64,000 bases of DNA, taken from contig NW_027331833.1 in assembly GCF_033568475.1 (NCBI RefSeq), positions 4,526,001-4,590,000 on the forward strand. Reading direction: 5' to 3'. The stretch comes from Henckelia pumila. Taxonomy: Eukaryota > Streptophyta > Magnoliopsida > Lamiales > Gesneriaceae. The position numbers and the translations under genes are program-made. Of the stretch, positions 1 to 64,000 are shown in pieces; the stretch's first letter is position 1; every line of letters begins with the position of its first letter. The notes under the pieces are model-generated. The model was not told the DNA's origin, did no database searches, and saw nothing but the letters and a program-made list of their open reading frames with translations.

Positions 1-1
1 G

Positions 2-2632
2 AGATTGTGCATCGACTACCGAGAGCTCAACAGAGTCACAGTGAAGAATAAGTATCCACTACCGAGGATAGAGGATTTATTCGATCAGTTGCAGGGAGCT
101 TCGGTATTCTCCAAGATCGATTTGCGATCTGGTTACCATCAGCTGAGAGTCAGAGATTCAGACGTGTCTAAGACTGCCTTTAGGACACGATATGGGCACT
201 ATGAGTTCTTGGTGATGCCCTTTGGGTTGACCAATGCTCCAGCAGTTTTTATGGATCTCATGCATCGTGTCTTCCAGCCGTATCTAGATCAGTTTGTCAT
301 TGTATTCATTGATGACATATTGATCTACTCGAGGAGCATTGAGGAGCATATACAACATTTGCATACAGCCTTGCAGACTTTGAGGGAGCATCGACTGTTT
401 GCAAAGTTCAGTAAGTGTGAGTTTTGGTTGGAGCAGGTGGCGTTTCTAGGCCACATTATTTCTAGGGATGGGATTGCAGTGGATCAGTCCAAGGTGCAGG
501 CAGTGAGGGATTGGGGGATTCCAAAGAATGCTTCGGAGATTCGCAGCTTCTTGGGTTTAGCAGGATACTATAGGAAGTTCATCAAGGGTTTTTCCTCTAT
601 TGCAGTACCCTTGACTTCCTTAACCAAGAAGAACACGAAGTATATTTGGAGTCCAGATTGTCAGAGGAGCTTTGATCAACTGAAGGATGCACTTACTTCA
701 GCACCTGTGTTAGCTATGACAGTGCCACATGAGGAGTTAGTGGTGTACACCGACGCGTCCAAGCTTGGTTTGGGCGCGGTACTTATGCAGAGTGGCAGAG
801 TTATCGCATATGCGTCGCGACAGTTGAAGATTCATGAGCAGAACTATCCGACGCATGATTTGGAGCTTGCAGCAGTGGTATTTGCGTTGAAAATCTGGAG
901 GCACTATCTGTATGGCGAGAAGTGCAAGATTTTCACAGACCACAAGAGTCTCAAGTACTTCTTCACACAGAAGGAGTTGAACATGAGACATCGCAGATGG
1001 TTGGAGTTGGTGAAGGACTATGACTGTGACATTAGCTACCATCCGGGTAAAGCTAATGTAGTGGCCGATGCTTTGAGTCGGAAGTCGTCAGTGGTATCAT
1101 GTTTGACCGTACAGTTACAACTACAGAGCGAGATTCAGAGATTTGGCTTGGAGTGTTATCCGAGTGGTTGTGCACCGAGCTTGTCAGTGTTGACGGTGCA
1201 GCCAGTTCTGCGAGATCGGATTAGAGAGGGACAGTCTACTGATGAGGAGTTACAGCGATGGAGACAGAGAGATGAGGCTAGAGGTAATCTCTTGTATACA
1301 GTGGAGGATGGTATTGTTCAGTACCGTGGTAGGATGTGGGTACCGAACGTCGATCAGTTGAGAGCTGAGATTTTGGCAGAGGCTCACACATCTCCGTACT
1401 CCATTCACCCCGGAAGTACGAAGATGTACAAAGACTTGCAGCTATTGTATTGGTGGCCCGGGATGAAGAGTGACATCGGGAGAGTGGTGTCAGAGTGCTT
1501 GACTTGTCAGCAAGTCAAGGCAGAGCATCAGCGTCCAGCAGGACTTCTTAGACCTCTTCCTATTCCGGAATGGAAATGGGAGAATATTACGATGGACTTT
1601 GTGGTTGGCTTACCGAGGAGTGCCAGAGGTTGCACAGCGATTTGGGTGATTGTAGATAGACTCACCAAGTCAGCTCATTTCTTGCCGGTGAAGACTACTT
1701 ATACTTTGACACAGTATGCAGAGCTTTACATCAGAGAGATTGTTAGACTTCATGGCATACCAGTGTCTATTGTGTCAGACAGAGATCCGAGATTCACATC
1801 TGCGTTTTGGAAGAGTCTGCACACAGCTTTGGGGACGAGGCTTTTGTTCAGTACAGCATTTCATCCCCAGACAGATGGTCAGTCTGAGAGAGTGATCCAG
1901 GTTCTCGAGGATCTTCTGAGAGCTTGTGTCATCGATTTTCGAGGATCTTGGGAGACTAGACTGCCATTAGTGGAGTTTACCTATAACAACAGCTTTCAGT
2001 CGTCTATAGGTATGGCTCCTTATGCAGCACTTTATGGGAGGAGATGTAGATCTCCGGTGCATTGGGATGAGGTTGGTGAGAGGATTTTGTTGGGTCCAGA
2101 GATTGTGCAGCAGACAGCTGACATCGTGACGCAGATTCGAGAGAGGATGAGGACTGCGCAGAGTCGGCAGAAGAGTTATGCAGATGCCAGACGGCGCGAT
2201 TTGGAGTTCGCAGTAGGTGATCACGTATTCTTGAAGGTGTCACCTATGAAGGGAGTAGCGCGTTTTGGACGGAGAGGCAAGCTTAATCCGAGATATATAG
2301 GGCCATTCGAGATCTTGGAGCGAGTGGGCACGTTGGCCTATCGTTTAGCTCTACCTCCAGGGCTAGCGGCAGTGCACAACGTTTTCCATGTATCCATGCT
2401 TCGGAGATATGTCTCCAACCCGTCGCATGTGTTGGATTTCGAGCCCTTACAGTTGCCACCGGATCTTGTATACGAGGAGAGACCAGTGCGGATCTTGGCT
2501 AGAGAGGAGCGGAGGCTTAGGAAACGGGTCATACCGATGGTCAGAGTCCAGTGGCTGAATCACTCGGAGGAGGAAGCTACTTGGGAGACCGAGGAGGATA
2601 TGAGGACTCGCTACCCGGAGTTGTTCGGGTAA
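2..2632 (+). CDS. Ty3/gypsy chromovirus pol polyprotein (RT, RNase H, integrase, chromodomain), 5' part outside window
   Basis: The frame is open from the window edge to a stop at 2632 (about 876 residues visible). Counting from the first listed Met-equivalent at base 5, the reverse transcriptase catalytic motif FIDDIL lies near residues 101-106. An RNase H domain with a TDAS motif follows near residue 250. The integrase zinc-finger region lies around residues 465-515, and the D,D,E core around 525-660 includes HPQTDGQSE. The C-terminus has a chromodomain-like stretch ([15 protein letters not shown]), the mark of chromoviruses. The domain order RT-RH-INT is that of Ty3/gypsy, and the long following LTR fits the Tekay/Del clade. 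The visible part looks whole. Gag, protease and the 5' LTR lie upstream of the window. Clade placement is inference. Confidence 0.95.
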
Positions 2633-2677
2633 GTACTTTAATTTCGAGGACGAAATTCAATTTAAGGGGGGGAGAAT

Positions 2678-5356
2678 TGTAACACCCGGTATTTTTAAAT
2701 ACGTAAATCCGCCTGCATAATTAGATATTTAATTATTTAAATTTATGATTTATGGGTTAAATAATTATGTGAATTAGTTATGCATGATTTAATTTATTTT
2801 TAAGCATTTAACCCATAATTAGTGATTTTTATGATTTTTAGTATTTTTATTATTTAATCGCGTAGACGGGACCGTGGACGGACGAGATGACAACTTTCTA
2901 GCCAAATTATTTTATGAACCTTTTTGGAGCCTTAAAATATTATTTTGAGTTTTATTATCTCAAAATTTTAAGTATTTAATTTTATTTAATTTTAGGGGTC
3001 ATTTTTATCCAAAATTAGTCAAAATATTGACTTTTTAGTATTTTTAAAATTCCCCTAATTTCTAATTTCGGGATTTTATAAATTATAATTTAAGTTTCTG
3101 ATTTGAACTTTTATTTAGAATGTTTAAATTTTATATTATTTTTTTTAAAACTTTTAATTATTATTAATTAACCTAAAAACCTATTTTCTTAAATATTAAA
3201 ACCTAATCTACCCAACCCCACACACACCCACACGTCACTTTCCCATCAGCCGCCATCCCACCCCTCCACTCTCCTTCCTCGACCCAGCAGCTCAAGAAGA
3301 CACCATAGCCAAGATCTTTGAAGCTCCAAAGTTCATTTTTTGTCGCTCCGTCGTCCCGGAACCGTCCCACGCCCGTGTTTCTTGTCGTCTACGGTGAAAG
3401 GCATGATCTTTTTCTTATTTTTACGCTATATCAGTATATATATCATGTAAGTTATGGTAGGCATCTGAATCTTTTAAGTATTTTTTAGAAAATCGATTTA
3501 ATGTTGTTGATTGCACGCATGATTCATGATTCACGAAAATTTTGTTGGCATGGCTTGGTTCGGGGCTGAGGGTTCGGTCAAGTAAGGTCCTAGGGTGCCT
3601 AAGGATCGAGCCATGGCAGGGTTTGGGGCTGAGAAGGGCTCGGCCGAATGGATTTAAGCTAAAAAGGTGCAGACGGCGCAGGCTAGGGTTCGGGAGAAGA
3701 GGGCTTCGGGTTCCTGGTTCCTGGCTGCATGGGGGCTGGGGCCTGGTCAGGTTAGGTCCGCCCGGACGTGGGCTACGTCCGGGCGGCGGCGCTCCGGCCA
3801 GGGGCGGCCGGAGCCGGCCGGCAGCAGGCCAAGAAGGCCTGCTGCTCTCGGCCGAGACGTAACAAGAGAGGGGGAAGTCGGGCTTAGGGTTTCTGGTGGT
3901 TTCCGGGTCGGGTCTTGGGTCCGGGTCGGGTCAGTAGGTTAGTGGGTCGGGTTAAGTGGGTCCGGGTCCGGGTTATTTTAATTCGGCTCGGGTATTTTTA
4001 TTTTTAAGTTTTTAAGTTAATTAGGAATTAAATGGGCTAATTAAATTCCCAAAAAAATTAATTAGTACCATTTAATTTATTTGGGTTCCATTAAATTATT
4101 TTGGGTTATTTTATTTATTTTTGGGCTTTTAATAATTTTTATTTAAATTTTTAAGTTGGCCAGAAATTTTTATGGGCTTGGGAGCCCATGAAAGTTATTG
4201 GGCCTGTTATTGGACTTTAGGGCCCATTGGGCCAGGGACAGTGTTATTGGGCCTAATTTAGTCTTAATGGGCTTTGGTTGATTTATTGGGCCAAGTCTTA
4301 AGTTAATGGGCTTGCATGTCTAGGGCCAGCAGCTGAATCAAACCATGAGAAATTTGCATGTGTCCTGAGTTTATATTTAATTATTTTTATGCATGAAAAG
4401 TTATTTGAATATTTATATGATATTAGAAAATAACTTAAATATAAATGAAGGACACACAATTTATTTAAGTACATGCATTCATGAAATCAATTTTTATGCT
4501 ATGATTGAAATTCTATGGTTGAGCAAATAAAAATATTTTAGGTGGAAATTGAAGTAGTGTGGCCATTTATGTATGGGCAGTTTCTGCCATTTATGTATGG
4601 GCAGTTTTCTGCCATTTATGTATGGGTGGTTCGCCACCAGCCTCGTACGATGGTTTCTTAGACTGATCAGTCGCACTATAAGTATGGGTCACACTTACGG
4701 ATAGGACCATTCGATGTTAAGAAAATAAGTGCTCAACAACTCAAATATGTATGATATTATGTATGTTATGTATTATGTTATTTATGTTTATTTAAGTAAG
4801 TTATGTTATGTAATTTTAAGCATGCTCATTCATGTATATGTATGTATTAGTATTAAATTGATTTAAATTATTTTAAACCCTTGTTAGTATGCATGTTGGG
4901 CCTCTAGGCTCACTACACTGATATGGTGCAGGTGAGTACGTAGAGGAGCAGGTTACTCCTACCGGTGGTGAGGACGTATGAGCAGTGCTGCAGTAGCCCC
5001 GTGACCGTGACAGCTTCTGAGTCACCATATATGTTATGTTATGATACATTTTAATATTTTCATGGGTTGAGGTGATTGAATATTTTATTAAATATTTTAG
5101 TGCATGCACACTTTTTATTTATTTTATTTATGCAGTACATTTTGAATTATAGAGGTTGACTCAGATAATTATTTATTTCAAAGATGCATTTTACTTAAGT
5201 ATTTAATTGTTTATTTATTTAGTCATGTATCTATTTTAAATATTTTATTATGTGCATATATGTATGGGCATATATGTACATATTTTATTTAGTAGTAAAA
5301 AAAAAAAAAAAAAATTTCCGCATATTTATTTATTATAGAGTTAGTGGGTCGTTTCA
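2678..5356 (+). repeat. 3' LTR of the Ty3/gypsy chromovirus
   Basis: A purine-rich tract (about 2664-2675, eight G in a row) lies 45 bases after the pol stop and is the likely polypurine tract. The LTR starts TGTAACACCC and ends GGGTCGTTTCA, the usual paired ends of plant Tekay-type LTRs, giving about 2.68 kb. It holds a GC-rich palindromic block near 3740-3850 inside otherwise AT-rich sequence, and a short tandem repeat at about 4558-4630 (unit CCATTTATGTATGGGCAG). The 5' LTR is outside the window, so the target duplication and LTR divergence cannot be read here. Confidence 0.85.
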
Positions 5357-5428
5357 AAAATAGTATATTTTATCAATAATAATAATAATTTATGTACCAA
5401 AATTATTTTTATTAATTAATATTAATAC

Positions 5429-6276
5429 CTAGGGGTATTCATATTTCGGATAAAACCGAAAAAACTGGAAATCCAAATCGAAAAAATCAAAAACCGAACA
5501 GAACCGAAAATCGTATTTTATAATTCGGATATAAATATTAAAATCGAAGTTTATTTGGTTTGGTTTTGGATTATATATGTCAAAACCGATCGAAAAAAAC
5601 GAAATTGAATTAAATTAATAATTTTATTTATATTTTATATTTATATTATATATGGTATGAGATGAGATGATATTTAGTGAATGAATAATCATTTTGAATA
5701 ATTTTTAGTTGATTGCTGTTTATTTATTCATTGTTGTCGTTTATGTAATTTATAGTTGATTAATTGAATCTTGTTTATGTAATTTTTAGTTGATTGTTTT
5801 TTATGTAAGTCATTTAAATTTTATTTTTAAGTTTTTACTAAGAAATCATGTAAAAAAACATATTATATTTTACAATGTATTTATATTATTAATTTTAATA
5901 ATTGTATCAAAATTGAAATAACCATATCAAAATTTGTTTTGTTTTTTTAAAAATATTATAAGACTGTGGTTGGATGTTTGTTCTTGTATTATTTGTTATT
6001 TTTTTGTTTTTTTACTATATGACTATAAATTTAAGTTGTGTGTTGGGGTATTTAAATTATATGTTGGATGAAATTTATATTTATTTTATTGTGTTATGTA
6101 TTATTAATGATCAAATCGACCAAACCGAACCGTATAAACCGGTCCATTATAGTGCAAAAATCAAACCAAACCAAAGTAGAACAATTTGACTTCGAATTAT
6201 ATTTTTTATAAAGCGAAAACCAAAAAATCAAACCAAAATTAGACAAAATAAAACCGAACCGACGAATAAACACCCT
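5429..6276. mobile_element. non-autonomous hAT-like element (about 850 bp)
   Basis: The left end (AGGGGTATTCATATTTCGG) is an imperfect inverted copy of the right end (reverse complement AGGGTGTTTATTCGTCGG). The 8-base flanks ATTAATAC (5421-5428) and ATTAATGC (6277-6284) differ at one base, as expected of an old hAT target duplication. Sub-terminal stretches are rich in AACCGAACC-type repeats near both ends. No transposase is visible; the short open frames inside are chance AT-rich frames. Superfamily assignment is inferred from TSD length only. Confidence 0.55.
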
Positions 6277-6284
6277 ATTAATGC

Positions 6285-6482
6285 CTTTTAAAATTCCCCA
6301 TGTTATAGAAATTTTCATTATTTTGGAAAATCTTACGGCCCAAGACTTCTCCGCGGGCACCGTCTAATCCCCACACCGCGACTTTTCCATTCCACACGAC
6401 ACGGCCACGAACTCCTCCAGAACCTCCTCTGTCTTCCTAACCCCCTTTCGATTTCCGTTCCCTGAATCGGAACTTCGCCACA
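6285..6482 (+). promoter_or_regulatory. proximal promoter and 5' UTR of the MSP1-type gene
   Basis: This is the 198 bases between the hAT-like element and the start codon. It changes from AT-rich to a C-rich, pyrimidine-heavy leader (about 6350-6475), typical of a plant 5' UTR. No clear TATA box was seen. The MITE therefore ends within about 200 bases of the start codon. Confidence 0.4.
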
Positions 6483-9400
6483 ATGGGAAGTGGTTCGTCG
6501 GAGACGAAATTGGTGCAGGAACTGATTCTATACGCCGCCAGCGCCGCCCTCAGCTGCTTGGTGTTGTTCGTCGGGCTCAGGCATCTCGACCCTAACCGTG
6601 AAGCTTCGAAAAAAGCTATGGAGAACAAGAAGGAAATCGCCAAGCGTTTAGGCCGACCTCTCATCCAGACAAATCAATACGAGGTTACTTTCACCTGTGG
6701 TGTGTTTCTTTTCATTACGAGAAATTATCGAATTACTCCCGTTTTGCATCCTTGTGCCGGTAGATAGGTTTTAAGCATTTTTATTAGTTGAGAATATACT
6801 GCTTGCTTCCGAAATTTGACCATGTAGACTTTAGGATGAAGTCCATTGGAGGTTAAGTAGATGCTTTTGATAAGTTTGATTGATATGATATTGTGGATAA
6901 GTATCAGGTTTACTAAACTTAGATAAAGATTGCAGAAGTGTGTTTCCTGAAGATGCACTGCATTTGGGCAGATAATTGATCCAGAGCCAGGGGCAGATTC
7001 CATGTACACCCCTTAAATATACAATTTTTCAAAATTTATGTGTAACACTAGTGAATACATCACCCCCTCGCCACACTTGTCACTAGACGAATTATTTGTA
7101 TTCATTCCTACCAGTGCCTTTGAGGTTAAGACTTTTTTTTTTGGTGCTTGTTGGTATTTTGAGAAGTGCTGGCATTTGATGATCTATCAGCTAATTGAAA
7201 TGAATCCACCATTAATTTTGTGTCTACATGCCCTGTAAGTTGAAGAATCGTTGCTGCACCGTTTTGCATATCTGACTGAAGTTTCAGTTGAAATTTTAAT
7301 GTTTTTTGGTAAGCGACTGAAGCAAGCTTTATGCTTTGACCGTTGAAATTGCTTAACTGCTGGGTGTCTGTAAGTAAATATGCCCTGCTTATTCCATATT
7401 GCTTTCATAATGACACAGGATGTTATAGCATGTGATGTAGTCAACCCTGATGAAATAGATGTGAAATTTGACTCTATTGGAGGATTGGATGCCATTAAAC
7501 AATCATTGTATGATATAGTCATTCTTCCACTGAGAAGACCCGAGCTGTTTTCTCGGGGGAAGCTTCTTTGTCCACAAAAAGGTGTTTTGCTATATGGACC
7601 ACCAGGCACTGGGAAGACGATGCTTGCAAAAGCAATTGCAAGAGAGTCAGGAGCTGTTTTTATCAATGTTAGAATATCTAATCTAATGAGCAAATGGTTT
7701 GGCGATGCACAGAAATTAGGTATAGCTCCCAAAATTTCTTAAACTCCTTTCGGCTTTCTCTGTATCGCATTTTCTGGATTGTGTGTATTTGAATGTTTGT
7801 GACGTCTGAAGAAACTGTGAGATGGATTGGTTTTTGCGCATTTTGAGTTAGTTTGTAGATGTGTCAATGCTATGGATGATGAGACTGGATTTTTCGATAG
7901 TTGTTGAGAGCAATATATATTGTTTTTAAAAGTGACTAACTTATCCATTTATTTTAAGCAGAATGACAGTAAGAAGAATTGGGTGGGGCTTTGTTTCACA
8001 ATTATCTTATGTTAATCAAGGGTTTCTTATATAGCTAGAACAGTCCTAGTGTGAATATTAATTTTATTTTTTCAAAAATTAAAATATATATTTGAAAGAA
8101 GGAGGAGGAGGAGAAGCGGTTATCTATTTCATTTTTTCAAAACATTTATGAGATACAGAACTTTTTAAGCTTTAATACACATTAGTTTTGTATTAGTAAG
8201 ATTTGAAGACACTTGGGGTTTTTAAGAGTTCTCTGTAATTTTCTTCTATTTATTTTTGCTGTACTATTTTCGCAGTGGCTGCTGTATTCACCTTGGCCTA
8301 CAAGCTCCAACCAGCTATTATTTTCATTGATGAAGTGGATAGTTTTTTAGGCCAACGCAAGAGTACAGATCATGAAGCACTGACCAATATGAAGACCGAA
8401 TTTATGGCTTTGTGGGATGGTTTCACCACTGATCGTAAGTTTATTCATAATCTCTTACAACTACTTTTCCCTGCTCCATGATTAGAGTTTTGCCTTGTGA
8501 GGTTCCTCCATGTTCATTTCAAGATTATGGGTTTTGTTAGATAGTATCTACGTTTGAATGATGTGAATTGGTTGATGTAGAAAACGCTAGGGTGATGGTA
8601 CTTGCTGCAACTAATCGTCCATCAGAACTTGATGAAGCAATTCTCCGGCGTCTTCCTCAGGCATTTGAAATTGGGATTCCTGATCGCCGAGAAAGAACAG
8701 CTATATTGAAGGTTCTGTTAAAGGATGAGAAGGTAGCAGATGACATTGATTATGAACGAATTGCTGGTCTATGTGATGGATACACTGGTTCAGATCTTCT
8801 AGAACTTTGCAAAAAGGCAGCCTATTTTCCTATTCGGGACCTGCTGAATGACGAGAAGAGTGGAAAGCCATCTCCGGTTGGTACTTTCTTTCTTTTTTTC
8901 TTCTTTTTTTGGTTACATTGGGGGTGGGGGATCTTTTGCTTTAACCTGGGCTTGAACCTTGATCTCTTCGTCCCCTACTGGGAGAGATTAAGGTGGTTGC
9001 GCAGCCAGTATTTTCTTTCTTGCTTATTTATGTTAAAGTTTGCTTGCCATTAGCACTACTCTAAACTTGTGTTTTTTATACAAGTCAGTCTTGTTGAATT
9101 GGCTATGCTCTTTTGGTCCACAGGAATTTGTACAATATCTTACAAATTGGCAATGATGACTTTATGCGATTTTAATTATTGTTACCTCGAAACATACTAT
9201 TGCCAAATGTTGCCTGTGTCCAAACTTCATGGGCCACGGTAATGAATGCTTAATTTGAGAGGGCTGGATGTCCAAATGTTTTATCTTATATATAAATGGC
9301 GTTGTTCCTTTTCAGGAGCCAAGACCATTATCAATGCATGATATAGAGAGGGTCCTTGCCACAACCACGAAAACGAAAGTTGCAGCTGGTGAATACAGCC

Positions 9401-9531
9401 GATTAAGCTCACTGTCTTCAGGATGGTCACCACACAGAGAATCAGATGATTATCAAATTGCCATTAATGAGCTTTCGAAGCTCGTGGTTTCTCAAATTTT
9501 GAACATTCGTTCGGATGCTCAAGATCGTTAA
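6483..9531 (+). CDS. MSP1: MSP1/ATAD1-type outer mitochondrial membrane AAA ATPase
   Basis: Five exons read by GT/AG signals and frame: 6483-6683, 7419-7719, 8276-8434, 8581-8876, 9316-9531, giving 390 residues. The N-terminus has one membrane segment (about residues 13-32). It is followed by a basic linker and a single AAA domain with Walker A GPPGTGKT (127-134), Walker B IIFIDE (182-187), and a sensor/arginine-finger region [13 protein letters not shown] near 230. The C-terminal helix ends in [11 protein letters not shown] recognise this as close to the Arabidopsis At5g53540-type protein from memory of its sequence. Family members pull mislocalised tail-anchored proteins from the mitochondrial (and peroxisomal) outer membrane. 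All catalytic motifs are present and the exons join in phase, so the gene looks functional. It has no shared operon-like context. The small MITE at 9559 begins 28 bases after the stop. Confidence 0.93.
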
Positions 9532-9558
9532 CCACCAAATGCTTTCTCATAGCTTTAG

Positions 9559-9662
9559 GTAGTGTTTGGGAGAGAGAGCTTTTTCTTCACAAATTTTTGA
9601 AATTTTGTGAAGGAAGAAGAAAAATCTGAAAAATGCTTCTTAGAAGCTCTCCAAAACACTAC
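9559..9662. mobile_element. 104-bp MITE in the 3' flank of the MSP1-type gene
   Basis: The ends GTAGTGTTTGGGAGAG and GAAGCTCTCCAAAACACTAC are inverted copies of each other, with a further internal inverted match (TTCACAAATTTT / AAATTTTGTGAA). The unit can fold nearly end to end. No clear target duplication is left. Its position places it in the likely 3' UTR or terminator region of the gene. Confidence 0.6.
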
Positions 9663-10874
9663 ACACAATACTAGTTGCTTATATTGTATGCCACTAAATT
9701 AAGCTTCCTATGTTGATACCTTCTTTCGAAATGCAATCACGCATGAATGTTTGCTTTATGCCATTTTTTGCATGCTGTCTTCTTATATTATAATCTTTTT
9801 ACAATGGCTCACTTTCCCATGATCTGGGAAAAATCCTTGTTTTGGTCCCTATACTGTCTAAGATACTTTGTCCCCGATTATTTCAAGATAACAATTTTGA
9901 TCCCTCGTCATTCATATTATGGACAAAAATAGTTCTATTTGCTGCTTATATGCGCGGCCGTCGTCACCTCAACACCACCTTTTCTTCACCTGTCCTTTTG
10001 TCGATCCCTAGCTGCGACGTCGAGTATATGCAAATCCGTGTGGTATATATATATATTTGAATAACTAATCATTGATGGACATATAATATGGGATTGAGGG
10101 ATGTACCTTGACTCGTTATTAACTCCCACAATATTTAAACTTTTATATTGTTTAATCAAATACTAGCAGACAGACAACAGACATCCATGAAAAGGAAATC
10201 AAGTCATTGCGATAAGAAATTGTTTGGATTAGTCGAAGAGAGATTTTAGTAACTTGCATAAGATTTTGCAGATGTTGTCCATGCAATTGAAGTTCTGATT
10301 TTTCTGAAAACAATTTGCTCAGGACATGATTTTCTTTTAAAATATTGAAAACTACCCTATAGATTAATATTTGGGTGGTTTTAAATGAATGGCCAATTTT
10401 AACGTGCATTGAGAAATAAAATAATCGGGTTATTTGGATCACATTTTGACGAAGGTTTCAACAAAAAATCATGTTTTTGAGACGGTGACATATATGTATA
10501 TGAGTATATCGATATGATTTATTTGTACAGTTTAATATAAAAGTTAGTCACAAAAACTTTTGTGAGTCACAAGTTAATTTTGGTATGGTATATTGGATAT
10601 GAACATATGGTTTTCGATACGGTACGGTATTTCATCCCTGAATGAGGTCGATCATCTCACTGATAATATCTATGCAACCATCTCATAGGAAATCTATTGG
10701 CTGTCCAAGATTAATATTCTTTCGCAAGTTAGGTACGAGATCCATATCATAAAATTAATCAGTGAGGTAATCTTATAAAAGTTTTTTCGTTCACCAAATT
10801 GATTTGAAAACATTATTCTAAGGAAGCTTCTTTTATAATAATATAGTACTTTTTTAGAAAAAAAAGATTTTATG
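9663..10874. other. intergenic, no gene seen
   Basis: AT-rich spacer between the MSP1-type gene and the GC-ended element. The open frames here are short, lack similarity I can recognise, and overlap one another. A short TA run lies near 10044-10056. Confidence 0.5.
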
Positions 10875-11504
10875 TAGGGATGACAACGGGGCGGGTCTAG
10901 GGCAGGTTTGGCTAAACCCGAGACCCGCCCCGCCTCCCTTTGAACCCGTCCCGCGAACCCGGCGGATCCAATCCAGGTTACACCCGTTAGACTCGCTATA
11001 AATTAAATAATTTTAAATTTATTAAAATAAAAAATAAAAAGTTAAAAGATTAACAAATATCATTGAATTTAATTTCAAAAATAGATTTATAATATTTAAG
11101 ACAAAAAATAAATTATTTTCACAAGTTTAAATTTATTAACTTGTAATTAATTAATATTTATTAACTAAAAAATGTTATAATGATTTATTTTTATACTAAA
11201 CATAATAAAATAAATTCATTTCAATTCGATAATATTACACATTCAAATTATGGATAAAATATTAATTATTTAGTATAATAATATAATTATATATTATTAA
11301 TATTACATAAATATTTTATATTTATATATATACATGAATATTTTTAATTTATATATATATATAATACTTTGGCGGGGCGGGTCCGGGGCGGGTTTGCCCA
11401 AACCCGAGACCCGCCCCGGACCCACTTGTGGACCCGCTCTGGCGGGTCTTGACCCGCCCCATCAGGATGGGTTTGATGCAAAACCCGCCCCATTATCATC
11501 CCTA
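10875..11504. mobile_element. non-autonomous hAT-like element with GC-rich ends (630 bp)
   Basis: The left end TAGGGATGACAACGGGGCG and the reverse complement of the right end, TAGGGATGATAATGGGGCG, match at 17 of 19 bases. The 8-base flanks are ATTTTATG (10867-10874) and ATTATATG (11505-11512), differing at one base. GC-rich sub-terminal blocks (GGCGGGTC / GACCCGCC) surround an AT-rich core. No transposase is present. An 8-base duplication points to the hAT superfamily. Confidence 0.75.
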
Positions 11505-12563
11505 ATTATATGGTCTAGCTAGGTGTCAAAGATTCATTGTGAAAATACCAACCAAACCAAATAATTTCCCGTCCCTTTAAGTAAAATTTGTTGTTGAGAT
11601 TATGATACTAACTTTTCGGTTCGGATGTGATATTTTATAATCTATCGAGTTTATCTTAACAATATTGATATGACGCATAATTTAGATTTTAGAGACACCG
11701 ATGCATTTTCACATGTTGAGATTTTCAAATCATTCGTCTATTTAAAAAGATTGTATACATTTGATGTATTGCCAATTGATATGACAAGACACGACAACAT
11801 AATTTATTTTTTGAACAAATTATGAGCGGGGTCCATGCTCGACACCGTTCGAGGGGGTTTTTTCGATCCTATCCATGGATGGTGTGGAAGCACATAATTA
11901 GTCTAATTATGTGGAACTCACATAAAATTATGTGAGACCCGCATAATTTGACCAATCATGTGCTTTCACCTATCATATAGGGTAAAACCCATGAGATAGA
12001 ATGAAATTTTGCGTTCGAGGGATCGGGGCCTCGTGGTTTCTAGCCCCCTATTAATCGAGCCACAATAGGCAGCATTGACGCATGCCTTGAGTTCACGCGA
12101 ACAAAGTTAGTTAATTAAAACTGAACCCATCATTTACCTAAAGCCTAAGCCCAGGCTAGTATCCCTGTATCAGTATCAAATGGGCCCCATTTATTTTTAT
12201 TTCCTTTATTTTGCCAACCAAACACGCCCTATGGAATAATCGCACACTTTGGCTTTGGACTTGGGCGACTTTGTCTCCATCAACTGTCGATGTGATCGCA
12301 TTACACTTCCCTCACTCTTATGATCTTCAGTTAAGATCTTTACATCTTCTTATGGTAGTGGCGGTATTCGAATTTTTTGCGTTTAATACAAGTAATTTCC
12401 AAATTATTTCACATTATGACCTGAAATTCTTTCTGTTTGTGAAGTGCGATTGTTTGATTTGCGGTTGTATGCTTCGGTTACGATGTGGAGCTTAAGATTT
12501 TGAGGAATTTTGCTGCAGGTGTTGCGTTAGGAGTTTGCTTTCTGTTAGGGTTTGATTTCAGCA
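11505..12563. other. intergenic and 5' flank of VPS26
   Basis: No gene was seen in 11505-12200. A local inverted stretch around 11880-11960 has paired CACATAATT / AATTATGTG units. From about 12200 the sequence becomes pyrimidine-rich and probably holds the VPS26 promoter and 5' UTR, including leader sequence up to the ATG at 12564. The transcription start cannot be fixed by reading. Confidence 0.4.
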
Positions 12564-15500
12564 ATGGTAAAAGTTTCGGTGTTAGCTTTAATGATGAATT
12601 TTTGTTGCTGGTATATTTCATGCCTTGACGAGTTTTAGTGTGGTTGTTCCAGAATTATATTATCGGAGCGTTTAAGCCTGCATGCAACATATCTGTTACA
12701 TTTACGGATGGGAAAGCTCGAAAGCAGGTGTACATTTCAAGCGTTCCTGACTTCTTTACTGTGAAAGTGCTTGACGAACTATGAATTTATGCTAGTGAAT
12801 TTTTCTTATTTTATGGGCAGAGGCGAGGCTAATGTTCTTTTGCATTATCTAACAAAGTTCAGTGGATGGGTTTTTGGAATTTTCACATGGCCAGTCTATA
12901 ATTTGGTTTATTATAGTAGTTGATTTCTGTTCTTGTTTTCCTGACATTATATTGTACCTAATAGTGTGTAATTGATCAGAGCGAGTAAACACATGTTTTG
13001 AATTTTTATTCGGTTTGGATGTTTGGTAACTAAGATTTCTTTGCTTATTTTATCTGCTGTCAGTGATGGAAAGACAAGCTCATGGTTTCTATATTGTATG
13101 TACCATTGTTATCTTAGGTCCCATTGAAGAAGGAGAATGGTCGGACAGTGATGGTCCCACTCTTCCAAAGTCGAGAAAATATATCTGGAAAGGTATTTCT
13201 TACTTGTATTATCATACCAGTTTGGAAAAAAAATAAAACTTTTAAGTTGAAATTTGGTTTGTTAATAATGTGCATGTTCACCCATGAGTTGTGTTTTCAG
13301 ATATCTGTTGTACCTGTCTCTGGGAAGAAGGTAGAACACAATGGAATCAAAGTAGAGCTTCTTGGTCAAATAGGTTTGTTTTCTCTTGATGTTGTCGATG
13401 TTATTCAGAGCATTCAGGTTCAGTTTTACTTCTATGTTGTTGTATGAACTAAGTTTTCTGGTCGCCACTTCATCTTGAACTTCCCTAGTTTTGTTTTAGT
13501 TCTTTTTATTTATATCAGATTGACTTAATTATGAATACAGAAATATTGTAGACTGAAACAATATCACGATTAGTTTCTGTTTGTAGAAATGTTTTTTGAC
13601 AGAGGCAACTTCTACGACTTCACTTCTCTGGGTAAGTACTATCATTTATTTTATTACTCATTGAAGCTGCATATCGGCTGTCTATGTGCTTTATCTAAAC
13701 TTTTTGGCACCACAACTCATAACATTGCTTATTTGAGTTTCTTATTCATAAAAAAAAGTGTGCTTTAAGAACAATAAGCATGCTATTCTGCTTCATAGTT
13801 TCACACCCTTTATCTGTCTTCTATTTATGCATGTAGTTCGTGAACTGGATGTTCCTGGTGAATTGTATGAAAAGAAAACATTTCCCTTCGAATTTTCAAC
13901 TATTGAGATGCCATACGAGACATACAACGGAGTAAATGTGCGACTTAGGTGAGTTAATTGTGTATAGTTTATGGTCCTGTACAGTCAATATGTTTTGGCT
14001 GTTTCTGTACTGGCAAAATGATGTGTTCTCAATATTTACCATGCATGGTGCGTAAAGCAGAAAGTGTGCCCGTGGAAAGACTTGTTTCTAGATACTTAGG
14101 AAAATATTGACCACCTATGACCAAGGGGTCTTTGGTTTTTGAAGTCTGTTATGCCGTTCTTGATCCTTTTGCTGACTGCTGTAATTTGTAGACAGTAGAA
14201 TTTTTTTTTGTTCCGTTTGTGATCTCCAAAGTTTTGCTTTGCACATAGATTCATTGCATAAAGTTATATATCAAGCATCTGTTTGCGAAAGTTCACAACC
14301 AGTTGCTGTTGCAGCATAGAGACTTGGATATGTGAATAGCACAAAGATTATGTCCTTGTTGCCTTCTCTCTTGTTCTGACATTTGATTTTTAGCTTTCAT
14401 TTTTCCAGAGTCAGATGTTAAATCTTTATCAGAATGTTGTGCTTGTTTCAGGTATGTCCTGAAGGTGACAATAAGTCGGGGCTATGCTGGCAGCATAATT
14501 GAATATCAAGATTTTGTGGTGAACATCTTCTCCTAAAATTTTGCAGATTATCCTATGCAGTGTATTCCCGTTAGAGGACATGTATTAACACACTCACTAT
14601 TCTTCTGAACATTGTTCAAGTAGATCATTACCTAGTTGTGGTATGAGATTAGTGCGAATTGATAATATTCAAAATCCACCAGGCTTGCTTGGTTTTGTTT
14701 TGGGTTTTGGAAAATACTTTGGGAAATGTTTTGGGAGAATAAATGTTTACTGTTGTTTTAGGAAAATAGAATTGTCATTTACAAATCATGTAAAAAAATA
14801 TCAGATAAAACTATTTTACGTTTCAAATATAATTTTGAGCTATAATATAATATAATACCAGTCAAAGAGAATAGTTATGTTCGGAGATGTGAAAATGAAC
14901 GAAAACATATGTTGGGGAGAAGGTCATGAAAATAGGTGATATTGTTTGTTTATATTTTGAGAGAGAGAATGTCTACAGAAAATAAAAACAAAGGGGCTAG
15001 TTTGTTTGTCACTCCTTGAAAATGAGTCAAATGACACTTGTAGTTTAATTTTGTGGGAAGAAAATCTTTTAAATGCTTATCTCTATGTTAGAGGAGGTAA
15101 TTTTTACCCTTGTCTCATCGGGGAATCTGTAATTTCTCTTTATATGAACTCAGAGTGGCATCATTGTTGGAGGCTCTTTCATACCTTCTGTTTGTTACCT
15201 GTGTTTTTAACTTAATTTCCACCCCAATCTTCTGTATTTGAGCCTCCATGTACCTGAGATTGGATAGTTATGAGGACAGAAACTCTTGAAGAGGAGAGAG
15301 ATTGCTTCTGGAAGCAGTTTCTATTTTCTGCATATTTTTACTGTGCTGTGCATCTGTAATTTTGTTGAGTTCAAAACTGCCTCGTGTTAATGAGCTTTCA
15401 ATATCTGTGATCTGGTCATTTTGATTTAGTCATATGTTTTGTGGTGTATCAGGTTTGGAATTATACTCCCCCTCCATCAATCAACACCAGCATCAAGGTA

Positions 15501-16682
15501 TACTGTTATTTATATTGACTTTTATATTCATGTTTTCCAAGTTACAGTCATACTTTTCTGAGATTGCAAGTAATGGGAAGGATATTTGGATCATAATCTT
15601 CAACTATTTCTGTCACATTATGCAACATTGAGGTATTCTCCTTTGATTTATACATGTATATACATGTTTCAATAATCTTGGTCTTCTGGTTGTAGATGGA
15701 AGTTGGAATCGAAGACTGCCTTCATATTGAGTTTGAGTACAATAAGAGCAAGTAAGTATTACATACTACCTTTTAATTAATAATCAAACAGATGTACTTC
15801 CTTCAGTTTGGGATGGAACTGAATTCTGGTATTTGTAGTGAGTAAACTCAAGTACTATTTCTTTTTGGTTTTTTCAGTTCAGTTTCTTTTTGGGTCTAAG
15901 CAACTCTGGTCACTTATGTGACATTGCCGGGTTTTACTTTCACCTAAGTTGATTGGGTATTTTTACACAACCATCTGAGGATCAGCAAAACCTGTCTGCA
16001 ATCAAATTTTTTTCTTTTACTCGAGTGCTATGTTTTATCTTCTTTTGAAATTAAAGATGGCAGACGATCTCATACTGATAAGGATTTTTTTAATATCCAG
16101 GTATCATTTGAAAGATGTTATTTTAGGCAAAATATATTTTCTCCTTGTAAGAATTAAGATTAAAAATATGGATCTTGAGATTAGACGCAGAGAATCGACA
16201 GGGTCAGGGACTAACACACATGTTGAGACAGAGACGCTAGCAAAGTTTGAACTTATGGATGGTGCTCCAGTCAGAGGTACATTAAGAACTATTCTTAATT
16301 TTCCTATATGTTTGTATGTACCGGCGATAAAGCTCATTGTTAGCATTTCTTCTCTTTTTGATTCTTGATAGTATCCTCTTTGTTTTCCCTTTCCCTTTTG
16401 TGTTAACCCGTGTCTTTATTTCCTCGGAAAAAGTTCCACTCTACTGTAACTTTTGGATAAGTTGGATAATTTACTGGACAAGTGCTTGTTTTGACAGGTG
16501 AATCAATTCCTATAAGATTGTTCCTTAGCCCCTACGAGCTAACCCCAACATATCATAACATCAACAACAAATTTAGCGTAAAGTACTACTTGAACCTTGT
16601 ACTTGTGGATGAAGAGGACCGTCGATATTTCAAGCAACAAGAAATCACAATGTACCGACTTGGTGATGCACCTTCATCATGA
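12564..16682 (+). CDS. VPS26: retromer core subunit VPS26
   Basis: Eleven coding exons join in frame with GT/AG signals: 12564-12566, 12653-12727, 13118-13192, 13301-13373, 13587-13631, 13837-13948, 14452-14518, 15453-15497, 15696-15751, 16101-16276, 16498-16682. The product is 303 residues, the length I recall for Arabidopsis VPS26A. The first coding exon contributes only the ATG, whose last base abuts the GT donor. Conserved stretches include [67 protein letters not shown] and NNKFSVKYYLNLVLVDEEDR. The protein has the arrestin-like two-lobed fold and, with VPS29 and VPS35, recycles vacuolar sorting receptors from late endosomes. No break is seen. The next gene is convergent, 459 bases away. 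Confidence 0.96.
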
Positions 16683-17141
16683 ATTCACTTAGGAGTGCGG
16701 AAGATTTGCCTGGTCATGATGCTGTGTGAAGTCCGTCTGTCTATGGTTTGGCTTGTGAGTGTACAAATCTGTAAAAGCTTACCTTGTCCCTTTTAGTTAT
16801 GCTCATGTTCGGTACAAAATACACATTTGTATGTAGAATAATTATGAACTTTAGCCATATAGAGATATTATGCTAGGGCTCTTCTGTCGGCATTTTAGAC
16901 AACTTTCGGCTTTTTTTGGGATGTTGAAACGCAACAGTTGGATGATTGAGTTTATTGTAGTGCATGCATGCATTTAATTAAGCATCAAAAACTTTTTAGA
17001 ATGTGGCGAAAAATTGCAGGACCTTGATCTCTACAATCGATCTTGTTTCTTTACGCACGCATGAACTCACTAAGACTCAAACCTCACTTGACAAAACAAT
17101 CACATCACAACTTGCTCAAGATAACTTTTTCAGACTGAGCT
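16683..17141. other. convergent intergenic region holding two 3' UTRs
   Basis: The 459 bases between the VPS26 stop (+) and the STR14 stop (-) must hold both 3' UTRs and polyadenylation signals. An AT-rich stretch at about 16820-16980 is the likely boundary. Transcript overlap is possible but cannot be shown from sequence. Confidence 0.4.
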
Positions 17142-19297
17142 TCAATCTTCAGATACTGTTGGCAAGTCTTCCTTAAACCAGTTGTAAAGCCCCCCTTCCA
17201 AGTGATAGACATTTGTGTAGCCATTGAGAACCAGCAAGTAAGCTGCTATGAATGACCTGCATTGAGTAGAGTATTACAAATGTTTGTAGGCTTTCTACTT
17301 AATTAGGTTATACCTACAGACTACAAGCTTCATGTCGCCCTCGTCAAAAGATGAGAATCACAAACCATACAAATTAAACCTGACCTTACATCCGCGCCTG
17401 AATCTTCTTTTTGTGTCTGAATCATGTTTTACCTGAAGTTATTGAAAAGCCTGAAGGCCTAGGCTCAAACTCAACGACACTCAGCTCTCGCGCCTTAATT
17501 TAAGCCAAGGTTCGGCTACCCAATAAAGTGCAAGCTGGTGGGGGCTCTTAAGACTCGGGACTTCTTAAGCGAGCTCAAAACATAGGAATGGTAAATCATT
17601 AAATCTTTCAGTGTATAATTGTTAGTGTTCCCATATCAACTCCAAAAACAAGTGCAGAGTGACGGTTGATTTTTTAGGGAAGGTTGGTTAGTTTTTAGGA
17701 TTTGGGCTCTTCTCATACCTGATGAGTCATGGCCTAAATAAATGCAAGATGACACTAATCTGTAGTCTAATGAGTATTTACTTCAATCCACCAAATCATC
17801 TTCTAGGACGCCCCATCTTTTACAAGGCGCAGAAAAGCCTAGGTTTCTACTATACTCGTGAGCATAAGGCATTCATTTTGCTTCGAAATAACTATGGTTT
17901 TTGCCATTCATTCTCATGATTGAGGAGTAATACTGATATATGTTCTAGTCCTGTTTTGACTATTTCTCCGGGCTTTCAATGCATCTTTATTGTGTTACGG
18001 CATAACCGAGGACAAACCAAGGAATCGAGTAGAAGGAGGGGAGGTTGGAGATGGCCTATAGGTATTTGGGATGGTGAAGATAGCTAGATAGGAAATACAA
18101 ATAGAGGTGAGGAGAACCTTGACTGCTGGCCCTCTGGAAGATTTTGTGTAGGCTTGGTCGTTCCTCCAGTTGAACAGGCCACTATAATCTTTGCATCCTT
18201 GGGTAATTTTGATTCCACACCTGCTTGCACGAAGCAATAGCCCTTTGAGTAAATAAATTTTGTTTTTTTTTCAGGAGTTCCAAGTCTAAGTATCGTTTGC
18301 ATCTTACTTGAGATGAATTCAGGGTTCTCCTCCGTTCCCGCAAAGATGCCGAAAAACGCAAATGCTGCTCTCCTTGCAATGTCCCATGCAGTCCACTCCT
18401 TTATAAGCCTGTATATTTGCACATTAACGGCACCTTCCGGATGAGCCTGCACCAAACAACAGTCCAGCAGTAAGATGGAGCGAAATGAAATGCAAATATG
18501 CACTCTTTTCGTCTCATTTCGGCAAATTTCCAAGTGTTCAACCTGCAACCATCCTACTTCCATCTAACATCTCAAATATTGTCCACCGATACTTTTGATC
18601 CCGGAATTTGTCCATTCACATAAACCAAGAAACATTTGGGATTTAGTAGTTCTACAAGGGACTGGTGAAAATAGGACTCACCTCTTTGAATTCTGCCTCT
18701 GGCCGTACATCAAGAATGACAAAGTTGTTTTCTTTTGTGAGCCGCAATGCTTCCTTTGCATCCACACTCCTTACCTGCAAAACTTTGTCCACTTATCCAT
18801 ATCCACTTCTCACCAAACAGACACCCCAACTATACAATGAGGCCTAAAATGGGAAAGTTATTGAGCAAACAAAAACAAGGGTTTTGAAGATTATTTTTAA
18901 GTTTAGATTAATGAACGATTGGTTTAGGCCAATTTCCTCCCCAGTAATACCTGTTTTCCTCACCTTTTTTTCTAGCAGAACTTGTCGTTTGATCTTCCAA
19001 TCTTCTTCAGCTGATTCTCCCAAAGAAAGAACGGAAACATTCAGTTTGATCCACAGACAAACAATGATAGAGAGACGTGTGTTTGTTTATTTATCTTTAT
19101 CTACCTGGTGATTTGGCAGTTTTTGTAGCAGCATTCTGAATGCTCAGTGGCCTAAAGCTTCTTGATATTTTACCCACTTTTGTACCAGTAGACTCGATGC
19201 TAGAGTTAAAATTGTAAGTAAGAGTTGAAGAATGGAACTTGGGATGTAGAGAAGATGAAGCAGATGTGTGTGGACTAATTGAAGTAACCCCAGCCAT
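17142..19297 (-). CDS. STR14: chloroplast rhodanese-like domain protein, STR14 type
   Basis: Six exons on the minus strand: 19297-19105, 19016-18964, 18774-18682, 18446-18308, 18220-18118, 17256-17142, giving 231 residues. The N-terminal 60 or so residues are rich in Ser/Thr and poor in acidic residues, as in a chloroplast transit peptide. A rhodanese domain follows: VRSVDAKEALRLTKENNFVI, LDVRPEAEF, EGAVNVQIYRLIKEWTAWDI, then the active-site loop IVACSTGGT with the candidate catalytic Cys near 175. It ends GGLYNWFKEDLPTVSED. I recognise it as resembling Arabidopsis At4g27700 (STR14). The fold is that of thiosulfate sulfurtransferases, but the substrate in plants is not established. Exon 5 has a tandem AAGCAG acceptor at 18221-18226, so two products differing by one residue are possible. 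The gene looks intact. Confidence 0.9.
18221..18226 (-). promoter_or_regulatory. tandem NAGNAG splice acceptor of STR14 exon 5
   Basis: Read on the minus strand the intron ends AAGCAG, giving two AG acceptors three bases apart. Using the distal one joins to a codon AGT (Ser). Using the proximal one adds CAG and reads Thr-Gly. Both keep frame. Confidence 0.6.
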
Positions 19298-20164
19298 TTC
19301 TCAGATATCTCTAGATGGATATATGTATGTATGTATGTATGTTTCTTTTCCAGGTTGAGATGAACAAATTCTTTGGTTCGATGATATTTCTTTTCATGTC
19401 GATGCTAACATTTTTTAATGCCAAGAGAGGATAGAAGTGGGCCCCTTTTGGAAGAAAAAGAGGAGATATTTTGGCTTAAACACAATCTAAATTTGTGGTG
19501 GTGGTGTAGTGGATTTCTTCACCTCATCTATTTGTTTTTCTCACATCATGATTGGACATATATTTGTTTTCCTCGGTGTTGCATGGTTTGAACGATTACA
19601 TATTTGTAAAGCTTCGTACAATTTTTTTTTGAGTTGGGGAGTGATTTTTGTAATTAAGTTTTGAATTCGAGACATCACATCATACTTAAAAATTTGGTGT
19701 TAGATGAGTCACACATCATCGACAATTTTTTTTAAATTTTTAAGACTCACAATTGCGTTTGTTTAAATTTTATTTATTTATTGATTATTATGATAGACAA
19801 AGAAATAATTTTTTTATGTCAAAATTTTATTGTTTTTGGTAAATATTGGCAAGATTAATTATCCATGATATCATCTCACAAGAGATCTACTCTGCGTGAT
19901 ATCTACCATATTAAAAATCTATAGATGGGTAGATTTCAACCTAACATATGGGTAATACCCCAATGATAGATCTAATGTCCCATGATTTGCAACGTCAACA
20001 ATATATAATTAATTACGTCTATGTGTAAAAATACGAACTGTTGGATGCATGGTCCTATAGATGATTATTCATAATCCACATCTTCATTCTACATAAATTC
20101 GAAAAATTACCCTGGGTTAGAAAACTAATTTCTAATTAGACCTTATAAGCTCTTAAACAGCTTA
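19298..20164. other. STR14 promoter side and intergenic spacer
   Basis: Upstream of STR14 (minus strand). A (TATG)n microsatellite lies at about 19319-19342 within the likely 5' UTR or promoter. Beyond 19600 the sequence is AT-rich with no gene seen. Confidence 0.4.
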
Positions 20165-21004
20165 GAGGGTGTTTGGGAGAGCTTAAAAGCTCTTGCAAAC
20201 AGCTTATAAGTTGTTTTAGAGCTTTTAAGCTCTCAAATTTTGTTTGGCAAAAAATTTTAAAAACAGCTTATAAGCTGTCAAAATAAGCTGTTTGACAGCT
20301 TATAAGCTGTTTTTAAAAAAGTAAGGGGGAAGTACTTTTTTCAAAAAGATTTTATTTTAATATCATATCTCTCTAAAATATCCTTGAATATTTTCATAAA
20401 TCTCCATCATATCCTCCACCCATTAAATATTAAATATTATTTTTTTAAAAAAATTACAAATCACATAAATTTTTCTAAAGTAAAATATTAAGATAATTTT
20501 ATTTTTTAATATATGTTTATTTTAAAACTATTTTCGTATGTGTATAACTCAAAATTTTATTTTCATAGAATTATACCCTTTTTGGTAATTTTGACAATAA
20601 AAAGATCTTATAATACCAAACATATCAACATCTTTAAGTTGTTTAAAATAAGTTTACCCAAACACTTTAACAGCTTATAAGCTCGTAAAACAGCTTTTAA
20701 GCACTAGGAGCTTATAAGCACTTTTTAATAAGCTTAGCCAAATATCCTCTTAGGCCCCGTTTGGTTTCAGAAGCTAAACTAGAAAAATATTTTTTTTTTT
20801 AAAAAAGTGTTTTTTTAGTTAATAAGGTGTTTGGATGTCAAAATAAATGCTTAAAAAAGCACTTTTTTAAGTCAAAATTAGAGATTTTTCAAAAGCAAAA
20901 AATTATAGCTTAAAAAAGCACTTTTTTTAAAAAAATGTCTACCAAATCCAAACGGGGCCTTATAAGCTGTTTTCAAGAGCTTATAAGCTCACCCAAACAC
21001 CCTC
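20165..21004. mobile_element. MITE with AGCTTATAAGCT-type sub-terminal repeats, interrupted by a second MITE
   Basis: The ends GAGGGTGTTTGGG (left) and CCCAAACACCCTC (right) are perfect inverted copies flanked by TA on each side. Both arms carry many copies of the palindromic motif AGCTTATAAGCT or its halves (about a dozen between 20185-20305 and 20655-20740, plus 20960-20990). Such arrays are often transposase binding sites in non-autonomous elements. An internal element (20753-20959) is nested in the right arm. The superfamily is uncertain because only TA flanks match. Confidence 0.6.
20753..20959. mobile_element. Tourist-like (PIF/Harbinger) MITE nested in the preceding MITE
   Basis: The ends GGCCCCGTTTGG and CCAAACGGGGCC are perfect inverted repeats. 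A 3-base TTA duplication is present on each side (20750-20752 and 20960-20962), which is the PIF/Harbinger signature. The length is 207 bp. It interrupts the arm of the element at 20165-21004 and so is younger than it. Confidence 0.8.
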
Positions 21005-21065
21005 TAAATATTTTTTTATTGGGTCTATTTTCTATAGAATAAATATAAGTCAAGTACGTCTTAAC

Positions 21066-21202
21066 TAGGATGACAATTTCTTCCGAACTCGATGGAGGAC
21101 CAAATTAAATAAATGAGTAATTAGGTATGAGGGTTTCAGATTTCGGGAAGGAGATGGATGTAGTAACATTTTACCCATATCCTATCTGAATACCCGATTA
21201 AA

Positions 21203-21234
<32 letters not shown>

Positions 21235-21707
21235 CATGTATTTATTTATTTATGTATTTATTTATATTAAATTATAAAATTTTAATTTTAATTTATTATT
21301 GTTGAATAATGTTAGTTGGATGAAACATAAAAAATTATTAGTATAAAACTAACACTATTTTGTAGAATAATAGTGTTGTGATAAATTATTTATACTATTT
21401 TCTTTATTTGCTATATTATGTTTAGTTAGTTTTTTTTATTTATTTTTTTATCTTTCATCTTTTTCTTATTTTTCTTGTAAAATTTTGGTAAACAAACATA
21501 ATTTTATCAAAATAATCAAATTCGAAAAAAATGCAATTGTAAGTGTTGATAGAATATTTGGGTAAGATATGGGTATTTATCCTCCGATGGTATGTGGATG
21601 TGGATGAAAGTTGAATACTCGACGTGATGGGTATGTGGTGTATATAATAAATGGGATGAGGACGGAGACATGAAATCCTACTCGAACCCGATCCATTGTC
21701 ATCTCTA
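21066..21707. mobile_element. probable hAT-like non-autonomous element (642 bp)
   Basis: The left end TAGGATGACAA and the reverse complement of the right end, TAGAGATGACAATGGATCGGG, match with one gap. Both ends and length resemble the 630-bp element at 10875. A TA-rich microsatellite lies at about 21204-21237. The 8-base flanks no longer match, so the call rests on the ends alone. Confidence 0.5.
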
Positions 21708-22856
21708 TATGCAACGGGTCGACTAGATATATATTTAAATTGAAAATTAATATTTTTTTATGAGTTTGGTCGACTTAAACATTTTTCCTACGTAATTGAC
21801 ATTTGTTTTACGTAGGAAAAAATAAGACAACTCTCGCAAATCACAATTCATTCCAATTTATTGTTTGGTTGATTATCCTAGCTTTCAAAATTATGAGATT
21901 TTGAGGTAAAATTGACAAATCTAAAATTATGTTGCATATTTAATTGCAATTATTTCAATTGTCATAATATTGACTAATGATATACATGAGTTTGGATTTT
22001 TACCCTAAAAATCTATTGTCGCGAATTTTGGAAAAAAATAATCAATTGGTTGAAATATTTGAGAATTATTGATGTAATTATTGTTGGTCTTGTATTGCTA
22101 TTTTCGATTTAAAATAACAAAAAACTAAATAATTATGAGATTTGAAAAATAATTATTTGTTGAAAATTTTTGGGATGATTAGATTTCTATTTAATTAACT
22201 TAGGGAATGAAGAAAATAACAAAATATATATCAAGTTATTTAACCAATATACCAAACATCTATTACAGTAAAAACGTAAAAAAAATATCCGTTTGAATCG
22301 AAATAATATAATAAACTGAATTAATTTGAAAATTTGGTTTGTGTTTATTCGAAATTTTAATTAATTTTAGTTTTAAAATATCGATTAATTCAGTTCCGTT
22401 TTGATTTTTAACATAAAACTTTAATTTGGTTAACTGAGAAATCGAACTTTTATTTAAAAAAATAATATTATTAAATTTTTAACAAAGTTTATTAGGACAT
22501 AAATTTTATGAATTTTTAATAAAATTTTATTGGATATAATATAATTAGACTTTAAAAAATATATATTTTAAAAATAAATTTTAAATTTATTTAGTTCAGT
22601 TTTTATATGAAATTTTGTTTTTTAAAGCTTGATTTTTTTAAAAAAAATTATAAGTTCAGTTAATTTAGTTTTCGACTGAAATAAAAAAAAATTGGTCTAG
22701 CTAGTTTGTTTCATTTTGTAGTAAAATTCTGTGTATTCGATTTAATTTTTCGATAATTAGATTTTAGAAAGTTTTACTCGATTTGAATGTAATATTCGCT
22801 CTAATTATTACTAACACGAGACGGAGCCAGCTAATTTGGAATCCTGGCTTCGCCCC
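21708..22856. other. intergenic, AT-rich, no gene seen
   Basis: Long AT-rich spacer. Stretches with AACTGAATTAATT / TTCAGTTAATTTAGTT look like a decayed inverted repeat (about 22300-22680). No coding signal was found. Confidence 0.4.
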
Positions 22857-23831
22857 TGGGTTAATGGGTCTCCCATGAGGGCTGACCCATACCCGATGAT
22901 TCAAATTTTGAATCATTTGGAGGGAGTGATTATTAGTTACTAGCAAGCGTGGCACACACGTTGCGTGTGTAACTAAAAAAAGTGGCGACACCTTGATGTA
23001 TAACTTAATACATGTTCTAAAAATAAATCTAATGCAATCAAATAAGATAAATAAAATATGTTGAAAACTTATATTTGGTCAGAGTTAAACCCAAATTATC
23101 TCAAAAACTGAGTAGGTAATGGATGATCAAAGACATTACCATTCCCATGTTATTTATATGACACAAGGCGTTCCTTCTTCATAAACCAAATAATGGGATG
23201 TTTACATAACATTAATTTGGATCAAACCTTAAATCCATATGCCTTGGAATTAAGTAACAAATATTTCCATAAACAAAGAGACTTATTTCATTCAAATTTT
23301 ATTTCTCTACATAAATCTTTCGGCTCCCATCTGTAGATTTTGTTTCCATTGAAAGTCAAATTTACGTGTCCTCTGATTGATAATTGGTTCTCGAGCCTTT
23401 GCAATAAAAAGACATTGAAAGTTTTTAATATACAGTGAAAAACCCAGCGAAGATAAAATTAAGACTACAAATGCTACCTGTATATTCTTGGCAATCCCAT
23501 TTTGAGATAGAGCCCTGGAAAGAGCAAACAAACCACTCTGGGGACTACTTACATATGAATCCAAAATAACAACCTGCCCAAGTACCACATAGAGCAAAGA
23601 CAAATTGCTTACATCTTTTATTATTTAATTAAAGATGAGAATCCTATAGAAACTTATTGGTACGTTGGTGTGTTAATGTTTTTATTTTACATTTTTGCCC
23701 AGTCAGTTATTAACCACGTTCTCTTCCAAAACTTACTTTTTCCCCAAAAACCAACTCAAATCCCACCCCTCCCAATAAAAAATCCTTCTACTCGGCTCCT
23801 ATTTATTTCTCTTTCAGATCAATCATCCAAG

Positions 23832-23873
23832 ATGCCGAATTTCATTCAAGAGTCCAGAGCCCAATCGATTTTG
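23832..23873 (+). pseudogene. captured first-exon-like fragment in Helitron copy 2
   Basis: An ATG opens 14 codons (MPNFIQESRAQSIL) ending at a strong GTGAGTG donor in phase 0. A matching acceptor (TTGATTCAG at 24483-24491) starts a second in-frame stretch, GFEEELLGYGSPSKE. The inverted copy lies in copy 1 near 29032-29044. The parent gene is not recognised. Confidence 0.45.
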
Positions 23874-26156
23874 GTGAGTGTTATAGTGCTATGAAATTCC
23901 CGTTCACGCTTTTTATTTTTGTTTGAGGAAATTCTGAAAAAAAATTCAAACAAATACGAGTGTTATCAACATATTTTTGGCATACTCAGTTGGCAATCTG
24001 GAAAAAAATCAAGCAAATACGATCTACCTTCACCACCAGTATCAGAAATAGTTTTATGTTTTACCAATTTTCGAAAATCGCTATATTTATTTGTTGTATA
24101 TTTCTGTTCGATTTGTTTTTATATTTGGGTTGAGGTTGCCTTTATCTGTGTGCTTATTTTAGAGATTTTCGAAAATTGGTGAATCATAAAACTATATATA
24201 TTGAAAATTGGATAGTCGGTGGTGATAGATTTGAGATTTTAATGATTATCGTTACGGTTTGTTTGTTTGTTTTCTTAATTTTATTTTGTGTTTATATTGG
24301 TGCGTTTTTGGGTGTTCTATCTTGGCTTCTATAAAACTTATTTACAAAAAAAAATTAATTTTTTTGTTTATTAATATGCTTTTACTCATCACCAAATATG
24401 TTCTACCTCGGGTTTCTTGCAAAAACCAACTAAACCAGTTAAACTTGACATTCAATCCTTGATAAAATTTTCGGTGGATTGATTGATTCAGGGCTTTGAA
24501 GAAGAGTTATTGGGATATGGAAGTCCATCCAAGGAAATTTTTTTTGCAAAATCCGGACCTAACCCCCACCCTTGAGCTTAGATCCACCAATATTATTTGA
24601 TCTAATTTTGTTCAATTTATGTTGCTTCACACATTGATGATTATCAAATTATGTTCTCTCTTATATCATTGCTATAATCTATTGGGTAAAGAGGCTACTA
24701 TTATTTTTCTCATTTTTTAAGTTTGTATTTTGTATGACTAAGTAGAATTTTCCTTACATTAACTATTTTTTTCATCGTTTACTGTTTTATTAAGAATGAG
24801 CAAGGTAAAAAAACTGATTGGTACTATTGGTACGTCCAATTTTAAATCACAAAGTACTAGGAAAAACAGAAAACAAATCACAAAAAATCTCTTCTCCCTC
24901 TTCGATTCTCCGATTTTGTTAAAAAAAATCACTTTTCCCTCTCCTGAGATCGTGGGTCACACAAAGATGGGGTCATAACCACTGACATGTTTTACATTCT
25001 CAATATGAATCTTGATTCTTAAATTTTGCTAAATTTATATTTACTGATTACTCAATCCAAGATGTTAGTTTTTTTACTGCAAGCGTGTGTTCAACTTCAA
25101 CTCATGGTGATATGTTACATTCGTCTTTCCAATTATTCTTGAAATTGATTTCTCTTTTTAGTGTTCTAATGAACTCAACCTTTACCATTAGGAGATTTAT
25201 TATTTTCTTTTGAGAACTCCATAAAAAAAATTCTAATAGGCCGTATTATAGAAAAAATTCTTACTAAATGGTAAAATATAATGCCTACATGGTCGATGAT
25301 TAAAGGACGACACATCTGAGTTTCGTATAACATTTCAATTTTTATGATTTATATAAAACTTGATGTCATGCTACTTTATTTTATTCAGGATTGGAAAAAA
25401 ACATTATTTTATTTTGTCATGCTACTGCTTCAAACCAATACATGGTCCTCAGCTTTCTCATTCAAAGTTGCAAATTACGTGGCTCTGTTTCTCGGAAATC
25501 TCAGCATCAATAGCAACTCCATGTAGTTACGGACGTCAGCTTTGCATTTCTAGCACATTTTTTGGTGAGACCTCTTATCTAGATTGTCATTCTTACACTC
25601 TTTAATATGTTTATTTCATTGGATTTCTATATACTTCTCTCGGTTATGTTATTATGTTACGCAAACAACATGTTTGACAAAATAAAAAGCTCAATGTTCC
25701 AAAGCCAATACCACCCCTCTTATGGCAGTTTCTGAAGCTAAGTTACATAGATGTTATTCATGCTAGATTCACCATCAACTTGCTGATATTTAACAAGATA
25801 TGAATAAATACACATGTTGTTATGCGCCCGGGTCTTATTGTGTGTTTTTATACAATAAAAACAATTTACAACTTATCATACTTAGTTTGAGTGAATTACT
25901 CGGTTGAAAAAAAAACTTATAAAATTTTTATTCTGCCAATCTTAAAATTTCTTCCTGTTTAAATTGTTATCAAATTGATTAAGGCCTTGGGTGAACTCTA
26001 AAAGCATTCCGATGGGATAGATGTTATGGTGATTCACATTTATTTTTGATTTGCACTTATTTCATATATTTTTTTGTTTCTTCGGTTGGCCTTTGGGTAT
26101 GCAAGTTAATATAAAATGTAAGCAATTTGTCTTTGCTCTATGTGGTACTTGGGCAG

Positions 26157-26252
26157 GTTGTTATCTTGGGTTCATATGTAAGTAGTCCCCAGAGTGGTTT
26201 GTTTGCTCTTTCCAGGGCTCTATCTCAAAGTGGGATTGCCAAGAATATACAG
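26157..26252 (+). pseudogene. captured 96-bp exon-like fragment in Helitron copy 2
   Basis: The segment is bounded by an acceptor (TTGGGCAG) and donor (ACAG/GTAGCA), is in phase 0, and reads 32 codons including VVILGSYVSSPQSG and ALSQSGIAKNIQ. Copy 1 carries it in reverse at about 23485-23580 with a few substitutions (Gly to Asp, Ser to Asn). The intact splice signals suggest capture of a real host exon. I do not recognise the parent protein. Confidence 0.5.
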
Positions 26253-29200
26253 GTAGCATTTGTAGTCTTAATTTTGTCTTCGCTGGGTTTTCCACTGTAT
26301 ATTAAAAACTTTCAATGTCTTCTTATTACAAAGGCTCGAGAACCAATTATCAATCAGAGGACACGCAAATTTGACTTTTAATGGAAACAAAATCTACAGA
26401 TGGGAGCCGAAAGATTTATGTAGAGAAATAAAATTTGAATGAAATAAGTCTCTTTGTTTATGGAAATATTTGTTACTTAATTCCAAGGCATATGGATTTA
26501 ATGTTTGATCCAAATTAATGTTATGTAAACATCCCATTATTTGGTTTATGAAGAAGGAACGCCTTGTGTCATATAAATAACATGGGAATGGTAATGTCTT
26601 TGATCATCCATTACCTACTCAGTTTTTGAGATAATTTGGGTTTAACTCTGACCAAATATAAGTTTCCAACATATTTTAGTTATCTTATTTGATTGCATTA
26701 GATTTATTTTCAGAACATGTATTAAGTTATACATCAAGGTGTCGCCACTTTTTTTGATTACACACGCAATGCGTGTGCCACGCTTGCTAGTTTTATATTA
26801 ACTTGCATACCCAAAGGCCAACCGAAGAAACAAAAAAATATATAAAATAAGTGCAAATCAAAAATAAATGTGAATCACCATAACATCTATCCCATCGGAA
26901 TGCTTTTAGAGTTCACCCAAGGCCTTAATCAATTTGATAACAATTTAAACAGGAAGAAATTTTAAGATTGGCAGAATAAAAATTTTATAAGTTTTTTTTT
27001 CAACCTGGAAATTCACTCAAACTAAGAACGATAAGTTGTAAATTGTTTTTATTGTATAAAAACACACAATAAGACCCGGGCGCATAACAACATGTGTATT
27101 TATTCATATCTTTTTAAATATTAGCAAGTTGATGGTGAATCTAGCATGAATAACATCTATGTAACTTAGCTTCAGAAACTGCCATAAGAGGGGTGGTATT
27201 GGCTTTGGAACATTGAGCTTTTTATTTTGTCAAACATGTTGTTTGCGTAACATAATAACAGAACCGAGAGAAGTACATAGAAATCCAATGAAATAAACAT
27301 ATTAAAGAGTGTAAGAATGACAATCTAGATAAGAGGTCTCACCAAAAAATGTGCTAGAAATGCAAAGCTGACGTCCGTAACTACACGGAGTTGCTATTGA
27401 TGCTGAGATTTCCGAGAAACAGAGCCACGTAATTTGCAACTTTGAATGAGAAAGCTGAGGACCATGTATTGGTTTGAAGCAGTAGCATGAAAAAATAAAA
27501 TAATGTTTTTTTCCAATCCTGAATAAAATAAAGTAGCATGACATCAAGTTTTATATAAATCATAAAAATTGAAATGTTATACGAAACTCAGATGTGTCGT
27601 CCTTTAATCATCGACCATGTAGGCATTATATTTTACCATTTAGTAAGAATTTTTTCTATAATACGGCCTATTAGAATTTTTTTATGGAGTTCTTAAAAGA
27701 AAATAATAAATCTCCTAATGGTAAAGGTTGAGTTCATTAGAACACTAAAAAGAGAAATCAATTTCAAGAATAATTGGAAAGACGAATGCAACATATCACC
27801 ATGAGTTGAAGAAAAAAACTAACATCTTGGATTGAGTAATCAGTAAATATAAATTTAGCAAAAGTTAAGAATCAAGATTCATATTGAGAATGTAAAACAT
27901 GTCAGTGGTTATGACCCCATCTTTGTGTGACCCACGATCTCAGGAGAGGGAAAAGTGATTTTTTTAACAAAATCGGAGAATCGAAGAGGGAGAAGAGATA
28001 TTTTTTGTGGTTTGTTTTCTGTTTTTCCTAGTACTTTGTGATTTAAAATTGGACATACCAATAGTACCAATCAGTTTTTTTACCTTGCTCATTCTTAATA
28101 AAACAGTAAACAATGAAAAAAATAGTTAATGTAAGGAAAATTCTACTTAGTCATACAAAATACAAACTTAAAAAATGAGAAAAATAATAGTAGCCTCTTT
28201 ACCCGATAGATTATAGCAATGATATAAGAGAGAACATAATTTGATAATCATGAATGTGTGAAGCAACATAAATTGAACAAAATTAGATCAAATAATATTG
28301 GTGGATCTAAGCTCAAGGGTGGGGGTTAGGTCCGGATTTTGCAAAAAAAATTTCCTTGGATGGACTTCCATATCCCAATAACTCTTCTTCAAAGCCCTGA
28401 ATCAATCAATCCACCGAAAATTTTATCAAGGATTGAATGTCAAGTTTAACTGGTTTAGTTGGTTTTTGCAAGAAACCCGAGATAGAACATATTTGGTGAT
28501 GAGTAAAAGCATATTAATAAACAAAAAAATTAATTTTTTTTTGTAAATAAGTTTTATAGAAGCCAAGATAGAACATCCAAAAACGCACTAATATAAACAC
28601 AAAATAAAATTAAGAAAACAAACAAACAAACCGTAACGATAATCATTAAAATCTCAAATCTATCACCACCGACTATCCAATTTTCAATATATATAGTTTT
28701 ATGATTCACCAATTTTCGAAAATCTCTAAAATAAGCACACAGATAAAGGCAACCTCAACCCAAAGATAAAAACAAATCGAACAGAAATATACAACAAATA
28801 AATATAGCGATTTTCGAAAATTGGTAAAACATAAAACTATTTCTGATACTGGTGGTGAAAGTAGATCGTATTTGCTTGATTTTTTTCCAGATTGCCAACT
28901 GAGTATGCCAAAAATATGTTGATAACACTCGTATTTGTTTGAATTTTTTTCAGAATTTCCTCAAACAAAAATAGAAAGCGTGAACGGGAATTTCATAGCA
29001 TTATAACACTCACCAAAATCGATTGGGCTCTGGACTCTTGAATGAAATTCGGCATCTTGGATGATTGATCTGAAAGAGAAATAAATAGGAGCCGAGTAGA
29101 AGGATTTTTTTATTGGGAGGGGTGGGATTTGAGTTGGTTTTTGGGGAAAAAGTAAGTTTTGGAAGAGAACGTGGGTAATAACTGACTGGGAAAAAATGTA

Positions 29201-29623
29201 AAATAAAAACATTAACACACCAACGTACCAATAAGTTTCTATAGGATGCTCATCTTTAATTAAATAGTAAAAGATAAAAGATAATAACCTCCCTAATCCC
29301 ATAATCTTATGGGTGGTATGGGTCGTATGGCAGAAGTTAGTTGCTTCAATTTCTGTTCTAGTTAGTTGCTTCAATTTCTGTTCTTCTTAAAGTGCAAGAC
29401 CGTCATTCCAAATTACACAATCAAGATATCATGTTTTGAAGCATTTGGGTTGTGAAATTGATTCCTTTCCGTTCGTGATCGGAATCGGACCATTGCATTG
29501 CTATTTTCGTCGGAAGAAAGGTTGGTAAATTCAATTACGTTAACGATCCTGTCTCGAATTAAGTGTATTCGATTCGAAATATTTGAGTTTGACTCGAAAG
29601 ATTCGAGTTCTAATTTTTCGTCA

Positions 29624-30265
29624 TTCGTATCAGAGTCTGCGTTAGTTGAATTTCTAACTTGGTTTCGATGTTTAAATGCATTCGTTTGATTCAGAAATGG
29701 ATTTTGGTTCTGTTTCTTCAAGGAAATCGAAACTGCATTTTTTGTTAAAAAAATTTAACATGTACAGTTTGTTTTCTTTTGGACAGCACAGAAAGCACCA
29801 TTTTTATTAATATGTGTTAATTGATGGACGGCAAATCAGAAAACAAATTGAGATGGTTCACTCTTGCATACATATGTGTCAAAATAATAGGGCATGCATA
29901 TTCAAATATATATATTGCTGCATGTAAATCATTTCTTTGAAGTGGCCAAGCGGTGCATTTTTTTAATGTTGCACAGATGTAATATGGTGGACCGTGGAAG
30001 GGAGAAACAATTAGCATGCATTTAATTATATATTAGTTTACCACATAATCATTAATACGTGTACGTTATCAATGGCCTAATACCAGTTTTTTTTTGTTAA
30101 TTGTTCAACACGTATGTTCCTCGGTGAAATTTTTTTTCCAGATGCATAAGTCATCATTTTTTTAAGAAGGCATGATTGTTTTAAATATTAAGAGGCATGC
30201 CTAAGATCCAATATTTAATAGTCATGAAAATGCTTATGCATGATCGGTCCAATATTTTGAGAAAA
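29624..30265 (+). other. copia leader, first part
   Basis: Follows the primer-binding site. AT-rich sequence without a recognisable coding domain. Confidence 0.5.
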
Positions 30266-31267
30266 CACTACAAGAAAAAGCTCATACCGTCACTCAAAAG
30301 ACAACGCTTTTTGTAAAAAGCGTTGCGTTTTTTTTTATAGACAACGCTTTCAGTGAAAAGCGTTGTCTATATATATTTTTAATTTATAAAAGACAACGCT
30401 TTTGCAAAAAAGCGTTGTATATAATTGTTTTTTTTTGTCAAAGACAACGCTTTTTAAAAAGCGTTGTCTATGAGCGTCCTTTTATTATCTACAACGCGCT
30501 TTTTAAAAAGTATTGTCGATGATTTTTTTTTAAAATTCTGGCCCCAAAATAAAATACACGCATACAATATATTTCTCTCTCCTCGAATTCTCTCTCTCTC
30601 GGCATATCTATCTTATTTCTCCCTTCACCATTTCTAAATTTCAAACCCCGATCTACGCCGCCTCGTTGCTGGAAAAGGTGATTTGAGCATAGATTTAGAA
30701 TCCTCTCGTCGAGGGATTTCTTCCGGTACATATTTCCCTAATTTTTAAGCACGCTCCGTCGAACCCTTTTTCCAGACGTCATCGTTTCGCCGTCCCTTCG
30801 CCGTCGCCGACCGTCGCCTAGGCTCCTTCCCGCTTCTGGCAAGTCACAAATTAAATTCTGCCTGCCGTCGATGGCCGAGTCGTGCCGACCGCCATAGCTT
30901 TCCTCACAAAAGGTATTCTTGCATCTGTTTCCTCACAGAAGATTTGTGAAAAATTTTCAATTTCAGTGTAGCTCTTACATCTTAGGGAATCCGCTCGATA
31001 TCTTCTAAGATTTCATTATCTTGGTTATAATTTCTAATTCTGAAGATACGCTGTTTGTTATAAATCTTTCTTGAGGATTGGACATCACAATTTAAATTCT
31101 TGCTGATGTTTTTTTCTTGGATTTTAGTTTATAGATAGCTTTTGTCCACAATCACCATGTTCTTGCATCAAGCAAAAGTTGCTAATATATTGCTAAATAT
31201 TTTATCTTTAGACTCATAGTGTTATTTTTTTTAGGCTTTTGTTGTCCTCTTGCTGTGTTTTGTGCAG

Positions 31268-31334
31268 TGAATTTCAAGTTTGGCTCAAATATGTACCAAG
31301 GATTATCTTTCGGACAGACAATGAGCCATTGAAG
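31268..31334 (+). pseudogene. exon-like segment in the CACTA element, parent unknown
   Basis: A GTGCAG acceptor precedes a stretch that reads FQVWLKYVPRIIFRTDNEPL in one frame, followed by a GTTACTG donor-like site. The short length and lack of a recognised family keep this tentative. Confidence 0.25.
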
Positions 31335-31727
31335 GTTACTGTTACCCATCTTTTTAACGTTTTGCTATTAATTTATGTAGCTTAATTTATAGTTATTTGT
31401 GTTCTTGCCAAAATTAATTGCTGATTGTTAGTTCTTGATATTAAGTTGATTTATCTCGATGTGAGAGATGGCTATGAAAGGGTTTACTGAAAAAATTGTG
31501 AATTTGAGGAAAGAGTGAAAATCTGTATGAATAGCAGGGTGACCCCATTATACTCTCACAGGTGTGAATGTCAAATCATGGGTGAATTTGATTTTACTGA
31601 TTATAATATATACTAATTTCATTGTCGGGTTTTTGAGTAATTGATTATGTAGTGCTAAACAGTGAATTGAAGACTGAGAATGAATATGGACCACAAGCAA
31701 GATCACTTGGTGCACCAGGTCCTCAAT

Positions 31728-31970
31728 TTTAATTCCAATCCTGCGACTCTTGTAGATTTCACGCTCACTAGCCTTGAGGATAGCTCTGTGAAGTCGTTGT
31801 TCTGCGCCATTTGTCTTGGAAAATTATCCGCTTTCCTTTAATTTTTCCGGCAGGCAATCGAGCAGAAATGGAAGCAGTGGTGGCGGCAGGGCCCCCAACT
31901 ACTGTATGCTTCATGGGCTCGAAGTTCCGCCTTTACTCGGTACTTCATTATTGTGTGCAGTTGTTATGAT
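31728..31970 (+). pseudogene. GC-richer, exon-like segment in the CACTA element, parent unknown
   Basis: This region has a more balanced base composition than its surroundings and a frame reading NFNSNPATLVDFTLTSLEDS before a stop near 31840. A further stretch rich in Gly/Ser (GSSGGG) follows in another frame. It may be a captured 5' coding or UTR piece. I cannot name the parent. Confidence 0.25.
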
Positions 31971-34646
31971 TCAAGGGCAACTTTCTAAATTCTTTGTTTT
32001 TGTAGTTGATGAAAGATAAACCTTGGTTGCTGTTTTTGGGAAAATGGGTCGTTTTAGTTTTGATGGATGGAAATGATTCTTTTGTTATTTTATGAATTCT
32101 AGTGTTTGCTGTTTCGAAGATGGAACAATATAAAGCTTGGAGAAAGGAGGTTTAGTTCATTGAATAGGCAGAGGTATTTTTCCTGTATCTTTTTTCACTG
32201 GTTTCTGATGAATCTGTAGCTTCTCTTGGGTTTGTGTCATTTCATTCATTCTCTGTTTGACTTGTATTCAATGGCTTAAAGCTCAAAGTTCGATCTACCA
32301 AACATTCAATTGAAGTTTATTTGATGCTACATGTATGACACAAAAGCTAAAGGGTACTATTGACAAATATATGGTGGGGATGGTAACGAAATTTGCTTAT
32401 GCATGACATAAAAGCTTAAACATGGAATGTGATAATGTAAGTTTATGCTTCTTAATTGTCATACTCCCGTTTAAAGAAAGAAACAGCTTCGAAAATCTAT
32501 AGATTTTAATGAAAACTGGAATACACTATTTTTGTTTAATTCCTTGTTGAAATAAATTTTAAAATGGGTTTGGGTATGTGGCACATTCGAATCATTTCGA
32601 TAATTGAACGAGGTAGTTAGAAAACAATATAATTTTTTTTATATAGGCTGAAGTAGATACACATTTATGTCTAATTTGTGCTCTTATAAAATCTGCAATT
32701 TCTTGTTCTTAAGCACTTAAAAAAACCTTAATATTTTAGCATAAAAGAATTTTTTGAAAAGCTTTTTTTTCAATCTAATCACACGTTGAACTTCAAATAT
32801 TTGATTCTTTGATTTGATAAGTTCTGCACTCTCCTCATTGTATACAAGTTTTTATGTACTAAGTTTGATTAAATTTCTGGAAATTCTTCATTTGAAGTGA
32901 TTGTTGGATTGTGTTATGCTTTAGGATATAAATGGAAGTCTTCTAACTATTAGACTAAACAATATGCACAGACAAGTTGTATGCATGCAAAGGCGCAAGT
33001 AGCAAACATACAAGACAAATGTTAGTAAAGTCAATTGAACGTATTTATTTTATTATTAATTTGGTAACTTTATCTTATGTATTTTCAGTTTATTTTAATG
33101 TGCTCGAGATTTATGAAAATTTATGTGTTTTATTGCTGGCATGGATTTGTTTCTCGGAAATGTTCATGGAAGAATTGTGTTTAATATTGTCGATTTTTGT
33201 TTAATCACGCTACTGAAATTTTTCATTTGTTTTCGAGTGTCTGAATTGAAGCTTGGTTATTTTTAGCCTTGTATAAAATTTCTAGTGGCCTAAATTGGTT
33301 TGAATCATGTTAACCTTGATGGTCTAGAATATTTATCTTGATGATGAAGATTACCATAATCATTTGAAAAAATATGACCTAGAATTTAAATGGTTCTTGA
33401 AATCCTGCCGAGAGGGCAGACCCAAAAGGGGTCAATGAAAAAAAAAACAGATGTTTTTGAAAAAAAACATAATAATAATAATCAAGTTTTGCCCCCTCAT
33501 CGGGTCCATACCTGGATACAAAACGTTTGTATATTCCATATTATGATTTATATGAACAGTGCATTTGCAACTACTCAATTGCCACAAAAAATAATAAAAT
33601 TAAAAGCACCTGCAAATGATATTGGATATAGCTTGCACCTTCTGTCAAAATTCTATATCTAATAATTGACCTTTTATAATGTAGATTTCTAATTCATTGA
33701 TTTTTTCTTAAAATATAAAGTACCCTATTTGCATCCATTTTTCCTTGAATTCATTTTCTAGTTGTACTTTGCAGGGGACTTTATCATGTTGTACTAGGTA
33801 TGGAGATCAGCTGACTCATATCTTGTGTATGTTATTATATATCATTGTTCAAGAGCCAAAATAAACAATCCCAAGTACTGAATTTTAACTTTTTTGTTTG
33901 TACAGGGATTCTATTTTCTGCCATGATAACCGCATTCCTTACTGATGTTGTTTTCTGATCTTTGCGATACAAGTACCTGGAATCAAAACCAAAATAAAAA
34001 AGGAAAGCTAGGTGAAAGATTCATACATTGACACGTATATATGATCTATATTTATCAAAATTTATTAATGTCTATTTTGTCTAATGTTCCCCTTCTCGTT
34101 TCTTATTACCCATGTTGGTGTCTACTCAATTTGAACAAAGAATAGGTTGGCAGAACTACTATTCATTGCAATATTAGACTTCTCTAACCAACTTTCACGG
34201 TTTTGTGCAGGTTATGGAGATACATACATGCAGTCAATTTGAGGGAGATGATATTTGTGTATCATATATGTTTCTTTCGACATGATTCTTGGTGCATATT
34301 TGATTGGTAACATTACGGCCTTGATCGTCAAATGATCTTTTTCTGTTTTATTTTTGTGCCAATGAAGTGTTTATTGTGTGGTTTTTGTATATTGAATTTT
34401 TGTGAAAAATGATTGCTGGTCATGAGATGCTTATAGGGTTTCTTAAGGCTCAGTTTCTTGGCACATATTTGAAATAACATCATTAGAACATGCCTATAGG
34501 TTGAAGTTTTTCTTTTCTTGTGATTTATGTCTTATGTCAGCTCACTTTCATTTTTTTGTCATGCAATTCTTTATTTCCTCCAGTCTTAAATATGCATGTG
34601 GTGCTTCTTGCTTAGAAATTAAAATTCTTGTTTGCTCTGAAAGAGG

Positions 34647-34764
34647 AGGTATCCGAATTATAAACGTGATCACCAGAAAGCTCATGGGCTAAGTGCATGG
34701 AAACGTGAAGGTATCATCGGTGTTGCTGCACTAACTGGAGAAACCTTGATGGCTATTACTGGAG
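34647..34764 (+). pseudogene. captured exon fragment resembling DUF726/TMCO4-like protein
   Basis: One frame reads RYPNYKRDHQKAHGLSAWKR then EGIIGVAALTGETLMAITG before a GTATAC donor. The GIIGVAALTG-TLMAITGG pattern is the hydrophobic signature I associate with plant DUF726 (TMCO4-like, alpha/beta hydrolase-type) membrane proteins. The usual Gly-Gly-Thr appears as Gly-Glu-Thr. Only this exon is clear, and the rest of the gene was not found. It lies inside the CACTA element and so is best read as a captured fragment, not a working gene. Confidence 0.55.
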
Positions 34765-35646
34765 GTATACAAACTTTATCACTCATTAAATAATTGAGTA
34801 ACAAAGTCATTATTGTTAAATCTAGTATCTGAAAATAAGCTATTTCCGCATTCCTTAATTAAATGGATCACAACTTGATAATTCCAATCGCTTAGTGATA
34901 ACTTCGTAATTCGTAGTTCATTTGATCATTTCAATCGCTTAGTGATAGTTTCGTCATTCGTAGTTCATGTTCTTTTACTGATAAATGTGTTTGCTTTTAC
35001 TTTTCATTATAATCTATTTATATTTGTTTTTATTTTTAATAATTTACAGTATGGGGATACAAATTAAAAAAAAAGAGATTGTTGCGGCTTTTATGAAAGC
35101 TTGGGACGCTAACATGTGCTGAAGGAAGGAATCAAAGTTTTTCGAGATTAATGCATAGTTTTTCCTAGTGTTCATTAATTTAGAATTCGATTATTTTTTT
35201 ATTTGAATGATTTATAATATAGGAAGACTCTATATTAAATTTTATTCTACAAATTTTTGAATTTTGAGTGATTTATAAAATTGAAAATTTGTGAATTAAA
35301 TTTTTTTTTGTTTTTTATTTGAACAAAGACAACACTTTTTAAAGCGTTGTCTTTACCAAAAAAGACAACGCTTTTTTGAAGCGTTGTCTTTTCCAGATAC
35401 AACAACACTTAAAAAGCGTTGTCTTTTCCAGAAACGATAATGCTTTTTATAAAAGACAACGCTTAAAATGCGTTGTTGTTTTTAGATACGACAACGCTTT
35501 TTAAGCGTTGTCTTTTCCAGAAACTACAACGCTTTTTCCGCGTTGTTTTTGAGCGTGGTCTTTTACAACACTGGCTACGACAACGCTTTTTTGGGGACAT
35601 TAACAACGCGGAAAAAGCGTTGTCGTTAGCCGTTTTTCTTGTAGTG

Positions 35647-36846
35647 AAATTAAAGACTTCGTGGTTTTTTAATTTTTAATATAATTGGACAATCCATTTT
35701 GTAATTGGATTCTGAAATGAGTATGTGATTGTTTAGCATGATTATGAAAATCATTTTTTTTATATGGGTACATGAAATTCATAATAAGAGTTTATGTGTT
35801 TAATATAAAAGAATCTTGTCCATATATAATATTAAGAATGTGAGATTGATTTTATATATCATGAATATTAAATATTATGGTTGGCTTTGTGTCCAATATA
35901 ATATTTATTCTCATATTATATAGATATGGCAAGAATTAGACACGCTCTTAGCATCCTTCGTGGAGCAGCTAAATTTCAAAGAGCCCCGGAACGAATAGCA
36001 AAATTGCACATGTTTAAGCAATATAACATGAATCACATGCATAGTATGCCTCAACATATTAAAGTTTGGGAGGACATGCGTATGGATCTTGTGCATTTGG
36101 GTAATTATTTTTGAGATTATGATAAATTTTGAATATTGAGAAATTCCCTGCCTGGACATTGGAAGAACATATTCGATGAAATAATTAACGAAAGGGAATA
36201 TTCGTCGACCTTCCTTGATGATGTACAATCATCACTGATTAAAAGATGGAGGAAAGAGGTAGAACTCGAGATGAAAAAGTCATTATCTTTAAGGATAAAT
36301 ACTGGTGCTCGTCTCTTGAAGTTCGCTCCATCTGACATGCTCTCAAAGGAAATGACCAAAATGATAACCCGCATGTGCAATAAGAAGAAATTAGATTTTA
36401 TTTAGGGAAATTACTTGTTATAATCTACGTTTTTATGTTTAGTTGTAAATGTTTTATATGAACATGTTATCTGACACAAGTAATGTAGTTTATGTTTTAT
36501 TTGTATTTGAATATTAGCATGTTGTAAAATTTAATGTTAGTTTATGTAAATACATGCTTATCTATATATTTCTATTTGGAATTTATAAAGATATTCCAAG
36601 TTAAGTGGGAGTTTTAGACTGGAAGAATTTGAGTGATTCTCACCTAAAATCATTGATATAATTTTTTTTGTAACTTTGAAATTAAATTTATGATGATGAC
36701 ATTAGGATTGTAGATGATGATTGGGAGCTTAGTGAACTTTCGAATCTATGATGTTAAATCATCATAGATGTTAATTACAAGTACAAAACTAATGTGTACA
36801 TTTAATGAGCATTAACATGTGTTATCACATCTAAAATATACAGACC
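35647..36846 (+). other. copia leader, second part, with unassigned coding-like stretches
   Basis: Between the CACTA element and gag lie two separate short frames. One at about 35926-36114 begins MARIRHALSILRGAAKFQRA. The other, at about 36136-36405, is rich in charged residues (KRWRKEVELEMKKSL). Codon use looks less random than the surrounding AT-rich DNA. I do not recognise either. They may be an extra element gene or captured host sequence. Confidence 0.35.
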
Positions 36847-39800
36847 ATGGCATCCAAATCTATCATTGCTGATCTTAACAAGGGTGACAAACTGAATGGT
36901 GACAACTATGATACTTGGCGCCATAAGATTTGGTATGTGCTTGATGAGCAAGATGCCTTAGAGGGTATCAACCAAATCATGCAGGATCCCGGTGTGGGTA
37001 ATACTGTTCAGCAGAGGAGAGATCAAGAAGCTTACCAAGCATGGAAAAAGAAAGATTCAACTGCTCGTGCTATTTTGGTTAGCTCTGTGATTGATGATCT
37101 CATCCATGAATGTGAACAACATACTACTGCTCATGACATTTGGGTGTACCTGAGGGAGAAATATGGAGGTACCACTGTCACCCGCCTGAGGCAATTGACT
37201 ATCAAGTTTGACACTTACAAGAAACAAGCTGATCACAACATCAAATAGCATTTGAGAACTATGTCAAACATGATACATGAATTGACATTAGCTGGTCATA
37301 TTCTCTTTGATGAGAAACAAGTTCAAGCTTTGATTCGATCTCTTCCTGACAAGTGGGAGCATCTGAAAGTCAATCTGACTCACAATGATAGCATTAAGAC
37401 TTTCTCTGATGCTGCTCGCCATGTTGAACTTGAGGATGAGCGGCTTGGTGCTGCTAAGTCCATAGCAAGTGCGTTTGTGGCTGAATCTAGTTCCAAGAAA
37501 TCTTCGGGCTTTAAACGTTTTAAGAACTGGAAGAATAATAGGAAGGGAAAGAATGTTGTGGAAGGATCCAAGAAGAACAACTTCAAGTCAAACCAAAAGA
37601 GTAAGCGTAAGAGGTTATGGAAGAAGAAAGATAAGAGCAAAATGAAGTGCTATAATTGTCAAGCATTTGGTAATTTCGCTCGTGAGTGCCCTGATCCTAA
37701 AAAAGGTATCACTTAATAATGCTTTTGTGAGTACTATATGTGTCTCTAGTACTGTTTTATTAAGTGAATCTTATCCTGTGTGGATTGTAGACTCAGGAGC
37801 AACAAACCATGTAACTAGAGATCGTGAAGCGTTGGCAGATTTTCGTCGAGTTCCTAGTGTGTAGATGGATATATGTAGGAAATAATGCAAGAGTTGAAGT
37901 CAAAGGAATCGGTACTTGCAAACTTGAGTTGCATGAAGGCCGAACTCTTATTCTACATGATGTTCTCTATGCACCGGAAATTCGACGAAATCTAGTATCT
38001 GTTGTTGTTCTTCTAGGATTAGGATTTTGTTTGAACTTTAGTAGTACTCTTGTTCGTATCTACTATGGCAATATGCATTATGGTTATTTTAGAAATCGTT
38101 TTATTGTGTTAGATTGTGACAGACAAATGTTTAACTATTATGTAGATCGATGTGTTTCGTTAAATGTTTGTTCATCTAGTCATGCAAATATGGATGCTTA
38201 TACTTGGCATGCTAGATTAGGTCACATAGGGCAAGACAAGATGAATCGACTAATGAAAGTAGGACTATTGGGTTCTATTTCTAAAGTTGATTTTTCGAAT
38301 TGTGAACACTGTCTTGCTGGTAAAATGACACAAAAACCATTCGAAAAAGCAATTAGGGCAGAATTCCACTGCAATTGATTCATTCAAATATATGTGGTCC
38401 AATGAGTGTGAAGGCTAGACATGGAGCCTCTTACTTCATTACGTTTATAGATGATTTCACTCGTTATGGTCATGTCTATTTGATTTCACATAAATCTGAA
38501 GCATTGGAATGTTTTAGACGTTATGCAAATGAAGTGGAAAACCAAATTGACAAAACAATTAAGGCTTTGAGAACTGACAGAGGTCGTGAATATCTATCAG
38601 ATCAATTTAAGGATCTATGTAATGAAAAGGAAATAATTAGACAATTGACTACTCCTTACACACCTCAGCAAAATGGTGTTGCTGAGAGAAGGAATAGAAC
38701 ATTGTTGGATATGACGAGGTCCATGATGGCGCAAGCTAATTTTTCTATTTATTTTTGGGGCGATGCTTTATTAGTTGCGGCCTATATCCTGAACAAGGTA
38801 CCTTCAAAGTCATTTACTTCCACGCCATATGAACTTTGGACTGGTAGGCAACCGGATCTCAGTAATCTTAGACCTTGGGGATCAACAATTTATATTTATG
38901 ATTCTACAAGTAAATATGGAAAGTTGGGTCCTCGAGGAAAGAAGTGTATTTTTATTAGATACTCTTAGCATTCTAAGGGTTACGTGTTCATTGGTGAACA
39001 TGATGATGGAAGCATTACTGAGATTAAATCACGAAATGTAAAATTTCTGGAGAATGACTTTCCTAAGCGAGGTGAAATAAAAGGGAATGAACCTTTATTT
39101 GAGTTATCTGATTCAGATAATGGGTTGTTGTCAAATGAGTCATCAAAAACTCAAGTGGATGAGTTTTTGTTTGATCCCAGTGGGAGAAATCCTGATCACA
39201 ATGATTCATCTGATCAGAGTGGGAGAAATCCTAATGGTCCTGCTCAAGATGATTCATTCGATCCGAGTAGGAGCAATACTGATCATATTGATTCATCTGA
39301 CCTCCAACTTCGAAAGAGCAATAGGAAAGATATGCCTAAACGTCATTATGACATCGAGGGGCACACATATATCATATCTTCAGTTGATGAAGAAGAGCCT
39401 AAAAACATAGATGAAGCTTTATCTTGTCCTTCGAGGGACAAATGGATGAATGCAATTGACGAAGAAATGGATTCAATGAAATCAAAAAAAATTTGGGAAC
39501 TAGTTGAAATTCCACATGGTCGTAAAGCTATAGGGAACAAGTGGGTTCTCAAAATTAAGCGAAAGGCTGATGGAACAATAGAGAGGTATAAGGCTCAACT
39601 GGTGGCAAAGGGTTACACTCAACAAGAGAGTATTGATTATGAAGAAACTTTTTCGCCAGTAGTGAGATTTACTTCTATTCGTCTGTTGTTGACCATAGTT
39701 GCTTATTTGGATTTAGAATTATATCAAATGGATGTTAAGACTGCTTTTATCAATGGAGAACTTGAGGAAGAAATCTACATGGAACAACCAGTAGGTTTTG

Positions 39801-40960
39801 TTGTTAAAGGTCAAGAAAACAAGTTTGTAAATTGAATAGATCAATTTATGGCCTTAAGCAGTCTTCTAGACAATGGTATTTGAGATTTCACAGAGCGATA
39901 ATCTCATATGACTTCATTATTATTGACGAAGACCATTGTGTTTATGTGAAGAGATCCAATAGAAAGTTTGTAATACTATCTCTTTATGTCGATGACATAT
40001 TGTTAGCTGAAAATGACAAGGAGTATATAGAAACCATTAAAAAGTGGTTGTCCTCGAATTTTGAGATGAAGAACATGGATGAGGCAGATTACATTCTAGG
40101 TGTTAAAATTCACAGAGATCGTTCTAAGAGACTGCTTACATTGTCTCAAGAATCTTACATTAAAAAGGTTCTAGAGCAATTTAGAATGTCGAATTGAAAA
40201 CCCATTGATACTCCCGTGGCCAAAGGCAAGAACTTAAGTCATGAAATGTACCCAAACACTTCTGAAGAAATCCATGAGATGTCCAAAATTCCATATTCCA
40301 GTGCAGTTGGGAGTTTGATGTACGCAATGATGTGTACTCGTCCCGATATTTGTTATGTTGTGGGTCTGGTCAGCAGGTATCAATCTAATCCAAGAAAAAA
40401 CACTGGAGTGCGGTTAAAAGGATTCTGATATACCTAAAAGGCACTACAGATTATTTCCTCTGTTATCAAGGAAAGGATCTAACACTGATGGGATACACAG
40501 ATGCTGACTGGGGTGGTGATTTAGATGAGCGTAAATCCATCTCTAGATATGCTTTCTTGTTAAATGGTGGATGCATATCTTGGAGAAGCAAGAAACAAAC
40601 ATGTGTATCTCTATCCACAATGAAAGAATAATTTGTGGCGTGTGCTTCTGCAGTGCAAGAAGGTGTTTGGTTGAGAATATTTCTAGATCATTTAGGTGTT
40701 GTAAGCAGTCCAGTGGGAGCTGTAACAGTTTATTGCAATAATCAATCAGCAATTGCTTACAAAAAAGATCCTAAATATCATGAAAAAACCAAACATATCG
40801 ATACAAATTACAATTTCATCAGAGATATTGTTGAAAAAAAGGAGGTGACTTTGAAATACATGCCTACGCGCATGATGGTGCCTGATCCTTTTACTAAGCC
40901 AATACCAAGAGATATCTTCATTGATCATGTTAGATCTCTTGGAATACGTAGGATGTGATT
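36847..40960 (+). pseudogene. copia gag-pol fossil
   Basis: Domains appear in copia order: gag (about 36850-37600) with a CCHC zinc knuckle (CYNCQAFGNFARECPD, near 37650), aspartic protease (WIVDSGATNHV, near 37780), GAG-pre-integrase and integrase (about 38190-38900), reverse transcriptase (about 39450-40200, with YVDDIL near 39990) and RNase H (about 40480-40930). Integrase before reverse transcriptase identifies Ty1/copia. The reading frame carries roughly eight breaks, so this copy is inactive. Lineage within copia was not determined. Confidence 0.9.
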
Positions 40961-42015
40961 GTATTAAAACACATGAATAATTAAGACATTGTGCTCATTA
41001 TTATAAGAATGTTTATTATGCGCTATGTGTACACATTTATTTTATGAATTTTTATCTGCGCATTAAAGGTATGTTTGAAAAGTTTGAGATTGGCTCTCTC
41101 ACACGAGCAATCGCCTCTGATGTTGAGAAACATGCAGAGATGAGACAATATTGATTTTTGTGGTGAATAAAATCAATACATATGTTGCCTTGGTCATGAA
41201 TTCCCAAGATGAGATTACTTTATGAAATTGTAATCGGAATGGATTTTTCCACAATCCATTAAACTTGTTATAACTAGATTAGAGTTTTCAATATATTGAT
41301 ACATGATGGAGGATAAACGAGGTGAAAACTCAAGTTAAGTGTTGAGACACACTTGAACTAAGATCTGTACGATGTGAATATTATATGTATGACATACGCT
41401 TCCAAAAGGAGGAAAAATCACATCGTAGCACGTGTTTTCATACCACGTGTACTGAAGTGACCATCTGGATAATGAGTAGATGAGTCCCAACTCATCGTGT
41501 GAGATCTGTAGGTTTAAATACAAACCTAATCTTATACCCTTAAGACTTTCAACGTTTTTTTAATTTTATTTTAGTGTTGCTACTTTAGCATGATACCAAT
41601 AACTGGACGATTCGGTAATGCGGTACATGTCTAAGAAAGCAGCTAAAATAGAAATTGAAAGATTTCAGTAGGAAAGGAAGATTTATTTTGACACTCATTT
41701 GGTATTCACTAGCCGGCTAATTATGTTTAAAATAGATGTTAGAACATAATTGTGAATACATCAAGTATGCTCTTATTATTTTGTATGGGACGAGAGATAC
41801 GTTGATTAGTGTAATAATAAATCTGGGGTATAACGAGTAGATATACTCATGAATATTATGAAATGAGCTGCTATATATCCTTAACAGGTGTATGGTTATA
41901 TGCTCTGGTTTAATATTCTCGTTGGTCACACGATCCATTTGATTGTATGAAATTGGTGGTATATGATTGTGAATAAACTAGACGAAAGGTCTAGCCCTCA
42001 TGTGCGAGTGGGAGA

Positions 42016-42429
42016 TGTAAGAAATAATGGGTTAATGGGTCGCCCATGAGGACTGACCCATACCCGATGATTCAAATTTTGAATCATTTGGAGGGAGTGG
42101 TTATTAGTTATAATAACCTCCCTAATCCCATAATCTTATGGGTGGTATGGGCCGTATGGCAGAAGTTAGTTGCTTCAATTTCTGTTCTTCTTAAAGTGCC
42201 GAGATCATCATTCCAAATTACACAATCAAGATATCATGTTTTGAAGCATTTGAGTTGTGAACTCGATTCCTTTCCGTTCGTGATCGGCATTGGACCATTG
42301 CATTGCTATTTTCGTCGGAAGAAAGGTTGGTAAATTCAACTACGTTAACGATCCTGTCTCGAATTAAGTGTTATTCGATTCGAGATATTTGAGTTTGACT
42401 CGAAAGATTCGAGTTCTATTTTTCCATCA
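42016..42429 (+). repeat. copia 3' LTR
   Basis: It starts TGTAAGAAATAATGG right after a purine-rich tract (GAGTGGGAGA) and ends in TCA; length 414 bp. It is the uninterrupted partner of the 5' LTR and preserves the empty Helitron insertion site at 42110/42111. Confidence 0.88.
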
Positions 42430-43174
42430 TGGACACATTTTAAATCCTTGAAATTGATATAGTAATTTTCCATGAAGGACAAATCACGTAACGCGAATTT
42501 AAGATATAATATCTAATTATCGTTTCAGGAAATTGGCTTTAAATCTCTAATCTAAAACTCAAATATTTGCTCAGTCCTTATGTCAGAAGATGTTTTTTTA
42601 TCAGTCCCTACTACTTTTATTTATTTGTTCCAACTCCATAGTAGCCTAAATGACATAAATATCCCCAAGATATTTTTTCACATTAAATTATATTTCCATA
42701 TTGGTCTACTGTCTCCTCATAAAAATTTTTTAAAAAAATGACGTCTTGTTTTTTTTTTTCATTTTTTGATAATCTTGTAAATTTATTAAGACTATGAAGG
42801 TGCACGTGCGAAACACGTGATAAACTTAAAATTATATATATGTTTATTAATATCTAATAAATATTCTAGATGTTTGATCGACAATAGTGATTGACATTAT
42901 TTTCAAACTAAACAAAAGGATATAAAATCAAAAACTGAAAAATCATAATGTTCATTATAAGTACTATAATCATTCTTTGTTAAGTTTTCAAAATTAAACA
43001 CAAGAAAAATAAACTCAAAAACTGAAGATACTGAAAATTTACAATTTTAGTCTAAAAGTTAGTCTATTTGGCTTTTAGTTATGTGACTTGTCAAAATTTG
43101 ATTTGTATCCAATAAATTCTAGTTTTTTTGTCTTTTTTTTGCCTGAAACCTCTAGATCTATAGAATATGGTTTA
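42430..43174. other. intergenic, no gene seen
   Basis: AT-rich spacer after the copia element. A small hairpin CACGTG-CGAAA-CACGTG lies near 42805-42821, reminiscent of a Helitron 3' hairpin but without a clear CTRR end. Confidence 0.4.
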
Positions 43175-43526
43175 TGTTGGGGTGCAATAATTGTCCCTGC
43201 TTGGTAGAAAGATCGAACCATAGCGCTTGGACTGATGTGCGGTTTAAAAAAAATTTGAGTTTCACCATTACCACCAGGTATAGCTTTTGGTAAAGTGGCA
43301 AACGTTCGGTCCTACAATTGATATCAGAGTCAAGGTCATGGATTCGATTCATATTGATTGTAAGGAGTGTAATTATTGTGAGGGAGATTGTTGGGGTGCA
43401 ATAATTGTTCCTGCTTGGTGAGCGATCGAACCATGACGTTTGAGCTGCTGTGCGATTAAAAGATTTGAGTTGCACAATTACCACTAGCTATAGCTTTTGG
43501 TAAAGCAGCAAGCGCTCGGTCCTACA
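43175..43526 (+). mobile_element. TRIM (miniature LTR retrotransposon)
   Basis: Two LTRs of about 140 bp (43175-43316 and 43389-43526) start TGTTGGGGTGCAATAATTGT and end CCTACA. Between them are only 72 bases, with a primer-binding-like GATATCAGAGTC right after the left LTR and a purine tract (GAGGGAGA) right before the right LTR. A perfect 5-base duplication GTTTA lies at 43170-43174 and 43527-43531. It has no coding capacity. Structurally it is whole for a TRIM; the LTRs differ at many sites, so it is old. Confidence 0.88.
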
Positions 43527-43696
43527 GTTTATTAGAAACTGGTGGTTTCCTACATAGTACGTGTGTTGAGAATAAAGTTTAGGTTGCACGAATTAAAATT
43601 CATCTGGGTAAAAAAAATGAGGAAAATAAAGCAAAATGACCTCAAAACATGCATCAAAATACGAGGGGAAAAGTGTCGTTTCTCTTATTTTTGTTT

Positions 43697-44018
43697 GGGA
43701 AAATTGCATTTTTGATTCCTTAAATTTGTCACTTATGATTTCGGTCTTTTATATTGTAAGATTTCAGTTTTAGTCTACTATATTTTATTTTTTTTATTTT
43801 TTTGACAATTTTAGTCATTTTTTCGAATGTGGCGCTAATGTTATCACTAATGCAGCGCTGATGTGAAGCTAACGTGTACAGTGTCACACCATCATTTTCA
43901 ACTAAAAGGGACTAAAGTAGCCAAAAATCGAAACACGCATGACTAAAATTGAATGTGAAAAATGGAGGACCAAAATCACAAAGTAACAAAATTAACGTAC
44001 ACAAACTGTAATTTTTCC
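43697..44018. mobile_element. Mutator-like MITE (322 bp)
   Basis: The ends GGGAAAATTGCA and the reverse complement of TGTAATTTTTCC are imperfect inverted repeats, with longer partial complementarity beyond them. A perfect 9-base duplication TTTTTGTTT lies at 43688-43696 and 44019-44027, the MULE signature. The TSD is low-complexity, which tempers the call a little. Confidence 0.75.
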
Positions 44019-44027
44019 TTTTTGTTT

Positions 44028-44837
44028 AGGTAATTTTTTTAAAATGTGTAATATAAGAGCTTTATTTTTATCACATTAGCCACGTAAAAGAGCGTCGGTG
44101 TGAAATAAGAAATCTTTAGTGTATTTAGTGATTTTGGATAACAAAAAGAAATCAACTTATAGGATGGAATCCAAACTTTAACAAGCTATATGATAAAATC
44201 AAAACAACCCAACTTACAGGAAAATTACATTTTTTCTAAAATATTATGTTTATATAGGAAATATCTAGGATAATAAACTTTTTTAGTTGTACCGTACCCT
44301 TCAGTCTAAAGCTCTTGCTTCATTTTAATTATATAGCGTAGATAATGTCATCATTTCCTATTTGAATGAAAAACACTTGAAAAAACTTGAAGGAATTAAA
44401 ATAAATGTACGTAATAATTTCAAAATTATTTATATGTAGATATACAAAAATTAGGTGAATCTAAATGACAATTCAAGAGCGGTTAATTAATAGATTAAAA
44501 AAACATTGGCATGAAAAGAAGTAGATAGACATTATTTGAGAGGAGACAAAAAAATATTCAAAGTAATTCATAATTGAGAAAGTTCAATAAAAATAAGTGT
44601 AGTTTCTTCTTGTTAAAAAATTAATGTGACACATCATAATCATTAGATGCGCATATTAATATTTCTAAAGTTGGTAAAAAGTTACCGTTTAGATTTAAGC
44701 TAAAAACATAGTACATATATGACAAAATGACATATATATATATATATATATACATAATTCAATAAATAATGTTTTTTGGAGGGAAAAACTTGTAAAATTA
44801 TTATTGCACATCGTCCACTACAAATTTAACCAATCAA
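44028..44837. other. intergenic, no gene seen
   Basis: AT-rich spacer. A TA-dinucleotide run lies at about 44731-44752. Confidence 0.4.
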
Positions 44838-44950
44838 AAAGAAAAATCATCATTCACCCAAATAAAAGGAGTAAGAATAGAACAAGCAAAACGAGCAATA
44901 CAATGGGCTACTCTGTTAGCCGAACGACGAAGCATGACCAATTATATTCA
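44838..44950 (-). pseudogene. RNase H-like (RVT_3) C-terminal fragment, LINE-type
   Basis: The minus strand reads VMLRRSANRVAHCIARFA, then FIWVNDDFSF and a stop. RRSANRVAH is the typical end motif of the RNase H-like domain found in plant LINEs and their domesticated relatives. Only the last 35 or so residues remain. Confidence 0.6.
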
Positions 44951-44983
44951 ACATATATCTACAACAACATAACGTTGACTTAT

Positions 44984-45010
44984 GATAGATAGATAGATAG
45001 ATAGATAGAT
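44984..45010. repeat. GATA microsatellite
   Basis: About six to seven GATA units, bordering one side of the 347-bp duplication. Confidence 0.9.
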
Positions 45011-45046
45011 AAATCCAACTTAATTTTTTTATATATCTTTCTTATT

Positions 45047-45723
45047 ATTTATTTATTTATAAATATTATTGCAATTATGCTAGCTACATTTTTTTTTTCT
45101 AAACTTTATACTTTTGAATGTGCATCATTTTCAATATTGAAGAACTAACAAACAATATATAAGTTGAGGGATATTATAATTTTAGGGATGAGCCAAAAAT
45201 GGGAAAACCAATAAAAAGAGATTCATTGTATTTAATGTCCAAATGTTAATGTTAATAATTGCTATTAGTCATTTAAGATGGACAAAAAATGACTAATGAA
45301 CCCACAAAAGAAATTTTTTCTAGCTTATATAGTGAAGGATATAGGGGAAATTTACAATTGGAAGTGGTATATTTATAATATAGAATAGATAGATTTATTT
45401 ATTTATAAATATTATTGCAATTATGCTAGCTACATTTTTTTTCTAAATTTTATACTTTTGAATGTGCATCATTTTCAATATTGAAGAACTAACAAATAAT
45501 ATATAACTTGAGGGATATTATAATTTTAGGGATGAGCCGAAAATGGGAAAACCAATAAGAAGAGATTCATTGTATTTAATGTCCAAATGTTAATGTTAAT
45601 AATTTCTATTAGTCATTTAAAATGGACAAAAAAATGACTAATGAACCCACAAAAGAAAACTTCTAGCTTAAATAGTGAAGGATATAGGGACAAATTCACA
45701 ATTGAAAGTGGTATATTTATAAT

Positions 45724-45740
<17 letters not shown>
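45047..45740. repeat. tandem duplication, two units of about 347 bp
   Basis: Unit 1 is about 45047-45393 and unit 2 about 45394-45740. They are highly similar, differing by a few substitutions and small indels. They share the block TATGCTAGCTACATTTTTTT and later GGGATGAGCC. GATA arrays border the pair on both sides. There is no coding signal. Confidence 0.85.

Positions 45741-45761
<21 letters not shown>
45725..45761. repeat. GATA microsatellite
   Basis: About nine GATA units, directly after the second 347-bp unit. Confidence 0.9.
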
Positions 45762-45764
45762 GAA

Positions 45765-46240
45765 GTAACGTCACTAGATACAAGATTTACCAACCACATA
45801 GAAAAATTTCCAAACTCCCAAACAAAGGAAGAGTCGGAAGAAATAACAAAAGAAGCAAGTTTGTGAGCAACCTTATTCGCCGATCGTCGAATATGATAAA
45901 ACTTTCTATCATGGTGACCGTCGATAATGTTCCTAACTTCAGAAGCGAGTAATCCAATATAGTTGTGATCTTGATCACCTGGATCGGTGACTGCTTGCAC
46001 TGCCAGAAGAGTATCTGTAGAAATTTCATGAATCTCTATACTTTGATATTGTACCATCTTCAAACCTTCTCTAATTGCAATTTACCTCCCAAAAGCTAAA
46101 AAAATTTGTCCTACATGGTCACGCAACCCACAAAATATGAATTTAATGTTTCATTAAACGAATCATCTACATCCAACCGCATTTTGTGAGATTGCGATTT
46201 TGTCCAGATTCTAGGAGATGTCGAGGTCCGGCCCATATTG
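45765..46240 (-). pseudogene. RNase H-like (RVT_3) fragment, LINE-type
   Basis: The minus strand reads pieces of an RNase H-like domain: LRDHVGQIFLAFGR, a stop, then IREGLKMVQYQSIEIHEIST, DTLLAVQAV, NIIDGHHDRKFYHIRRSANK and VAHKLASFV. In the family the first piece is normally joined to the second, so the copy is broken at least once. The end runs into the GATA array. It and the fragment at 44838 flank the 347-bp duplication. Confidence 0.7.
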
Positions 46241-46439
46241 TTTGTGCTGAGATATTTTCAAGCATTCTAGAAGTCATACAACATCAAAACGCTCCAATCG
46301 ACATCCATATTCAAATATTCTCGATTCTCTGCATGTATGATCCGTAGTCATTCTTTTCATATTTCTCATGTCCTCATTATGAACAGCTCCATTCTCCCTG
46401 ATTGAGTGTCCTTCTCATCCATTCCAAAACATCAATGAT
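46241..46439. other. short spacer between LINE-type and gypsy fragments
   Basis: No domain could be assigned. It may be further degraded upstream LINE sequence on the minus strand. Confidence 0.3.
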
Positions 46440-48031
46440 ACTCATATGCTCGAGAAATAGGCGAAGTACCCGACATCAACTCTATGTCAAACTCGACTTT
46501 CCTAGCAGGAGGAAAACCCGGAATCTTATCAGGAAATACATCTGGGAATTCATTCACAACCGAAATACTCTCTATCCCAACGCTCTCAGCAGACAGATCA
46601 ACTGTATAGATGAGGTAACCTTCCCCGCCAGACTCTAGAGCTCGACAGGCTCTCAAAGCTGATACCAACGGCATCGGGGGTCGTGCTCCCTCACCATAGA
46701 AAAACCAGCTATCACTCCCATCCAGATGAAAGCGTACTAATCTCTGATAGCAGTCCACTGAAGCTCGATAGGTAGTCAACATGTCTATCCCCAGAATACA
46801 ATCGAAGTCATCCATCGCAAGAACCATGAGATTCGCTATCAGAATGTTCCCGTCGGAGTATAAACAGAAACTACTACGTCTAGTGCAATGCATGGTAACT
46901 TATGCCTCTTAACAAAGCGTGCAGAAATGAAAGAATGAGATGTACCATTGTCAATGAGTACAAGATCAGGTATACCATATAACAAAAATGTACCTGCGAT
47001 GACCTTCTCATTATCCTCCACTGCCTGATCGTGCCTCAAGGCAAACACCTGGCCAAAAGTCCGCGGCTTCAAGTGAGAACTCCCAGCAGACTGTCCCTGC
47101 GACCTCTGCTGAACGGTATCCTGAGAACCCGATCCTGAACCAGAACCTGAAACGCCTCCCCCAGCTAATGGACAATCCCTCCGGAGATGACCAACCTCTC
47201 CACATCAAAAACATGCCCCAGAAGCTTTACGGCATTTGTCTGACGGATGGTTCTTCTCACAATGGTCGCATTTCTCCTTCTTCCCAAAACGAACAACACC
47301 ACCGGAACCGGAGGAATAAGAAGTAGATCCGGACTTCTTAAAAGACTGAGCATGAGGACCCAAAGAACTCGCAGGCCTACACTGAGAGAAAGACCTATTA
47401 CGCCGAATGTATCCTCCGCCTGGTGACAACGGCTCACCAATACCTCATAGGTCATATCATCACCAACCGCCACACGGTCATGAATCTCCGGGTTAAGACC
47501 CTGAAGGAACAGATTGTACTTCATCTCAGAGCTATTAGCAATCTTGGGGCAATAAGATAACAGATCGAAGAACTTCTGCTGATACTCGTCAATCATCATA
47601 GATCCCTAACGCAAACTCAGTAACTCACCCGCCTTAGCCTGACGGAGTGCAGGAGGAAAATACAGCTTTTGAAAAGCTGTACGAAACTCGGCCCAAGTAG
47701 CAACTCCTCTCGTCGCAATGAACGGTGCAGAAGTGAACCTCCACCACTTATGGGCTCACCCATCTAGAAGATAACCAAGAGTCTCCATCTTCTGCTCCTC
47801 AGTACAGTGGAATGTCTGAAAACAAGTCTCCATGCGATCTAGCCAGTTCTTCGCATCCTTCGGAGTCTCGCCTCCAACCAAGGGCTTAGGACTCATCTGT
47901 AAGAACCGACGCACACTGAAATGGTTCTCATCATGACGACGATGATGGCGTTCTAGACGACACTCCCGATCACCATCGCCCCGACGTCCACCTCCACTAC
48001 CATGGCTACTCTGATCATCGTGATCCGCCAT
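46440..48031 (-). pseudogene. Ty3/gypsy gag-protease fossil
   Basis: Gag starts MADHDDQSSHGSGGGRRGD at 48031. A retrotransposon gag domain follows (WLDRMETCFQTF, about 47760-47890), then a zinc-knuckle region (about 47180-47260). The aspartic protease has a DNGTSHSFIS motif (about 46960), where most relatives have DSGASHSFIS, and a second-half motif CILGIDML (about 46790). The segment ends just past the protease, at the linker that normally leads into reverse transcriptase. Several breaks are present. The gag and protease style matches plant Tekay-like elements. Confidence 0.85.
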
Positions 48032-48095
48032 CTACAAAATTACCTCACAGTTATCTTATGCAGAATCTAAATCCCAAGAATACTATGCATGCTTT

Positions 48096-50328
48096 TGTAA
48101 CGCCTCAAAATTATCTTAATGGACTTTATTTGAGATAATTAGAGATTTTAGAAGTCAAGGGCCGATTCGATTTTTATCAGGGGCTAGAATGCAATTTTTG
48201 GAATTTTCAGGGACTAAAATGCAAAATTTGGTTTTGTTAGATATTTATAAGGGTTTTGACTTGGTCTCCTCCATTCTCTCCTCCCCCATCTCGCCTTCTT
48301 CCTCCATTGTTGAGAGAAAAGTGAGTTTCAAGCTTTGGAATTCTCCGTTTTTGTCGATCCGTCCGTTGGAATTTATTTCTGAAGGCAAATTAGCGATCAC
48401 GACTGCGAGAGCTTCGTTCTATAGTAAGTTTTTCTTCGATCAACTAGACTTCTATTTTTGGATGTTGTTAGAATCGATTGAGTTTGGAGTATGTTGATCT
48501 TGACAGAGTTCTGATCGTTTATTCTCTGTCGGTTTTGAAATAGAGCGTCGTTCGAAATTGTTTTGATTTTTTGAAAGATTATTTCGAAAATGGAGATTTT
48601 AGATTTGAAGAATTTGAATTGTTTTGATGATATTGAGATGATTATGAGTTTATTGGATTGATATCTTGCTGTCTGCGTTTTCGGTTTGATCAGTTTATAG
48701 CCGTTATGCCGTCAGTTTGAGTTTTGGATATCGTCCAATATTTTGATCGTATCGAGTTTGAGAGAGCTTTTGATGTCAATATCGATCCTTATTGACTTCT
48801 TCTGATAGATTGAAGTGAAGTCAGCAGAGTTGCGAGGTAGCAGCTTTGGACAGTTTGGAAGATTGAAGTCGGTACAGTATCGATTTTTTTATTTATCGAT
48901 TGAAGAAGTTGATTGAGTTTCGAATGAATTTGTTTGGATATTGATTATTATCCTTATTATTTATTTTTAGATTTCAGTACCTTCGAAGAGAATAAGGTAA
49001 AAGACGACTTAGAATTGAATGGAACGATTAACTCGAATTAGACTTTATTCGAGTGTTCCGAAGAAATCACATACTTGCATGATTGAATGCTTATTTGAAA
49101 TCATATTTGAATGTTTATTTGAATGCATGAGATTATATATGCATTTATATTGACGAAATCATGTTTGAATGATTATTTGAATTGATGAATGAAAGCATGA
49201 TTGAATGCTTATATGAACTGATGATTGAAATGATATTAGAATGCATGAGATGACATATGCATTCATATTGACCCTTGATTCATTTCAATTTGATTAGACG
49301 ATCTAGAGATTGTAGTTGAGTGACCTGGTTGGAGATTTTATACCTTGTCAAATAAACTCTCTATAATGCTCTGGAGTCAAGAGGATTAAAATATGCCTCG
49401 TCCACCTCGAGAGGGGAGTTCGGTGTGATTGTTGGATATTTTAACCTCGGGATCCCAAACCGAAGGAAGAAAGAAAGAAGAATTCCATTTGATTATCTGA
49501 GTCTGATAATCCAGAAGTTTTAAAGACATGCATATCATTTTAATTCAGTACTTGGATTAATTACTTGAATTGATCTTGAGGTGATAGATATTTGGAAATT
49601 CATACATGTCTTGACGTGATTTATATCTGAAGTTGATATATAAGATGGATTTGTTGCGTATCATGATTGATATGTTTGATTGATACTGCATGATTGTCTC
49701 TTTTACTGGGAATTGTATTCTTATCGGATTATCCGGCTGTTGTCTTATTTTTATATGTGTGCATGGCAACAGGTGGGGCAGGATCGAGTCAGAGACGACA
49801 GGGATAGAACGAAATGAAGAATAGAAGTGAGACTTCGAGTAAGGATTGGAAATGCATGTCAATCTAGTTTATGTTTTGAAAGCACGAATATAATTTGGAT
49901 GTATGGAATATCGTATATAGTATGTATGATGATTTCGAGTTTAGTTCCAAGCTTTCAATTTATGCATGTTGTTGAATTGATGGATTGATTGAATTGATTT
50001 GGGATTGTAAAGAAAGAAAAACCAAAAGATTTTCTGGGCAGGTGTCTCGCTCGATCGGCAGACTCTTACCGATCGAGCGAGCACCCCTGTTTTGAGGCAG
50101 GAAGTTTGGATTTTTTCTTCCGCTCGATCGGTAAGTTTTGACCGATCGAGCGGCGAGCTTTTGTAAGTCTCGGCAGAGACTTGGTTAAGATGGCCCGCTC
50201 GATCGGTAAAGTTCTACCGATCGAGCAAGCACTGTTTAAAAAAAAAAATTATTACTTTTAATCTTGGATCTTGAATGCCCTATTGTTGTTTAATTCCGAG
50301 ATTAGATGTTTAGAATCGAGGCCTCACA
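48096..50328 (+). repeat. solo LTR of a Ty3/gypsy element inserted at the primer-binding site of the minus-strand gypsy
   Basis: It starts TGTAACGCCTC and ends GAGGCCTCACA; length about 2.2 kb. Flanking 5-mers GCTTT (48091-48095) and GCTCT (50329-50333) match at four of five bases. Removing it brings TGGTATCAGAGC next to the gag leader on the minus strand, as expected of an intact 5' end. It shares blocks (ATTATCCGGCTGTTGTCTT and GTGTGCATGGCAACAGGTGG) with the partial LTR at 51680-53088. Near its right end (50040-50225) are three inverted pairs of the CGCTCGATCGGT type. Confidence 0.75.
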
Positions 50329-50344
50329 GCTCTGATACCATAAA

Positions 50345-51679
50345 TGTAGTGACCCTTATCGATATCACCTACTAATCAGAAACTTAGGCATGCAATTAAT
50401 TTAATTAAACAGTAAACCAGAATTAAACTGCGGAAGCCATAAATATTATACAATCCCAAGGAAAGGAATCTGCAAATACCCAAATAGTTATACAACCAAA
50501 TCGAATACTGTATCAACCCAATACAATAAAATAAAACCCTAAGCGAAGCTCCAGCTGGCCATCCACTACTTAGCTCCTCTTGGATCCACCCGCCTCATCC
50601 AATCGCAAATCTGCCCCATGGAATAGGGTGTTCAGATTTACAAAGTACGAGACGTGAGCATAAAACGCTCAGCACGAGAGTATGAATATACATGAATGCA
50701 AGTGTACCGCCTACTGACTAGAGGTCAAGAATCAGATAACGAAGACAGACCGGGCCCTGGTATGTAGCACGTTGTTCCGTCGCTTCAGGAGGTGACTCAC
50801 ATACCGAAAACCAGTGGATACTCCGGACCCAAATTGATGGAAGTCCATCTACTAACAGGATAGGGTAAAACCCTACTAACAGACATATCAAAAGAGATAG
50901 CTCAATATGCAAATGTATGCAGCATATAATCATGTCATATAAATCATGCAGTCACATAATACATGCGTACTCAGTCAAGATATCTCGAACAGTACTTTCG
51001 TACCTCAAATACTAGGCAAGCTCTACCAGCTCTAGGTCCACGCCTATAATCCGCACTACACTGCCAAATGATACTAATATCATTATAGTGCTCTAAAAGT
51101 CTTAACTAAGCTATTCCATACTCCTAAATATTTTAAGGAAGCAAAAGCTATACCTGCGTCCGTCGTCAGTCCGTTGCTGTCGCTTGCCTCAAATCTAGGC
51201 CACAGCCCCGCTACGACGCCTGGATCGCTACGCCACTTTTGGATTTCCAATGGGACGCCTAGAATTCCCTAGATCTAAGCTAGAAGACTTAGGAATCAAG
51301 AGAAGAGAAGTGATTGGTGCACTCAAAAGTGAGGCTCGACACCCCTATTTATAGACGGAGTTCGGGCCGTCCGAACTAGCTTCGGAGCCTCCGAACACAT
51401 TCGGGCCATCCGAACTCGACTTTGAGGCGTCCGAAGTCCCATCAATGCGTCACCAATGACGCCATCTTGCTGACGTAAGCAATGAAGTAATATTGGACTC
51501 CGATCGGGCCGTCCGAACCTGCCGACGGAGCGTCCGAACACGTTCGGAGCGTCCGATCCTGGCTTCGGATCGTCCGATCACGTTCGGAGCCTCTGATCTT
51601 CCTTTCGGAGAGTCCGAACTCAAGGTTCCTAATTGCGATTATTTCCCTTAATTACTTGATTTGGTTACGGACTACTATA
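50345..51679 (-). repeat. 5' LTR of the minus-strand gypsy element
   Basis: The downstream end (GGGTCACTACA on the minus strand) is clear, just before the primer-binding site. The upstream end is placed at TATAGTAGTCCGTAACC, a decayed TGTAGTAG-type start, so it is approximate. The part upstream of the TATA box is an array of about ten half-sites of TTCGG and CCGAAC (51350-51620). Confidence 0.6.
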
Positions 51680-53088
51680 TTCTTGCTGGTTTGAGGTATA
51701 CATGAAGTTTATTTGAATCATAGAGTTGATAGAAATGAGTTACGGTTGCCGAATGTTAACCGTTATGTCGTCGAGTCAAGAATTGGCAAGTGTTTGAGTC
51801 TAGATTGATTAAGCTGGATATTGTTTGAGTTCTTGCTGATATTCTTGGATATATATGATGTGTTTTCAGTTTGAAAACAGGGGGCTTCAAGTTAAGAATA
51901 CAACTTCAAAACCGAATGATGAAAGAACAAGGGTTGTGACTTGTTAGCTTTAAAGATTGAGAAGAGTGTGAACAGAATTTTGATTGAGGATTTGTTGTGT
52001 TGATTGTCCACATTTGGAGCATCTCATCCATGACTGAACGACTGAAAGGTATAAGACGACATCGAGAGTCAGGGGTTTTAAACTCAAGGATGAAGCTTCT
52101 TAAGTTGTCCCGATAAACCACATACTTGTTGCTCTTTATTCTTGATTTAGAATTTGATGTTGTCGATCCATCTTAGGTAGTGGATCTTTATTGAGTTATG
52201 TATGATATGAAGAAAATTGAATTGATTCTTTTGCCAAGGTCAGATGGACCTTATTTTCGAGTCAGGCGACTACGATAGATGGATATCCATGTCAAGATCG
52301 TATACGAATCTTGATGGCAATGATTTACTATGAATCGATTCTTCGTTAGCGCGCTATAAAAATCTATTGATTTGAAGTATGATTTGATGTATTGATTCGA
52401 AGCTTTGATTTGAAGTATTTAGAGTTGAATTAATATGAATTTGATATGTATATGTCTTTTATACTGGGAATTATATTCTCACCGGAATTATCCGGCTGTT
52501 GTCTTGTTTTGTATGTGTGCATGGCAACAGGTGGGGCAGGAGCTGGCCAGAGTTGATGTGGGTAGCTCGTGAGAGAGTTGTAGATGTGGAAACTCGTTTT
52601 GTATCTGAATTGAAGTATATGAGATCTTTTCAAGCATGCTAGAATATTATGCTTATAGTAGTTTGAAGAACACTAGTTGAGTTTTGTTTATAACTAGCTC
52701 TTTGGATGTCACTCAAATTACTTAGTTGATGTAGCTAATGCTTGTAGACATGATTAGATCTTGTTCTTTGTATTTATACATGTTCTAGACTTGTAAAACA
52801 TGGATTGAAATGAGTTGGAAGGAACAAAAAGTGCTGTTGAAAAACAGAGCAGCAGGCTGCCCAGATCAGTGCCCGAGCTGCACTTTTTGGTAGCCCGGGC
52901 GCAGCCCAAAAATCCCCAACCCGAGAGTTGGGTTAGGGAGGGGCGCTCGGGCGGCGGTTTTTGACCGCCCGAGTGCAACCCCCTTTTAAAAAAAAATTAG
53001 TTGTTCTATTTATCTTTGATCCTTCGTTAGTTAATCATGTTTAGTGATTAATTGCCTCAAGATTTGATTAGCAACCCGAGGCCCCACA
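51680..53088 (+). repeat. partial gypsy LTR related to the solo LTR at 48096
   Basis: Its right part aligns with the solo LTR and it ends similarly (CGAGGCCCCACA). Its left part is lost or lies beyond the minus-strand gypsy element, which probably inserted into it. A GC-rich inverted pair (CTCGGGCGG / CCGCCCGAG) lies at 52850-52985, the same place in the LTR where the solo copy has its CGATCGG pairs. Confidence 0.65.
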
Positions 53089-53906
53089 CAAGTTGTCTTC
53101 TCCTCTTCAAAGGAGTTGTTTTATGTAATAATATTATGTCTGAATAAATTTTTTAAATCTCTCGTTCTTTCATGCTCATATTTTATAATTATATTTATAT
53201 ATCATACGTCTTAAGGTAAAAAAATAAATTAAAGCTGTGATGGGTGTCGTTGAAGGAGCTTGTGCAGAAACTATCTGTTGCGACTACGTGGTTGGAGTGT
53301 GAGGAGCACTTCTTAAAACTCGGCAGGTATGACCCGAGACATTATGGTCAAAGAGATATTTAAATTTAATTCATCTTACGGAAGCATGTTGGACCCTAAT
53401 GCGGAGTATATCGGCTGGAAACTTTGCGTAACTGATAGTCTTGCATGGCCGGGACTGATTCGATAGGTATAACAAAGCCACATACAAAAGATTAGTTTTA
53501 ATTAATTATTAATTCAAAAATGGGGACCACTAGGAAGTGAAAACAAAGAAAGAGGTGGGTAGGGAGTTAAGATAAAGACAAGTTTGGTAATGGGGAGTTT
53601 AAAATAATTTGCCCTTTTAAATTTATAGTTTTTAATAATAACTCATAAGTTGTGACTTGTAGACATAAGATTATTTAGCAATAAAATTTTATATGAGATC
53701 GTGTCAAAAATCAATTTGTAAAAAGTATTTTTAACTCACTCAATCTATAAAAAAAATTATATTTTTTTAGGTAAAAATTATTAATTTCATTACAGATATA
53801 TGAGATAAATTATCTATGTAGAGATTCTAACAAAATATCTATTTTTATTTAAAAATGTTAAGTTTAATTTTCGTGTGAATTATAGATTGAAATCGTGTGG
53901 ACAATT
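53089..53906. other. intergenic, no gene seen
   Basis: AT-rich spacer. A more balanced stretch at about 53235-53480 shows no recognisable frame. The last 15 bases (53892-53906) are the left target duplication of the LINE insertion. Confidence 0.4.
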
Positions 53907-54115
53907 CTTACAATGTGGTCCAGTTTTTTCCTCGCTCAACAAATCAAGTTGTTCATTCTATCGCTCAACATGTGATTAATTTGCAAAGTTCTTTTGTTTG
54001 AAATGACTATCTTCCTCGTTGGTTATCTGGTTTTGTAAAAGCTGATTGTTCTTTTCTCTTAATAAAATATTGTCTTTTTCTAAAAAAAAAAAAAAATTAA
54101 TTAATTAATAATAAT
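53907..54115 (+). mobile_element. 5'-truncated LINE insertion with poly(A)
   Basis: A 15-base perfect duplication ATCGTGTGGACAATT flanks the insert (53892-53906, 54116-54130). The insert ends in a poly(A) run (54082-54096) and simple ATTA repeats. Its 5' part reads PRSTNQVVHSIAQHVINLQS, the end of a LINE RNase H-like domain, followed by a stop. It is 209 bp, so only the extreme 3' end of the parent was copied. An intact duplication suggests a fairly recent event. Confidence 0.88.
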
Positions 54116-54130
54116 ATCGTGTGGACAATT

Positions 54131-54845
54131 GGGTTCGGCGTCGACGTCACAGCTGTAAGTTGAAACTTCAAACTCAAATAATAATTAAATAACCAATTTT
54201 CATGAAGATTCCTTTGACTACGGAATCTCAAAGTCAACCAAATTATCTTGAATTTCACATTTAGTGCTTCTATTACCCCAAATTTTTATTTTTAAAATAA
54301 CCATTTGACTAGTTTCAATTTTTTAGTATAATTAATAATGGTGTCTATAAATAATTTAATGTAAATTACATTGGGTGATGCTACATGTACTTACTAAGGA
54401 TTACACGTTGTGTCACAAATTACACTTAAAATCATCAAATTATCCATCCATTTTATTTGGAAAAACTCTTTCAAAAATACATCAAGGATATTTATGTAAT
54501 TTAAAATATAATGTGTAACTCAACGTGTAATCCTCCGTGTACATATAGCATTTTTCTAAAGATATATATTAATTCAAGTGTAACTTTTCGTATACATATA
54601 ACGTTAATCTTAATAATATCACTTCGTGTTGGATGGGTCGGGTCAGGTGGTCGGGAATCCTGTGTGAAAGAGGATTATTTTCAACACTAAATATAATGAT
54701 TTTAATTCCCTACAAGATTTGACTGCCAAATAATAAAAATTAAATAATTATAAATTGAAAGAATATGTAAAACAATATAAAAAGAGGTCCTCCTCCTCCA
54801 ACATTTTCAAGCTAGTCCAGATCCCTAATAAGATCCTCCGCCACA
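54131..54845 (+). promoter_or_regulatory. upstream region of the AZG1-type gene
   Basis: AT-rich promoter region. A TATA box TATAAAAAG lies at 54776-54784, about 70 bases before the ATG, followed by a short pyrimidine-rich leader (TCCTCCTCC). Confidence 0.6.
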
Positions 54846-56507
54846 ATGGACGTGGAGTCAGGCCCGGCACCAACCACCACACGGTCTCTGGTGTCCGGTG
54901 TCAACTCCTACATCTCAAAAACCCGAATTGGAAGACGCTTCAAGCTCAATGAACGCAACACCACCTTCACCACCGAGCTCCGGGCTGGAACCGCCACTTT
55001 TCTCACTATGGCCTACATCCTAGCCGTCAACGCCTCCATATTATCTGACTCGGGCGGAACGTGCTCTGTCTCCGACTGCATCCCTTCCTGCTCCGATCCC
55101 TCCGTCTCCCTTTCCGACTGTGTGAACAACCCCAATCTCAGCCTCATTCAACCAGACGTCACCTGCAAATTCGATCCCGTCAATCCCGGCTATTCGGCTT
55201 GTTTGGAAAAGACGAGGAAAGATTTGATCGTGGCCACCGTTGCTTCCTCCCTCATAGGCTGCGTAATCATGGGAGTGTTCGCTAATCTGCCGTTAGCTTT
55301 AGCACCTGGGATGGGGACCAACGCATATTTCGCCTACACCGTTGTGGGTTTCCATGGCTCCGGCACTCTCTCCTATCAAACCGCATTAGCAGCGGTTTTC
55401 GTCGAGGGACTATTGTTTTTACTAATCTCTGCCCTTGGATTCCGCGCTAAGCTCGCAAAATTGGTACCAAAGCCTGTAAGGATTTCTTCCTCCGCGGGAA
55501 TCGGATTGTTTTTGGCTTTCATCGGATTGCAAGGCAATCAAGGCATTGGTTTAGTAGGTTACAGCTCCTCCACATTGGTCACCCTGGCGGCTTGCCCGAG
55601 TTCATCCCGCGCAACCTTGGCGCCGGTGATGAAATTTGCCAACGGGACTGTTTCGTTGATCCCTGGCGGTACGTTGTCCGGCGATATACTCTGTTTGGGT
55701 GGCCGAATGGAGAGCCCCACATTCTGGCTCGCCGTTGTTGGGTTCGTGATTATTGCTTATTGCTTGGTAAAGAACATTAAGGGGGCTATGATTTACGGGA
55801 TTATCTTCGTTACCGCCGTTTCTTGGTTCAGAAACACAAAGGTTACCGCCTTTCCTAATACGCCCGCCGGCGATTCTGCCTATGATTATTTCAGGAAGGT
55901 AGTCGATATTCACAAAATCGAGAGCACCGCCGGAGCTTTGAGCTTCAAAAGCATCGGAACCGGCCATTTCTGGGAAGCCCTGGTGACATTTTTATACGTA
56001 GACATACTAGACACCACGGGAACTCTTTACTCAATGGCGCGTTTCGCGGGATTTACAGACTCTGCGGGCAATTTCGAGGGGCAATATTTCGCGTTCATGT
56101 CCGACGCGTCGGCGATCGTGTTGGGTTCTTTGCTAGGTACATCTCCGGTAACGGCGTTCATCGAGTCGTCGACGGGGATAAGGGAAGGAGGGAGGACGGG
56201 GCTGACGGCGTTGACAGTGGCCGGGTATTTCATGCTGTCCTTCTTCTTCACGCCGCTGCTGGCGTCAATCCCGGCATGGGCGGTGGGGCCGCCGCTGATT
56301 CTGGTGGGCGTGCTGATGATGAGGGCGGTTGTGGAGGTGGAGTGGGATGACATGCGGCAGGCGATTCCGGCGTTCGTGACTTTGCTTTTGATGCCTTTGA
56401 CTTATTCAATTGCCTATGGTTTGATTGGTGGGATTGGGACTTTCATTGTTCTCAATTTTTGGGATTGGAGTGCTGAATTATTGACAAAATATGGGATTCT
56501 TGGGAGA

Positions 56508-56547
<40 letters not shown>

Positions 56548-56579
56548 TTTGGAACGGTGAGGTTAAGGAAGGTGTATAG
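54846..56579 (+). CDS. AZG1: AZG1-type adenine/guanine (purine) transporter
   Basis: Single exon, 577 residues, close to the 579 I recall for Arabidopsis AZG1. The family (AzgA/NAT superfamily) imports purines, and in plants cytokinins, across the plasma membrane or ER with protons. Visible features: [20 protein letters not shown] (about 35-54), a Cys-rich extracytosolic loop (73-119) typical of the AZG1 branch, [19 protein letters not shown] (150-168), [20 protein letters not shown] (215-234), and later [14 protein letters not shown] and [19 protein letters not shown]. Many hydrophobic segments fit a 14-TM fold. The C-terminus has 13 Asn in a row (555-567) encoded by (AAT)13 at 56508-56546, just before the end. 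The gene is GC-richer than its flanks and looks intact. The start is supported by the TATA box and leader. Confidence 0.95.
56508..56546 (+). repeat. (AAT)13 microsatellite encoding poly-Asn in AZG1
   Basis: Thirteen perfect AAT codons in frame, ten residues before the C-terminus of the transporter. Length changes by whole units would keep frame. Confidence 0.95.
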
Positions 56580-57205
56580 TTTTTTTTTAAAATTATGTTT
56601 TTGTTCAATGGCGTTCAAGTTCAAATTTAGAATCTATATTGTAGTTTCTGAAGTACACATTTGGTTCCTATTTATATAAGAGTTGTTGTTGAGCAACAAC
56701 GATTTATTTTTACGCAATGTTTGGTACATGAGATTAGATAGGTTTGTGTGTGATTTTTTATTTAATCCATTGTTTGGTAGGATTTTTATATAAGAGGTGT
56801 TGTTGAGCAACAACGATTTATTTTTAGAGTATTAGCGAACTCACAAAAACTCTTGTAAAACGGTTTTACGGATAAATTTTATGAGATGAATATCTTAATT
56901 TGGTAATACATGATATTGCATTATTTTTTATGCAAAAAATAAAAACTTTCATTGTAATGATATGTGGGTTTGACCATGAGATCGTCTCACAAGAATTGAA
57001 ATCGACATATGTGTTTGGTTGTTGTGTACGTCATTTAAAAATTTTAGTTGCAATGGTATATAAAATTCATTATCTATAGCTTAACATGATTTTTTTATGA
57101 GTTGAAATCGACATATGATGTGTTTGGTTGTTGTACCGTGTACGTAATTATTTGGAGTTGATTGGTGGGAAGAACCCGTTGTTCCGAAAGAGTGATCCAA
57201 ATATG

Positions 57206-57252
<47 letters not shown>

Positions 57253-58301
57253 AGTCGGATTAGTGATCGAATCGATCTATTTTAAAAAAGCATTGCAATC
57301 GGTCGATTGTTGTAATCGCACGGTCGAACCAAAAAGCGTTTATATAATATAATATAATCAATAATATATTTTAAAATTTAAAAAATTAAAAGATTTATAT
57401 AAATAGAAAAAAAAATTTACCATGGTTTGAAAACTAAATATCTATATAAATATATTCAAAATTACAATTATAGTTAAAAAAATTTAAATAATAAATTAAT
57501 TGGTTGAAAAAACATAATACTACTAAAATAATTTTTTTAACAAAATACAAATTACAAATCATCGTGTATATGTATAATAAAATATTAAATATAAAGTTAT
57601 AAATATTTAAAAAAATAACTTTACAAAAAATAAAAATAAAAAATTCAAATAACCGATTCAATTGGTTGAACCGATTTCCCAGTTCTCCACAGGTCCGATC
57701 GGTTATGATCGGTATGTCATACATGATTATCAATGCAATAAAAAGATATTTTATGTCTACGATTCAACACAACTCATAAAAAATATTATTGTTTATGTTA
57801 AAAATATTATTTTTCGCTATTTATATGAATCATATAGATATTTCTCACTAATATAGATGCATGAGCTAATATCACAATTCACAATAAACCCACTCTTTAA
57901 AAAATTTGATTTTCAGTGTTGGAAAATCTATTAGTATTAATAATGCATGAGCACCATATACTTAAAAAATGGTGTCATGGTATAATTTTTGGTTGGGTTT
58001 TCCTAAAATACCCATTCAAAATAAACATAAATTTAGTGAATTATCTTTTACTAAAAAAAAATCTCTTCTCATCATTACTAGTCTCCTATCATTTCAATTT
58101 CAAACAATGATTCTATCATTTCAACTTCAAAAAAATAAATTTCATTTTGAATTATTTTTCTTTAGAAATACATTTCTTTCTATCTTTCAAAGATCATACA
58201 TACCGCATGTTTTATAACGGGCTGGCGCTACAGTGGTCTTCACGAGTGTGAGAGTTTATCCAGCGGATTTGACCCTAGATTACCATCTACACACTCATTG
58301 G
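56580..58301. other. AZG1 3' flank and AT-rich intergenic region
   Basis: Two direct repeats of about 46 bases (56671-56716 and 56785-56830) each contain the hairpin GTTGTTG-AG-CAACAAC. A (TA)n run lies at about 57209-57245. The rest is AT-rich with short chance frames and no recognisable gene. Confidence 0.5.
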
Positions 58302-58640
58302 TAAAGGTGTCAAAACGAGCAGACGGGGCGGACCAGCCCAAAAATCCGTCGCAACCCACCACTTGGCGGAGCGTGGTTGGCCGGCCTACCTTTAAGGCGG
58401 GTTGGTAAAACACCAACTCAACCCACCTATTTTAAATGGTGGAATAGGCCAATTCGACGGGCGTACGTGTAATGTGAGGGGTTTTGACGGACCAACCCGC
58501 AACCCATCATTAAGCGGAGCGAGACGGCCCACCTTTTAGGTGATTTGAAAAATTATCAACTCAACCCACCTATTTTGTATGGCGGAGGGGGCCAACCCAA
58601 CAGGAACAGGACTTGAGAGTTGACAAGCTACCCAACCATT
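58302..58640. repeat. GC-rich repeat block, possibly part of a hAT-like element
   Basis: Repeated motifs such as AACCCACC, GGCGGA and CCAACCCA recur in imperfect copies (two related sub-blocks). It resembles the GC-rich ends of hAT-like plant elements such as that at 10875, but I cannot define inverted ends or a duplication. Confidence 0.3.
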
Positions 58641-58975
58641 TGCAAGCATCATGTCAGTTTGTATACTAGTATTTATGTACTAAGCGAATGTCGCTGACTT
58701 CTGTGTTTTTTTTCATGAACACCCCATTCGAGGGACAGTTGCAGGTTGCACAAGAATTGGACTTGTGCATAGTTGGTGACCAAGGCTTGGAGCAGAGGTT
58801 ACCAAAAATTTTAGATTAAGTTTTATTTAGTTAATTATATTGATTCGATTGAGTTGTATAATTATTTGTTATTTTGGTTTCAAGTTTTTCTCCGGTTGTG
58901 TTCTGTCGGATTGGTAGTTATTTAAGTTTCCACAATATTTGTGAATATGTTTAACTATTTAAGTTAATTGGATGA

Positions 58976-60413
58976 TGTATTGACCCTACCCGGATCATCT
59001 ACTAAGCAAAGTCTTAAGAAACATGCAAAAACAATAATCAAAGATACTGCGGAAAATAAACCAACATGCTAAACCGGCAGAATACAACTTGATGCAAATC
59101 TTGGATGCATGAAAAGCAAACACGATTATAAAGAATCATACCCTCAATTCAATAACAAAAAAATTCAATAATTTTGTCCCGATCTTTTGAACGAGTAAGT
59201 TTCGGATATCCACCTCTAGCTTACAACGAAACTAGCAACAGATAATCACATGGATAAACAATTAATCACAACGGAACCTTCAGAGAACTTGTTTCTGACA
59301 ATCCACGAAAATAATCAATTGAAAAAAGCCACAAAGTTTATGAAACTTTGATAAGTTTGATTTGATAAAAACAAAAAAAAAAACTTTGAAAACCTTCTAG
59401 AGAGATTTTTTAAGGATTGATAAAAATCAATAATTAAATATCTTCAATAATCTATTCAATAATGAATGTTTATATTGTATTTATAATACAACTAAAAAAT
59501 AATAAAAGATAGCGCAAAATAGTGCAAAGATATCAAAAGATATCATCTAAAAGTTTTCTAGTACACTTATAATACTCAAAAATAGCACAAAATATAAAAA
59601 ATACTCAAAAATCCGAAAACACACACTACACGTCGTACTCTATGTAAATCCCAAACTAGCGCCTAGGCGCTTGGCACTGGAGCTTGGGCGATGAAGCTGT
59701 TCCAAATTTTGCATAATTCTTGAAAAATTCATATCTCAAGTTCTAGCCGGCGAATCGGGTTGAAATTTGAACTGTAGCTTTATAACATCCTAAAATACAT
59801 TTTGAACGGTATATTTTGATCTCTTTAGAGTTTTCAATAAATTTCAGTCCACCACCTTGAGCTCCATGCATTTCAACTTGGCTCCCTTGCTCCCCAACTT
59901 GATTGTAATTGATCTCAATTCCTTTTAAACTCGATGGAAAATTATAAGAAAAATCTTGAAATAATATGAATCTTCGATAAACTTCTAGATTCATATCAGA
60001 ATTCCCTTTTTCAAAAAGATTTTTCCTCAAATATTTTTTGTTACCTACAAGAAAAAAAAAACCTTTTTTTCTTTTTTTTTGAAGTTTTTGACTTTTTTTT
60101 TTTTGCTTTTTCTGACTAATTTTCGTAATATTTTTTTTTAGAATTTTTGAATTTTTTTTTTTTGAAAAACTTGTAGCACAAGACAGAAAACTTGGGCAAC
60201 AAGATTGACAGAACGAAGAACGACGAACGAAAAACGAAGAACGAAGAACACGAAGAACGGATAAAAAGAACGAAAAATAGATAAGAAAAACAGATAGAAA
60301 GATACGACTTACTTGATCAAGAGAACCTTAAACTTTGATACCAAATGATAAGAATCTTGGATGCATGAAAAGCAAACACGATTATAAAGAATCGTACCTT
60401 CAATTCAATAACA
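58976..60413 (-). mobile_element. remnant of an LTR element, minus strand, poorly bounded
   Basis: A direct repeat of about 65 bases (59097-59160 and 60352-60413; core CTTGGATGCATGAAAAGC) may be two LTR pieces. Next to the right copy the minus strand reads TCATTTGGTATCAAAG, like a primer-binding site. A minus-strand TATAAATAC lies near 59477-59485. The left margin reads GGGTCAATACA on the minus strand, like an LTR end. GAACGAA-type repeats (about 60213-60290) and T-runs (60060-60170) lie inside. No coding domain was found. The interpretation is tentative. Confidence 0.35.
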
Positions 60414-61020
60414 AAACGAAGAGTCAAAAAATAGAGAGCGTTTAATAGGAATTTTTTTTGATGGATTCTCGTGCAAAAAAACAAAGAGTCAAAAAATAAT
60501 TAGACATTTAGCAGATCTCCTATTATCAGTTTTTTTTAATTATTCAAAGGCTTTTAGTATAATTTATTTCTCGATATTATCTAATTGTGAGTTTTAATTA
60601 ATGAAGGACTTTTAAATCCCAAAGCTGTGTGGTAAATTTCGTAAAAAAATTTCATTTAAGTAATACATCTGATTTAATAATTAATTTTGTATACAAAGAT
60701 AAATAAGTTTTTTACTTTCAAAATTTCAAATTATTTAAACTAAATTATATTGAAAACAGATTTAAAATAATTTTATAATTAATTGTGGCGAGTCTGTTTT
60801 CAAACAAATGATCATTTATTAATAAATAATTTTCAAAGATATAAAACCTTTTGTTTTAACTTAGCACATAGAAGTAATGATCATTTATTAATAAATAATT
60901 TTCAAAGATATAAAACTTTTTATTTTAATTTAAGTTATTAAAGAATATTCTATTTTAAGTAAGAATTTTAAGCGGGAAAGTACCAAGTTTTTTATGTAAA
61001 CTTGTCTTGCTTTATATATA
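60414..61020. other. intergenic, AT-rich, with a short direct repeat
   Basis: A repeat of about 48 bases containing ATGATCATTTATTAATAAAT occurs at about 60808-60855 and 60875-60922. No gene was seen. Confidence 0.4.
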
Positions 61021-64000
61021 CTAGTGACCGAAGCACACGCGATGCGTGTGCGAATGGTCTGTGTGATGTTTTCACAAAAATATTATGTATATCATGTGTA
61101 ATAATAAGTGTGCTATGAACTTAGTTGACATAATGGTTAATAACATAAAATTGTCCAGAGAAACTTTCGGAACCATTTAGAGCAGCGACCCCTACTGACG
61201 CACACGCATTACGTGTATAAAGGGTTTTTTTTTAAAATTTTATTATTATATTTGAAAAAAGAACTTGTATATATATGCTTCAGTTTCATATATAAATTCA
61301 CAACCAAAAAAGTATTGACCTCTTTGATAAAATTTGAAACAACCAACAAAAGCATTGGAAATCATGGAAATCCCTCCGTATTCCTAAATGTAGCACGTGT
61401 TTTGCTCAAGAAAATCGGTTTAATTCTCCCACAACTGGAGTTGTAAAAACTATTTTTCATAATATAAGTTTAGAAATTTGTATTCATCCATACAATATAT
61501 GCACACACATATATGTACCATTAAAAAAGTGTCAAAATGGAAATTAAAAGAAAATTCAATGATAGCTCGACACTCGACCTCAAACTTCTTTAAGCACTCC
61601 GCGGATTTCTGCTTGAACTTTGTGGTACATGTAACTACATAAAAAACCTCGATTAGCATGTTTACAAATAATTTAAAGCTACATGATGTATGACATAAGT
61701 AAATAAGTTGATATATAAAATTTATCAAATTGCTTTCGGATATCACATTGAAATTCACCTGATTTCGAGTTTTTTATTTCAATCAAAAAATATTCCAAAG
61801 ATATATAAAATCATTATGTTCCACAATTTTGTGAAAAACGAATAACTTCCCTTAGCATTTTGATTTCAAAGTCTTTAAATTAAGAAAACTAATTAAGAAA
61901 ACTTGTAGAAGTGATATATTCCATCTGAAAACTTGAAGAATTAATATTAAAATATTTGAAATGAGAAAAAAATGGCAAAGCAATGAAAATCATACTTTAC
62001 AGCATCAACCGAAAGCCACATTCCTCCAAATATTATACGTGTTGCAAACAAATTCTTGAGAGGAAAAACACATCAAGTCCAAGAAGTGAAGAAATACACA
62101 TCTGAAATAATTGAATAAGAAGTTCTGAAGCAAATAAAGGAATACTATATAGAATTCTGAAAATTACTATGGGGTATCTCACTGAAATAAAAACATGACT
62201 CTCCAGATCAAGTGATTTCAGAGTAATGGAGGCATGTAATTAGCAAATTTCTATGAGTTAGCTTCCAATGCTGAAAATTTTTGAAGCTTTGAATTGGTGA
62301 AATTGAATGAAATACCCAAAATTCAGTTGCAAAACAAATAGAAAAATGCTTCACGATTCTTAAAAAATAAGGTGATGATGTAAAACTGGTTGAAAGGTAT
62401 CTGTGATTCTATCACCCACATTCAACATAAAGTTGAAGGAGACACAAATATTCTTGATAAACAAAACAGATGAAACTCAACAATAACACAACCGATAACA
62501 CAATCCAAGTAAAAATCATGTCGAATGGTATAGGAAATAAAAAAGAGGCTCACCAAGAGAACGTAATTTCAGAGTTAGCTTCCTGACGCTTAACAAATTT
62601 GAGGCATTGAATGATCGAAATTGAATGAGATATTCCAAAGCAAGCAACGCAAGAATAAGAAATGCAGAAACCCATGAGTCACAACAATTCTGAAGCAAAT
62701 AAGACACAAAGTAAAATGGGTTAGCAGTTAGCGTCTATTCTCTACCCACGTTCTGAATCACGTTCGAGTTGTGGTGGTTTTTTTTTCCTATTTTGTTTGT
62801 GCTGAAAAAAAAAATGACAGCAATTGGTACGATTTTGAATGTGCCATACAGTTTTCGTTAATGTCATATCAACGTACATACTTAATAGAATAGAAAGAGA
62901 TATTACTAATTTAATCATGTCGAAGTAAACAATCAGAACATATTACTAATTTGATGCACTGAGGCACATCACCAGATCGGGATGCATCTTCAGAAGCAGA
63001 TCAAACATTTGTAATATTCCATTTTGGAAAGGCAAATACCACTGAAGAATCAGACATGTAATTTAAAATTTACATATAATATTATACGTAAATTTCAAAT
63101 TTAAAATCAATCTGTTGGCTGCTTGTGATTTGCATGGTTTTGTAATTTTCTTGGAAGCTAATGATGCAGACACCGAGAAACTAAAAGCTATGATCATGAC
63201 CTGGTCGTTAGATTAAGTAAATTTACTATAAATAATTGTTAGCACATATAAATTCGATTGATCCAAGCAACTCACTTAACTTACTCATAGTTCACATTTA
63301 ACACAAAGGTCAAATTGAGTAAAATTTACTGTGACTAAATACCAAAATGTTTGAACATTTGAGTTTGTTATTTTGTTAAACATGTTGTTTGCAGAAAATA
63401 ACAACACAACCGATTTACTATAAATAATTGCTAGCACATATAAATTCGATTGATTCAAGCAACTCACTCAACTTACTCATAGTTCACATTTAACACAAAG
63501 GTCAGATTCAGTAAAATTTACTGTGACTAAATACCAAAATGTTTGAACATTTGAGTTTGTTATTTTGTCAAACATGTTGTTTGCAGAAAATAACAACAGA
63601 ACCGATAGAAATACATAGAAATTCAATGAAATAAACATGCTAAGAGTGTAATTTCGGAGAGCATCACAATCGAAATAAAAGGTCTCACCATTTAATTTGC
63701 TAGAAATGCAAAGACGACGTCTGTAACTACACGGAGTTGTTATTGATGCTGAGATTTCCGAGTAACAAAGCCATGTAATTTGCAACTTTGAATGAGAGAC
63801 CGAGGACCATGAACTGGTTTGAAGCAGTAGAATCGTGGGAGTGCAGATAACGAAAGACGCATAATGAATTTGTATTGAAGAGGTGGAGAGCAGCAGTTTG
63901 TGGTTAGAAGTCTCATTTTCTTGCCCACGTTCAGCACAGAATTGCCGAGAAAGATTTTTGAGTTAATTTTTTGAAGGAAAATAGGAGCAGTTTTTGCGAG
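61021..64000 (-). mobile_element. third Helitron (minus), continuing past the window
   Basis: The minus strand ends CTAG at 61021, preceded on the plus strand by A. An 8-bp hairpin GCACACGC-GAT-GCGTGTGC (61033-61051) lies eight bases away. The right part (about 63550-63840) is clearly homologous to the middle of the Helitrons at 22.9-29.3 kb, for example around 27180-27500, but the 3' part differs, so it is a related family member. The 5' end lies outside the window. No Rep/helicase domain is visible here. Confidence 0.75.
63221..63604. repeat. 192-bp tandem duplication inside the third Helitron
   Basis: Units 63221-63412 and 63413-63604 are nearly identical and share TTTACTATAAATAATTG and ACATGTTGTTTGCAG. 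The Helitron copies at 23-29 kb carry only part of this unit, so it arose in this copy or a close relative. Confidence 0.85.

Follow-up and report, generated by a model that had tools for sequence, protein, structure and literature searches.

Two copies of one Helitron family, apparently non-autonomous, lie one inside the other and in opposite orientation in the window, i.e. in the whole 64,000-nucleotide stretch of DNA that was analyzed, and the outer copy in turn interrupts what is most likely a long terminal repeat (LTR) of a copia-type retrotransposon. We assign a probability of about 0.95 to the reading that this arrangement arose by three nested insertions, namely of the copia retrotransposon, then of copy 1 and then of copy 2, the latter two as Helitron transpositions. 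According to this reading, a copia-type retrotransposon (about 22857-42429) would have inserted first, the non-autonomous canonical Helitron copy 1 would have entered its 5' LTR in minus orientation between A and T, and copy 2 of the same family would finally have entered copy 1 in plus orientation, likewise between A and T. For each Helitron the TC and CTAG ends would thereby have been joined to A and T with nothing gained or lost, and each most likely moved as a single strand by means of RepHel, an enzyme with HUH nuclease and helicase parts that another element would have provided. We infer the rolling-circle mechanism and the action of RepHel in trans by analogy: the Helraiser work (PMC4778049), from which the mechanism of strand transfer by the RepHel enzyme is taken, describes insertion between A and T as preferred, not absolute, and the 3' hairpin as the terminator.

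Copy 2 inside copy 1

The inner nest is made up of the following features:

23614-26790, plus: Helitron copy 2, 3177 bp, TC...CTAG, placed by its ends, the flanking A and T and its match to copy 1
26791-29281, minus: 5' part of Helitron copy 1, 2491 bp, with a tandem TCTTTTA at its 5' end, which is fixed by the uninterrupted LTR
22940-23613, minus: 3' part of Helitron copy 1, 674 bp, ending in CTAG, placed by its match to copy 2
26116-26117: uninterrupted position within copy 2 that corresponds to the inner insertion site, placed by alignment of the join

Comparison of 23614-26790 against the window by blastn gave two reverse-strand matches, one between copy-2 bases 1-2503 and 29274-26791 (97.8%) and one between copy-2 bases 2494-3177 and 23623-22940 (97.2%). 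Over the whole window both meet at the two ends of copy 2, and their ten-base overlap reflects low-complexity similarity at the join. Two full copies of the family were found in the window by this search; the total length of copy 1 (22940-23613 plus 26791-29281) is 3165 bp. Judged from the alignment, the identity of about 98% over 3.1 kb excludes a chance similarity between the copies.

A preliminary description of this DNA had placed copy 2 (plus) within copy 1 (minus), and the blastn matches, which abut at the ends of copy 2 on the opposite strand, bear this out. The TC of copy 2 is indeed preceded by A and its CTAG followed by T, as had been stated, and the same is true of copy 1. The alignment which had been proposed as a check, that of the joined copy-1 flanks against copy 2, proved to be gap-free at the join. 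No base has been gained or lost there, again in accordance with the description: the 20 bases on either side of the join agree at 40/40 positions and the 200 bases on either side at 394/400. Shifting the right flank by a single base lowers its agreement from 199/200 to about 80, and shifts of 1 to 4 bases either way leave 55-81 matches; one base (T) at the join is assignable to either side. GCTTACA plus TTTTATATTAAC was found exactly at the uninterrupted site in copy 2 as described, the position, given as near 26119, being corrected to 26116/26117. Overall, the sequence agrees with the claim of a Helitron inserted into a reverse-oriented copy of its own family without target duplication. Neither the retrotransposon around the nest nor the outer empty site figured in the description.

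Copy 1 inside a probable LTR

The host element and the outer empty site are outlined by four further features:

22857-22939, plus: left piece of the copia 5' LTR interrupted by copy 1, placed by LTR alignment
29282-29623, plus: right piece of the interrupted LTR, followed by a primer-binding-site-like sequence, placed by LTR alignment, end placed by eye
36847-40197, plus: copia gag, integrase and RT frames, broken, with Pfam matches in that order
42028-42429, plus: 3' LTR without interruption, serving as empty site for copy 1 with A and T at 42110/42111, end placed by eye, polypurine-like tract upstream

The sequence flanking copy 1 is one member (22857-29623, interrupted) of a direct pair whose other member is 42028-42429. 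With respect to the sequence context this pair most likely represents LTRs: its two members enclose frames for copia gag, integrase and RT, as identified with Pfam, on the same strand. Furthermore, TCGTATCAGAGTC follows the left LTR and, with 2 mismatches to the motif, resembles a primer-binding site, and AGTGGGAGA before the right LTR is presumably the polypurine tract. The two LTRs appear likely to belong to one retrotransposon insertion. They could come from different copies of one family, since inspection of the outer flanks by eye revealed no 5-bp target duplication of the retrotransposon, the left LTR start appearing damaged and its place being uncertain, and since the left LTR is short of the first 12 bases if the LTR starts with TGTAAG as the right LTR does; the empty site of copy 1 stands regardless.

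The 5' end of copy 1 consists of a 7-base tandem, TCTTTTA, whose extra unit is absent from copy 2. Consequently, comparison with the sister copy alone would misplace this end by 7 bases: the alignment with copy 2 stops at 29274, and it is the uninterrupted LTR counterpart which decides for 29281, the outer bound originally given. The joined copy-1 flanks agree with 42028-42429 at 117/120 positions when copy 1 ends at 29281 and at 79/120 when it ends at 29274. Because the uninterrupted LTR matches far better with the end at 29281, copy 1 is defined as 22940-23613 plus 26791-29281 and its site as lying between A and T. The possibility that copy 1 sits in a palindromic element, at which its flanks had hinted, was dropped once the uninterrupted LTR was found.

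Two further observations concern the host retrotransposon. The left LTR contains a 25-bp perfect tandem duplication (29335-29384) that is single in the right LTR, and a CACTA-like DNA transposon (30266-35646) with inverted CACTACAAGAAAA ends, AAA on both sides and GACAACGCTTTTT-type repeats near both ends separates the left LTR from the copia gag frame.

Ends, hairpins and coding content of the Helitrons

The TC is located at 23614 in copy 2 and at 29281 in copy 1 (minus), the CTAG ends at 26790 and 22940 (minus), respectively, and both empty sites reveal insertion between A and T with no target duplication. A 3' hairpin precedes each CTAG end:

26761-26777, plus: copy 2 hairpin with a stem of 7 bp, 13 nt upstream of the 3' terminus
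22954-22970, minus: copy 1 hairpin with a stem of 7 bp, 14 nt upstream of the 3' terminus

Substitutions between the copies have shifted the hairpin register, yet a 7-bp stem is present in each. Compared with shuffled sequence, both hairpins have only a marginal advantage in folding (z -1.88 and -0.94, with 8/200 and 32/200 shuffles equalling or surpassing them), and taken alone the hairpin evidence is weak. Inspection by eye indicated that the two ends of the Helitron, which are defined for the family from two copies only, look unlike each other.

The longest stop-free stretch in copy 2 amounts to 95 aa, which is too short for RepHel, and the sole frame of at least 120 aa listed for copy 1 (28961-29374, 137 aa) starts outside this copy; within these bounds no RepHel transposase was found. 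Among 36 listed stop-free segments of copy 2 with at least 38 aa, 10 were scanned against Pfam for captured genes and none of the 10 reached the cut-off. The single match, SecG, was rejected at 13.4 bits against a cut-off of 29.2. A putative 32-residue exon had no match in PDB sequences. When the 18-base 3' end of the Helitron was searched in IMG/VR viral contigs, it occurred in a single contig, where inspection by eye revealed no corresponding hairpin, and this was taken as chance.

Because of the TC/CTAG ends, the flanking A and T, the lack of a duplication, the hairpin and the absence of a long stop-free stretch from copy 2, both copies look like non-autonomous Helitrons of the canonical type. 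With canonical (Helitron1-type) non-autonomous Helitrons they share the terminal TC and CTAG, the hairpin 13-14 nt upstream, the insertion between A and T without duplication and the lack of an intact transposase frame. No difference of kind was found; copy 1 merely carries the 7-base 5' tandem.

Divergence and order of the insertions

Between the two Helitron copies there are 48 substitutions, of which 34 are transitions and 14 transversions, over 3154-3155 aligned sites, corresponding to a K2P distance of 0.0154, and 6 indels, the largest being 19 bp and the extra TCTTTTA of copy 1 standing outside this count. The LTR pair exhibits 17 differences in 401 sites (K2P 0.044), a divergence that is distinct from that of the Helitron pair (Fisher p 0.001) and fits the order of retrotransposon first and Helitrons later. 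As copy 2 is nested in copy 1, its position implies that it must have arrived after copy 1. Plant substitution rates are of the order of 1e-8 per site per year. At this rate the Helitron pair would have diverged no more than roughly a million years ago, which gives a ceiling for the insertion of copy 2.

A post hoc comparison by region gave 31/2481 differences in the 5' 2.5 kb (23614-26116) versus 17/674 in the 3' 0.67 kb (26117-26790; p 0.02). Otherwise no clustering of the differences along the copies, of the sort expected from gene conversion, was evident (p 0.55 for the variance of spacing and p 0.81 for the longest identical tract). The 19 bp of copy 2 that are missing from copy 1 (25076-25094) include GCAAGCGTG, by eye the reverse of CACGCTTGC at the Helitron 3' end, possibly by chance.

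The low divergence of the copies would also suit a more direct relationship, in which copy 2 is a daughter of copy 1 that reinserted into its own parent after starting at the inner TC of copy 1; the start of copy 2 does align with the inner of the two TCTTTTA units. We nevertheless consider such a direct self-insertion unlikely. It is not required, as a divergence of 1.5% fits any recent members of the family, and comparison with a relative at 63 kb puts the changed base in copy 2 and not in copy 1 at 3/3 informative sites (a fourth differing site was uninformative), which are too few to decide.

Inverted repeats are an assembly hazard, and a foldback or chimeric read might in principle have produced the inverted arrangement. 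This is hardly credible here: the junctions coincide exactly with the TC and CTAG termini and are bordered by A and T, the copy-1 flanks rejoin as an intact LTR, and the substitutions and indels between the copies make one molecule read twice unlikely. Equally little credence is given to an inverted duplication or recombination of two neighboring copies without transposition, for although two long inverted copies adjoin, such a process would not keep both element ends intact and let the host copy rejoin base for base.

Inverted-repeat structure of the nest

Together the two Helitron copies form an inverted repeat whose arms measure 2503 and 2491 bases, with 674 bases as the spacer. Were a neighboring promoter to transcribe through it, it would make a hairpin RNA directed against its own Helitron family and might act as an off switch similar to Mu killer, which we regard as quite improbable. 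If true, a silencing locus would arise simply by self-insertion in reverse orientation. Mu killer of maize is described as a partial inverted duplication with a proposed hairpin RNA that can silence MuDR (PMC3440606). Both are long inverted transposon repeats that could fold as RNA; Mu killer is a duplication of a transposase gene, whereas the present nest arose by insertion.

Comparison with published Helitron nests

Nested and oppositely oriented Helitrons have already been published, and the kind of event is known. In Fusarium oxysporum, a putative autonomous FoHeli is reported to harbor a non-autonomous one, and Fig. 8 of the same study depicts Helitron self-insertion in opposite orientation (PMC5148889). 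The present case shares with the FoHelis the position of a Helitron within a related Helitron. The FoHelis resemble Helitron2, and in their nest only the inner element is non-autonomous, the outer being putatively autonomous (PMC5148889), whereas two non-autonomous copies of canonical type are involved here, and both empty sites fall in one stretch. For maize, a further report states, citing earlier work, that HelAs prefer insertion near or inside other Helitrons, that nested Helitrons can be many, and that nesting is a proposed source of several-ended elements (PMC3288121). A nested intermediate was hypothesized there for helitron_mc2 (PMC3288121), whereas in the window such a nest actually exists and its insertion site can be read.

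The locus is a clean example of a known event and leaves general knowledge of Helitrons unchanged. Its value lies in the fact that, within 64 kb, a single Helitron family offers two empty sites readable to the base, so that no second genome is needed to fix both ends; insertion between A and T with no duplication is shown twice, and the divergence of LTR versus Helitron pairs gives the time order.

Other features of the window

Part of the Helitron (25422-25703) resembles 63542-63830 (minus) over about 290 bp (84% alike), which could be explained either by a captured gene start or by a shared older repeat. Part of this Helitron-like region is tandemly repeated at 63221-63606 with a period of about 192 bp. 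Ten segments from 56.7-64 kb scanned for protein families gave only matches under the cut-offs. No tRNA was detected in the window with bacterial settings, and Rfam yielded no match at gathering scores in the window.

The window also contains a permease-family gene, which, like the types of retrotransposon and the CACTA-like element, would be in keeping with a plant genome. At 5-2632 there is a long open frame of gypsy type that matches RT, RNase H and an integrase zinc-binding domain, its chromodomain match being just below the cut-off (25.0 vs 25.1 bits). A unit of about 344 bp occurs twice in tandem at 45047-45737, the two being 94% alike and adjoining GATA and ATAG microsatellites.
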